Assembly: GCA_003194525.1 (NCBI GenBank)
Contig: NBIV01000007.1
Location: 1-64,000, forward strand
Reading direction: 5' to 3'
DNA: 64,000 nucleotides
DNA from: Gracilariopsis chorda
Taxonomy: Eukaryota; Rhodophyta; Florideophyceae; Gracilariales; Gracilariaceae
The number at the start of each line of letters is the position of its first letter. Position 1 is the stretch's first letter. A model generated the notes under the pieces. It did not search any database. It saw nothing but the letters and a program-made list of their open reading frames with translations, and was not told where the DNA came from. A program made the translations under genes and the position numbers. This document shows positions 1 through 64,000 of the stretch, piece after piece.

Positions 1-128
1 AAACCTCGAGACCCCCCCATCCGGTTGACACGACTGCGGCACCACATGTCAACCACCCAGCCCCGGCACGACCGGCACCCAACTCCAACAAGCCAGACAC
101 CACTACCGCTCTAAAAACATGGGCGGAG

Positions 129-1000
129 GTGGCAGCACAACGCCGCACTAACCTTGATGACCTCTCTGAGGCCATGCAGACCCGCATCGCTCATGCCAAG
201 GCCAACTCCTCCACTCAGACCTCGCGCCGGTGCCTCCCCCACGCCGACAAGCTCAACCCATTGCCCTCTACTTCGCTGGAATGCAACGCGGACCGATCGG
301 CCGCTACCGTCGTGCCTTGACCACTGCGCTACCTGGATGGGCACTATGCTCCATCTCCTTTGTAGGCCGCCAGATCGGCGAACTCCTCGTACACAAATCG
401 CTGGCCGACCGCGCCATTGCCACAATGAAAGCGCTAGGCTTCAGGCACCTCCACCAGCTGGACCCAGTTATGGACCCCCGCTTCAAGGACCGCGGCCTCA
501 CCACAGAAGAGAACATCCTCCGTAACGTGCACGCCTGCCACTACCGATTCCAACAAGCGGCCAGCACCCCCATCCCCTCAGCTCGGAAATGGTACCTCAA
601 CGCCGCCGCCCGACTCACCGCCAGATTCCCCGCCCTATTCACAGAGGTCCAAGCAGCCCAATACCAGGAGCTGCGCCAACGCCTCCTGAAAGCACGAGAG
701 GCGCGCCTACAACCACCGGTCTCAGATGCATCCTCGGAAGGCTCCGAGTACGATCCACCTTCCCACAGCTCCGACAGCACTACGGACCTCGCCACAGTCG
801 ACGAGGAAGGCTTTACCACCGTCACCAGGAAACGCAAGACCCCAACCTCTCCGTCAAGCACCCCGACCCCCGCGACCACGCCCCCATCACAGCTCCACGC
901 TCGCGACACGGAAGGAGACACTGAAAAGGCGACGCTACCACCCACATCGACACCAGCTACAGCCAGACCGGGCACAACGCCGACCAGCCCCGAAATCTGA
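129..1000 (+). pseudogene. LINE ORF1 (gag-like), frame-shifted
   Basis: The larger part (230-1000, 256 codons) has the compact hydrophobic pattern seen at the C-terminal half of LINE ORF1 gag-like proteins: an IALYFAGMQRGPIGRYRRAL stretch, then ISFVGRQIGELLVHKS. Its N-terminal neighbour (129 onward, with TWAEVAAQRR just upstream) lies in another frame, so the ORF is broken near 225-235 or an error is present. The first codon of the 230 frame is GTG, so the true start is upstream. After residue 160 the protein becomes Ser/Thr/Pro-rich. Role by family: RNA binding in the ribonucleoprotein. No CCHC knuckles are seen. Confidence 0.5.
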
Positions 1001-2863
1001 ATAGGAACAGCCACCCACGTACAACGGCAGCATTGCACGGCACCCATCCAACAACAATCGCCCCAGACAACCCAAACCACCCCCAGAATCGCATTGCAAC
1101 CACCACCGGCTCCACTTCATGAATCCCCATCCCCTGCCCATGAGGCAATACCATACGGCCGAAACACCAGCATCAGATCACGTACAGAACGGCAGGCCCT
1201 GCCCACGAACATAAACACGTCACGAAATAGCCCCTGCATCCAACCACGTAGCCACAGACTCACACAAGACAGGATGCGCCTTCTTGCTCTCTCTCACGCA
1301 TGGCGACACACAGCCGCCCACAGGCAAAAGGCTCAAGCGGCGGTACCGGGCTGGAAACGATGGAGGAAGCAGGGCAGGAAGCGGCGAACGAGGAGCATGA
1401 ACGAGGATGTCAGGCGGGCGGATCGAACACCGATACGAACAACGCTGACCAACACTACAACTCATACCGGAGAGCGGCACCAGACGACACCCCGCTACGC
1501 ACGCTGAACCCCACCCCTGACCTAGGGTATGCACAAAGCAAACGAACAAACGCTTCACCCCCTGCCGCGCACCCTGAAAGCACATACACACCGCGCCACT
1601 CGCTTGGTGCCACCCCACCGCCGCTACATACGGCACGCACAACACCAAGCCGCAAACGCACGCCCACACGGCGCACATGCACGATACCATACGACAAAGC
1701 ACGGTCAACCCCCTCACACGGCGTCAAACCGCCGCCACACTCGTTCCGCCTCCACCTGCACGCGCGCCACCACCACACACCACTCGCTTAGACGCCTCAC
1801 CTAGGTTGCGGCGATGCACGTGCCAACCGCTCATATCCCCCACCAAACCGGCTGACAGCGCACCAACAATGGCGCACCACACCCTGCACACTCCAGATCA
1901 CCACAAACGAGGGCACGAGCTCCCCACCGCACGTTGGGAACCAAACGACTCACACCTGCCAATCAAAACTGAGAGACCACCAATCTCAACAATCTCACCT
2001 GCCAACGACAACGCCGGCATACCCGTTACGACGGCACGTAACTGCTTCAACACCACTCGCCGAACACGTGGGAGCCAAAGGAGTGCCAGCCCGCCCCCTC
2101 CAAATTCCACAGCCCCCCCCGACGCACCTCTCACCCTCCTCACGCCCTCCACCACACCACCTCCCCCGTCTACGACCCCCCGTCCACCCACCGAGCCATA
2201 CCCATCGTCCCCGCCCCCACGCCACGCGGGGGGGAAGCGACGAGCCCCCCCATCCCACCCATCCCACCACACCCATGCGACTCATTACGGAACGCCCAGC
2301 AACCGCACAGCATCCCCTCCACCACTGCAGCTGCAACGACATACTGGCCCTTCGTCACACACCCACGCACACCTAACGAGATCACGCAGGCGACAGTCCC
2401 CTCACTAACCGAACCACACCGACAATGGACGTTCACGAAAGACCACCGAGCGCTTGGCCGATTCCGAAGGCGCCTTCGACGCCACGCCCCGACCGCAGCT
2501 GAAGACACCTCACTGTGGGCACGACATCTCCAAACACGCCGCCGACGCCTCCAATCCGCTAAACCCAGGCCGCCTCGGCGCCCCCCAGGACTACGGCGAA
2601 CAATACAGCGGCACACCCTTCAGGCCGTCTACCTGGACCCGCACAGCCATATCACACAACAGCTGGACGACCTTCCGCTACCAACGGAAGCCACACTGGC
2701 CATCCGCGACGCGCTGCACGAGATCCTACACACCACACGGAGACAACGGGGCACCCAACTTCCGACGACCGCACACCCACAACAGACCAACCGTCTGAAC
2801 TTTGAAGCACCACGCACGCTCCCCTCCGCACCAGCAGACATACATACCCCCACCCACGCCACC

Positions 2864-5800
2864 GTGAACACAGGACACTCATGCCGGACCGAGAACGACC
2901 ACAGGAATCCTGGCGCACCCACTAGCCACCCACCGCTTCGGCGGAAACAGCGACACCACGCCGACAACCGACCGGATGCCCCGGAAAGGCCCCGAAACAC
3001 CTGTCGTCTGGCACAACGGGTGATCTATCGCCCACGGCTGATGCACTTCCGAGCCACCTCAGGAACCCTGCCTGCACGACCTCCTCCTAGCATTGCCAGC
3101 CTCGCACACACCCACGACCAACCTCAGATAGGACACAGCCCCCCCCGCGCACACGCCAAAGCACAAACGCCCGCACGCCTCCCACAAACACGCACAGAGC
3201 ATCACACAGAGACCCCACCACTGTCATTCGGAACTTGGAACACTCGTGGAGCACTGACGTCCGAAAAGGGGACAGCACAGGTACACCTAGCGTGGAACGT
3301 CCTTGGCCTCGATGTCTTAGCATTAACGGAGACCTGGCGGCACCCCAAACATGGAGCAGTCCAACAGCCCACCCCACCAGACAGAACGATCATCGACCTA
3401 CAAGCCCCACCCACCCGGAACAGATACCGAGCAGGAGGGGGTGTCCAACTCTGGTTAAGCCGCGCCCTCCACCCGCAACGGATACAACACCGATCCACTC
3501 CCCTATACCAATGCCTTGGAGTCAAACTCAGCACGGCCATGCCGATATCAGTCTTCGCAGTGTACCTCTCCCCCCGCGCCACAGACGATGACTTCCGCGA
3601 ATGCATGCATAACATCCTCAACCTCGGATCGGCGCGCACAGTAATCATGGGCGACCTGAATGCCTGGTCCCCAAAGTGGAGCGGACGGAAAAAGCATAAC
3701 AGGATTGGGCGCCTGCTGGAGCGCTGGGCAAACATACATAACTTCACAATACACGCCCCACAGACAAGCACACTCACAGCGACAAACAAGGCTAGCATTG
3801 TGGACCTCATCCTCAGCCGCAATTGCATGGGAACCGCAACTAAGACAAGAGCCGGAACCTGGACCGACCAGAGTGACCACCACCTCGTCACCACTCACAT
3901 TACCCCCCTACAGACAAGAGGCACTGGATGGAAAGTCGCGCTCACGCGCCTCCGCGATACAGGCACCCGGCAGCAGGCACAAGGCTATTACAAAGATAGG
4001 CTACCGATTGCGATTGAGAACCTGAAAGCGGCGACCACCCCGGCCCTCCTGGAACAAGCAGTGGAAGACCTCACGCAGATAACACTGAATCCCTTCCTCA
4101 TCAGATCGAAGCAGCGCCCTGGGCGGTTCCGTGCAGGGTGGACGACGGAACTAGACAAACTAAGCAGGGCTAGGAGACGGCTCCTTCGCGACAGGCACAA
4201 GCACCTAGTCGGAGCGCGCAAACAAGCGCTAGAGGCCGAACTCAGACAGATAGACAGTACAATCAAGAGAACTTTCCGCAAGAACAGAAGGAAGCTAATG
4301 AAGGACAGGCTGCAGGCGATATCCAAACTCCCGCCACACGAAGCAACCACCGAGATACTGAAGCTACAGCGCACGATGCACAGGGAGGGGAACTTCACCA
4401 CTGAGCCCATGGAAATCACCCCTGCCGCCTTCACAGCGCACATGGCCACCAAACAAACGCACAACTCACATCTAGGCATTCCCGCCTTCACGACCGCTCA
4501 GGACTTGGTCGACGACATCCAACTGGCCATCCACAAGTCCAGGCTGAATAAAGCCCAAGGCCCAGATGGGGTACAGAACGAAATGCTGAAACTAGACCCC
4601 CATAGATTCGCACAAACTCTCTGCTTGGCCTGGAGAAAGGTGGGCGAACTCCAATACCTCCCATCGACCTTCAAAGAAGGCTGGCTCACCCCCGTGTACA
4701 AAAAAGGCGACAGAACCGACCCCAAGTCCTACCGACCAGTGGCTTTACTCAACGTGTTCCGCAAGATAGTATCGGCAGCCCTAGCAACACGCCTGGAACG
4801 CGCCTTCGACCACAGCCACCACCAATGGGGTTACCGCACGGCCACTAACACGGAAGAGGCGATCATGCATGCGCACCGCCGGATAACAGGGGAGGCGAAT
4901 CATGTCGCGGTACTGGACCTCACCGGAGCGTTTGATAACGCGCATAGAGACACGATCGTCAAAGAACTTGAAGGGCGGGTAGACCCCAACCTGAAGAACA
5001 TGCTCCAAACTCTCCTGGCCAACACCCGATCCCGCACCAAAGGCACGCCACCCGACACACGGGGCACGACCTTAACAGTGGGCGTCCCACAAGGCGACCC
5101 AGCGAGCCCATACCTCTACAACGTATTCATGGAGATGTTCCTGCGCCTCTTCCCAGACCAAGCCAGGATTGACACAGACGGCCCAGCCTCTTGTTACTGC
5201 GATGACGTGATCCTATTCGACAAGACGGCAGAAGCCCTCCAATGCAGATTAGACACGGCCACACGATGGGCAGGCACACACCACATGAAGTGGAACACCA
5301 GGAAATCAGTGGTGCTATCGGACTCAACCAAGGGGCTAAAGCTCACAAGGGTGCCACTACAGCAGGTACAGGAAGCACGATACCTCGGAGTAACAATCAC
5401 AAGGGAGGGAGTGACTAACGAGGGACAGTACGCCAGAATAGACTCAGCCAGAGCAAGATTAGGGCAAATCATTCGATGGTGTAACACCCTACACACCCCA
5501 AGCATGGACATACGACGACGTCTCATACGCACGGCCATTCTCCAACTGGCAGACTATGGCGCACACCTCGTAAAAGCCACACCCACCTGGACCCTGAAGA
5601 GACTGGAAAAGGCGGTAAGTAAATGGACGTTAGGGACACACACTCATAGACAGCCCGAAAGAATGATGGCACTCGCTGGTATCCCACCCCACTGCACCAG
5701 ACAGGCAACACTAATGGACTCCTTCTGCCGGAGGAAAATCCGCATAGCAAGACAGAAGGCGCTCGAGGAAGAGGAGGAGATGAGGAAAGAGGGAACACCC

Positions 5801-6349
5801 AGACGGCAGACGGAGGAACATGTGCTTCTCGCCACAGCAAGATGGAACAACGTGCGTCTGCACCCCACACTTCGGACATGCCTGGAAGCCAACCCCATCT
5901 GCCCCCAACGGGCAGCAGACGACCCGAGCTACTTCACACTCCGGAGACAGGCGCGCTGCAAACAATGGGAACGGGAAGTGAACACGGGAATGAGACGAAC
6001 GATACCCTTTACAAGCAACGGATCGCTGCACATCTGGGGCAGAGCAGCCAGTGACGCTACCAGACGGATCTTCACGCTGTGGTACCTCAACAGCATACCA
6101 GTGAGTAAACTTACTGGCCTGAGCATGGAATGGGAGTCGCTAAATCGCCTCGCCATGCAGGAAATCTGGAATAAGGACGAACGAAAGACAGCCGCATCCT
6201 TGGCCTTAACAGTCAGCAATGCCCTACGAGCCCCACCAACACCGACTTCCAGAGGACGTGCCCCGACACGCAACGCACAACCACACCCCCCAGCCGCCCC
6301 CAGAAGTAACCGCCGCCGAACACAACCCACACCACCACTTGAGCGCTGA
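2864..6349 (+). CDS. LINE ORF2: AP endonuclease plus reverse transcriptase
   Basis: A 1161-codon frame ending in UGA. The endonuclease/exonuclease/phosphatase domain begins near residue 120 (SFGTWNTRGAL), with LTETWR, MGDLNAWSP and QSDHHLVTTH as the catalytic landmarks. The reverse transcriptase follows with YRPVALLNVFRKI, VLDLTGAFDNAHRD, GVPQGDPASPYLYN and the catalytic YCDDV near residue 778 (Cys in place of the usual Ala). By family it nicks target DNA and primes cDNA synthesis from the nick. The first codon here is GTG and the same frame is open back to about 2330 with no ATG, so the true start is not settled. No zinc knuckle is obvious at the C-terminus. The frame is fully open and may belong to a recently active copy. 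Confidence 0.9.
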   Translation: MNTGHSCRTENDHRNPGAPTSHPPLRRKQRHHADNRPDAPERPRNTCRLAQRVIYRPRLMHFRATSGTLPARPPPSIASLAHTHDQPQIGHSPPRAHAKAQTPARLPQTRTEHHTETPPLSFGTWNTRGALTSEKGTAQVHLAWNVLGLDVLALTETWRHPKHGAVQQPTPPDRTIIDLQAPPTRNRYRAGGGVQLWLSRALHPQRIQHRSTPLYQCLGVKLSTAMPISVFAVYLSPRATDDDFRECMHNILNLGSARTVIMGDLNAWSPKWSGRKKHNRIGRLLERWANIHNFTIHAPQTSTLTATNKASIVDLILSRNCMGTATKTRAGTWTDQSDHHLVTTHITPLQTRGTGWKVALTRLRDTGTRQQAQGYYKDRLPIAIENLKAATTPALLEQAVEDLTQITLNPFLIRSKQRPGRFRAGWTTELDKLSRARRRLLRDRHKHLVGARKQALEAELRQIDSTIKRTFRKNRRKLMKDRLQAISKLPPHEATTEILKLQRTMHREGNFTTEPMEITPAAFTAHMATKQTHNSHLGIPAFTTAQDLVDDIQLAIHKSRLNKAQGPDGVQNEMLKLDPHRFAQTLCLAWRKVGELQYLPSTFKEGWLTPVYKKGDRTDPKSYRPVALLNVFRKIVSAALATRLERAFDHSHHQWGYRTATNTEEAIMHAHRRITGEANHVAVLDLTGAFDNAHRDTIVKELEGRVDPNLKNMLQTLLANTRSRTKGTPPDTRGTTLTVGVPQGDPASPYLYNVFMEMFLRLFPDQARIDTDGPASCYCDDVILFDKTAEALQCRLDTATRWAGTHHMKWNTRKSVVLSDSTKGLKLTRVPLQQVQEARYLGVTITREGVTNEGQYARIDSARARLGQIIRWCNTLHTPSMDIRRRLIRTAILQLADYGAHLVKATPTWTLKRLEKAVSKWTLGTHTHRQPERMMALAGIPPHCTRQATLMDSFCRRKIRIARQKALEEEEEMRKEGTPRRQTEEHVLLATARWNNVRLHPTLRTCLEANPICPQRAADDPSYFTLRRQARCKQWEREVNTGMRRTIPFTSNGSLHIWGRAASDATRRIFTLWYLNSIPVSKLTGLSMEWESLNRLAMQEIWNKDERKTAASLALTVSNALRAPPTPTSRGRAPTRNAQPHPPAAPRSNRRRTQPTPPLER

Positions 6350-6733
6350 AACCGCGCCTGAGCCCAACAACCAGGACAAACGATCCCCACAGACCAACGG
6401 CCAACCGATGAGCACCAGAACACCCAGCCAGACAGCGATAGATCAAGCCGAGGGACCGCCACATGACAGCATAACCCCGGACGAAGTGGGCGACAAAGAG
6501 GAAGGACAAGACACTTACCCGACGTCTAACAACGCCTAAGCGCAGCACCAGTGAAGCGACCCCAAACAACCTCAATAGCCGACCGAAATCTACGCCACGC
6601 ACCGGACCCAGTAACAACACAGCTGAGTACCTAGTATTAGTTGAGCAGTGTGCACCGCCGTGCCCGACAAGGGACAAACGACACACTATAATAAATCGGC
6701 CGCCTGACCCACGTGGCTGACGCCATGTGTGGG

Positions 6734-8208
6734 ATCAGACGACGAGCCACTTGGCTACCTTAAGAGATTCATAGTTACTCCCGCTGTTTACCCGCGCTTG
6801 ATTGAACCTCTTCACTTTGGCATTCAGAGCAATGAGCAGAAATCACATTGCGTAATCACCGTCCCCGGCCTTCGCAATGCTTTGTTTTAATTAAACAGTC
6901 GGATTCCCCTTACCCGTTGCAGTTCTAGTTTGCTGCATGCTGTGAGCGTCGCCGGCCGCGGTTGTCTAGAGCTACATTGCCGAACATCCTCCTTGTGAAA
7001 AACGCTCAAGGCAACGTTCGCCACCAAACAACAGCACAGCCACCGACCAGGCCTCACGCAGCACTAGAGCCAACCCTTTTCCCAAGGTTACGGGTCTAAT
7101 TTGCCGACTTCCCTTACCTGCATTTTTCATATCGAGCAGAGGCTGTTCACCTTAGGGACCTGATGCGGTTATCGGTACGCCACGGCGTGGATTTTTAATA
7201 CCTGAGGACAGTTTTTCAAGGGTCGTCAGTGGCGAGCTGGACGCCGGAAAAAGCCCGGTGCTCTACCCGTGCCTTGCCTGTTTCTCCCAACAATCGAATT
7301 CCACAGAGCAAACGTCAGGCGGTTAAACAGAAAAGAAAACTCTGCCCAGCGCCACTGCCAACGTCACCGCCCCAGTAATTTGCGTCACCGCCTTGTTCCA
7401 CATCCGTGTGCGGGAATTTCAACCCGCTTCCCTTTCGCCGCCTGAGTAAGCAATGGCCACTCGGCTTAGGGACGACTCACCCATGCCCAATCAATGTTCG
7501 CATGGAAACCTTCCCCGCTTCGCCCTTCAAGGTTCTCACTAGAATAATTGCTACTACCACCAAGATCTGCACTAGTGGCCGTTTCACACGCGTTCGCACG
7601 CAATGCTTCGACACGACCACCACGCCCCCCTACTCATCGATTTGTTTTCACTAAAATCGACGGCGTAGTATCGGCTGCCCGCTTAAGCTTCATCCATTTT
7701 CAGGGCTACCTCATTCGGCGGGTGAGTTGTTACACACTCCTTAGCGGATTCCGACTTCCATGGCCACCGTCCTGCTGTCTCGATGAACCAACGCCTTTTG
7801 TGGTATCTATAAGCGGACAATTTGACGCCTTAACTACGCTTTCGGTTCATCCCGCATCGCCAGTTCTGCTTACCAAAAGTGGCCCATGGGGCTGACCTTT
7901 TTTCTAGCTAAAACCGCTCAATAAAGCAGCGGCGCCAGCTTGCGCATTTAAAGTTTGAGAATCGCCAGAAGGCTGCACGCCACCAAATGCGCTAATCGTT
8001 CGCTTTACCGCACAAAAAAACGTCATGTCAGCCCACTATCCAGAGAGAAACTTCGGGGGGAACCAGCTAAAAGATTGTTCGATTAGTCTTTCGCCCCTAC
8101 ACCCAAGTTCGACGAGCGATTTGCACGTCAGCACCGCTACGAGCCTCCACCAGAATTTCTTCTGGCTTCGCCCTACTCAGGTATAGTTCACCATCGTTCG
8201 GGTCCTAG
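6734..8208 (-). rRNA. 28S rRNA segment, antisense, 3'-truncated and 5'-truncated
   Basis: The reverse complement reads as the middle of eukaryotic large-subunit rRNA. Recognisable blocks are the R2-target region (plus-strand GGCTACCTTAAGAG at 6753-6766), the CAATGTGATTTCTGC block, the CCTCTGCTCG region near 7130, CTACTACCACCAAGATCTGC near 7553, and the GGGTCC/ACCATC block near 8190-8205. About 1.47 kb of contiguous homology is present, with scattered differences from the conserved core, so this may be a diverged or pseudogene copy. It stops about 24 bp past the R2 cleavage site on one side, where the LINE begins, and at the gypsy element on the other. Confidence 0.88.
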
Positions 8209-8236
8209 CGCTACTGCTTCAGGTGGCACTTCCTGG

Positions 8237-8653
8237 TCAACGACCTCCAACCAAAACCAGATCGCCAACTTGAATCTTCTGTATCTTCTTCTCGACAATA
8301 TTTTGCTTGCGTCTGAGCGCAGAACGCTCCGCTTTGGGGTTAGATGCTGCTAAAGCTTCGACTGCTCTGAATGTGTCCGTAGAATTCGTCTTTCTAGTAA
8401 CCACGCCATTCTCCTTCTTCTGAGATAACACTGCGCCACGGGAAACACTGGAAGCGTCGGTCTCCACAATGAAAGGCTTCTCAAAGTCTGGAAACGATGA
8501 CAATGGGGGCTCTGTCAGCTTCTTCCTCACACTTTGAAAGGCATCAAGCATCTCATCCGTCCATGTTAGAGTCTTTGTCCCAGATGTAGCACTGTGAAGA
8601 GCTGAAGATGTCTCTGCAAAGCCTCTGATGAATCGGCGATAGTACCCTGCCAA
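8237..8653 (-). pseudogene. gypsy RNase H fragment joined to an integrase-like tail
   Basis: The frame starts with LRSFLGLAGYYRRFIRGFAE, the connection typical of the RT-RNase H boundary, then reads the RNase H start (FIVETDASSVSRGAVLSQ). After about 80 residues it switches to KKIQKIQVGDLVLV, which resembles the GDLVLV element near the end of gypsy integrases. The simplest reading is an internal deletion removing most of RNase H and integrase. The frame differs from the upstream RT frame by a single-base shift near 8670. Confidence 0.6.
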
Positions 8654-8667
8654 TCCAAGAAATGACC

Positions 8668-9504
8668 TTAGCTCTGTTTAGTTCTAGGGATCGGGGCGTC
8701 CTGTATCTTCTCAATGTTTGAATAGTCCACAGATACCCCACTGGAATCAATGACATGTCCAAGAAGAGGTATTCCCGGGAGTGCAAAGAAATACTTTGAC
8801 AACTTAAGCTCAAGGCCGTGCTTACTAATGCGTTCCAGCACTCCCTTCAGATGAACAGTATGCTTTTCCAGGCTCTTAGAGAATATAAAAACGTCATCAA
8901 TATAGACTCTCACAAACGGCAGATATCTGAGAACATGGTCCATCATCCGCTGAAAGGTAGGGGGAGTATTCATTAGACTAAAAGGCATGACTTCGAACAT
9001 GCAATTCCCATACCTGCGAACAAAAGTGGTCATCTCTTTGGATTCTTCAGAAATTCTCACTTGCCAGTATCCAGAAAACAGATCGAGCGTAGTGAACATG
9101 CAACAACCGCCAAGTTCGTCAAAGATTTCCTCCATTCGAGGCAGCGGCCAGTGATCGGCTTTCATGACTCTATTGAGTTCTCGGTAGACCACACAGAACC
9201 TTAGAGATCCATCTTTCTTAGAGGCTATGACCACTGGGAACGACCAGGCTGACGAAGAGGGGGTAATAATACCGGCTTCAAGTAGGAGTTCTATTTCCTT
9301 TCGAATGAAGTCATTGTGCTTCGGGGATATTCTTCTTTCCCGGAAATAGATTGGCTTATCAACGATGAGCTGGAAGGAATGTGGGACGGGGACACCGGCA
9401 GGGCGCAGATCTGTTAGTAACCATGCGATTACATCAGCTTCTTTCAGGCATGTGCTCATCTCTTTCTTTTCTTTCTCTGATACATGAGAGAGCTTTGAGA
9501 ACAA
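8668..9504 (-). pseudogene. gypsy reverse transcriptase
   Basis: Clear Ty3/gypsy RT. Landmarks are SAWSFPVVIASKKDGSLRFC, LFSGYWQVRISEES, the template motif FSLMNTPPTFQRMMD, and the catalytic VYIDDVFIFSK, followed by LLGHVIDSSGVSVD. By family it copies the element RNA. It is out of phase with the upstream protease frame (stop codons between 9549 and 9504) and with the RNase H frame downstream, so pol is broken in at least two places unless frameshifting is programmed. Confidence 0.85.
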
Positions 9505-9548
9505 AAACTCATCATGCTGATCCTCAGTGGTGATTTACAACTCTGGTA

Positions 9549-11396
9549 TCATGCCATTACTTTGGTTTGAGTATTACCTGTCAGAGCGACGACCAGTTCA
9601 TCATCCTCCTCGGAATCGCTCTCATCACAAGCAACGTCGGAGTCAGACGTAATGTCGTCGCTATCCGTGTCACCTTCATCCCCTTCAGATACTTCAACGC
9701 GAACATAGTCAAACACAAGTGTCACTTTCTTGCCAGCTATCTTCATCTTAACTTGTTGATTACCAAGGTCCAGGCAGACCTGAAGCGTCTCAAGTGTGGG
9801 ACACCCAACATCAATATCGAATGAAGGCCCTTCGATTACGAGGAAGTCTAATGGAGTTGAAACGCCTACGAACGAAATGGGCACATCATGAAGTATACCC
9901 TTCCATACAGCGCTTGTTCCATTAGCAACCGTTATCTTCTTTGAGGTAGGTTCGGGCTCCAACGATAGTTTCATGACCAGCTTAGTAGACATGAGGTTAG
10001 GGACAGCACCACAATCAAGCAAAGCTTCAGTTTCAGTTCCATATATCCTTACAGGAACCGCTTTCAGACGTGTAGGCTGTCTGCCCACTGGACCAACAAA
10101 AGAGCGCCGGACATTGCTTTTTCGGCTTATGAACTTTCGAATCTCTTTCTTAGCGTCATCGGCGTCCCCACGGATTAATTGCTCAAACTTGAGCACAGAT
10201 GAGGCATTAGCCAGCTCCGTGAGAACATTATAATTGCTTGCATCATCCTGTATGCTCTCTTTCCTAGACTTTCTCTGTTTTTGTTTCTTTTGGTTCTGTT
10301 CATGACCCTTTGGGCGTGGGATTCTCTCTTCATAGCCAGGTGGATTCAACAAGGAAGGGATAGGCGCTCTGCCATCTGAACGGCGCTGCTTTGGGAGCGC
10401 ATCACCATCGCCACTTCTCTTGGTCGTAGCGACGACTTCGGCACTCTGGAGGTTCTCAGTCACGATGGAAACGGTATCAGACCTCTTCAGTGCGCCGGAA
10501 GAAGAATCTCTCTGTTCCTCTCAGTTTTCCGACACCTTTCGAGTCTCTTCGGGCCTGATACGTCTCCTACAAGCAATCTCAGAGTGCCCAAGCTTTCCAC
10601 ACCTAGCACATCTCGTATCACGGTGTGGGTTGGCATCACACTGAGACGCGTAGTGACCGGGCTTCCTACAGTAGGCGCATGTTTTCTCGTAATCTCTGCG
10701 CTCCGCCTGTGACTTCTTAACCATGAGAGTAAGCTCTGCAAACTGTTTGGATAATTTATCAACCTTGGACTCCAAACCCTGGTGGGAAGAATTATCCAAT
10801 GGCGTTTGGTTTTGGACAATACGCTTCGGTGGGCCCATGAATGGAACATGCGACCCTATCGCTTTGTTGGCAGCATCGAAGGCTTTCACTTGAAACTTCA
10901 ACTCTTCATAACCCTCTGCACCACGAAAGACGATAAACTGAGCTAAATCAGCGTATTCCATCACCGCTTTTCTTAACAGGCCGAATTTTGCCTTACAATT
11001 GAATCCAGCTTTCTGGAGGAGGTTGTCTATATGACTCAAGGAACCAACCAAATCCCCATAGTCCAGTTTAGCCGATATTGCCAGGTGAGTATCCTCTTCA
11101 GGTTCTTCGATTTTTCCAAAGCGATTGATAAAAGCTTGTTTTACGGATTGATAATCTTTTGCTTCTTCGGAGAGGGAACCATTAATGGCGTAAGTATCAT
11201 AATAAAACTCGAAAGCTTTCTTATCTAGAAAGCCAAGAAGCTCGAGCGCCATATCGTCTTCGGTCTTTCCTCACATAGCAACATTCTCAAAGTAGAAGAA
11301 AAACATCACAACGTCTACAGACAGTCCATCGAAAGAAGTGAGTGTAGGGCTAAAATCAGAAGAATGCCCTCCTCGAGAGTACCATGTGGGCGCCAT
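9549..11396 (-). pseudogene. gypsy gag-protease frame with two in-frame UGA codons
   Basis: One minus-strand frame runs from an ATG at 11396 to the UGA at 9549, interrupted only by UGA at 11273-11271 and 10523-10521. Gag contains two adjacent CCHC knuckles (CAYCRKPGHYASQC and CARCGKLGHSEIAC). Downstream is an aspartic protease with ALLDCGAVPN in place of the usual D-[TS]-G-A, so the active-site Thr/Ser is Cys; this may inactivate it. Both UGAs could derive from CGA by C-to-T change, which suits decay. Regulated readthrough of the second UGA between gag and protease cannot be excluded. Confidence 0.7.
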
Positions 11397-12176
11397 CACG
11401 AGACGGTGACGCAGGGGGCCAAAATAAATGACAAATTAGCCTAAAAAGGGTTTCTCATAGCTCAAAGCCCCAACAAAATGAAACGATACGAACAAAAGAT
11501 CAAACGAACAACCAATGCAGGGACCAAAAGGACTCAACCTGCAACGATAACAGCAAATACAAAAGGCGAGGACAAGGCTCAATCCAAATACAAACTTCTT
11601 GATACTTCTTGAAACGGCGCACAACCCAAGAATTATTTCAAGGGTCACTAGGAGTCAGACTACTGGCTTCCGGTAAGACACTCCGGATGTGAAGTGATTT
11701 CTGCAGCCTACCCACTTCTGCACCAACCAGAAGCAGGTGCGTACAATCCTTACAGGGCTTCCAAAGGAGAGCTTCTAACAGCGGGATATGCTTTCACTCT
11801 ATACCCCATCTGGCCCTTTGCAGGAGAGTTTGCACGGCACGTCGCCTGCGGACAGCTTCCTGTCAAGCACCTCCCTCTGGAAAGCACCAGGTCTTTCGAC
11901 CGTCACGGTTATCCGAGCAAAGCTCCGGTGGGGGCTCACAGACGACAGAAGCGCCTTTAGTACACACTATCCGTCCCCCGTCCACGCCAAGGGCGCTTCA
12001 ACCGGTCTCAGCGACGGTGATGCCCCACCCCAAGTATGCACAAGGCGGCAAACGGTTCACTAAGTGCGGTTGAGAGTTGATGGTTGATAGTAATAAATGA
12101 GACAGTTGTGGGGGTGAGGACTTTGAGATGTTGTTCTTCTTTAGATGAGTCCAGACCAACGTTCGGGACTCAACCC

Positions 12177-12191
12177 GCCCTTTTATAGAGT
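12177..12191 (-). promoter_or_regulatory. TATA-like box in the presumed gypsy 5' LTR
   Basis: The minus strand reads GACTCTATAAAAGGGCGGG here, a good TATA box about 780 bp upstream of the gag ATG, with the LTR expected in this interval. It is the best promoter candidate for the gypsy element. LTR ends were not identified. Confidence 0.4.
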
Positions 12192-12366
12192 CGAAAAGCA
12201 TGCAAAACAACACAGAAACGCATTACTACTTTCTACTTACTGATGTGTGCGTCTTGGTTACTCCATTGGCTTCCAGAAGCCTCTGGAGCTTCACAATAAC
12301 CAATAGTAATTTAGCAACTGGTGCGTGCATCACCGAAATACAGTGGTAGTGCTGGTCCAGCGAAGC

Positions 12367-12400
12367 TTAGAATGCTCCAGACACTGCTGGAGCACTCTAA
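12367..12400. repeat. 14-bp imperfect inverted repeat upstream of the gypsy TATA box
   Basis: TTAGAATGCTCCAG and CTGGAGCACTCTAA flank a 6-base loop, 12 of 14 positions pairing. A related GAACATTCT sits at about 12424. Both lie where the U3 of the gypsy LTR is expected and may be binding sites. Confidence 0.4.
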
Positions 12401-12499
12401 ACGTGTGTTAAAGTAGTGCTGGAACATTCTACCAATTTTGCGACCGACAGCAGTACACCCGGCGCGCTTAAACCACCCAAAGATTCTCAACTGTATTCA

Positions 12500-15200
12500 T
12501 ATCCGGTGCTCCACTTGGCATGTCCATTAGAGTGATATTCTAGGTAGCAAATCAGTTCTTACATAAATTAGAATCGTGAATAGAACATTTTTATTGCTCA
12601 AAAGACCACAATTTCCCGTGTGTTAAAGCAGCACAATCTACAAGATGGTCTTAAAGTGACTTTCTATACTTCTTAGAGTCCTGATTTCCATCGATTACGA
12701 CGAGTGGTCCCTCATCCAAATAGAAAAACTCAAACCATAATACCTCCGCCTTCCTTTTGACGTTTTAAAAACAACCTTGCTTCGGCACCAATTGCACGTA
12801 CCAAAAAATGGTTGTTCTCTGAGAATTTCACTGAGCATGATTTCAAGCTGTCACCAATCTTTGGAGATTTTCGATGATCGGGATGTTTCTGTTTCACTTC
12901 TACTTCACAGCTGTCACCAATCATCGGAGATTTTCGATGATCGGGATGTTTCTGCTTCAATTTTACTTCACAGTTGCTCTCCTATTCAGACCCACGAAAG
13001 ATCCCATGATCAATTTATTTTTCTACGCCTATGTTTTTCTGCACATTTTCATATATCTATAGCATTTCTTCGCTTCCAAGTTAGACATCAATTCTAGTAC
13101 CTGCCATAACGCGAGGAAAGACTCATGAAATGAAAGGATTGCAAGAGATTGGTTAGAATGTCAAAGCATGCTATTGTGCAGCTTCGTGACAATAAATGTC
13201 TCAAATACCTTTCGTGGCGTTTCTAGGCTTAAAAACGCCTGCCATATTGAAACAAAGTGTATACCTACTTTTTGGCACCAATGCCACTGGCCCTCCATCA
13301 TTCTCTCTCCTGCAACCTTTAACCACAACTACGTTGCTGCAGATCTCATCTCTTCTTACCTTCACTCCAAGTGAGCCCCTTCGTTCATGCACTTCAATGC
13401 TGGCATCAGATGTCATTCATTTTATGTTTTAGCGAGCCCAAGATCCGTCTGTAAGAGATTGCAAGCAAGTGGGTTAGCAAAAAAAGGTTTACCTGATGAT
13501 CGACAACTCAGAACTGCATTGCAACTACGCATGACTAGAACTACATTGAGATTCATTCTCAGAATGACTTTAGTACTTATACTAATTAAAGGGTTGCGAT
13601 TTCATTACATCTATTGGTCGTATGTCATATTGGGTTCCAACATGTTACATCTTCGGTTCAGGTTCTACATCCGAGGACGCCATCGGGCAAGGAATTCATT
13701 CATATCATTTCTACACTCGTAAAGTAGTATCGTACGCACGGTACAGAACAGTGCAGGTCTCTCATCTGCTCTTTTTAAAATGTATTCGAAGTTTGTTTGT
13801 TCTACGCCATGGGTTTCCGGTCATTCAATCAGCAACGCAGCATAAGGGGTGACAAGGGTAGCACTGAGCAGCGGGAGATATGCTTATCAGTTGAACGCGC
13901 TCCGACTATAGAAGAAAGACAAGAACGGGGTAGAGGTAAGGGGCTCCCAGCGCAACATCAGAGAGATACTTAACCAAAAGATGGCATAGTGTTGGTGTTT
14001 CGTGCCACTATTCGCTCCTGTGCCAGCTAGGTAACGTAAAGAATGAATTCGAATACAGAGGTTGAGAACGCTTCAGAATACCGTAACAGGTTCTGTTTCT
14101 GGTATACATACTCTTGTTTTGAATTTTCAGAACCGGATTCTTTTTTCTGAGATCCTCGTTCCGAACTGAGGGCAAACTGTAGCACTCCGCAATCACCAGA
14201 AGCTCTCGATTTTTCCTTGCGGCCCTGGCAGTGACTACACGAAAACTTTAACCTTATCAAAGGTGTTCGGTTAAGATGCGCCCCTGCCAAAAAAAGGAAA
14301 AAGGGAAATGTTCTGGATGGATGTTTAACAAGCAGGGAGATTTCCTGAACGTGACTTCACATGACAGAGACAAGACAAAGCTCGCAACTCCGCAACGCCT
14401 CGCAAAGGCAAGAGCATAGGGCACACCTCTCTGGGTCCCCTGTACCTCCGTGCTGCGCGCTCCAAGGAGGTAGAGTATTTTTTTTGTCGGTCGCGATTCA
14501 ACCTTTATACACGCGCGGAAGGAAGTAGGTTCAATCAGAATCGCTTTCTGTGTAACCAGGAAGCATCTCAGCCTCTCAATTCAAGTACACAGAAGTGCCC
14601 ACGGATTTTGACGGAACGCCTATGTACATCCGCCTCCAGGGAAATCTCCTTACTTTGAAACCCCGGCGCTCCACACGCGAACCTTGCGTGGGCCATAACC
14701 GAGCCATACGTAGCGGCCGCCTACGCAGTGCTCAGTGGAGCATCACATCATCCGCCCAGAATTGACAAGAGTGCCAGTGCTATGATGACCATTGATACGA
14801 CAATTGCTTTGGGTGGAATGTTCAGGTTCGTATGCATCACTCAACACTATTTTCGTTTTGTTATCTGACAGAAATTGACTTCATTTCTCTTTAGGCTCTT
14901 CTTACAGTGCCATGGTCTTCCATCTTTTTCGAAGCTACCACCTTCTGGCTAAAGTGCTTCTGTTGGCTGCTTTAACATGCAGCGCAACTGATTTGTAATG
15001 CTAACCTTGAAGAAATTGTTTGTGCCATTATCGAGCGTCATGCAAAGTAAAGAACTGCACATGACTTAAATGAAAGGATTGGGTCTGCGTTTGCCAAGAG
15101 ACGACATTCAAGGTCTGCATACAACTATAGTATGATCCCTTCATCAGACTTCTATTTAGTGTATGAGGAATTCTCGAGATTTCATCGGACAGGTATGGGA
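12500..15200. other. Intergenic or unresolved, no gene recognised
   Basis: Only short, unrelated frames are present on both strands, apart from the tandem repeat at 12844. The GC-rich stretch 14330-14720 and the T-run near 14474 hold nothing I recognise. Short upstream exons of the NOT1-like gene could be hidden here given the small exon and intron sizes seen elsewhere. Confidence 0.3.
12844..12970. repeat. Tandem repeat, about 63 bp x 2
   Basis: Two direct copies (12844-12907 and 12908-12970) share AGCTGTCACCAATC, GGAGATTTTCGATGATCGGG and ATGTTTCTG with about seven differences. The frame KQKHPDHRKSP seen on the minus strand is just a translation of the repeat and I do not treat it as a gene. 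Confidence 0.9.
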
Positions 15201-15206
15201 ACATAA

Positions 15207-16461
15207 TTGGCAACACCGGCATCGACATCCCAGCCATATCTTACGTCCAATCCAGCATCTTTATCTAATTCCGCCCATGTTACGCCGGACATTACCATTT
15301 TTGATCAAGTAAGCTCTATCTCTTCAGGACATTTCATACATGAGCAAAGGTCTGATACGGCTAGGCCCTATACGAGAGCACCTCAGCAAGTCTCTTCCAA
15401 TCGCTCTGTTACCAGAATACTTGGATCCTCACAAGCAAGAACCAAAGCCCCGTCGAATTCTTCGGTTTCAGGGAGAAGGGTACCTGCAAAGACTTTAGCT
15501 GTGAAGCACCCCACAAAGCCACTAATGTTGATTGCTACGCCGCGTGCGCCCATGGCATCCTCTGCTGGGGTTCCGGCTCTCCTCTTTACGGCATGAGTTC
15601 TTGCCAGTGTCAATGGGTACGGTTCCGTACACCATCCCAATCAGCAAAATAACAAGTCTTCTGTTTCAGGAGAAGTTGAACTTTCAACCGAAGCAAGAAG
15701 TACTGGAGCAATTTAACTCTATTCATCCTCAACTGGTTACGGAGATTGGAGCGATAATATTTTCTTCTAGTAACAGGTACATAAGACTTGCCAATCTGCC
15801 TCCAGATCTTGATATTCATATGCAACGGATTGAGATCCCAGCGGCTGTGAACTTTTGTATCACAGGCAAAGAAGCTGTTGTGGTGGGTGCCCAAGAGTTA
15901 TTTAGGCATTTTGTCGAAGGCGATTTTAATATGTACCTTGAAGCTCATGTTTTCATTTTTGATGGTTTACGTGCGACTTGTCGGAGCTTATCGAAGGAGC
16001 TTGCTACCTGGTTGGCGATTTCTGAAGAACGGAGGAAGCTCAACCTAGAATGTATTTTGGCACTACTCCTACCTGGCTCTCTACTCAGCAAGATGCGAGG
16101 TCATAAGATTCTTGCAAAAGCTGTATACAATGGTAGAAACAAGACGGCACTGGATTTTGTTTGTTTTCTTGTAGGGAAAGCAGTTATTAAGGAGCCAGTA
16201 GCTACTTCAGGTGACTTTTGTTTAACATTTTTAGGTATTTTGAAAGTCGCACAAAAGCAGCGCACCGCTAATACGTCTATGATCGCAGATGAACTACTCG
16301 CACTGGTAAACGCTGCACGAACAGTCGGTAACAAAGCAAAGGCAACAAATGAATCCTGTAGTACGAACAGTGAGGCCAGTATGACCTCAACAACACATGT
16401 AATAGAGCCAGAAAATACCGATCTCATGGTCAAAGGAAACAGTCGCGCAGGTTCTTTTTAA
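15207..16461 (+). CDS. NOT1/CNOT1-like segment (CCR4-NOT scaffold), partial
   Basis: The segment from about 15600 to 16461 resembles the connector region of NOT1, the scaffold of the cytoplasmic CCR4-NOT deadenylase complex. The supporting pattern is ELATWLAISEERRKLNLECI followed by ALLLPGSLLS, then GRNKTALDFVCFLVGKAV and a final FLGILKV, matching the order of the helical repeat there. The upstream Ser/Thr/Pro-rich frame (15207-15596) is one base out of phase, so a short intron around 15565-15595 is likely (28 bases from GTTCCGG to ATGAG would restore phase). NOT1 is normally about 2000 residues; the frame stops at UAA with no downstream NOT1 domain before the minus-strand genes, so this is a fragment or a truncated copy. 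Assignment is by pattern only. Confidence 0.55.
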
Positions 16462-16845
16462 GTGGCACTGAACCTTGACTGTTGATATTAATCGATCAAT
16501 TCTATACCAAGTGGTCATGGAACTCATGAAACAGGCACTTGCAAGTTTCTTGGAAACAGTGGAGCTCTCAAACCAACTTCGAGAAGCCAACAAACCTTGC
16601 CTTTCTCTGTTGAAATGCGTGAAACATAGCAAACGAAATCAAACCCGGTATGGATAGATTAGAAGCAGTAGCAGAAGCGAAATATGCGTGGCCACCACAA
16701 TCACCTCCCCAAATACCACCCAAACCAATATGAACACCAATATTCCCAACAACACCACATACAACAGCACGTAAAGATAGCAAAAGTAAATCACAGGGCA
16801 GTATAAAAACTAGATAGCATTGTTCTCCGCATCAGGTGTGGACTT

Positions 16846-17476
16846 TTAAACCATATTCTTAAACCTCTTTAGCAGATGGGTATTGTTTTCATGTAAAAAT
16901 TCCACAAAATCATCATTATGCAGATCTCGGGCTCTTTTGATATGCATTGAGCTCTTTGCAAGATACGTTGCTAGTTTGACACGATCATCAAATTCGTCCG
17001 TTTGCTTCACTTCTTCAGACTTCTGTGGCCGTCCATTCTTGTCACGCTCTATGCCAAGATGCTCACGCAAAATTGCCGTCTGGTCTTCTAAAATCTTATT
17101 CGATTGAACCACTCTTTATGACATTTCGCTAAGATACTTATAGCTTCCACTGTTTCGTGTCCCAGATTTTCACCTTCGCTCCACCGCAGCCTGAGTCTGT
17201 TGTTAAATCCCTAGGGAACCCTCTTCAATACCTTCTTCATATTTTTTGATAAGCTTCGAGGTGGTTGAGAGCAGATCGTTCGCCTCGTTTGCCGTACCGA
17301 TGCGCCATACGCAATAAAAAGAGATAAGCCCGTTTTGAATCGACAGTCAGGTCACCTTTCAGGGTCATCCGTAGAAAGTTGCAAATGATACTTGGATCGT
17401 TCTGCCCTGGCTCAGACGAGTTAGCCCTTGATATAATAGCCATCTTATTGACCCCGTTGTACTGATTTTTGAACAC
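16846..17476 (-). CDS. Hypothetical minus-strand exons
   Basis: Two compact frames, 17476-17237 (79 codons) and 17112-16846 (88 codons), have ordinary protein-like composition. The first contains NDPSIICNFLRMTLKGD and DSKRAYLFLLRMAHRYGKRG; the second is charged, with DFDDRVKLATYLAKSS-like helices. Multiple stops of all types lie between them (17120-17236), so an intron or decay separates them. No family recognised. Confidence 0.3.
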
Positions 17477-17777
17477 AGAAGCACTACGATCGCATATGTC
17501 GGTGTTCTCGTTATGCTAGTTTGGCATTCAAAAGGCAAAGAATTAAAATGAAAGAATGACAACTCTTCAAACCCAATTTTGAATGAATCAAATTTCTGAA
17601 AATAATTCCGTACATAGCACAGAGCTAGTTTGCTTGGGACAACAGACTAGCAGTATACTACACATTTCCCAGTTTCTCTGGAGGTAAAACTAGTGCCAGA
17701 CTCCACTAATACCTAACTTCTCAGGTGCACGTGGAATCCAAATCTTACTGGTCCTAAGCGAGTGCCTCTTCAAATAG

Positions 17778-17812
17778 CAAAATAGAATAGATAGAATAGA
17801 TAGAATAGATAC
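17778..17812. repeat. Microsatellite, 9-bp unit
   Basis: ATAGAATAG is repeated about four times just before the transposase gene. It could sit near the left edge of the 18-33 kb element, but I found no matching terminal repeat. Confidence 0.8.
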
Positions 17813-18035
17813 ATAGCGTTTACATAACCAAATAGCTTTGGCTTTCTATCACCCGTTGCTCGACCTGCTCCCTGCATCGCATGCTCTACCCCACGCCCTA
17901 CGAAAAGATGCTCTGCATCACGTGCACCACCTCATCTACGTGCGCCATAATATTACGCTTCCCGATATCCCACTCCGCCACCACCCTCCCTTCTCTGTTT
18001 CCAAGCATCCCGTTCTCCGTTCTCCTTCCCCCGCC

Positions 18036-20999
18036 ATGATACCCTGTTGCCATCCCCGTTGCACTTTCTATGGCCGCACCGCGTTCTCTCTCCACAGTCA
18101 CCAACGCAGGTGCCCTCATCGACTCACCCCCGACAAACGTCCTTCCTCCTCCGCCAACGGTCCCGTCCAGTTCCCTCCAAGGACCAAGCGACGAAAATCC
18201 GTTCCAAACCTCTCCACCATTCCTCCTCCCACTCCCTCACACTGCCCCTCCAACAACGTCCCCCTCGCCGAAGATGAACCCTCTCACATCCAACAGGCCT
18301 CCTTTTCCCTCCAAACACAAGGCTCACACCACATGGCAAGTCATGCCCTCTGTTCAGTCTCCTCCTCAAACCCACCTCTCCATACGTTGTCCCAATCCCC
18401 CTCCCCTCTCCTCAACAACCCCCATCTCGAGCAACTCGTCCTCTGCATCTCTTCCGTCGATTCCTCTTTTAGCACATGCAAAGCCGACGAACTCATCTCC
18501 CTTCTCAACCACCCAGACTTCTCCAAGTCATACTTCCAGAAACCCATCTCCTCCGCAAAGCAGTGCCTCGCACTCCAAGAACACCTCGTTAAGGGAAGTA
18601 TCAACTCCACCGGCTTCCTCCATCTCAAACTCACCGACGAGCACAACTCCTTCTCCGCAACTCTCTTCCAAAAACGCGCCACAGACGTCCTGAAGCAACA
18701 ACTCGCTCTCACACACTTCAACAACACCTTCTTCCAACCCGTCTCCCAATCTTCCCCTTCCTCCTCTTCCACCCCCGCCTTCGCCCATCCTATGGCGGCA
18801 GCCTTTGGAAACAAAGTCGTTCCTGCCTTCAAACAAGTCATCATGCAGTGCCACATCAATGAAATCGTCTGGCACACCCCCGAAACAACCGGTATGGAAT
18901 CTTTCGTCGATCTCATCCAGTTATACTCCGATAGGGTCACCTCCTTACTCAAGAGCTCCTCCATCAACTCATATCCCCTTCAAATCACCTTTCCCAACTT
19001 CGCAGACACATTCTGCCGAAAGTGTATCTCCGAAAACCTCACCCTCCTCGGATACCTCCCAACCTCCTTCTCCCCCTCTTCCTCCCCAGACCACGCAGAC
19101 TTCATCCCACATTCGTCCTCTAGCATCTCACGCGAAACAAGAATGGACCTCATTCAGCGCGCCATCCCTGCAATCCTCAACCCACTCCTCTCTTCCGCCC
19201 TCCTCGGTTTCTCATTCCGTGACGCCCACGGTGTACTCCGCCACTGCCACCCCATCCTCTCCAGCTACTGCGCAGACATCCCAGAGGCAAAGGACATCCT
19301 CGCCATCTCTCACGGAACACGACCACATCACCCCTGCCCCAGATGTACCGTCCCCCACGAACACCTCTCCCTCAACACAAACCCCATCCAGTTCCGCACA
19401 CAATCCCAGACTCGAAACAAACGCAGAGAACACGCCGCTCTCCTTCGCCAGTCCGACAAAACCCAACTCGCCTGCAAGCCAAAAGTCGCTCGCACCAAAA
19501 AGGTACAAGCAACCAGAGCCCTCCAGTCCCTCTCCCTCGCAAAGTATCCCTCTCTCTTCAAATCTCTTCAAACGCCATCTTCAACATCACTCCCCTTCTC
19601 TCCTCTTACTACATCTTCGCCTTGGAACCCCTTCACAACTTCCACCTCGGCGTCTCAAAGCTCATCAAAGCCATCGCCATCGAATGACTCAGCTCCGAAT
19701 CACTCTTCACCGCGGTCAGCCCCAACAACACCAAAACGTTCCTTCCATTCCATCCGCACCTCAATCCTCAAACACTCCAACTCCATCCTCGCCGCCATCG
19801 AAAAGGACTCCCCTGCACCCGGCCTTCACATCGACGTCTCCACAACCGACAACTCCCAAGCCCTCAACGGCTTCTTCACCACAGAAGGCTTACGAGGAAT
19901 GCTGGATGCAAAGGAGTACCGCACCCTCGACATGGTCTTCGCCTTCATCGGCGCCTTCTTCGACAAATGCTGCAAAGAAATTGACTCCTCCTCCATCACT
20001 TCTGTCTTCACCAAGTACACAGACCTCCTTCTCTCCGCTATGCCATACAACTCGTCCCCTGAATGGACAGACGCATCCATCCTATCTCTCGAAAAACACA
20101 TCAGATCCTTCAAAGTCACAGCCGCATCCATTCTCGGACCGTACCACTCCTCCCACCTCGGCACCCTCAAGTTCCATCTCCTGTACCACATCGTCGAATA
20201 CATACGCCAATACGGGGGTCTCCACTTCAACGACGCAGGCATCTTCGAGCACGCCCACGTCCTCTTCAAATCACATTACTCCACAACTTCCAAGCGAAAA
20301 GCCACCGCCCATACAGAAACCATCCGTGCTATTGACCGCTCCAATCTCTTCAAAGACTGGAATCCCTTTTCCGCAGACCCTTCCATATCCTCCCATGCTC
20401 GACCTCAAACTCAACCACAACCACGCAAACCCCCCTTCGTACGTGACGGAAAACATCTTTCCTTCTACGACATCTTCACAGCCGCAAAGTACCTTGCATC
20501 CACCCCCAACGCAAGTCCAAAATTTCTTCAAGAACTCTTCCACTCAGACACGCTCTTCATCATCTCACAACTAGGTCCCACCACACTTTATTCCTTCGTC
20601 TCCCTTTCCATCGAATATCTCCAGCTAAATTCCTCACCCAACAACCTCCGTCAAACTCGTCTCACCTTCGTCAACTCCGCATAGGTCGTCGGCAGTTACA
20701 TCCAAACAATACACAATTACAACCAAGAACGAAACGAACTCGTCCTCCAAGAACCCTCCGTCCCTCTCCTCCAGCGCATCTTCGCCGTTTCATCATTTCC
20801 ACATTCCAGATCACCAAAGTTCTCCCATACCTTTGTTGCAGGAACCAACTCCTCCTCTCCATTCACACCCACTGTATGGGTCTCCAAGCTCACTGCCCTA
20901 GCTCGCTTCAAACTACCTTCCCCCTCTTCAAGCTCTTCCACCCCCATTACAAAGGAATTCGCTTTCGTACAATTCCTTGAACTCTTACCACCGCGCTGA
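18036..20999 (+). CDS. Plavaka/KDZ-like DNA transposase
   Basis: The start is the ATG at 18036, just ahead of an N-terminal C2H2 finger (CCHPRCTFYGRTAFSLHSH, then RRC) typical of Plavaka-type transposases; the frame is open further upstream but without ATG. Family landmarks follow in order: GVLRHCHPILSSYCADIPEA near residue 405, HPCPRCTVPHEHL near 432, and LKFHLLYHIVEYIRQYGG near 711. The stretch 19571-19745 reads correctly only in another frame (YIFALEPLHNFHLGVSK), and that frame has a UGA at 19685, so the copy is shifted or mis-assembled there. An in-frame UAG at 20682 is followed by 104 coherent codons (EFAFVQFLELLPP near the end) before UGA at 20997. By family it cuts and pastes a TIR element. 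The coding strand is pyrimidine-rich. Confidence 0.78.
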
Positions 21000-21239
21000 G
21001 ATGTCGATATCACACTCAACTGCGTCTGCCTTCGGTGGTCAACCGATGACGAGCGGGACCACACCACCAATCCAGTTCCCATCTCCAAACCTCCCACCGA
21101 CGACAACGTATCTCCTTAGTTCGGCCTCATTCCTTCCACCTCCATTCGAGAAAACTACCCCGCCCCGCCATTCACTCCTCTCCTCGTCTTCACTGGCGCT
21201 TCCATCGTTTCTACATCAACCGATTCTATCGTGACAATT

Positions 21240-23713
21240 CTTCAAAGCCTTACGCCCCACAATCTACAACACATCAGTAAACCACCCGTTCCACCAGTAA
21301 CACTATTCTTCTTCAACTTGTTCTTCATAACCTCCCAGACCTTCCTCCCACTGCGCCTCGACATGATCCGTCGCCTCACCTCTCCCAACATCTCGACTCT
21401 CTTTCACCAACCTCTTCATCAACACTTCTTCTGGCCGACACGCAGCAACATAACAGTCCAGCACCCCTCCCAGCCGTTTTGTCATATGTTCCAAAAAGTA
21501 TTCATCCTTCACGGCCAAGTATATCCTCCGCTTCGAAGGTATCCACAGCGCTACCGTCACTTCTCTATCCCCATTGCCAGCTATACAACGCGGGTCACCC
21601 TCATTGCAACCTTCATTCTCCAGTTCTTCATGATGTAGCTCTCTCACCCTCTCCCATGCCACACCAAGCATATTCTCTACCGCGAGCGGAAGATACTCAC
21701 CGTACAACGTAGAAAATACCAACTTTCGTCTTCTTCCACGCCCCACATCTGTGTCCATTGCCGTCAAAACACATCCGATCCACGCATCCAAACGAGCCAA
21801 ATGCATGACTGTCCCATCAACGTACTCCATCTTTCCCTCCCTTTCCGTTCCCACCTCATATCCCATGAATTCTTCCGAAACTTCCACCGCAGCCCCGTTC
21901 TTGAAGTACGTGTCCCCTTCACTAAACTCTCTCAGCCGCCCAGGAACCTGACTTCCAGAATACGTAAGATCTCCGATTGTTTTCATCATCCAAGAACATA
22001 ACCTACCACTCCTCGCCTCCCCATCCCCCATGAACTTCGTCTTTACTTCCTCTAACTGCTTCTTCAATTCAATGTTTAGCTCCGTCCCCTCTCACGGTCT
22101 CAGACGTCTGGCTATCAAGTCATATCCAAGCAACGAAAACATTTTGTCCCGTGCCGCACGTTTCCGAACCCCAATCACATCACTCAACTTCTGCTTCATA
22201 CGTTGCCTCAAACACCTGTCCGCAACAAACTCCCGCACGTATTGATCCTTCCTACCCGCTTCACGAATCGACTCCCATCTCTCGCACTCAATCTCAACGC
22301 CAACCAAGTACTTCAATAGTTCATTACTTCCTCCACACGAGGAAGGCGTGTACGACCTCATCTCAGACGCAATCTCATCCAGGTACAATCTCCTTGCCTT
22401 CCACAACCAACACACTCCCCTCTTTTCCCTTCGCCCATACTTCGCATCGATTCGTCCAGTTCCTTTCCCCACCATCCAAAGTAAAAACAAAGCTCCGATA
22501 CCTCCACCTTTGCATAGTACAACAACCTATCATATACTACCCTGGTAAACCCATAAAAACCCTCTTGCACATCGACCACATACTTCCTACGCCCTCGCAA
22601 TTCCTTTTCAACTTCAGATCCCTTTTTCTCCCCTCATCTCACCTTAATCCCTTCCCGTAAGCTATCTATCAGCAAATTCTTCGCGCTCATCTCTGCTCGC
22701 ATCCTCTTCAGTTCCTCTTGCGTCAGCTTCAGCGACATCTTTAGGCTTCTGTGGTCCCCTTTGATCTGCCCGAGTTCTGCCTTCAACATATTGACCATCT
22801 CAACTAATGAAGTCGAGATATCACACCAATGTCGTCATTCCCTGCATCTCCCAAAATATTGACAGGCAGCCGTCACTCCTCAGCAGGCTCGCTTTGCGAC
22901 CGATGAACACTTCGTTTCCTCTCTGGCATTCCTTCCGCAGTCCGCGGCGTTATGCTTCCTTTCTCACTTTCCAAGTCTTGAGCCATTTGCACCTTTCGCG
23001 CCCGTACCGGGATGCTCGTACGTTCTCCACTTTTCGATGCTTCCTATATTCCATCCGTCGCTCTGACCACTTCTTCCACTTCTCGCCTTTTCTTTTAAAT
23101 CAGAGCGGCATCCCACTCCTTCCTTTATTCTCTCTCTCGTCCAACTCCCCTTCACAATGTGATCCTTTTCGTCCCCATCACTCTCTACCAAAGGGACATT
23201 TACCTCTCTTCCATATTGATTTCCCCTTGGTGCTCCACCTCTCTTCAGCGCAACTGCCTCTTCCATTTGTTTCCTTTCCAGCATTTCTTCATCTTTATTT
23301 CGGTCTTCGTCCCGCGCAATTTCTTTCATCCCTCCCTGATCTGGTACCTCTTCTCTTCTCCTAGCAACCGACCCTTTCTTACCCTCCACCCCACCACCAG
23401 ACCCAGGCATAGATCACTGTCCCCGAACCGAATCTCTCCTGCGTGCTACATGTGCATGGGCATCAGCCTTCAAATTCTCACTCGTCGTGCGCTCACTCGT
23501 CGTGCGCTCGGATCTGACGTTCTTTGCCCCACCTCTCTCCCCTCTCTTCGAAGCACCTTCTCTTGGCCTCCTCCCCAATAATCTGCTCCTGGGAACCCAT
23601 GATTTCGCTTTCGTTCCACTCGCGGTTTGCTCCTCAATAGCCTTTCGCCGCGTCTTAGGCGCACTCGCCGCACCACCCCTTGCCGGGCCTCGCTTTTTTC
23701 CCTTCGGTGCCAT
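21240..23713 (-). CDS. Unidentified coiled-coil gene with micro-introns
   Basis: Minus-strand, purine-rich frames can be linked through very short GT-AG introns. The likely start is ATG at 23713 (MAPKGKKRGPARGG, a basic region). A coiled-coil exon starts at 22802 (MVNMLKAELGQIKGD, LTQEELKRMRAEMSAKN). A 21-nt intron at 22642-22622 (donor GTGAGA) removes a UGA and keeps phase; a 26-nt intron inside 22510-22485 restores the next phase. A second coil (ELNIELKKQLEEVKTKF) is at about 22080. In-frame UGAs at 23416, 22966 and 22094 and UAGs at 21305 and 21266 remain unexplained or may lie in introns. No known domain. Its position between the transposase and the methyltransferase makes it a candidate element gene. 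Confidence 0.45.
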
Positions 23714-23974
23714 TCTTGGAGTCAAACCTCTTGCGCAAGTGGCTAATGACGCTCTGGGATGGCGCATGACGTGTCTTGTCCGAGAAAATCTCGCCACCCA
23801 GTGCGCACAAAAATCTTTGTTCTTTGTGAATTCTTGAGAATACAATCCTCCGTGGTACCGAAAATGGACGTTTCTGTGTCACATCTATATCTCTTTGTAT
23901 CTTCTATCCTTACTGAAAAGTGATTTTATCCTAAGATAGGACTACACATCCGTTCAAATTATAAACGTCGCCCT

Positions 23975-26900
23975 TTAGCCAAGCTGTGGACAAAGGTTTA
24001 TAACAACAAACTAATCGATGAGTATCGTTCCATCCTCCACATTCAAATGGGTTTGCCAGTCATAAAAATCACCGTATCCGGCGAAGAGTTCCTCTCCTTG
24101 CTCTATGTTGGCTGTCGCCTCCATCTTAATAAGTTTCTAGTCCGTTATTCCCACTGGTGTTCGTCCCACTCCCGGTGTTCGTTTCAGTCGCATATTAGCC
24201 TGTCTTTTTTTCACGAGGCCATCCACCATGGCATCTAACTGTTTACCCCCTTCCACGTATTTTTGGTCGTTGAAATACCCCGCAATACAAAAAGGGGCAG
24301 GAACCACCCATAAAATGGGGTTTGCTTGTTTTCCATGCCAATTCGTCAGCTGTTTTTGATGCGGAAGTGATTGGAACTGTTGACCGTAGACTTCTATCTC
24401 CACCGCATACTTCCGGAAGCGATCCTTTGTAACACCCATGACTCCCTCCCCGTAGGTCTTGTGCACTTCTTTCCGATTTGAAAGGTCATGATAAACCAAA
24501 TTCCTGTAGAAATAGCACACTACCTCGCCTCCGGCAATTCGACGAGTTGCAAAAACTCCAACACCAGCCTTTTCGTGACGAATAGTAGACTAGCCCACTC
24601 TCAACCCATATTGCACAGCCCCCATTGCCAACAGAGACTTCATGTTCTCCAGATTCATTCTTCCCTGCAGCTCCCTCGACCATCCATCCATAGCTTTCTT
24701 CCTTCCCAACTTCCCTAGAATTTCATTTTGCCACAAAGTGGAGAAAAAGTCGACAAGGTGTGGGGGAATAATTTGGCACTGTGGAAATCCATCGACAGCT
24801 CTCCATAACACGGTGTGCCTATTTCTTCCCATTGGGAATGCAGAGGAAACACAATGGGCCATCTTTCGAAGCTCCTGGCTCTTCTCAATATCCGTGTGTC
24901 CTTCCCGTATTATATAAGCGAGGCGAACAATAGCGGCACGCCTGGCGTGTTCAAAGCAAGCTTTGTCTGGTTCACACCCCACAAACTTCCGATGCTTGGG
25001 CAGTTCCATGCCCGCCATCGCTGTCGAGAACGTTCCGGCAAACATGTCGACCGCAAGGTCTCCTGGCTGACTGAACCTGCTAATCAGCTCTTTCAACAGT
25101 GCCCTACACTTCTGTTCCGGTCGCACCCTCTTCCTCGTATACTTCCCATCCGGGGTTTTCGCAGACCACATGAGCATCTCACTATTTGACATCGGCGGCA
25201 CCTGATCTATGATTGCATGATACGCTGGGTATCGTGAAGCAACATAGTTTAAGTTCTAATAGTTGACCATCCGGTGCTGTTGTGCATATGGAACTCCAGA
25301 ACGAACAGCATGTACAGCGTATTCTGTCCTCTGGTGCAACCGGAAACGTCTTCTCCCAACGTTACCCGTCGTATTAACTAAAGACCGTACGAAATGGAGG
25401 GGCTGTTCGTCGACAACAAAGGAGTCACGCATCGTATCAGAGTCATCCATGTAGGTAACTTTCCGTAGCACATCCCGCCACAACGGTACCTGATCCCATG
25501 AGCAGAACTGTATAATATGTCCACCAGGGCGTAGAAGCTTTGACGACCTCCTCGCTGACCTGCTCATGCCCTTCTCTGTCAGAATATCGTGTTCACTGTT
25601 CTCCAAACGACGCTCAGAACGAGTCCCATATGGCGGGTGGGAAGGCAGGAAGTGTACCCTTCCTTCAATAGATACCTCGCTTTCGTCAGACTTGTTGTCG
25701 TCAACTTCGATGGGATTTTCGAAATTGCAATGTGGAGATGGAGGTTGCAGGACATCTCCTTCTCACAATACTTGTAAGCTATCACATCATCCAAAGTCGT
25801 AGGGTACGGTGGTGCACGAATCCCCGTGCCTTCGACATCATACGATAAGTTCTGCGAAAAAGCTGTTGTCTGCAGTCCTTCAGTGGCCTTTTGTGCAGTA
25901 ACACCACGTTCTGCCGTACCACGTTCCGCATCCTATACCATCTCTATCTCTTCCAATTCCTCCAACTCACCCTGATCACAACCTCCCACATGCTCAGCAT
26001 GTTCGTTCCCACCACCAGCCGTACCAGTTTCTACCGGCTCCATAATGATGTCAACGTCTTCTGTAGGCTTCGGTTTCACAGGTTGATGTACTTTGACATT
26101 GCTTCCATGCAATGAAATGAGCGTCAGAGGCTTTATGGCCTCTTGAACCGTATTGACAAGAGATTCACTAAAGTTTTCAAACCGCAGAGGAAAAAGTCTC
26201 GTTCTCGTGACGATCAACCTTTTGAGGGCATCCCATTTGCTGGGAGCAGAGATGACGAACAGTTTCTCTTGTACCACCACATTAGAAAGGTCACCAAGGT
26301 ATTTTTTGGCACAAAAACGAAGCGCTGTATCCACTGGGTCCAGCAGATTCCATGCCCATTTGGTAACGTTTTCTTCTACTGTGGTGACGTTCTTCTCCTC
26401 CACAAACTGTTTGGAACAATCTTTGTGTTGGAAGCCCATGGAGCGAGCATTGTGCGATATCGGTGAAGACTACACTGATATAGTCGAGTCAAATGTAAGG
26501 CAAGATCATAACCTCAACGTTTGGAAACCCGAGGAATTGGGCAAAACAATCCCAAGCCCTGGTCACCAGCTGCACACCATACCCGACTCTCTGACTCTGG
26601 GTCTTGTCGGACAAACTCACTTTCGAGAAATTCTTAGCTGCCATGCCCCGTTTCCTCTTCCTACCAATTCCTTTCTTATCCACGGCATTCTGTTGCACCA
26701 TGGACAACCCAATGACCATTTCAAAGTCGGTGCAAAGATCCGTGTGGAAAGCGGAAGATTTCTTCGTTGCTCCCAGAACACGGGAATTGCAAAAGACAGA
26801 TACCAACACGTTACGGGGAATTCCTTTAAGCCCTTCCCTTTGACAATAAACCTTTCAAACGTCCCTTACACGCCTGTCTTCTTCACGGTCCTTTACGTCC

Positions 26901-27169
26901 ACCACTCTTGCCATAAGATAGATTTGACGTCGAAGGCCTCTGAAAGACATGTTATGGAGCTCGGAGTCCAAATACGAGATTTAATCCGGTCCGATGAGAG
27001 TGAGAAACATTTTCTTGGCAGAGTCATGAACGTTGCGACTTTGTACCGCGAACTCCACAAAGACGGTGTGCTTCAAACTTCTCGGCTCATCCACATTTTG
27101 CCTCGTCGCTGCGTAGTCATCACGAACTGCAAGATAAGCATCAATAAGCTCTTCTCCAGTTCCGTGCAT
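23975..27169 (-). CDS. Beta-class DNA amino-methyltransferase fused to a SET domain
   Basis: A five-exon model keeps one frame: 27169-27009, 26939-26870, 26851-26513, 26469-25767 and 25704-23975, with introns of 69, 18, 43 and 62 nt, all GT-AG. The protein is about 990 residues. The first ~420 are unassigned. Then come catalytic motif IV (LPSHPPYGTR, 25639-25625), LLRPGGHIIQFCSW, and motif I (LAVDMFAGTFSTAMAG, about 25056), the IV-then-I order of beta-class N6-adenine/N4-cytosine methyltransferases of bacterial type. Next is a SET domain (GVGVFATRRIAGGEVV at 24568-24521; EATANIEQGEELFAGYG at about 24107). UAG occurs in frame at 25935, 25258, 24592, 24139 and 24013; UAA follows at 23977. There is no in-frame UGA or UAA inside the spliced model. 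Predicted role: DNA base methylation plus protein lysine methylation in the nucleus (inferred). Confidence 0.75.
26852..26869 (-). other. Candidate 18-nt intron in the methyltransferase-SET gene
   Basis: The minus strand reads GTAAGGGACGTTTGAAAG. It starts with a consensus donor, ends in AG, contains an in-frame UGA, and its removal leaves the long frame intact on both sides (EEDRR joined to VYCQREGLK). Confidence 0.6.
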
Positions 27170-27211
27170 CTTGAATGAACCCGTTTCCTTCGGATTATGT
27201 TTCTCTTCGTT

Positions 27212-27365
27212 TTGGGTCGAGGACCGTGGTCCGAGGTGTCATGGTGCTCCATCGCGAACACGATGGAGCGCTAGGACGAGAAATTTTAATTAAAATTCAT
27301 GCCTGGCGCTCCACCGTGTTTGCAATGGAGCACCACGACACCTCGGACCATGGTCCTCGACCAAA
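27212..27365. repeat. Nested palindrome, about 150 bp, in a divergent intergenic region
   Basis: Two arms of about 70 bp pair around an AAATTTTAATTAAAATT centre (27281-27297) with roughly 85-90% identity. Each arm contains its own smaller inverted repeats: GGACC-GT-GGTCC near 27221 and GCTCCATCG-CGAACA-CGATGGAGC at 27246-27269. It fills the space between the start of the methyltransferase-SET gene (-) and that of the ParB-like gene (+). It may be an operator or partition-like site, a small foldback/MITE insertion, or both. Confidence 0.9.
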
Positions 27366-27508
27366 CAATTATCATTTTTTTCTGCAATGCTAGTAATTGG
27401 GAGGGGAATTGCAGGGATGCTACTTTGACGACAATGGATGTCATGAAACGTCTTGAAAACGATATATAGTGCTTACGTCCATCTCTTTGGAACCAAGCAT
27501 ACGTGATC

Positions 27509-30500
27509 ATGGGAGCATTGGACTTCAGCGGATGCCAAGAAAACGCAAGCGCGACCTTTGCAGTACTCAGCCAGGATTCCACTGGGAATAAGATAAATAC
27601 GCCATCACGGAAACGGACTCCGAAGAAGCCTGTTTCGCCGAAGAGACGTGTTATCGACATGCCGACCACGCAAGGCAAAGCGAAGAGCCGGGGCGCCACC
27701 CGAACTGCCAGCCTCCCTGAGCCATCAATTGGAGGCGATACGGGTCAGGTGCTTAAGGGAGATGCGGAGGTCAATCTGTTCGTACGAGTTGGGAGTAGTG
27801 ATGCGAAGGTGAAGGTAGGAGAGGCAAAATTGCGCGGTGCAGGGGTTGCTGGGGGGCCGGGGACGAGACTCTGTCGTTCTCTACACAACCATCCCCTCTC
27901 CTCTACGCAGAGACCTGGAGAGGACTTGGTGGTTATCTTTAAGACAAATATTTCCTCACACCAAGATGGGAAGTACCCTTTTTTTGGGGGTCCAGAGGAA
28001 CCGCCCGCAACTTTGAAGCGGATGGTTTCAGCGGGTTTATATGCATGGGACACTGCGATGATGAGTGTAAAAAATGAAGGCGGAGAGGGGAGTGAGCCGG
28101 TTCCACCGCAGTCAGGAGCAAATTTGAAGACTGTCCACAGAAGTACAGCTTCCAGGACCACTGCAAGACAAGTCAAGCACCTTACCGCTGTTGCTGGTAC
28201 ACCATCAAACATTTTGGTGACCAAAGCGCCAGTAAAGAGCCTTGAGTGCGGTGGAGAGGCTCCGGTGAAAACCCGTCAGAGCTGTGGAGGAAGATCAGGT
28301 GCTCTCGCGGGCGGCTCTGGAACCCGAGTAGGCTTTGAAGTTGGAGCAAACTCCGATGATGACGTCATAGAGGTGCCTGTACTCTCCAGGAACGATCTTG
28401 ATCCGGAGGAGAGATTTTTATATGATGACGGTGAGGCTGTTCCTTCGAAAGGGGTGGATCACAGTTTGGGGGTCTTAGACATCAATCGAGATGATTATGT
28501 CCAGCACAATTGCGTAATTGATATCCACAACATTCGATTTCCGAAGAACATGGTTCGTTCGAAAAATGACAAACATCTTCGAGATACTTCGAACAAACTG
28601 AGGAAATTCGGATGGCTCCCTTCTCTTGGGTCGATTGCGGTGGCGCGGTTGGAGGATGTGCCGGTTCGTGACGCTATTGATGCGAGTGGGCGTTTCATTG
28701 TTCCTGTGGTTTTGGTGGACGGCTTCCATCGAGTGAGTGTTCTACTGGACCTCGAGCTGGATGGTGCGATATGGGCACGGATTACTGCTGGTTTGAACGT
28801 CACGCTTTGGGAACGGAACGACGGCCAGAGAATGACATTGAATGAGGTTTTGTGGCTGGGGAAGACGTTGAATGATTTGAGCTCCAATGTCCTGGTGATG
28901 TCCTTCGCAGATATGATTCACACTGCTGTTTCGTTTATTCGTGAAGGCGTAGAGCAGGAGGGGTATGAGTTGTCAAAGCTTAAACCATGCCAACTTACGG
29001 GGGTGTTGTTGAGCAGTGAGAAGAAGGGGAAAGAAGGGAAGATACGTCATTTCAATCGCCATTCTGCTCTTGCTCTGAAGTTTGCGCGTAATCCCGGTAT
29101 GTTAGAGTTCTTCGATGTGGTGTGGCAGGAAACGCCTCAAATTGGAATCACTCATGTGTCTAGTGATATTCTGCTTGGAATGTCAGGGGATAAGTTTCGT
29201 TTTACTATCCCATGTCTACAGGCGCATGTTCAAGTGAGGTCGGCGGCCACTGTGAAGATGGGACCATTTGAGGATTTCCAAAAGTACTTCTTCGTCTGCG
29301 CTTCTAAAACGTATGACATTTGCAGTGAGCTGGGGAGTTCCATGAGGGAGAAAAAGAATGTACAGGAAGTGATGATTACCACGGTTACCATCGGCGATTC
29401 TGAGCAGACTGTGTCAAATTGTATCATATCTCGTCTGGAGAAGTGGTATATGAAAGGGAAACGCAGTTCACTGGAGTCCAGAATGAGTAATAAGGTGAGA
29501 GAGGTTCGTAGGACGTTGTCCAGCGCTTTGTCGGGCAAGCAGGGACAGGATGCTACTGCTGCTGCTCCCTCTGCGGCCGATGTGGACGTGATCGAGTTGC
29601 TTGGTCTGAATGAGCAAGCTGCTCAGGAGCCTCCAAACCCTGACCAGGAGCCTCGAAAAAGTAAGCGAATCTCAAAGAAGCGTAAAGTGGAGGTCCTGGA
29701 CGAAGATGAAGATGAAGAGTCAGTTGATCTTGACCCACCGGTGAGGAGGCAGAGACGATAGAATCGTAAGCCGACTGCACCTGGTGTGAAGCGACCTGGC
29801 TTTGGTATCTCGCAGGAGGTGGTGGAGGTGCTGCGTAGTATGGAGAGGGGAGATTTGAAGAGGTGGTTGACAGCACAGGAGATCATTGTGCTCGAGCCAA
29901 GCGAGGATGAAGCTTAGGAGGACTTTGTGGATGATGAACAAGACGAGGCAGAGGAGCAGCAAACCGCAGGCAGCTTTGACGATAAGAATCGTGACAAGCT
30001 TCCAGCTGGCTTAAGTACGCCGGGAGAGCTGGCTATGGGAGTGGACATGTCTTGGGTGGACCTGGTATACTCGTTGCCCAGTGAGTGCCCTGCAAGCGGA
30101 AATGCATTGAAGCATTCCAATCCGTGGATGCAGAGGATAAATCTGAGGAAGCACCATCGGGCGGATTGCCTATCACCTGATGAATTCCGAATGGTTCATC
30201 ATGCTGTGTACTGGCGTGCGTCACGCATCATGCAAAAAGAGATGGGTACTACGACACGTTCAGTGCTGGGCGTGAAGATGCCGTCATCAGAAACGGCATC
30301 GAATGAAGAGGAAGGGTTATGGATGGCCGCTTTTGAGAGAGAGGACTTGGCTCGTGTTTATTTTGTGAGGAAGAGAGTGGAGCTGTCGGAGAGAGGGTTT
30401 TGTGTGCTGGAGAATTTCGGGACAGATGAAGGCATGGCGAGTGAGGCTTCGAAGAGGGGACTGCAAATGGACGAAGATGTGATAGGAGAACTGATGGACT

Positions 30501-31353
30501 TTTTCGAACGCGACTTTGTTTCGCAACCGGATCTCACGAACGAAGCGAATCGTGTTTTCTGGAATATGATCATCAATGGGGGAGGGTTAAAGGATGTTAA
30601 GAATGGTATCAAGGCGGTGGGGCGTTTCATCACGACCAAACGAGGGATTGCGGACAGAATTGAGGAGCTTGAAAACGTTGCAGTTCTTGCTCGAAAGAGA
30701 GCCATGTTGGATGCAAGGCTCAGTCAGATTGCAGCACCTCTCGGATTGTATGAGGGTGGAACGACGTATGCCCTCACACGGGTGGCCGTATCCTTTGTAC
30801 TGGAGAGCATTGTCCGAGGCAGGTGCTACACACGGATTTCAGGGGTTTGACGGAGAATGACAGGATGAGAAATGTGAACCCGGGGTATGTTGCAATGGCA
30901 TCGGGACCGGATGCGTTCATGATTTGGGTTTGTGAACGGTCACATACTCTAAAAATGACACGGGGTAACTTGAAAGAGCCTTCGGCTTCTATGATGGTTC
31001 TGAAGTTCAGAGCTCCACCGTTTTCTGTGTTCATTGGAATAGGGGATGTATTTCATGCTTAGGGTGGGTTCAATGATGCAATAGCGAAAGGCTATTGCAT
31101 GCGATACCATATATACTTTGTACCTGAGGGATACAATCTCCCGGATGCGGTGCATAGGCAAAGCGGTTTTCTCCCTCCCTTTTCTAATGATGAAGAGGAG
31201 CGTGGCGAATTATGTGAGGTGGGAGGAAGGGAAGAGAAGCGGGGAGATGAAGCTGACGATAGAGTTGTAGTTATGCAAGAAGCCGAAGGTAAGAACCCGT
31301 CGGATGAGGAGCACGATGAGAATATACCAAAAACCAGCGGAAATGAACACTGA
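27509..31353 (+). CDS. ParB-like domain protein fused to a 2OG/Fe(II) dioxygenase
   Basis: ATG at 27509. The first 330 residues are basic and low-complexity. A ParB/Srx-like domain lies at about residues 335-430 (VIDIHNIRFP, LRKFGWLPSLGSIAV, VLVDGFHRVSVLLDLELDG), followed by a helical region. A nuclear-localisation-like cluster (RKSKRISKKRKVEV) is near 29665. The same frame continues through UAG at 29759 and 29915 into a dioxygenase: ELSERGFCVLENF, then after a phase change near 30800 the metal-binding LHTDF (His 30829, Asp 30835), GIGDVFHA (second His 31054), UAG at 31060, and the 2OG-binding Arg in CMRYHIYF (31102). A 26-nt GT-AG intron at 30797-30822, or a 20-nt one at 30788-30807, restores phase. 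UGA ends it at 31353. All three internal stops are UAG. Substrate unknown; DNA or protein demethylation/oxidation is inference from the neighbours. Confidence 0.72.
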
Positions 31354-32193
31354 TGGAGATTATGAACAGGAGCATGACGATGAAGGTGAAATGGTTGCTA
31401 AAACAGCAGAGGGTCTGATAGGTGAGGACGATGAAAGCGATTGATAAGATTGATAATGATAAGTAAACTAGCAATGTACGTTTGTTAAATCTGATGATTG
31501 TTTTTTGATCTTTATAATGAACGTTTATAGTGAATGTTTATAGTGAATGGAACAGGTTTACTACGATGGGGACTACTTTTTATGCGGCTTCATTCGAATG
31601 ATGCGTAATAATGAAGGGATGATGTCTACAAAAATTTCGCTTTGTTATATTCCATAAAGAAAGGTTTACAAGTATGAGAAGAAACTTGATATGGGTGTAT
31701 TGGAGGGTAGAATGAAGGGGCAGCTCATATGAAACACGAATGGATTTAAAATTGAGTATGGGATTATGTATGAGAATTGAGGGTGATTGTACGGATGTGA
31801 AGGATCCCGTTGTTATAGCCAAATACCGCAATTGTCCATTCTGTTGATATAGAAAGTACTGTTTCTTTTCATACATGAATGCATTGTGGCGTGCTTGATG
31901 TATGAAGAAGAGTGAAGAGGGTGAAGGCATTATCGTGTAGAGGTTCAAAATATTTTTTTGTGTGCTGGGAAGACAAGGGGTGAGCAAATGAGAAGATGAT
32001 GAGCTGTGCATTTAAGCAGTGACAAATTTGGTTCAAGTGAAGAGGTGGGACATTCATTATTGACTTTTGAAAATTCATTCACGACTCTTGAACATTCATT
32101 CACGACTCTTGAACATTCATGTCATTTGAGAACATCCACACGCACCATGACTACTATTCGCAATTTTCGGTCAGTGAGCTTGGGGTTGGGACG
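31354..32193. other. Spacer without recognised gene
   Basis: AT-richer DNA with no coherent frame on either strand. It holds a short direct repeat (GTTTATAGTGAAT twice at 31522-31548) and the 21-bp repeat listed below. Confidence 0.5.
32073..32114. repeat. 21-bp direct repeat x 2 upstream of a small gene
   Basis: ATTCATTCACGACTCTTGAAC occurs twice in tandem, followed by a partial third copy, 80 bp before the ATG at 32194. It may be a binding site for the small gene downstream. Confidence 0.85.
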
Positions 32194-32808
32194 ATGATGA
32201 GAGGGGATGGTGGGGAGGGAGGTGCCGGCGAGGGTGGTCGAGGAGGAGGGGTAGGCGCAGGTGGAGGGAGACGAATGGATGGGTTCTAGCGCGATGTGAA
32301 GGAACTATTAAAGAGCGCTGGCGGGGGGCTTACGGAGCTTTTGGATGAGGGCATTGAGGAGGTTGTCGTGGAGTTGGGAGGGATGGTTCTGAGTGCGTCG
32401 GAGGAAGGTGTGCCGATGGGTGCTGTGGCTGAGTTGCACTGGAGAGTGAGGGAGGCTGGGGTGTGGGCAGAGCAGCACGTCGATAGCGTTGTAACGTGTG
32501 TGGGAGAGGAGCTGGGGAGGCTGTGGAAGGAGAATGAGGAGTTGCGAGGACGGATTATGGGGTTTGGAAAGCGGTTTTTACTGGTACACACGGCTGTGCA
32601 TCTAGTCGAGGATATGCGGAACAAGATGTATGGAGGTGGAGGGGAAGGTGGGGTGGGAGGTGCTGTCGGGAGTGGGTCTCCGGTTACTCCTGGAGGTAGA
32701 GGGGGCGTGAAAAGGAGGCTAGAGGAGAAGGACGAAGAAGGATTGGAGGTTAAGACTCGTTTGAAGAGGAGGCATGGAAATAGAGAAGAGGGAGAAGAAG
32801 GATAGTGA
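32194..32808 (+). CDS. Small Gly-rich/helical protein, unidentified
   Basis: From ATG at 32194 the frame reads a Gly/Arg-rich N-terminus (GEGGRGGGVGAGGGRRMDG), meets UAG at 32287, then continues with a helical core (VKELLKSAGGGLTELLDEGI, LWKENEELRGRIMGFGKRF) and a basic Gly-rich tail (RLKRRHGNREEGEEG). It ends UAG-UGA at 32803-32808, so it is complete whether or not UAG is a stop there. Without the upstream UAG-containing part the first codon would be GTG at 32296. About 204 codons. The strand is purine-rich like the ParB-dioxygenase gene. No known domain; a leucine-rich coil could mediate dimerisation. Confidence 0.5.
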
Positions 32809-33003
32809 TGTTTAGGAGTGTCTTTGAGGTTGTTAGGACGACGGAATGGGTGGTATTAGAATCTGATGCGCGAAGCGTCGGGTGTGTGAGAACGGAGAGA
32901 GCTACCCAGATGAGTTCCTGAGGATGAGTTGGAAGTCAAACTAGGGCAGTATGAAGTTTGAAGTTCAAAAGATGGAAATAAAAATGTTAGTTTTGGTTGG
33001 GTG

Positions 33004-33058
33004 CTCGAAATGGCGCTGGCCGCGCAGCAGCCAGCGCCATTTCGAGATCTGTATCTAG
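33004..33058 (+). repeat. Perfect 17-bp hairpin followed by CTAG (Helitron-like 3' end)
   Basis: CTCGAAATGGCGCTGGC (33004-33020) pairs perfectly with 33030-33046 across a 9-base loop, and CTAG follows 8 bases later at 33055-33058. A hairpin about 10 nt before CTRR is the hallmark of Helitron 3' ends. No Rep/helicase gene is in the window. An alternative is a transcription terminator or subterminal hairpin of the 18-33 kb element. Confidence 0.7.
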
Positions 33059-33465
33059 CTTTTAGTGGAGAATGAACTTGCTCCAAACTTGAAACCAGCG
33101 ATGTGCAGTGCAGGTGAGGCAAGGCTCTGTAACATAAAGAAGTGAGCATTCCAAAAAATTTCTTTTCTTACTTGGCAAGCGCCAGAAACTAGCAGAATCT
33201 ATCATTTTCGTAGTATTTTTGAGCTTTTGCCTAAGAAACTTGCGATCTAGCACCTCTATCTAGCATTCCGAGAACATGGACGTAGAGGCCTCAACTTAGA
33301 GTCTACCTCATCCAATTTCCCAGCAAACCTGTGCTTCGAATCCACGTTCTTATCTTCAACTCTATTTCCAATAACCATCCAGTACGAATCCCGGATCACC
33401 TTAGCTTCCAACTTTCTTCGGTTTTTTTTTTTACCGATAGCATTATCGAATGCATTTTTCGCATG

Positions 33466-33975
33466 TTATTCGTCCTGTACATTTACTATAAGCCTCGCAA
33501 ATTCATTGATAATGAAGCTTGGATCATTGTGCTCGACTTGGCTATGCGCCGTGAGCGGAAATCCAGAGCCTGGGTCTTCCGCTTTGTAATCAAGAATAAG
33601 TTTCATAACCAATTTGTGGTCAGTAAAGTGAACCATATTATCAAACGCACGTACCTCAGGCAAAGTAGAAAGTGTAGCACGACGAATGACCTCGTCTTTT
33701 TTCGATTGAAGAAATGCTTTGAGTTCATCGTTGTTTGAAAGACAATCCCCGATACTGGTATCCTCGAAACTTTTAGTGGGAAAATATAACAATAATCCGG
33801 AAAGAAGTTCAGCGCGAATTCGATTACGAATGCGAAGCTTAAAAGACTTTGAAATCGCTCGCAAGTCTTTGACGGTCTTTTCCAAGACAAATGAGTATAA
33901 AAAGGGCATTCTCGTAGCTTCTAGAAAATTGGGTTCATTGTATGGAGAGATAGTAATCTCGGAGGACGAAGCCAA
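33466..33975 (-). CDS. Hypothetical protein exon
   Basis: A 169-codon frame ending in UAA. It is open from a TTG, so it is probably an exon or has its ATG downstream (MPFLYSFVLEKTVKDLRAIS). Content is globular, alternating helices and hydrophobics (AELLSGLLLYFPTKSFEDTS, HKLVMKLILDYKAEDPGSG). A NDPSFIINEFARLIVN stretch near the end faintly recalls NDPSIICNFLRMTL at 17370-17420, which flanks the element on the other side. No family recognised. Confidence 0.35.
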   Translation of the reverse strand: MASSSEITISPYNEPNFLEATRMPFLYSFVLEKTVKDLRAISKSFKLRIRNRIRAELLSGLLLYFPTKSFEDTSIGDCLSNNDELKAFLQSKKDEVIRRATLSTLPEVRAFDNMVHFTDHKLVMKLILDYKAEDPGSGFPLTAHSQVEHNDPSFIINEFARLIVNVQDE

Positions 33976-34579
33976 AGCAGTTAGATTTTTTCAAACCGTT
34001 GCGGTACTGGTGGCTGCATTTTTGTTTGGTGGCATATCTTGTCGTGTTGTACATTCTGGGTTTCTCGGACATGATGATGGGTGCTTGCATGGACTCCTGC
34101 GAATGGAAGGGATGCAAGCGTGGTTAGGACATTTGTCTGACCTGATTATGGTTGTACGAGAGACAAAGATGAGGTAGGGGTGTGCGAAAAAGCACAAAGT
34201 GCTTACCGTGGAAGACTATAGATTGTTTATTTTACAAACAAGTGGCAAACAGAATAGGTCCGTGGGGCAGACGGAGGGTCCTGAAATTTGAATGATTGGT
34301 TTACGATCGACCAAGTGGCGTGTCCTCGTTTGGAAAGCTTCTCTTCTTACAGAGAAGAGGTCTTTAGTAATTTCCCTGGCTTTCACTTTCAATACGGTTC
34401 TAGGGTGATCTTGTTAATTAAAAGGCCTATATAGGCGTGCATGGGCTTCGATCAGGCTTGTTTAGACATCTCCTCATAGAACGTCCCTTAATCTATTAGA
34501 TAAGGCTGGACGCGATACATCTGCATGCTAAACGACAGAAACGATTCTGTTTTTATTCGAATTTCAATTCCCGCTTTCC

Positions 34580-35505
34580 ATGACAGGCACAGAAGAAGAC
34601 ACTTTCCGCGCACAAAGCTTTGCTTTCGGCGCCCACCCTCTGTGTGCGCTGGGGCTAGCATTTTACTTTCTAAAGACCCAATGTAAAGCTTACCAATTGC
34701 GCCCCTTCTTTGGCATTGTGACTTCTATACTAAGCGCATGGCTCGACAATGCACTGGACATGCTCCTGAACCTAACAAGAAGAGAGAAAGCTGTTTTGTA
34801 TAAGATTCAATGGCCGTCCAATAAGTAACAAAAACCTCTGCGGCATTACTGGAGAACAACAGAAAGTTTGGACCTCTTGTGAAGTGTTTGGAATAACTGA
34901 TGGAGGTAGGTTCAACATCTAAAACTATGCAGACTGTAATATGCAAAATGCGTAATATTTGGGATACATGCAGCAAGAAAATGGTACAAACTTGTTCGTA
35001 TTAAAGTTCTTTGGTGATATTATTCATGCAACTATAAACTTACCTGGCAATTGGCATTACAAAAAGCTCACTGCGCTGTCTGGACTGTATTATCCTGAAC
35101 TTGGCAGTAAAATAACTCCACCCGGCCACGCAAATCTTTGAGATTCAGCATTTGTCAAAAATACGAGCTGCACAAACGGGAAGATTATTCGCGCACGAAA
35201 GACGAACAAAACGTCTGATATCTCCAACTCACAAGAACTACCTGCAATCGACGTTATTCTCCAGGGCATCATGCCCAGCAAGCCAAAAATTGCAGAGTGG
35301 GGTACGTGCTGTTAAAGGCCCGTTTATGCAACTAAAAGTGACGCTAACGGCAGACGCAGAGAGATGGTCAAATATAATAGAGCTTGCAGTTCATTTATTG
35401 AACTATCGGACGAGAACAATGGGACTTATCAAATCGCTACTATGTACGGAAATGGGAAATTGCAAAAACACACGGCAGCAGCCCAAGAAGCTAGGTGCGT
35501 GAATG
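34580..35505 (+). pseudogene. IS5/PIF-Harbinger-type DDE transposase, decayed
   Basis: Fragments in different frames match the order of DDE transposases of this superfamily. They are an N-terminal helical/HTH part (34580-34828, RPFFGIVTSILSAWLDNALD), a GITDGGRFNI-like first catalytic region near 34880 (only in other phases), LFVLKFFGDIIHATINLPGN (34959-35141), and a C-terminal SGVRAVKGPFMQLKVTLTAD followed by HLLNYRTRTMGLIKS (35152-35502). At least three frame changes and several stops show it is inactive unless many introns are involved. Confidence 0.6.
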
Positions 35506-35509
35506 CGAG

Positions 35510-36480
35510 GGCCAGTGAGCTCTAGCGCGCACTTGGCCCGCAGGGCAAGGCCCGCGCGAGTGGAAGCTCGGGGGCTTTCTGAGCTCTTTGGCCGGTTTTG
35601 TAAGTGTCCATTCTTCGATCCCGGGAGAGTAGACCGCTCCCCAAGAAGTGTCTGCAAGGTCGCATTCATGCCGATGTTCATTTGCTTCGTGTCACTTGTG
35701 GAATTTGCTACGTTGTTCTTTAAAGACTCGACTTCTTTCTTGACCACGTTAGTGATCAACATCTCCTCATCGTTAAAAGCAGAACTGGGCGCGCCAAAGG
35801 ATTCGCCAGTAGCACTCACGAACTCCGTCATTGATTCCACACTTCTCACTAGAACATCTTCCGTCTTCGGCTTTTTGCAATGTACCCCAGCCTTTCCTAT
35901 AGGGCAACGTTTCTTTCTTGCCCCAACATATCCATCTTCTGTTTCATATCCCTCCTCACTCGAATTACAACTTGACCCATCACCTGTATGTTTATCATCT
36001 TCAAGAAGTTTTGCGGCAATCTTCGCTTGAATGTTGCGTGCAATATGTTTTGCATGTCGAACCTCAGCTGGACATGAAAAGTCACCTGTGGGCTATTTTG
36101 CATTACAGAGCATGTTGAATTTGGTTTTGGACAGTCCTGATCACGTTGCGGACGGCAATGCGTTTCGCTCGATGCACACAACTCTTTTGCAACGACAGCC
36201 CACATGTTGGCTCAAATCAGTTCAATATGTTCTTTAATATCAAAAAGACTGGCAAAACCTTCTTTGTTGTAGTTAGGTGCGCTTGCACGACCTGTACCTT
36301 CTTTAATAGCTTCCTTAAACCTGTTCTTAGTAGCAGGAGAGTCGGGTTTTGGACTGGGTACGGTATGAGGTCTGATGAAGGGCTTTGTCGAATTAGGCGC
36401 AGGTGGAACAGAAAAAGGGAACGGAACCGTATCAGTCGAGAGAACATTGGAAACTATTTTAAATCACAAACGTCTTGTGA
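35510..36480 (-). pseudogene. Myb/SANT-like partner of the IS5/Harbinger-type element
   Basis: The minus strand carries two out-of-phase pieces converging on the transposase. The upstream one includes NMWAVVAKELCASSETHC, resembling a SANT/Myb helix. The downstream one reads PTGDFSCPAEVRHAKHIARN, then ARKKRCPIGKAGVHCKKPK and VVKKEVESLKNNVANS, as in C-terminal parts of Myb-like partner proteins of such elements. An in-frame UAG near 36081 precedes PTGD where a Lys is usual, suggesting AAG-to-TAG decay here. By family the partner binds terminal repeats and brings the transposase to them. Confidence 0.45.
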
Positions 36481-39400
36481 CTGAATGGAGTATAAGGGCT
36501 TGTCTTTGTGCTGGTTCGTGAACTTTATGTATTCAAGACATGCGTTTCGGTAGAACGTTTCCCGCCGTTTCGTGCCAATATTCTTGGGACTGGTTTGGAT
36601 TCAAATTTCCGAACAGTTTAGTTGAATACCAAATTTGGTTATCTGGTAGTTCTCGCATTCACCCATTGTTCATTATCTTACTTGCATCACAATGCATCTA
36701 TATCCATTGTATATCCAGTCTACGTCTCGTTTACCTTTATCAGACCTTTATCAAATTGATGTGTATATTGAAGCTATAATAAATCTGTATCATGATTTCA
36801 AAGTTGTATGAAACATGTATCTCTTCCCTACCGACCGAAAAACTTTATAATCGCAGTTTATAATATTTCTATATCAGAAATATATTTACTCGATATCTAA
36901 AAAGCTGATTCATATCCGACCTGTATCGAGGCCATATCTCATATCACCACTGGGATGGGTGCAATCCTGAGCTCCCGCCTAAACTGTTTTTTCCTCGGGT
37001 GTTGTGACGTAGAAATTCTCGTATCAGATCTCGTAGCCACGACCTACACGAACGCTACGAGATTTTGCAGAACAAAACATTGTGTGTGCACCTGACGCAA
37101 AATGACTTATGGTATGGTTCGTAGGATACGCATCATGGGGTTGTCCACAGACCACCCAGGTGGGAACATGGGCCAAGATTCCATTGCATTTGTACGTGAT
37201 GGTCCGCCAAGAGAACTAATCAAGTGGGCGTGCTCGTTCTCATTTGTTACGCTGCAAAACGCTTTTTCTACTACATCTTGATGCCAAAGCTGAACCGTTG
37301 TTGATGGTAGCAATTTGGGGTCGAGTGCGAGTAGCGAAATCTGATCTTCAAAACCTTGAACTTTGATGTTACTGCATTCGAACTTACAATTCTAACCTTA
37401 ACACCTTCTCCGATGAGCAGTGTGTGAACGACTACAGATTTTGCCGTAACCAGATTTGTAGAAAATCTGCGGTCCTAGACTGGGATCTGAGTTATACAAA
37501 TCTCAATCGCTACTACTGTGACTCAATTCCAGCCTGCTGTATTGTCTTGAAACGATTATCTTCTGCCCATACATATTATGATATGCAGTTACTATTTGGA
37601 ATGAGATTCACACACATCAGTGAAGTATTCTGTGAGCAGTTGAGTGATTTGGGAACCTATAAGTTAGACTGGTAACCACTTTGCAGCAGCAGCTTCTAAC
37701 ATCTCGTGCCACAATATAAGCGGACTTAATTTACCATGGAACTCCTCTGGATAAATGTGTGGGGTTTATTGATTCCAAAAATGTAAGTATATGTCGCCCA
37801 AGAGGAGAAGGGAGCAACCAAAGATCTTGTTACTATGGGCACACTCGCCAGCATTGCTTGAAGTACCGGACGTTTTCTACCGCGGATGGCCTCGTTTTTC
37901 ATATGTTTGGCCTGAAGTTAAACGCCGACATGATCTTACACTCCTGAGAAGAAGCGGTACCGAAGCCGTTATGGAAAGGTGTATGATTGCGTATGAAGTG
38001 CAGTATTATGTTTAAGGGGATCCTGCTTATGTGCTGCGACCATGGTTTCAAACTGCTTTTCAGAGAAGTTGCGCCACTATCATACAGCTTGAGTACAACT
38101 ATTCAATGAATGCAATTCGAACTGCAGTGGAATGGAACTACATAGGTCTAAAGCAGATGTGGCTTCGGAATTGTGTCTCACGTCTCCTTTGCGTTCGCTG
38201 ATTTCCTGTCGCTCTTTTATATATTGGGGCCTACGCATTGCTCTACACATTCGCAGACCATCTTTACCGGTCGGGTTCTTCTTCATGTTTTTCGGTAGGA
38301 AATGATCTTTGCGGTTATGGGGCAGCATTCCATGCTGCTGGTATTATGGTTTAGCTTCCAAATTTTCCTGTAGTTCTTAGGATACTTCGATCTGTTCTCA
38401 GATGGCGAAAACAAATCGCTGAAATTAAAGCTAGCGGTCTTCATTTGAATAATTGTAGAGCAATGCGTTCGTGCATACCCCCTAGGCGAGATGGATCTTG
38501 AATGGTTCAGTACCGAAGTGGCATCAGTTCAACTCAGGTATGACTGGAGCCTCGGAAATAGTGGAGGAAATTCGATATGAATTTTAACTTGTATTTGTTG
38601 AACCTTCGTGGGGTATTTCTGTGGTATCTGGAATAGATGGACGCCTAGCAAGCGTACGGATATTATTCATCGTTGGCATGATTCACACGTGTCGTGTGGT
38701 GCCGTGGTCACGGTGGCGCTAAGTGACACAAGTGTGTGGACCACAAGTGTGGCACACTACAGTGGTAGTATTCTTAGTTTATTGTGGCCCCGTAGTACTT
38801 AAGGGAAGATGGCCCTGCAGTTTCACCCTGAAGTAAAATGGAGCTGTGACTCGGATCTGAGTGTATCGTCTGGGCGAAGTCACAAACTCCTCCCGGGATT
38901 TCACTGCGTTTGTTCTCCTTATAAGCAACCGCACAGTGTCAACAAGAACCGCTGATCTGTTCTACCCCGTGGTTTCGCCTATTGTTTACTGTTTTTACCG
39001 TATTGGTTACTGTTTATTGTGGGAACAGATAGCCGTTCAACCCAGTATTGAGGTTTGCCGTGCTGGCTGGATAAACAATATCCCCCACCACTGGGTCTTG
39101 TTCGGCTTTCCATAGGACCCATATGGTTTTACCTTCCCTTTGGTTTCTTCCCCTTTTTCCCTTTCTTCTTTCTGGATTTTCCGTGGACTGAAATACCCCT
39201 CGTACGAATCTGCGCACCACGTTGACCAGCTGGTAACCCGATTCTTGATACCATCTCCGTCAGTATAGCCGGAAGCCACCTCGGTTTTACATCGGAACAC
39301 CGTTTGGTATGGAAGGTCCTATCGCCGCGCTTACCTGGCAAGAGACCAAGACCACAAACACCTTTTAATGATCTTCCGCCTAAGTATATTGTTCTAAATG

Positions 39401-40980
39401 GGGTCAACCGACCTAGAATTTGTTCACTTATGATTGGTTTGATAACTTTGTGCATTTCTGTGCCGTTCCATTTCTTTGGAAGAATCTTTTAGGATCGTTG
39501 TGTTGTCCTGGTTCTTTGGGAAACTCTGATTTGAGTTCATTGAAGTTCCGAACACTCGGTTGACTGGCATGCAGTATGCCGCTGCTGGCCCCCAAACATC
39601 GGACTAGTTCTACCGATGCAGTTGGATTACCCCAACAGAGTGCACCGTGTACGCATACATCCGTTCCGGAACGTTTGGACAACAATGAAGTGGGTCATCA
39701 TGCCCGAAGAACTTCCCCCGTTGCGTCTGCCCCACAGTCTATAACCCAGGTGGTACCACCCAGTGGTCGAAACGCCGTCTAAGGTTTACCCTCGTATGGA
39801 CTCAGCCGAGCTTGTTCAACTAGAATCAATGATCTACATCTCTAAAGTGGCTCATGTGTCTCTCCTCGAAGAGGTAAACGAACCCCATCCAAAAAAGTGG
39901 AATTCCCCAAGTTTGGGATGTCTCGGGAGATATCCGACTCTCATGTTGAGTCTTGAACTCCATTTTGGCATGTCTGGGTGCCCCAATTACCTTTGTCAAA
40001 GATTACAAAACGTTTGTCAATGAGGTTTAGGTGGCCTTGGAACGTGTGCAAGTTCGTCTGGATACATTGAAACCGACCATCCGTATAGATACAGAAGCCC
40101 CGGAGAAGCGGAAAAAGAGGTGTTCTCTGTCGATTTAATTTGCCCCCCAAACAAACGACAGGCTGGTAAACCCAAAAAGGATGTTCACTACCTTGATTCG
40201 CGTTCGTCAGATTCTGAATTGGAAGCAAATAACGAACGCAGGAAGGTGCATGGCGTACCACCAAAGTATGGCGATGTTAACAAAATAGGTTGGTTAGTAC
40301 CTTTTGATCAAAGATTGTAGATGAAAATGCGACGAGTTTCACGGAAATTATTAGCTAAACGTTGCACACTTTCAATGTGACCACAAACGGAGAATAGTCT
40401 TGCGTAGGCGACTATACTTGGGTTCGACCTATCTGCTAACGATAAATGGCTTCTGACCTCACCCATAACCGCATATGAGTCATAGAATTCTGCCACTTGG
40501 TGCAAGGGAATTGCAACGTATTCATGAAATTGAAAAATACTGCTGAGATAAAACATTTTGGTGGATTGTAGTAGAGTTCTTAAATATATTTGAACCAATT
40601 TGACACTGTGAGGTCCATCATAAGCGTTTGTTTTAAGAACCTAAGGGGCGATTCTCAGGACAACTTTTGAAGTGTCATCATGCGGACGAAAGCGTTTAAT
40701 TTGTTTGGTAAATAGGCCGTGCGTCTATTGGCACTCATTATATGAAATAATTGCAATGGTTGAAACCAAGTCTGGATTATCGTGTTTCTGACAACCAAAT
40801 CCTAGAAGAAAAACAATTGATATACCCTAAATAATAATTCGTGAGGACGTCAGGGAGCACTCCTCGGTTTGCACTATCACACCAGCAATTGCGTGGACTT
40901 TACAGCAGTTCCTCTTGGTCATGTTTTCGTTACCTGTCACGTTTAGCGTAGGAAGAATAAAGCTTACACCTAGCAGACCA
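36481..40980. other. Mostly unresolved; possible MULE-like tail at 39763-40320
   Basis: AT-rich at 36500-37000. Short frames on both strands give no recognisable domain. Plus-strand fragments 39763-40023 and 40120-40320 end in PPNKRQAGKPKKDVHYLDS, which resembles the basic tail of MULE-type transposases, but nothing upstream supports it. A cluster of CACA/GTGT inverted motifs lies at 38684-38765. Confidence 0.2.
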
Positions 40981-41088
40981 CTAAGACCAGCTATCAGAAT
41001 GCGCGCCATATCTTGTGCAGAAGTGAGCGGCGGGTATCTCCTGATTGGCCAATAAATTACAAACTAAGAAAAAGTCTACCAGTTCTAT

Positions 41089-42222
41089 ATGTTATATACA
41101 CTTGGATTGAAATTATCATTCAATTTAGCATCCAAAACAGTGTGCAAGTCAACCTGTCGAGTACTATATGCTTGGCTACGACTACGAGCCGTTTGCAATA
41201 CACAAACGCTATCCAATCAATTCAGCACTCAAGCAAGCGCCCTGTATGGGGTACAAAGAAGCACAGCCAATATGCTGGATGATGGGTGTCGAATGGGTGC
41301 AGAGACTATCAGAACTTACTTTTCCAGCTTCTTTTATTGTATCATACATTTATACAGAGACAGGTACCTAAAAAGACTGCAGACGAAAAGTGAAATACAG
41401 GACATATTAGACAGATACGGTGAAAATGGCTTCAAGGGATGCACTGAAAGCGTAGATTGCTGGAAATTTCACTGGAAAAACTGCCCTGTTTCACTGAAAG
41501 GACAGTACCATAATACAAAAGACGGTAAGCTGGCTACAATTGCTGTCGAACGATGGGCAGATAGAGATCTTTTTCTCTGGCATTATATCGCCGGTCGTTC
41601 TAGTACAATCAATGACAAAACAATTTTTGAAGTATCCTCTATATTCAATTATATCTTGAACGGTACGTATGATACAAATCTTTTTAATGACTACAGATAT
41701 AATCTTAATGCACAGAAGAAGGGTATAGGTTATTTTCTCGCGGAATTAATATGTCTTTTTGTACTTCATTTGCGCGTCCGATTCATTCTCCAGCACGGGT
41801 GGACGAAGTGCAGTACACAAAGCTACAGGACGCATTACGAAAAAACATCGAAAGGGCTTTTGGTGTTCTACATGCTGGGTTTCAGGTACTGCGAAGAAAA
41901 TCATTCTTATGGTATAAGAAAAACCTGGTCATGGTAAGTAAGGTCTGTGGTATACTACATAACATGTAGGTTTGCAAGAATCAAGAGGCTTCTTATTGAA
42001 GATTCGCAAGCTGAGAGACAAGGAGTAAACCTCATTACGGAACTATACGATGAAGAGACTGTCCGTCTACAGGAAAAAAGGACAGAAGAACTTCAACAAG
42101 AACAGGAAGCCAAAGAGGCAACCATAGTGGACGGTAGATTGGATTTAGAGGCACTGAGCATAAGAGAGACCGTTATTACGGGCTCCAATGGGCTTCAGTG
42201 GTCTACGCAAAGAACTAATTAG
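41089..42222 (+). pseudogene. PIF/Harbinger transposase with frameshifts
   Basis: The main frame (41089-41937) holds the DDE_4-type core: GFKGCTESVDCWKFHWKNCP, KGQYHNTKDGKLATIAVE, ADRDLFLWHYIAGRSSTIND. The first Asp is present in SVDC. The C-terminal part continues in another frame (41751-41969, ERAFGVLHAGFQVLRRKS, then VCGILHNM) and a third (41947-42222, a Glu/Gln-rich coil). Two frame changes near 41760 and 41965 therefore break it, or mark short introns. By family it cuts at TIRs with TWA-type target duplication; no TIR was confirmed. Confidence 0.72.
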
Positions 42223-42879
42223 ATGCGTGGAAGAACAAGGAGGCAGGTAAGAGAACTTGGCGCAGGTTTATATTTCTGTTACACTTGTAGATGGTAGAAG
42301 TAAATGGTACCTCTCAGAGTAGATCAGCTGAGAGAGTTCCCGCTCTTTTCGCTTTGTGTTCATGCGGGTGGCGGCGCGAACCGATATCAAGACGTGACTT
42401 GATGTTCACTGAAGCAACGCAATAGACGCCACTCGGGCATTAGGTAGGGCCTCGGGCACCACCTGCGCCAGAAGCGAGGATGGCAAACGAAGGATATCCT
42501 TTGGCTAAATCAACTCCAAAGAATTCATTTTTAATGAAACTCTACTCTATTGTGTCCCCTTCACCGTCACCACAATCGTTACTGTTGCGAGGCACCGTGT
42601 ATTTTGGACTTTGGTTCGCGTAAATCTTTACCTTCCGTCATTTGCGGCTCATCACATCCGCCATAATCTCCTTCAAATCACAAGATCTAGGGTCCAAGAG
42701 TTTGAGCAGCTAGACATCCTCCAATTCCTGCCTTTCCAACTCCAAACCCTCTGTGACTTTCCTCAAGGTCTTGTGACCCTCAACTATACGTGCTTGAAAT
42801 CCTCATGGAGTGTCCGTCACCCTTGATTCTTCTTTAGCGTTCGTTTCTTTTAGTTTACATTTCTTTTTTTCTTTCAGGT

Positions 42880-43718
42880 TTATTTTTTCATCGCTGGGAG
42901 GCACCTTTCTTTGATGTCTCTCTTGATCGTAAGACAGACATTCTTATCCATGCAAGGTTGAGCCTGCGAACGCTGATAAGTACGTTCTTTACGAACCACC
43001 TCCATTGTAATTGTTGTAATCTCTTTCGTTGAGTTTGACTTCGTCTTTTTCTTGCCGCCTTCATCCAAAAATGTATCTTGCTCAGAGAGACAATCTGCAG
43101 TAGAAACACATTTGTACGGCACTAAATACACAAAATTCTATATTTTCCCTTTCTGTCTGCTCTGTTTCGATATTGTTCTTGCACAATGTTGTTTAATAAA
43201 TCTTCATTTGCCCTTGATATCTTCATTGACGTCACCCTACTCCTTGCAGCCAGAAAGTGCTGCTTCTTTCTGGCTACCCTATGCCATGTGCTTTTTAGAG
43301 ACGAAGAGGTGCGATCCATTTTATACTTCCTTCTACATATGTTTTCTATTGCAGCCCACATTGTCTTGTCGCGTTGATTAAAACGCTTTGCTGATTGGTC
43401 AATCCAAGCCGTTACAATAAAACATTTCTCATCCTGTGTAAAATCTTTCCCTCTACAACTGATTTTGTCTGTTTTGTGTTTGTATTCGTTCATATCTGTG
43501 CTACCCTCGTTGTTGTTTGATTCGCGAACTACATTACTGAATGGAGTATGATCGTACTGTTTTGATTTGCTGACTGACAATTGTTGTTGGTTGTCCTTAT
43601 CGTCACAGGAATATCTCAAAGCGGCTCTGTCGTCTGTTGTGTGCTCTGCTTGGTGGCTATCGCAATTGGACGCCTTGTACGTTAAAAATGTGGTTGGACC
43701 CAGAACTGTGCAGTTCAC
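42880..43718 (-). CDS. Myb/SANT-like partner of the PIF/Harbinger element
   Basis: The frame 43718-43122 begins with GTG; an ATG inside (MNEYKHKTDK, about 43490) may be the real start. The core FTQDEKCFIVTAWIDQSAKR, then KTMWAAIENICRRKY and SLKSTWHRVARKKQHFLAAR, is the trihelix/SANT-like DNA-binding pattern of Harbinger partner proteins. The hydrophilic C-terminus likely continues in another frame (43131-42880, DEGGKKKTKSNSTKE). It is convergent with the transposase, as in the element at 34.6-36.5 kb. Confidence 0.6.
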
Positions 43719-43779
43719 GCTGACGGAACGCTACAAAACCGTGAAGAGGTTGATAAGGTCATGTTAGACGCAAGATTTC

Positions 43780-44031
43780 AGGTTGTGACCAGATAGAAGT
43801 TGAAGCATAAGATGCTTTTCGTTGGAGCGAAGATTCGTTTCCGGTGCATTTTACACGCCAGAAATCTGTTTGATATAGAATCAGTGCTCTTATAGGTCAA
43901 TGAAGTTCTGGACACCCATTGAAATCTCAAACTATGGTCTATACTTTGATATCTATATTTTCCTCGCATTGAAATGAAAAAAGGAATCACAAGACGCCTA
44001 TGGAAACGGGAACTGGTAATAAGAACGCTGG
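43780..44031. other. Spacer between Harbinger and hAT elements
   Basis: No coherent frame or RNA recognised. The Harbinger terminus is expected in this interval but I could not identify it. Confidence 0.3.
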
Positions 44032-44048
44032 TAGGGATGTCGAAATCG
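44032..44048 (+). repeat. Candidate hAT left terminal inverted repeat
   Basis: TAGGGATGTCGAAATCG has the T/CAGGGATG form common in hAT termini and lies about 880 bp before the hAT reading frame. The matching right end and 8-bp target duplication were not found in the 46.9-48.5 kb interval. Confidence 0.3.
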
Positions 44049-44914
44049 CCTAGGGCGCGATATTTTAAATTTCTTTGGGTGTAGAGCTTCCCGCTACACT
44101 TGCTCTAGTGAAAGTTGTGTGTTTTTGGTTATGGGCACGTGCCTCTAATTCCAAGGCCACGGTATTCGCTTTCTACAAGTAGAATGCTACTCAACTATTC
44201 GACGGCTCAATTCCCGTAATAGACCCAATTGCATCTCCATTTGGCTTCCTCATCCATCGTAATTTAGTGTTTATAGCAATTTCGGAAGGTCGGCACACCT
44301 CGACTGGTGGAACTGCATGTGCCCTGAATGGGACTCGGTAGTACCTTGCAGTGGTCCCTCACGACAACGGTATCCAGCGCAAAGCGATCTAGCCTCGTGA
44401 TTAGTCTCTGCCGTGACGTCGTTACATGCCCGGCCACTGTGACTTTTTTTAAAAGTTTGTAGTACAACCTCTGAAAAGAGTCAGTCTTTGTAAAGCGTGC
44501 CTCACTTTGAGCTAGTGCCCTGAAGAATATTCTGAAGACATCGTCTTCTTACATTGTTTCTGGTCAGTAAGCAGACCAAAGTCAACTTACCGACGTAAAA
44601 ACTTGAATCCATTGACGACGGTTTGTGATTGGCAAAAAAGCGTAGAAATCACACCTGCTACTGACACAACGTCCAACAAAAGTGCGCGTAAAATTCAACT
44701 CAAGCTAATTTTAGAATATTTAAGTGGCTTGAGTGCGTTGCAGGGTTAGATTACAGCGCGAGCTTTTGCTCGTGCAAAAAAATGTATGCAACTCAAGCCG
44801 CCATATCCCCCTGCAATCTCTTTTTATCAGTTGCTCTCTCTCACACTCTCCTTTTTTTTTGTTTCTAGCTCCCGCCACCCAAACCCATAAGTCACCGTTT
44901 CGTCTGTGTTCCCT

Positions 44915-47219
44915 ATGTCAACACGCGCAAATGTACCTCCATCGGAAACTTCTTCTCAAATCTTCAAAAGACATAGAGGAAAACAGAAAATTTGGTGGAT
45001 TACGGAATGTTTCGTGCGGGAATTCGTGTCATACTCTTCCGATTCCGCTGTTCGGATACAGATATTCTGCAAAGCCTGTGGTTACCTGACTTACGCGTCC
45101 ACACAGAATGCAGCACAGCTAGTGAAGCATGTGTTACATTCCAGTAACACAGCTAAGTCAATCCAGGAGCGTCTTCCTTCGGAGATTGGTCATTATGCAG
45201 ATCATTATCGGAAGCTAGAAAGCTCTGCCACGATTTACGGAGTTCCAGAAACCCCGCCCAAACCACTGCGAAAACGGAGCAACAGCACCGTTCATAATCG
45301 TCAAAACAAGATACAGAAATCGGAATAAGCGAGATAGGTGAAGGTATCACAGACAGTTTAAACTCGTATGAGAAGCGTTCAAGAATCTGAGAGCTTCTAA
45401 ACTCACTTATTGTTACCCATATGATACTTTTCTCTATCATCAGCAGGGAAGAAGGTAGGAACAAGCTCTACCTTCTTCTGAAGCTCTTGAACCCTCTACA
45501 TGGGGATAATATTCCAAGCACTACTCGAATGGTCTCCAAAACCTAGATGCATACAATCAGCTGTTTGTAAACCGCGTTAAGGGTTCAATTAGTTCGGGCT
45601 TGCAATATCGCTTCGGCACATTATTTTTCGGTGGGAGGAAAAGCAAACAGCAAGAAAGTGTCGTCAATGTTCTGCTGTCGATCACCAGAGTCAACCGTGC
45701 CAGAAAGAATTTCATCCTGCGCTCCGCATACACGAGTTCGGAACGTTGCAATGCTTCATTTTATGCACATATTGTGGCGGGCATCATGAATTTAATCGGA
45801 GAAATGAAACATATATGCGATGTGACAAGCGGTAACACCAGCGCATGCAAAGTTGCAAAAGGAATGCTTGCAGCTCATTTCCACTGGATGATTTGTTGCC
45901 ATGATCAAACCCATTTGGAAAACTTGGCAATTCAGGATATCAGGAGTTTCAGTGGATGAAATAAATTTAAGAAGTGATAGCTGTTCACGGATCTGCGAAA
46001 CTGTCCAGAGCCTTTTTTTTAGGTTAAAAAACTGAATAAAGAGTATAGCGCAGCGTTGCAAAACAGTGGGTCCCAATCAACAAACCAAAGGAATTTGATG
46101 CATATTTGCAAGTGCTTCCGCCACGTACTGCAATAATGACAGTCAGATGGCAACTACGAGGTTCGCCAGTTTAAGAGGTATGCTAAAATATTTTTACACG
46201 ACCATAATATCTATCGCAGATTCTTTGGTTAATAGGACTTTAGAACCAATTTGCTTGGAGCTGGAAGCAATGAGAGAAGAATCTTTTTCGAAAGTTCGGG
46301 TTGGGACAACACGCTGTATGATAGGTGCCTAGATATATATCACGCGCTGAGACTTGTGCGCCAGTACTTGAGATTTCCCAGCAAAGAAGAAAGTTTTATT
46401 TCAGAGGTGCTGCTAGTCAACATTCAACTCTGCCGACAGCTGAATGAACTGCCTACCACACCTTTCTTTACAACGGAGAGAAAGGGACAATTATTGCAGG
46501 TCTTCGAACACCGCTTGTCTGGCACAAGGCGACGGACTTCTCTTTTAACACCACTGGATTATGTTGCATACGCTATTAACATTCGTATCGCTCGCAAAGA
46601 CATGTCGAAGTATAATGTGCATATCATAAACCATATGCGCACGTTTGTACTGTTAGATGCTTTCTAACATCTCGAAAGCTGCCCCGTGCTGGTGGGATGG
46701 ATGGTGCTACGCGGAATTTGTTCGAAGAGTTTGTGTTAACCGAATGGAATGGAACATGGAATGAGGCGATGATAGTCGACGTGGCATTCTGCTGGCATAT
46801 GGAAACATGCCAGTCATGTACTTGATACAGAAGAAAAATTGTTTATTGCGTACGTTTGCATTGCGTATTCTTTGGGTGAGTCCGTCCTCTGCCTCCACTG
46901 AGCGAAGTTTTAGGGCTCAAAACGCATTCGAACGTCCATACAAAACCTTCTTCACCCAGAAAAGGTGAGGAACATGGTACTTTGCACATTTAACAATGCC
47001 ATACTCAAGTCAACGCGTTTTCCGTGTAGGGGTTCAAAAGAGCGTTCCAACACAGACCACGAGCGCATCGAAGCCCTTGCGAATGCAGAAGACAATGAAG
47101 AAATTGAAGGAGTTCTCAGCCATGCTGGTGTAGAACTACGGGACAGTAAGGAATTAGAAGGAGAATTGGATTGGAAGGAGTTCAACGATGACTCTTTGCT
47201 ACTCCCTGATATGGTATAA
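44915..47219 (+). pseudogene. hAT transposase, decayed
   Basis: Pieces in several frames follow hAT order. A BED-like finger is at 44915-45328 (CKACGYLTYAST...HVLH). A LYLLLKLLNPLHGDNIPSTT stretch near 45460 matches the region before the catalytic core. In 45600-45959, HICDVTSGNTSACKVAK and CCHDQTHLENLAIQDI correspond to the VTDN and C..H.L.NL motifs. TTRFASLRGMLKYF (46147) corresponds to TRW. SSASTERSFR near 46880 is the C-terminal dimerisation motif. Many frame changes and stops of all kinds separate them. No active copy can be read here. Confidence 0.65.
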
Positions 47220-47833
47220 ATGGAAGCCATTTTGGAACCATAGAATCGGCAGTTTATTCTTATTTGGTTCTTAAGTACAGACTCCCAGTTCTAGATTGTT
47301 ATTGCTTCTCAGTAGGGTTTGGAGTTAACAGCTGTTTCACAAAGTTAAGGCAGATAGGAGTATCTGGCCAAAGTTTTAACAAACTCTCAAATAACTTCAG
47401 AGTCCTTCTGCTATTAGAGACATCTTCGTCTGATCTGTCAGTCTTATGAGCAATTGCTTCACGAAGCTCACAAGTACGTCAAGCACCGTTAAATTCGGAT
47501 TAAAATCATCAGCATTGCGCGCAACTATTCCAGCCACAGGTACACTGGTGGTTGCTCTGGTGTCGTGAGCGGCTCTCCATCGTTACCTTTCTGAAGGTTT
47601 ACCGGATGTCCCACATATCTTTCTTCATTGTTTCTACTAATTTTTCTCTGGGCTATCATGTCCATCCGAGTGTTATTCTCGTGGCTTTTTTTATGAAATG
47701 AAGGGAGAGCGTCATGAACTTTCATCAGATTTCTTCTGCCTTCTTTTCTCTTCCCATTGTATGGTAAGATGAACAAGGTTTAAACCAAATCTCTGGTTTT
47801 TTGTTGCTGAATTTGGCGTCAGAGCAAATTTGC

Positions 47834-50800
47834 TTAGTAGGATACCATGGAAGAAACGAACTGAGTCCCTGAAAGAAAGAAAGAAGGAGGATAACGTGCA
47901 ATGATTGGCCATATATGCACCAAATTCTGAATGTTTTGCCCGTTCTCTAGAAGAATCTTCTTCGTAAACTGAATCCAAATAAGATAATTGTGCTTTGAAG
48001 GATTGTGGACCAGAGTTTGTGGAATCACGGGCGTACAAGTGTCTAAAGATCTTTGATTGAGGTTTTTCACACCTGCTTGACGCACAAGAAGGAATTCTGC
48101 ATATACTTCTAATACCACATTGGTTGGTGTTTGGTCCTTTCTCAACTTATGAGCTTCATTTGTTCCTACCATAACGAAGAAAAGCTGTCTCATATGCCCA
48201 TCTTCGAGGGGAGGTATTCGAAATTCGGAAGCCACACATGCATCTTGATCACAACAATTCAATGGAAGTATATGATAAGTAGAAGTCGAGGCGCTCATCG
48301 ATTTCTTCACACCAAGATGAGCGGCTCCTGGCACAGCCAGGCTCAACAAATCTTCCAGGCGAGCGAGCATGTCTACAACACGAGCCAACTACTTTGATTC
48401 AGAGGATGAAAACAGATGAAAACAGTCGGGTATAGCGGCAACTATTGACTCACTACCAAGAGCCATCTTTTTCACGGAAGCAATATTCTCTGGCTCGGTC
48501 CATTTCTGAAGTGGCCGCCAAAGCTTTTTTACAAGCCAATTTTTAACCAATTTCAGAACACTTCCAAGATTCTGCTGCAGCCCTGAAGGTAGGAAATGGT
48601 GAGCATCTTGTAGTCGCGAAGATTTATCAACATTGACCTCAAGTTATGTTGTAAAAGCTCTTTGGATCGATGATGCCGGTCTATAGCCTTCTTCAACCCT
48701 TTTTTGAAGCTTTGTACAATTTGTTCATCTTTTGACTGAATGTTCTTGAAGAAGTAGTTCATTACATACTCGCAGAGTGACTCGTTCGCCAGTTGCTTCA
48801 GAAATTCCGAACAGTGAGTGGAGAAATTCCGAAAGAGCTCAAGAACATGGCCTCATAAGTACAGTAATTGCCTTGTAGTTCAATATTTGTATTTTTTTTG
48901 GATAAGAGAATTTGTTCTTAAAAGCCTCATAACTTTCCAGAACAGGATCCAACACGTTGTTTTCGAAAAGATATGTACTCTCAATTAACAAGTATTCCCT
49001 TAAGAGAGGGAGAAACAGTTCTACAGATAGACCGGCTTACTCAATTCGAAGAAGAAGTTGACCACTTTGCGATATTCAGGTTGAAGAGGAATAGAGTGCT
49101 GCCGATCTTCTAGGGGACGGATAATGTGCTTTCTCAGAGAAATGTTCAGATCTACAACATCAACGTCAAGCATTTTGGATAAGGCTATAATGCAAGAGTG
49201 ACCAGTTTCTTGCACTGCTGCTGATGCGCTAAAAGTTCTCAAAAGTAACGGCAACACCATCTCACGCAAATGCTTCCATTAAGGTCCAGACAAAAGTGAA
49301 CCTGATTGTCGCTTAATCTTCAGGATATCAAAGACTTTCTGAAACATTACACTCAGAATGTTTTGTCCCGTCATAATTAATGAGGTCGTTGAAGCCATTG
49401 TAGAGTCTCGGATCAAAAACAGTTTTGCGCGAAACATCAACATGCAATATGGGCCAAATGTGGACGATTGAAGCACGGCACCAGGTAGGGACTTCAAAAG
49501 AATTTCAAACCCATTGGCAGCCCCCCACCTAAAATCCCACAAGCGCCTATAGCAGCAATGTGCAAGTGCCTTGATGACCTGGCCTGAACAAAAAACTGCA
49601 CAAGAGGTGTATGACATTCTGTAGCACAAAATTAATTTTTCAGTGTGAGAAGCTACTCTAACACCATCGTCTTGGCCGTCATCGCCCGTCTTCTTCTCAG
49701 ATTGTACTGATCCCCTAAGACCCATACCTGGGTGAATGTTAACTCAGTGCTCTCTTTCATCTGATTCATTCATTAAATCTGACAAACGTTTGGCCTATGT
49801 ATGATATTCAGAGGATGAAAGACCATCCATTGGGGTTTTCCCCTTGTCAGTCGAAGTTTCTTGAAAACTGCCACTCTTTCCTCACCATCGTTTCTAGATT
49901 CTCTTCTTTGATCCTCAGCGCAGGGCAATATTCGAGGATGTCCTTGATGTATAAGTATAAACCCATCGACCATAGGTCAGCATTGAAAGGCTTTCGAGCC
50001 ACTTGAGATATGGCGCTTATCAGCATATCCACAAAAAACCAAACACATTATAGTATGATACGAACATGCAGTCAGAGATTGTTATATCACTTCGTGTGCA
50101 TGAGCATTGCATTCGTGGAAGTTCAAGAGTGCAAAATAGCAGCAAAGACGCTTCAGATCTTCCACCAAGGAGCCGTCCTCTGCACTACTTATGTCTTTGT
50201 TACTGCTCTTGTAATCATTTTCGATTAGACCTGAAGAGGCTATTACAAGCCCAAACAATATCGTGTTAGCCGACCCTGATCTTAAGAAAAGAGATCTTCA
50301 AGTTTCATCTTACGAGCCACATGAGGCAAGCCTTATGGATTCAGGGTAGCCAGTGAGGCTAAAAATGCACGGAATCTGTTCTTTACCCTTTTTATTTCCA
50401 TAGCACTGCCCATCTGTCCAAGGAAAGGGCTAAGGTAAGAAAAAAGAGACTTCCAGACATGTACATTGTAAGAACACTGCTCTTTCCAAGACGTACATGC
50501 CTGCCAACCTGCCGTTCATGAACAATCAGCCTAACAAGTCCATCAGTATGTAAATCAACAAAAGTACCTCCAGCCAATTCCATTCTGGTCGCCTTGAAGT
50601 CAGACGCACCTTTCTCATAATCAAAAGGAACCGGTAATCTCTTTTCCAAGCCTCGAACGAGATCCAAGCTTCCGGATGACTCTTACAACCTCAATGGCAA
50701 TTGGTTCGCGAGTAGCTCTCAAATGAATATGCATCCAAAACATCAACGCGGGTTCTACATCAACTAGTAATCTGTCAAGGAAGCTGGGCTGCAAACTGTT

Positions 50801-50857
50801 TTCCCATAATTCCAAACTTCTTAAGCCATAGCCAGATGTTTCAAGTTCAGCTTCCAA
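47834..50857 (-). CDS. Tra1/TRRAP-like HEAT-repeat protein, partial
   Basis: Minus-strand exons resemble the N-terminal HEAT region of Tra1/TRRAP, the scaffold that recruits SAGA and NuA4 to activators. Matches in order are SLQPSFLDRLLVDVEPALM and VVRVIRKLGSRSR (50857-50621), RLPVPFDYEKGASDF (50640), LKRLCCYFALLNFHE (50140), VQETGHSCIIALSKML with IIRPLEDRQHS (49269-49041), and LKLVKNWLVKKLWRPLQKWT with IVAAIPDCFHLFSSSESK (about 48590-48395). A 20-nt GT-AG intron fits exactly at 49040-49021. UAG at 48391-48389 interrupts a conserved stretch (ESK-UAG-LARVVDML). UAA at 49281 may lie in a 63-nt intron. The family is about 3800 residues; the remaining C-terminal two thirds are absent before the hAT element, so it is truncated or interrupted. 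Reading frames further upstream (51.3-51.9 kb) may belong to it. Confidence 0.6.
49021..49040 (-). other. Candidate 20-nt intron in the Tra1-like gene
   Basis: The minus strand reads GTAAGCCGGTCTATCTGTAG between NFFFEL and LFLPLLREYLLIES. Its removal joins two frames that are each open and both consistent with a HEAT-repeat protein. Donor GTAAG and acceptor TGTAG are canonical. Confidence 0.6.
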
Positions 50858-50859
50858 TG

Positions 50860-52200
50860 CCCAGACTATCGGTTTGATCAGTTGTGAAGATGGTGAAATG
50901 TACTTGAAGTGCAGGCAGGTGTCAAGAAAAACAGTTCTATAATTAGATCCTTGTTCATGGCCACTGTAGTCCTTTATAATGTGCGAGAGACTTATCGTAT
51001 ATGTGTTCTAGAAGGAGTTCAAACCTCTGATATAGCAAATAGAGATGAATATGGTCTAGTCTTTGTTGACCCATTTGAATAAAGCTTCCACCATTTGCGA
51101 GAAATCTGCCGGATTGGTTGAGTTCGTGGCATGTTTCAATGAGCTACTGGTTATTGTGGCCATATGAAAGTGCAGAAGAGTTTACTTTTGTTGGGAACCA
51201 ACTGAGGCTGGCAAAAACAATCTTGAAAAGCTTAAGAAGTGAATTTGCCCGATTCCTTCGCACATCGCTGTTCCCGTTGCCATCACAGCCAGTCATTTCG
51301 ATTCCAGGTATATTCTCAACAATACTAATGAGCGGAATATCAGAAAACTACCTCAAGGTGCCATTGTTTGCAACAAAATGTTGTGGAATACTGATTGCTG
51401 CCGACTTTCCCAAGATATAGTCAAATAGTTAGCCGATCCTAGACCGAAATAGGTCATGGAAATTCGGAGGGTCCAAAACGGTAATAATCTGAGAAAACTA
51501 GTTATAGAGCTCTTTTTCTCCAGCTGCAATAGCAGCATAAACACTAGGCGGCTTCAAGCCATGAGAAATCTCAATTATCAGGTTCTGGTCCAGACTGACT
51601 TTAGGAGAGTTCCCAGAAGTGCAAGATGCCGATCCTGCTTTCTCTTCCCGCTCATTTGCCTTTTCATTTCAAACGTAAAGGCGAAAGCACTTTCGATCAG
51701 CCGCTACCAGCGTTGATACCATTTCAGACTCTTTCTCAAGTAGTCTCATTCGAACTCGAGAGCTTTTCGTTCCTGTCATATTAGACAGCCTTGCTGGCAT
51801 TTGATCTGGAGCGGGACTTTGCAAGCTTTTCTGCTAAGCTGAGCGTCCTGTATGGGAGCGATGAACCCGAATGTTACTTGCAGACCAAATGATAGTCGTC
51901 AACCCCAGTATCAGAGTTTTCAACAATGATTTGAAATCTGATATGTCTTTGAGGGGATCGCAGATGGGTATCTCACATAGTCGCTGCCCACTATCCATGG
52001 GATCTTCCTCTTCACGAAGTTGTTGTACTCTTTTCAGAAGTCACGGTACTTCCTCTCCGAGAGTGAGGTACTTCGAAACCATTCTTTCCAAGATGTTTAC
52101 GATCAATTCCCTTGCTGAAGGTCTCTGCACTTGGAACATTAAAAATTCTTGCAAGAGTGATCTTCATTAGTATCATGATGTCTGAAGATGTTTGAAAGAT
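50860..52200. other. Probable further minus-strand exons, unresolved
   Basis: The minus strand has short open pieces such as SNMTGTKSSRVRMRLLEKES and MVSTLVAADRKCFRLY (near 51720-51800) and SLDQNLIIEISHGLKPPSV (near 51560). They may be exons of the Tra1-like gene or of an upstream gene. I could not assemble them with confidence. Confidence 0.3.
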
Positions 52201-52219
52201 GAAATATTAGCAGTTAACG

Positions 52220-52758
52220 CTATTTTGGAGCACGAGGAGATTTACATTGAGGTGATGGTGGATGGTTTTCACATATATGCTCGTACATGCTGACAAAGCG
52301 AAAGTAACGGAGATTGGCTTCTTTCATTTCGGGCTCAAACTTCGATAAAGGTTCCAAAGAATTTGCATTGAATTGTAGCCGACGAGCATAGTAGTTGCTG
52401 ATATCAACAAATTCTTCTACTGCTTTGAAAACTGCAACAGGTCGCTCAAATTCAGGGACAGATTCATAGAGGTATTTTTCTAGATCGTGTCGAGCACAAC
52501 AGTACTTGTTCCTGCGCCAGAAAATACTGCTAAAATTACCAGAGAGTTCATGCCTGTGTCTGCAAGACAAACGTAAAAGATAGAAAGGAAACAAAACAGA
52601 AAAACATATGAAAATACTAGAAGTATGTTCTTGACCGTAGCGAGAAGTCCAAGGGTACCATTCTGTGAGGATCCCTGCTTTCTTACAATGGCAGCTGGCA
52701 CTGTGAGTTGCCGCCGTAAGAACGGCCCTAAAGAGCAGTAACTGCTTGATTTACTCAA
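52220..52758 (-). CDS. Hypothetical two-exon gene
   Basis: A first exon (52758 to about 52634, MSKSSSYCSLGPFLRRQL) joins a second (52564-52220) through a putative intron of about 70 nt ending TTGTCTTGCAG. The second exon reads HELSGNFSSIFWRRNK, then LEKYLYESVPEFERPVAVFK and EEFVDISNYYARRLQF. It stops at UAG (52220), followed one codon later by UAA. Whether it is the 5' end of the Tra1-like gene or a separate gene is unclear; I recognise no domain. The TTG at 52758 suggests the start may lie elsewhere. Confidence 0.35.
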
Positions 52759-52979
52759 TTTGAGTGTATGTTAGCACGACTTTTGCGACAGTATGAAGTC
52801 TATGGCTCAAGAAGAAACGTCTATCTGTGCCTCTATATTATCAAAACCATATTTTTGTCCCCCTTCAATTTTCAGATTATTGTTCAACAAGATGGTGTTT
52901 GCCTTGCAGTTGATGCTTGCAGGAAAGGCTACGTCACTTACACAGAATATAATAGAATGACCAATTGACATGAATAAGT

Positions 52980-53930
52980 CTTTCAAGCAGTGGTAAATTT
53001 TATAATGATGTTTTTTCTATTACATTTTCACAGAACTTGAAGAGAAAAGAAAGGATAGTTTTTTCCCCTTGAAAATATTTCCTATGATAACGCGTGACGT
53101 TTTCCAATTTTTTTTTTTGGATAGCTTGGTTCTTGGGTATCTGTGTTTATATGAGCCCATGTCTCTGATTCCAAGACTAGGCAGTGCGTGAGGTTCGGAG
53201 CGTTTTACAGAAAATACGGAAATCTTCCATATTTACTTGTTCTGTGGGGCCTCGATAATCGGTCCCTTTTTTTTTGTATGTGAATTCGTAGCCGTTTCAC
53301 TGCCAACTTCAAAAGTCACCTCCGACCACTCTACTCTCAACTCCCCGCTCTCGTAACCAATTTTTCTCGCCACAAAGGCTCTTCCACGTCCTTTTCGAAC
53401 GCACAGAGGTTAGGAATGTATCTAGGAAAGGGGTGAAGATCATTTTGGTGTATTATCAGTTCCCATTTTTCCGTAATTGCGTCTCAAACATTGCCTCTTG
53501 GGTCGTCTTTCCGACCTCCTACTTCGAGCTGCCAAAAATGACTCCAGGTGTTTGCGTTCATTTTTTCCTGTTGAACATTTCTCTAGAGACGTTCTGGTAT
53601 GGATTAGAAACCCACCAGAAAGGACACAATTCAGGGTTTAGCACAAATTCAAGTATCGTACTTGGCATCAGTGGTGCTTCCAGCGTGCATGTGGTGGCCC
53701 TCGTTGACGTCCCTGGTTACCTTATTTCGGTTATTTCGCTAGCACGTTGTTCTTGTGAAACTTCTGAGAATGTATGCTAGTGTATTGAGCTCTTGGACGA
53801 TGTTTTGGGCCTTCTGGTCGCTGCAGTAAGGTGTTCCTTTGTAAAGATTATGCGGAACGGATTTAATGGAGATATAAACAAGCCTGCTTATCTCACTCAG
53901 CAGGCCTAGGGCTTTATCTCGACTCACGAA
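52980..53930. other. Spacer without recognised gene
   Basis: Several homopolymer T runs (53108, 53270) and one weak plus-strand frame (53433-53780) of uncertain meaning. No RNA gene or repeat identified. Confidence 0.4.
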
Positions 53931-53938
53931 TTGAATCA

Positions 53939-54283
53939 ATGGATACCAGCGGACTTCAAAGTTTGAGAAATTCCCTGCCCGGGTCTAGTGCTGCAAAGTT
54001 TCTTATGGAGCTTTGTAAAACTATGCAGAGAAAGTTTCATATTCGAGTGGATCCTAAATGTAGAGTTGTGTGCTCAGGCCTTTACTCATTATGGGAACTT
54101 ACTTTGCATATAACTACAGATCTATTTGCGGACAGATTGAATGAGAGTGTCGTAATGAATAATTATCAAAGTTCTGACGAAAATGATGCGTTCTTCGATT
54201 CTTTGGAGTCATGGGAGGATTCCGAAGACGTTGTTGAGATTGCTGGGGGTAATCCGCCGTTCGAGACTGAGTTCTTGCACTAG
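53939..54283 (+). CDS. Hypothetical acidic protein
   Basis: A 114-codon frame from ATG at 53939 (MDTSGLQSLRNSLPGSS) with a globular first half (KFLMELCKTMQRKFHIRVD) and an acidic tail (DENDAFFDSLESWEDSEDV). It stops at UAG (54281); read through, it would continue 26 codons to UGA. It lies just before the chromodomain gypsy element and may be truncated by that insertion. No family recognised. Confidence 0.35.
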   Translation: MDTSGLQSLRNSLPGSSAAKFLMELCKTMQRKFHIRVDPKCRVVCSGLYSLWELTLHITTDLFADRLNESVVMNNYQSSDENDAFFDSLESWEDSEDVVEIAGGNPPFETEFLH

Positions 54284-54534
54284 GTGATGGATACATTTGA
54301 TACAGGAGCAAGAGGTATGACTCCATGTAGGAGAATGACCATTGGGCAGATAAAGTGGTGAGGTAACCATGGGGCTGGGCTGGCAGAGGTCAGAACATTA
54401 CTAGCCGAAGTATTCCATGTGGCCAAGCTGGGTGCCTATGCAGGAGATACGAGGGGACAGTGCGAGTGCCAGGGCACTGTGGTCATAGGGTTTATTATGT
54501 AGCTAATTTTATTTAATTTGTTAGGATAGTGTCC

Positions 54535-54595
54535 GGAGGTCAGAGCGCCTCGCCAGCTATATAGGCTGGCTCGAGTGCCGCTGACCTCTGAAGAG
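54535..54595 (+). promoter_or_regulatory. TATA box inside nested inverted repeats (presumed 5' LTR)
   Basis: GCCAGC-TATATA-GGCTGGC is a perfect small palindrome around a TATA box, and the outer flanks AGGTCAGAGCG / TGCCGCTGACCT also pair. This lies about 400 bp upstream of gag, as expected for the promoter of the gypsy element. Repeat structure is seen; promoter function is inferred. Confidence 0.45.
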
Positions 54596-54977
54596 TAAAG
54601 GCAAGCACCCTCACCCTCTTCTTGCCGCCATATGTAGCCAGTAGGACTCCAAAGGCCTCCAAGCCATCGCTACCATTCTCCCGACCTGTACCGACTTGAG
54701 ATAGCGCCAGACCATTGCGCCTCGTTGCCAGTTGGTGCCCACGTCATTAGTAGACCCAGTGGATTGTCACCCCAGTGGCTGGCTCTCTGCAGCTACTACC
54801 CCCTAGTAGACTACTACCCCAGTTGGCCAAAGGAAGTAGTATTCTACTACAACTGGTCTTCCGACCTAGAAGTCTACAGGAACAGCCGTTTGGACCTTAA
54901 GGAAAGAAGCTTACGCATAGGACTTCTACCATTGGACTATTAGTCGACGCAACTGGCTTAAAAGCAACACCGACCGT

Positions 54978-56580
54978 ATGGATAACCAACAACCCATCCC
55001 AAAGAACGAAGACCAACAAGGAACCCCGGGTGCAGCCGCACCTCCCGCAGTCGCCGTAACGCCATTGGCCGCCCAAGTGGACAATAATAGTGACCGTGGG
55101 AGTAATCGCAGCCGCTCCGGGGGACGTGTTATAGACCCTGTGGACCATCCTGAAAGGATAACCAGAGATTCGACATTGGTCGCTCGCCTCCGCGAGAGGA
55201 TGGATCAGCTCAATCTTCGGCAAGGCCCAAGGAATGATGCAGAACAGCCTCAGGACTTAGCCGCTACCGTAACCACCCCCCGTATGGTGGACTATGTCGC
55301 CGCTCTCCTATGGCCGCAACTCCGCTCTTGGTGCAAAAACCAAGTGGAGCAGTTCCTTAGGGACCAACTGGATAGAGTATTACGGGAGCGCCTCTCCTCT
55401 TTTGCAGACCAATTGGTTCCTCAGGTTGTGCAATCAGATGTCCTCGTGGAGTCCATTGCCACGACCATCCAAGGGGAAATCACCCGCCAGGCAGGCACAT
55501 TTCACAGCCCTCGGGCTGTTTCCCAAAGTGTACCATTGGACGTCCATCGGTCAACACATACCGGACTTCAGGGAGCAGCTATAGAAGTAGCCACTCGCCT
55601 GGGTACAGCACAGGAAGGCCCATTGGCTTATATACCGCCTGGGGAAGAGAGACTTCAGAGGCAAAGATGCCGTGCGGGAGATAAGAGAAATGGACAACAC
55701 GGCGTTCGGTACGCCAACGAGTACCTCGAGGACGATGAAGAGCTCGCCCAAAAGGACCCCGTAGTTACCAAGACACATAGAAAGAAGAGACGTAGCCGAA
55801 GGCATAAGTTGAGGACGAACCATCGGAAGAGGCACTACTCGGACTCGAGCGATGACTATTCATACTCGTCGGACTCTTCCGATACCGATACGGATGAGGC
55901 GGATGTTCGGTGCCTCAAACCATTGGTCACGACTATTGAGCGTTTTCCAGAAGGTTTTAGACGTGAAAACGTACCGCTTGATGGATCGGTCCACGCGGTA
56001 CACCTCTTCAGTCGCCGAGAAGATTGCCAGGGGGGCGTAGAGAATGCAACTGACCGTCCCGGACAAGTTGTATGGGAAGGATCCCATTACAGTCCTTAGG
56101 TTCTTGAGCTCGTTCCAGGTGGCCTGTGACCAGAATGGAGTCCAAGGAGCGGCGCTTTATTGCTTCCATTTTTTCCTAAGTGGAGAAGCGAAGGACCAAG
56201 TGGTTGCCAAGATCTCCGGCTTGGCCAACCCCATTGATGCCCGAGATCGGGAGCTCCTAAGGACCTATCCAGAGGTTGTTAATTACCTGTTGGAAACATA
56301 TGCGACTGATGACCACATAATGGACGCCTATCAGGAGGTAATTGAATACCACCAGAGTTCCAGCACGTCCGAAACGGACTACTCCTACCAACTTTGGACT
56401 AGAGCCCGCAGGTGCGGGAATTTGTTCTCCGAGGGCCAGCTGAAGCGACATTTTATCGCGGGATTGCTCCCTGCGATACGGACTCATGTCTGAAACCACC
56501 ACACTGCCCATCCGGACTTGACATTGAGTCAGTTTATGACGTATGCCGAAGGATACGGCAAGACCTATAGGACTTCCCGT
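54978..56580 (+). pseudogene. gypsy gag, frame-shifted
   Basis: The first frame (54978-56099) runs from a disordered N-terminus to a Ser/Asp/basic-rich linker. The conserved gag core (GKDPITVLRFLSSFQVACD, then HFFLSGEAKDQVVAKISGL and QLKRHFIAGLLPAIRTHV) is in another frame from about 55852, with a UAG at 56036 and UGA at 56491. A frameshift near 55900 is therefore likely. No CCHC knuckle is evident before protease. By family gag forms the particle. Confidence 0.65.
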
Positions 56581-57278
56581 TGAACGGGTGACGCGGATAC
56601 TAGGGGTCGCGCAAGACCTCTGACCAGAGAAGTGAAGGCCCACATGGTAGAATCCCCGTCGGAATCGGACTTGGCCTTTGGGCATTCAGACACCGCAGAT
56701 GCTCTCGCGGTAAGCTTCTCCTCAGCTCCGTCAGGAGCACCATCGGCATTTCCGTCAGGAACTACCACCCCATCGGCCCCGGCGACACCCCGTTATTCTC
56801 CGATTGCCCCCCCGTAGGACGTCATTATGAAGTCAAATTAGGCCTGTTATATTTGTCTTTCCACGGCCCGGCCGTGTGACTGCTTAAAGTATATGCCTGA
56901 AGACATCCGAATAGGGATTATGGCGTGAAGGGAGGAGAACTATCAGGTGCGCCGAGCCGAGGGTTACTTCCGTAGGACCTTCCGTCTGAAGACCACTGGA
57001 GCGTCAGGGACCTCAAAGTATGTGACTTTCTTGACCACCCCGGTGAAGCAACCTGAGGTCAAGATGGTTGAAGACCCAAGGGATAGCGTCGAATACCTGG
57101 ACGGACAGGGCGATCTTGCGGTGCTCACGCCACACGAAAACGACCGGAGGGACGCATAGAGGCGTTTCGTCTCTCTTATAACTCCCGCCTCAAACCATCG
57201 GACTCGCAGACCACAGGAGCTGAAAAGAGAAAGAAACCAGAGGACGAAATGACAGGGGTCTCGAGTCGGGTGTAAGCT

Positions 57279-60200
57279 GTGGACCAATGGGAAGACCTGG
57301 AGGACGCTGTTTGTGTCGTGAGGAAAGATAACTACAAGGTACAGGGAACTTTGGGACTACAGGCCAATACCACAAGGTTTACGGCCATATTGGATACTGG
57401 AGCAGGCCCCAATCTGGTACATCCGAAGGTCTTACCATTGGACTGGGAAAGGATGATACAGGAAAAGAAGTGAACGACGGTAACAGATGCATCACGTTGG
57501 CCGATGGACATTCGCGGAAGACTTCCGCTTTACGTCCAATTGGGTCACGTGAGGGTTAAGACGTGGTTTCTTGTATGTCCGAACCTGGGGGAAGAAGGGG
57601 TCCTAGGGACGAGCTTTATTGATAGATATGTAAAGGCAATCTATCCTGGCCAAAAGAGGGTCGCTTTCTATCGAGGACCACCATTGGCGATTGTCAGATT
57701 GCACTCTGGACCCAAGGCTGCCTCAGCTAAAGTCAAGTTTCCCACGAGGACCGTGTCCAACAAGGTCAGATTGGTAAAAGTGATAGTCATACCGCCTATG
57801 ACCCAGGTAGCCGCTGCAGCGGTATGCGAGTCCTCAGGTCTGGTTTTGTTGCAAAACCATCCCAAGTTGGTAACCAAACACCTTTCCCTCATAGCCAATG
57901 GAGTAATGAATGTGGTACCCGACCGGCGCTTTGCGGTCACGATCAGCAACTTCCCGTGACAAGCCTACAAGGCTACCCAAGGGTGCAGTGGTGGGGGTAT
58001 CTATGCCTGCTCCAGTGGCCATTATGGAGATTGATGCGGAAAAGTTGCTTCCTGGGGGTGAACCACCGGCCAATTGGGAAAACGACGTCAACCTTGGCAA
58101 TGACTTTGAACCATATAGGAAACAAGTCATTGATCTCCTCAAGGACTTTGCTAGCATGTAGAGTGGAAAACTGGGCGAGATCGACGCCAAAAGGCATCGA
58201 ATTGACGTTGAGGACGGGGCCACACCCCAATATCAGCATACATATCGGACTGGCCTAAAAAAACGAGAGGTGGTAGCCAAGGAGGTGGAGAAAATGAAGT
58301 CCGCTGGGTTCATTGAGCGTGCACCATCCACTGAGGCCGAATGGGCTAGCCCTTTTGTCCTAGTCGCCAAGAAGGACGGGACCGTACGGTTTTGTATTGA
58401 TTACTGCAAACTAAATGCGGTGAGCAAGAGGGATACTTATCCTATTCCCCGTATGGACGACTGTCTAGATTCCCTTGGGGAGGCGCAAATTTTCACCACG
58501 TTGGATGCCAATTGTGGGTATTGGCAGGTTCCCATGGACGACAAGGCGAAGTCACTGACTACCTTCACGACCCACGAGGGATTATTACGATTTACACGGA
58601 TGCTCTTTGGTCTTTGAATTGCGCCAGCTACTTTCCAGTGGGCCATGGACATCATTTTGTCCAGGGTCAAATGGAAGTTCGCCTTGGTCTACCTGGATGA
58701 TGTGATCATCTTTTCCAGGTCCCTTAGGGAACACTTCGCACATGTGAAGGCAGTCCTTAGGTTACTCCAGCAGGCTGGTTTCACACTGAAATTGAAGAAG
58801 TGTTTCTTCTTCCAGCTCTCCGTGGACATCCTTGGCCATGTGGTCCTGCCGGGTAAACTCCAAGTGGCCCAAGTTGCAACAAAGGCCATACGGCAAGCAC
58901 GACCCCCTAGGACCCATACAGAATTGTGCTCCTTTCTGGGCCTTTTTCATGTTTACCGTAGGTTTGTCCCAGGGTTTCACGAAAATTGCAGCACCTCTCA
59001 ATGAGATGCTGAAGAAAGGAACCCCTTCACAGTTTGACGAACTCACGGACGAGCAGTATGAGGCCTACCAGAACCTCAAGAACCATTTGGTTAATCCGCC
59101 GATCTTGGCCCTACCCAAGGCCAACAAACCGTATATCCTAGATACGGACGCATCTGAGACCCAAGTGAGCTGTGCCCTTCTACAATAGCAGGAGTCTCCT
59201 AAGGATTATCGTCCAATTGGCTACTGGAGCACGTCCCTGACCAAGGCCGAAAGAAACTATAGCACCACGGAAAAGGAATGTTTGGCAATCGTGTGGTCAG
59301 TGCTCCATCTTCGGCCTTATTTGGAAGGAACTCGCTTTACCACTAGGACAGACCACCACTTCCTCCGCTGGCTACTGAACGTGACGGACGCATACTCCCG
59401 TCTGGCCCGATGGAGATTGCGCCTGGCCAAATTCGATTACGAAGTGGCCTATAGGCCAGCTCTGAAACATCAGGCCACAGATACCCTGTCACGCATCCCG
59501 ACCGATAGTACGGACCACACTCCCCTGGACGATGACATTCTCACCATCTGGGACGGACCACAGTACACTGATGACGAGGGAGAGGAACCACCAGTGGCTG
59601 AGAGAAGAATGGCTGACTGGACGGACGGACACGGCGCAGTGATCTTATGCGCCGTCGACTCGGAACATCCACCGTTGGATATCCATATGGCCCAGTCGGA
59701 AAACGCCGATCTTATGCCAATACCCCTCGAGGAATTCTTTCAGGCCCAGAAAACGGACGAATACTGCGCCCAGATGGGAGAGAAAGTAGGGACCCCTCGG
59801 TCACTGTTTGATTATGACCGCCGAGTCATATTATGTCGCAGGTCACCATTGGACGGGGCGATACAGCGGGTATTGCTTAAGGCCTTACGGGCACGCCTTC
59901 TTTACCTTGCGCACTATCCGAGGTTGGCTGGCCATCCTGGAGGGCCTAAGATGTATCAGACCCTGAGGAGATACTTCTACTGGCCACTGATGGCCAATGA
60001 CATAATGGAGACTGCAAGGACTTGTGCAGCATGCGCAAAGATCCGAGGGACAAGAGCGGTACATCAAGGGAAACTGAAGTTATTCCCAGCGGCTGGGCCT
60101 TTGGAGTTCATTGATATGGATATCCTAGGGCCATTTCCAAAGTCGACCCACGGCAACCGATTTATATTGGTTATTACCGATCGGTTTACTAAGTTGACCC

Positions 60201-61485
60201 GAGCAATCTCGCTCAAATCAACAACCGCCACGGACGTCGCCAGGCTTTCCTTGTCCATTGGATTTATCCCTATGGATTGCCACTCTATCTCCTTACGGAC
60301 AATGGCTCCCAGTTTATCTCCAAATTATTTGAGCTTTTGTGCTCGGCCTTAGGTCTAAAACATCTCCTCACCACCGCGTACCATTATCAGACCAATGGAC
60401 AAGCCGAAAGGTTTAACCGAACCCTGGCCGAGAGGCTAATTCACTACGTTTCCGAGCACCAATTGGACTGGGATGACTATGTCCAGCCGCTGGTCTATGC
60501 ATATAATAATCAAGTGCATAAGTCCACTGGTACAACCCCTTTTGACCTCACCCTCGTATGGGCCCCTGCGCCGTACATGGTTGACCTACAGGACTTAGGC
60601 GCACTTCAGGACATAACGGAGGAAATGACTCCCGCCCAGGCCAAACGGTATTCGTGGAAGCGAATTGATTCTATCTTGAGAGCAGCACAAACCACGTTGG
60701 ACAAAGCGCAAGCGCGCTATAAGGCCGATTTTGATCGGTCCGTCTGGTTTACACCGCAAGTGATCGTTGGAGATTACGTCCACCTGTACAGACCACCGAA
60801 AGAAAACCCCGAGGACGAGAACATCACCAAGAAGCTGTCGCCAAAGTCCACTGGGCCCTTCAAGGTACTTAAGTCCCTTGGGCACACGGTTACTATCGAC
60901 CGAGATGGGCTCCAGGACACAGTCACAATGGACCGACTCTCTCTGGCGCCACGCCCACCTTCAACTGAACCATTGGACTCGCGCGTTTTCCCTTCGCCCC
61001 AAACCCCGCCCTCCATTCCTACGCAACCACTGGTCAATGACCCTACAGGCCCTCAGGAACTGCAGGTCTCGGCGGATCCAGAAGGCCCTTCCCCCGATGG
61101 CTACAGTCCCCTGGATGATATGGTACTCCCGGAAGAAGTACCCGACCCTATGGAAACCCCCGACGCTGTTCCTTTGGACGCTGACGGGTACGGTCCCCTT
61201 GACCAGATGGACCTACCGGAGGACGCCGGCATGAACGACCAACGGGAGTATGTCGTCGACCGCATCATCTCCGCTGGGCTCACCGACGATGGAGAAGTGC
61301 GCTACAAAGTCCGTTGGTATGGCTGTGAGCCCAAGGAAGATACTTGGCTTCCGAGGTCAGACATCCCAGATAATTTTGTGGACCGCTATTGGTCAAAAGC
61401 AGGCCACACGGAGCGTGAACTTAAGGAGGGGGGTATCCCTGGCCACCAATTTGCGCCAGCACGGGACCAATCCGCCTCCACCTAA
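57279..61485 (+). pseudogene. gypsy pol: protease, RT, RNase H, integrase, chromodomain
   Basis: Protease: FTAILDTGAGPNLVHP (57380). RT: FVLVAKKDGTVRFCIDYCKL (58350), GYWQVPMDDKAKSLTTF, and catalytic ALVYLDDVIIFSRS (58683). RNase H: YILDTDASETQVSCALLQ (59130) and NYSTTEKECLAIVWSV. Integrase: HHCC region with HYPRLAGHPGG and CAACAKIRG (59910-60050), core DILGPFPKSTHGNRF and YLLTDNGSQF (60285), AYHYQTNGQAERFNRTLAE. Chromodomain at the end: EYVVDRIISAGLTDDGEV, then RWYGCEPKEDTWLP (61245-61360). Breaks: UGA 57473, UGA 57959 with a phase change, UAG 58161 where Trp is usual, UGA 58617, UAG 59188, and a frameshift near 60260. By family the chromodomain directs integration to marked chromatin. Confidence 0.85.
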
Positions 61486-61821
61486 TAATAACACTGCTTT
61501 TGCCCACGGCGCCTACGGAACCCCCTCCCACGCCGCCCCACTCGCTGGCCACGCGCCAGTTCTTCCAAAGGTTTACCACGACGATGACCAACCTGGACGC
61601 CACATAACTCCAAAGTCCCTGGGTCATCAAGGCCGAAAACCTCAGGAATGAAGCGCGGACGGCTCACCTATAAGGAGAATGCACAGAAACCCCAGGGACT
61701 AGTTGCAAAACCGACCTAGTGGTATTCAAAGGTAAAGATGAAGACTAATGGAGCGCGACAGAGAAGACGTACACCTTGACGTTTGAAAGGCCAAAAAGGG
61801 AACCATAGTGTTTACTGAGGA

Positions 61822-63641
61822 CTACTGGCCATAAGGACGACCACTAGGAGGACGCGGCCGGTTGAGAAGGGGATCCTGTGCGGGCACGCTTGAGAGCTGC
61901 ACTCCGGGCGGAAGAGAATGAGGCACCACCAGCGGACTCCGTGTCCGAAAGGTTAAGACCAAAGCGGTTACCAAGATCTGTCGCAAAACGCTCGGCTCGG
62001 ACAATACCTTAGAGTTCTCCTCCAGGATGGTCGCCAAGGCGTCTTTGGCCTCTTGGTTATGCTGAACCAGCGAGTGGTACCGCGAAGCCCGGCGAGCACA
62101 GGATTGGGCGGAACGAAGAGCCTCTACGATACCAGTGGGTTCAATGATACCGACGGACGTGCATACCTTCCTCAGGTCATCGAAGGCCATCGTAATGACC
62201 TCTGGAATGACCGGCACGGGAGGCGGAGGAGGTAACATAGGGGCGGAAACCGTCATGGACGTAGGAGGTGAGGAAGCCAAGGAAACGATGGACGCCTCTG
62301 GGGCCTCTTCCATGGCAACCTCATGCGCCGGCACGAAAGATAGCGGTACCGATGGGGGCAGTACAGGAACTACTGCCTGCTCCCGGACTGGAGGACGAAG
62401 ACGATCTTCGTGAAACCCAATGGCCTGAGGATAGTAATCCGGCACGGACTGACGTGGCTCGTTCACGGGGACAGCCAGCAATGGTTTGGCATGGTAGACG
62501 TTCCCGTCGTCATTGCGTAAAGGATGTCGCAGGATGGAAAAGAAGTTGTCGGTGTCGTAATCGTACCAAAAGAACGCGAGGGTCTACGCCCAGTCCACCT
62601 GAAGGACATAATCAATTAGGGCCTCGGCCTCTTCAATCTCGTACTCCGTACCCAACACAATGTTCTGCACTCCCAACTCACGGATGAGCCCGATCAAGGA
62701 CCGCGGAAGGAGCACGAGTCGGCCTCCAGGACTGGGAAGAACCTGCTCGTTTCAGATACGACAGTCAGCCTCCCAGACGTTAGCTTGGACCCCATAGCGG
62801 GCGGTATCCAGAAAGGCCATCAAACAGAACACGGCCAATTCGGCAAAAAGAACCTGCCAGGTCAGCCAGGGGAGACGTTTAGTGAAGTCCCCCTGGAGCT
62901 GGTAGGTGTGGTAGGCCACCACGGGCGGAATAGGGACCATAAGAAGATTGGAAACGTGCCAGATGGCAGCCTCAGGTCCGGCGCTGAGTGACGGTACCAT
63001 GAGATATAGAGAAGACCTGCGGGACGGAGTCATATCGTGAAATTCCACTTGATGCCAACAGAAGAAGTACTTGAGGTTGGTTCGAATACGACCATTGGGT
63101 TCGATCATATCATTCCAATAGGTCCGGTTCGATAACCAGTACAAGCGGTCGTATGGGGGTCTGAAGCAGACTAAACCCAGGAGGCTATGACCAAAGGGAG
63201 GAAAGGGGGCCCTACTGTCACCATGCATCGAATACAAGTCCTCCAGGAGCTTGTTGACTCTCCGTAATCAGACTCCTCGACGCAGCGGACGAAGGGCGTA
63301 TCCAGTGGGACCAGATCGCGGCAACGCGCGACCGAACGGGCATCAGCAGGAAGGTGGAGCCAACGGTTGTACCAGGGGTCCTCTTGGGAGTTTTTCTTCG
63401 CACGGGCATAATTGGGGATCGCAGCGAACCGCCGGGCGTCCAAGTATTGATCAGCATACCGCACGAACTCAGCGACTGAACTGGGTAGATGGGTACTACT
63501 CACGGCCATAGGAGTCCGACCCAAAGTGTGGTCGTACTTGTCCCCGAGGTGGACATATGGGGTGCTGGGAACCAGAGCCATGTTGGTCGAGTCTACAATT
63601 ATTGCCACCCGAAGGATACGCTCGAAGCCGTCATAGTGCAA
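61822..63641 (-). pseudogene. Antisense reading frame of the gypsy element, unknown product
   Basis: Three minus-strand pieces (63641-63171, 63237-62752, 62481-61822) join through one phase change near 63200, a UGA at 62754 and a UAG near 62590 into about 600 codons of coherent sequence. It is Tyr/Trp/Pro-rich: VRYADQYLDARRFAAIPNYA, YDRLYWLSNRTYWNDMIEPN, HTYQLQGDFTKRLPWLTWQV, AFFWYDYDTDNFFSILRHP, then a Pro/Val-rich linker and a helical end. It lies downstream of integrase and opposite to it. No gypsy or host domain recognised. It decays in step with the sense ORFs, which suggests it was once an element gene. Confidence 0.5.
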
Positions 63642-63713
63642 GAGGTAGCCATGGGAGCTTTTTGGATGTTCAAAAGCAAGAAGGGCGCATCCTTGAGCGC
63701 CATCCCGGATCTT

Positions 63714-63974
63714 TTAAAAAGATCTGAACAGAAATAGTCTTGTGTATCCTTGCAATAGAGCAAAAAAAAGGAAGAGCTGAAGATTGTGGACTGGTTTCTT
63801 TCGAGATTCAGAACTTGAACTAGAAGATGTCTTCTCAACATTGTAGTCATATTGAGACACACGGCAGCAAATATACCACGTTTCGTTTCGCTTGAATGCA
63901 GGGGCAACACGACTCATCCGTTTCCTCAATGCTGCGTCATGTTTCTTCTTCCCGTACGAATTGAGATCAGACAT
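63714..63974 (-). CDS. Hypothetical minus-strand exon at window end
   Basis: An ATG at 63974 opens MSDLNSYGKKKHDAALRKRM, then SRVAPAFKRNETWYICCRVS, before becoming Ser- and Phe-rich near 63800, where an intron or the gypsy edge may begin. The basic N-terminus looks like a real protein start. No family recognised. Confidence 0.3.
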   Translation of the reverse strand: MSDLNSYGKKKHDAALRKRMSRVAPAFKRNETWYICCRVSQYDYNVEKTSSSSSSESRKKPVHNLQLFLFFALLQGYTRLFLFRSF

Positions 63975-64000
63975 GACAGGCCATCCTATCTTGGAAGAAC

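Follow-up and report, generated by a model that had tools for sequence, protein, structure and literature searches.

Transposons with one captured epigenetic enzyme are already known. The TET+ Plavaka elements of fungi have a Plavaka-type transposase, a short target-site duplication (TSD, 2-3 bp) and a captured enzyme of the TET/JBP type, according to the available portion of Kojima 2025 (PMC12730594), which also cites Phytophthora HarbingerS and MuDR elements carrying SET histone methyltransferase genes. Among retrotransposons, SymbioLINE-Dnmt, SymbioDIRS-Dnmt3 and Dam-bearing DIRS encode DNA methyltransferases (de Mendoza 2018, PMC5890265). In bdelloids the host itself has a gene, N4CMT, whose product places 4mC on transposons (Rodriguez 2022, PMC8885841). 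Giant Plavaka repeats have been described in Amoebidium, with many genes matching distant lineages only, red algae included (Sarre 2024, PMC11244446).

The locus considered here lies in a stretch of 64,000 nucleotides from the red alga Gracilariopsis chorda, which we call the window. It resembles the TET+ Plavaka elements of PMC12730594 in transposase type, short TSD and possession of captured epigenetic genes. Unlike those elements, its cargo consists of a methyltransferase-SET fusion and a ParB-like/2OG-like fusion, Tet_JBP is unmatched, the termini are different and the host is a red alga. As with HarbingerS and MuDR, a SET domain is found on a DNA transposon, but the transposase lineage differs. 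The elements of PMC5890265 likewise are mobile and encode a DNA methyltransferase; however, they are retrotransposons with cytosine C5 or Dam-type enzymes, and the text available from that source describes no SET fusion or ParB-like partner. Like N4CMT, our protein joins a bacterial permuted beta-type N6_N4_Mtase to a eukaryotic chromatin domain, but N4CMT, as presented in PMC8885841, has a chromodomain, whereas here we find SET, a DPPY motif and a gene located on a transposon. The Amoebidium repeats form tandem clusters of up to 50 kb in which many genes encode tyrosine recombinases and, unlike here, no methyltransferase-SET or ParB-like gene is mentioned in the accessible part of PMC11244446. 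Our literature search found no described element with this gene combination, in agreement with an earlier note on this DNA.

Borders of the element

The DNA transposon occupies positions 17497-33282 (15,786 bp) and encloses every gene named in the earlier note, which had proposed one mobile unit at 18036..32808. That span lies inside the element, and the actual unit is slightly wider. It is bounded by imperfect terminal inverted repeats (TIRs) of about 23 bp and by a 2-bp TA target duplication, with the left TA at 17495..17496 and the right TA at 33283..33284. The left TIR (17497..17519, plus strand) follows the family sequence CGTCGGTGTTCTCG..ATGCTAG, its first base deviating in the window copy, and a left end of this kind, with variants, was present in all 16 copies read. 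The right TIR (33260..33282, minus strand) has the family sequence CTAGCATTCCGAGAACACCGACG, with at least 40 right ends among the matches listed. The TIRs open with CGTCGG, giving ends of the form CGTCGG..CCGACG.

A 2-bp TSD was detected in 13 of 16 other copies, C382, C134 and C286 lacking it and being scored as misses, versus 36 of 240 mismatched pairs; a 3-bp TSD was found in none of the 16. There are fourteen empty sites in which the two flanks are joined, and each of the six that were read has a single TA at the junction. The earlier note had considered that empty sites might place borders between the genes; they fall outside all of them.

Shared ends, 2-bp TSD, empty sites and the conserved gene order described below strongly support one unit, and we regard it as practically certain that the locus is a single transposon. 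The idea of one mobile unit thus stands. The window copy is a dead copy of a Plavaka-type (CMCT/EnSpm-like) transposon, and all five genes examined in it are broken. We infer that this element of about 16 kb moves by cut-and-paste chemistry.

Transposase

The transposase remnant (18036..20684, plus strand) matches PF18759 with an E-value of 1.1e-17 and 64.7 bits, the cut-off being 26.3. Its open frame, 17838-20684, terminates at an in-frame stop; transposase frames at other loci reach 1160 aa. Across the genome PF18759 has 114 matches, and 58 matches are listed for the window transposase itself (60-83% identity, self excluded).

This protein had been called Plavaka/KDZ-like. The first half of the name is correct, but KDZ membership is ruled out by the 2-bp TSD together with PF18759: in the available text of Kojima 2025 (PMC12730594), KDZ (Zisupton) has a TSD of 8 bp and Plavaka is grouped with EnSpm/Transib (CMCT). 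The same source gives a TSD of 2 bp for PlavakaA and 2-3 bp for PlavakaB, with which both our TSD counts and the empty sites agree. The termini that it lists for PlavakaA and PlavakaB, TGT..ACA or CATCA..TGATG, differ from the CGTCGG..CCGACG ends, and we assign the element to neither subgroup. It also places C(2)C and H(3-4)H between the second D and the last E in the CMCT clade (PMC12730594); CPRC and HNFH (spacing 2, versus 3-4), recognized by eye in our translations, are candidates for these motifs.

Copies and gene order in the genome

The transposase, the methyltransferase, the ParB-like part and its downstream domain occur together at 20 loci, the window and contig C990 included. Order and orientation are the same at 19 of them: the window, C990 and 17 others, where the order is transposase, methyltransferase, ParB-like part, downstream domain. 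The right flank of C990 is 100% identical to that of the window copy; it is probably the same insertion on another haplotig, and we dropped it as a second full-length copy. Contigs C332 and C204 represent a subfamily with intact genes, whose DNA is about 75% identical to the window copy and colinear with it from 17498 to 33284; the aligned blocks, interrupted by gaps, mostly have 71-83% identity. As the two subfamilies are homologous, a feature of the anatomy that both share does not count as evidence twice.

Could these genes be merely neighbours, brought together by nested or adjacent insertions of unrelated repeats that mimic one element? The window is rich in repeats, with gypsy-like and LINE-like frames visible by eye. 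However, transposase and methyltransferase are co-located at 71 loci and at only 1 after the transposase orientation is flipped, so the association is far beyond chance; methyltransferase and ParB-like gene are co-located at 49 loci and at none after flipping the methyltransferase. Because the borders read from empty sites lie outside every gene and the order is kept at 17 loci beyond the window and C990, chance neighbourhood is refuted, and we leave it next to no probability.

At 37 of 113 Plavaka loci there are zero accessory genes within linking distance, although at three of these (C628, C199 and C22) a ParB-like gene lies slightly past it; Plavaka elements free of accessory genes may exist. 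Of 16 loci at which both ends are present, 6 have lost the transposase and retain the methyltransferase and ParB-like genes, and such copies may be mobilised in trans. The ParB-like gene was matched at 72 loci of this one genome, haplotigs counted in. Methyltransferase-profile scores are identical at 14 loci, which suggests recent amplification. The only homologue listed with a source name comes from the red alga Gracilaria domingensis, and nothing was found in favour of a fungal host.

The methyltransferase-SET fusion

The gene at 24014..27184 (minus strand) combines an N6_N4_Mtase domain of beta class, with motif IV before motif I, and a C-terminal SET domain. In the window its frame has seven in-frame stops and DPPY is altered to HPPY. 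The C332 relative is a single frame of 1065 aa that matches PF01555 (3.6e-18) and SET (2.2e-4; 22.0 bits, marginally below the Pfam cut-off of 22.4) and in which DPPY (motif IV) precedes VDLFAGTFSTA (motif I, FxG), the beta-class order. PF01555 was found in all 18 methyltransferase homologues and PF00856 as well in 10 of them. DPPY is present at all eight genome methyltransferase loci read, and DPP is invariant in the 15 aligned sequences, the query among them. Relatives with solved structures are DpnA, CcrM and MboIIA and, weakly, SET proteins. The joining of a beta-class methyltransferase to SET, claimed from the letters alone, is borne out by the C332 frame, and the profile searches proposed for these two domains gave PF01555 and, borderline in C332, PF00856. 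Sequence comparison thus supports a fusion of a predicted DNA writer with a putative protein-methyltransferase domain.

The ParB-like/2OG-like fusion

In the window, stop codons and, near 30.8 kb, a frameshift disrupt the second multi-domain gene (27503..31456, plus strand), while in C204 the ParB-like and downstream parts form one frame of 1417 aa. The earlier note had described a ParB-like protein joined to a 2OG/Fe(II) dioxygenase. The joining holds; the domain names find no support from profiles or from AlphaFold2. Among the models of Pfam, PHROGs and NCBIfam, none for ParB or for an oxygenase matched, weak unrelated families alone appearing; this covers the profile searches that the note had suggested for the two domains. 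A whole-genome search at E<=1 gave 0 matches to PF02195 (ParB_N) and 0 to PF12851 (Tet_JBP), which leaves a TET/JBP identity of the oxygenase-like part unsupported. The sequence search against solved structures gave no support, or had no power, for ParB and 2OG, and AlphaFold2 yielded poor models of both parts (mean pLDDT 42 for the ParB-like part and 33.5 for the 2OG-like part).

The motif VDG[YFG]HR is conserved in the ParB-like part. HxD...H...R is complete in C204, P0019 and P0020, with HxD altered in L013 and the distal H in L033. Rows L032 and L035 were left out of alignment A2 because they contain stop codons. With hhalign, the ParB-like part matched E. coli YbdM over 12 columns (E 0.003, probability 9.9%) and P1-type ParB at E 0.22, versus E 0.91 for an unrelated pair; the test lacks power because its positive control, YbdM against P1-type ParB, itself reaches only E 0.046. 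The names ParB and 2OG, and with them the roles of DNA binder and oxidative enzyme, are guesses made from these two motifs.

One might also think of a remnant of a DNA virus or of a large virus-like element that acquired a Plavaka transposase, since the weak matches include a SET protein of PBCV-1 and the ParB-like frame gave a match to the SU10 major capsid protein (SU10_MCP, 12.5/24.1 bits, E 0.11, best 0.02). Both matches are weak, and no capsid, polymerase or packaging family exceeds its cut-off in the scanned frames. Viral contigs yield six methyltransferase-domain matches, all weak (24-47% identity), and no phage sequence matches P0019, a relative of the ParB-like protein, at E<=10. We rejected a phage or viral origin as very improbable.

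Other genes and selection

The two genes that the earlier note could not identify are a coiled-coil-type gene and a homologue of a C204 gene of 276 aa. The coiled-coil remnant (21303..23845, outer limits approximate, minus strand) corresponds to a protein of 748 aa in C332; by tblastn 648 codons align with 59% amino acid identity and four stops, and the blastn match covers 21614-22838. The homologue of the 276-aa gene was placed by blastn at 32296..32805 (plus strand), within a match at 32176-32806 of 78% identity. The window copy lacks a 417-aa gene that the C204 relative possesses.

Between the subfamilies, dN/dS is 0.19 for the ParB-like fusion, 0.18 for methyltransferase-SET, 0.26 for the coiled coil and 0.32 for the transposase, all calculated against decayed copies. 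Low values of 0.18-0.26 suggest that the accessory genes did something useful for the element.

Palindromes, CTAG clusters and strand asymmetry

A central palindrome (27212..27365), with two 64-nt arms, 89% complementary, and a spacer of 26 nt, separates the methyltransferase gene from the divergently oriented ParB-like gene. It was present at 19 of the 20 loci read, the window counted, and seven differences between the subfamilies are concordant in both arms. The C204 subfamily has two palindromes, with arms of 43 and 47 nt. A second palindrome on the right-end side (33004..33046, limits by eye), the second-best inverted-repeat tile of the window, is partly retained in C204. Within the window, GGWCCRTGGWCC with at most one mismatch was found in the central palindrome only, yet the number of matches is within chance.

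The left (17497..17856) and right (32953..33282) subterminal regions contain four CTAG each. CTAG is the most enriched of the 256 tetranucleotides at the element ends, 12.3-fold over the element body, and its end counts were equalled in 1 of 500 and 0 of 500 dinucleotide shuffles for the two subfamilies. The enrichment is weaker by single-base shuffles of the window ends (8 seen, mean 2.4, maximum of 2000 shuffles 10). Thirty right ends, from homologous copies, have a mean of 5.0 and a minimum of 4. The clusters could reflect transposase binding alone.

EnSpm/CACTA elements require a second DNA-binding protein at subterminal repeats, and Dam controls the timing of Tn10 excision after replication. 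By analogy, the coiled-coil and ParB-like proteins would assemble the ends, and methylation would time excision after replication. The CTAG clusters at both ends, the low dN/dS of the accessory genes and the EnSpm-like character of the Plavaka lineage (PMC12730594, in its available portion) are all in favour of such a role in transposition. However, it leaves SET and the 2OG-like part unexplained, and copies that keep the methyltransferase and ParB-like genes without a transposase are common, though perhaps mobilised in trans. We consider it possible but rather doubtful.

The element has a V-shaped GC skew, from -0.5 to +0.45, that turns near the central palindrome: values of -0.42 to -0.55 in the outermost 6 kb on the left rise to zero around 27 kb and reach +0.42 to +0.45 at the right end (Spearman 0.92). 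In 38 other 1-kb pieces of the window the mean is -0.01 (sd 0.06), this control excluding the first 8 kb, where 1-kb values are -0.08 to -0.38. The trend recurs in the C332/C204 subfamily and in samples of the divergent elements C37 and C320, one of the eight C320 samples departing from it (-0.02). AT skew shows no consistent parallel. The GC skew is independent of coding strand: C3 is 0.53 and G3 0.11 in the plus-strand transposase, while G3 is 0.39 and C3 0.13 in the minus-strand coiled-coil gene. We know of no DNA transposon with a V-shaped strand asymmetry, and a narrow literature search gave no title on it.

In bacteria, Dam and CcrM time or license copying. The conserved palindrome near the turning point of a skew that ignores coding strand would suit a replicon-like phase, in which an excised form is copied and segregated with the help of the accessory proteins. 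Bound by the ParB-like protein, the palindrome would then be an origin or a parS-like site, methylation would time or license copying, and the V-shaped bias would be the trace left by replication that starts at the centre and runs towards the ends. Against this, no replication protein was found among the Pfam-scanned frames, the skew is a gradient and not a step, and the ParB identity is itself read from a motif. Such a skew could also arise if transcription ran outward from the centre, or if single strands were exposed mainly at the ends, and neither the AT skew nor the deviating C320 sample agrees with it. A replicon-like phase therefore seems unlikely to us. Equally improbable, in our judgement, is a new class of transposon built like a small replicon, with palindrome, divergent genes, strand asymmetry and CTAG at the ends. 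In such an organisation CTAG may be the methylase's own target, and the element would carry a bacterial-style system of marking and segregation, joined to chromatin writing of the eukaryotic kind.

Possible role of the module

The best explanation overall, which we favour slightly, is a dead Plavaka transposon carrying a self-marking, anti-silencing module. As to the module's main role, we give epigenetic self-marking or anti-silencing about an even chance. The ParB-like protein, the transposase or both would recognise element DNA at the central palindrome and the subterminal CTAG clusters. The methyltransferase-SET protein would mark adenine (or N4-cytosine) in this DNA and lysine in the adjacent chromatin, while the oxygenase-like part may remove or alter host marks. 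Copies marked in this way would stay expressed and mobile.

The element described here has a conserved unit with low dN/dS in which a DNA methyltransferase and SET are present in one polypeptide, together with a second multi-domain protein. The V-shaped asymmetry of the strands poses a question of its own. A long-discussed issue, whether selfish elements place marks of their own on DNA and chromatin, becomes directly testable with this element. Should the CTAG and palindrome targets prove right, the positions of the marks would be predictable from sequence.

Borders of the element and its insertion site

The transposon occupies 17497-33282 of the window (C7:1-64000; C plus number denotes a contig), and the whole genome (91.3 Mb, 1081 contigs) was searched for its relatives. 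Searches with the two ends of the window copy gave 129 and 138 candidates, of which the best 40 copies per end were listed. Flanks were compared for 16 two-ended copies, leaving out the window and C990, whose left end lies at the end of its contig. All 16 begin with CGTCGGTGTTCTCG..ATGCTAG (variants allowed), and the right end is its near inverse. The two flanking bases match in 13 copies, all but C382, C134 and C286. Mismatched pairs agree in 36 of 240 cases, a rate at which 13 of 16 has a binomial p of 7e-9. Agreement over three flanking bases occurs in none of the 16.

When the window flanks are joined, with 17497-33282 and one TA removed, an open frame continues through the junction. The joined flanks had 17 matches in the genome. 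Two of these are simply the window's own flanks. A third, in C990, is a right flank identical to the window's, so that C990 probably represents this insertion in a second haplotig. The other 14 matches cross the junction at 74-84% identity and are empty sites of the repeat that the element entered, with a single TA at the junction in all six that were read. The housing sequence (window 17297-17496 and 33285-33484) belongs to an ORF of another repeat family. The earlier note had proposed one mobile unit carrying the transposase, a methyltransferase-SET protein, a ParB-like/2OG-like protein and two more genes. The shared ends, the agreement of flanking bases and the empty sites bear this out, and no border falls between the genes, the joined flanks lying outside the element.

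At G000:C10:534085-554735 a pair of ends lies 20.7 kb apart with a matching AT TSD. Among the gene matches listed, only a methyltransferase piece (C10:548875) lies in between, and this pair possibly holds other cargo or nested insertions.

Genes of the window copy and its intact relatives

The transposase, Plavaka/KDZ-like in the earlier note, is of the Plavaka type (Pfam match at 17838-20684, 1.1e-17); a partial N6_N4_Mtase match lies at 24590-25201. The window copy is broken, with damage in every gene compared with intact relatives. In its methyltransferase DPPY has become HPPY and seven stops interrupt the frame. The ParB-like gene has three stops and is frameshifted near 30.8 kb; there are four stops in the coiled-coil gene and, over the aligned part, one each in the transposase and the 276-aa gene.

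The compared stretches of the relatives, C332:1-20000 and C204:126001-139277, are together colinear with window 17498-33284. Identity is 71-83% in most of the aligned blocks, and some intervals between them do not align (for example, 20.3-21.6 and 22.8-24.2 kb). The open frames of the two relatives encode a methyltransferase-SET protein of 1065 aa, a ParB-like/2OG-like protein of 1417 aa, a coiled-coil-type protein of 748 aa, a 276-aa protein and a shortened transposase of 910 aa; transposase frames elsewhere in the genome reach 1160 aa. The stretches also encode a protein of 417 aa that contains several hydrophobic segments and whose coding region is absent from the window copy. In intact copies the element genes are uninterrupted frames.

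The methyltransferase belongs to PF01555 and has motif IV (DPPY) ahead of motif I (FAGTFSTA), the beta order. DPP is invariant across 15 aligned sequences, the query among them, and DPPY is present in all eight genome loci read; the solved relatives are DpnA, CcrM and MboIIA. DPPY points to adenine N6 as the target. This motif suggests the same for the element enzyme, which may alternatively modify N4 of cytosine. The proposed joining to a SET domain holds in C332, in one open frame, and PF00856 was found in 10 of 18 homologues. Six viral contigs from IMG/VR (L092-L097) show weak similarity (24-47%) confined to the methyltransferase domain.

The second large protein, which had been described as a ParB-like domain joined to a 2OG/Fe(II) dioxygenase, is indeed one fusion with both motifs present, but the family names found no profile match and the fold models are poor. 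The ParB-like part has a conserved block VVLVDG[YF]HR, resembling VDGFHR of E. coli YbdM. Profile-profile comparison with YbdM covered 12 columns (E 0.003, probability 9.9%) and that with P1-type ParB gave E 0.22, in a low-power test where two ParB-annotated families matched each other at E 0.046. Pfam, PHROGs and NCBIfam gave no match to ParB or oxygenase families, only weak unrelated ones; neither PF02195 nor Tet_JBP matched anywhere in the genome. The fold model of the ParB-like part gives no support. The 2OG-like motif (HxD, distal H, R) is complete in C204 and in the homologues P0019 and P0020, which are 28-38% identical to C204, and one of its residues is lost in each of two other copies. 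P0020, from Gracilaria domingensis, is 33% identical to the fusion over 43% of the query. It is the one homologue whose source is named and, together with the uninterrupted genes of intact copies, makes a red alga the probable host.

How much have these genes diverged? When the window copy is compared with the C204/C332 subfamily by the Nei-Gojobori method, dN/dS rises from 0.18 (methyltransferase-SET) and 0.19 (ParB-like fusion) through 0.26 (coiled coil) and 0.32 (transposase) to 0.35 (276-aa gene); since the window copy has decayed, these values are, if anything, raised. In the same comparison the central genes have a dS of 1.1-1.3, about twice that of the two genes close to the ends, the transposase and the 276-aa gene (0.54-0.65). 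The methyltransferase profile score is exactly 71.1 bits at 14 loci, which suggests that one subfamily amplified recently.

Co-occurrence across the genome

Matches to the transposase, the methyltransferase, the ParB-like part, the downstream domain (the 2OG-like part) and the element ends were grouped into loci according to their position and the orientation of the element, with a linking distance of 8 kb. The counts are lower bounds because only the best candidates were scored. All four genes occur together at no fewer than 20 loci, in the same order at 19 (C23 deviates); without the window and C990, 17 of 18 are in order, and some may be mutual haplotigs. ParB-like loci (at least 72) include the downstream domain in 69 cases, the methyltransferase in 49 and the transposase in 22, while transposase loci (at least 57) include the methyltransferase in 41 and the ParB-like part in 22.

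Among the matches listed, both ends are present at 16 loci, window and C990 included, spaced 4.7 to 17.6 kb apart. Besides the window and C990, C46 has all four genes; the other 13 are incomplete in these matches: six miss only the transposase and the rest miss more.

Adding 114 Pfam transposase matches gave 113 transposase loci. The methyltransferase accompanies 71 of them in element orientation, as against one when transposase orientation is flipped, and the downstream domain 36. At 37 loci none of the three accessory genes is linked; three of these (C628, C199, C22) have a same-strand ParB-like match 8.2-8.9 kb off, just past the linking distance. A further 22 loci combine methyltransferase and downstream domain with no ParB-like match, and appear to be, at least partly, more divergent relatives (about 30-41% identity).

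Palindrome, terminal CTAG clusters and GC skew

A palindrome separates the methyltransferase gene from the divergently oriented ParB-like gene. Of 20 ParB-like loci read, the window among them, 19 have it at about the same position (L021 lacks it). Its window arms are 64 nt long; the C204/C332 subfamily has two palindromes, one perfect with arms of 43 nt and the other 94% matched with arms of 47 nt. Compared with the perfect C204 one, the window palindrome differs at seven positions in the same way in both arms, and its arms disagree at 3 of 39.

No other of the 256 tetranucleotides is as enriched as CTAG in the terminal ~350 bases of the two subfamilies (18 vs 1.5 expected from the body of the window element), with counts reached by 1 and 0 of 500 dinucleotide shuffles. 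Single-base shuffles of the window ends are less decisive (8 vs a mean of 2.4, the largest of 2000 being 10). Thirty mutually homologous right ends average 5.0 CTAG per 330 bases (minimum 4) vs 0.64 in flanks.

GC skew forms a V-shaped pattern along the element: it is about -0.5 in the outer left arm, crosses zero near 27 kb and reaches +0.45 at the right end. Elsewhere in the window it averages -0.01 (sd 0.06, 38 1-kb pieces), a figure taken without the first 8 kb, in which a LINE-like frame has values of -0.08 to -0.38. The trend recurs in the C332/C204 subfamily and in 250-base samples (L110-L129) of two divergent elements, ten from C37 (407.5-420.2 kb) and eight from C320, one of the latter being off trend (-0.02). 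The skew does not track the coding strand: third positions are C-rich in the transposase (+) and G-rich in the coiled-coil gene (-). Together with the ParB-like motif, the palindrome and this skew would also fit a replicon-like nature of the element, which we consider improbable.

Just left of the C37 element (403500-405249; L110, L111) the skew is +0.5, possibly the left arm of an oppositely oriented neighbour copy; a minus-strand ParB-like match lies at C37:395741. The window also contains a 1435-aa open frame at 2042-6346 (+), LINE-like by eye (endonuclease and reverse transcriptase) and of negative skew, and Gypsy-like reverse transcriptase/integrase frames at 54921-61482 (+), with an apparent chromodomain at its end (by eye), and 8240-11270 (-).

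Precedents and possible role

Anatomically the element is a transposon carrying an accessory module, whose role we infer. In the open-access literature searched, no description of this gene combination was found. The closest precedents are transposons with one captured epigenetic enzyme, plus bdelloid N4CMT and Amoebidium Plavaka repeats. According to the respective papers, fungal transposons, Plavaka among them, have captured TET/JBP enzymes and HarbingerS and MuDR transposons carry SET (PMC12730594), retrotransposons carry cytosine or Dam methyltransferases (PMC5890265), bdelloid N4CMT is a host gene joining a bacterial methyltransferase to a chromatin domain (PMC8885841), and Amoebidium has Plavaka giant repeats (PMC11244446). 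The precedents of PMC12730594 and PMC5890265 suggest that the module may serve escape from silencing or its manipulation.
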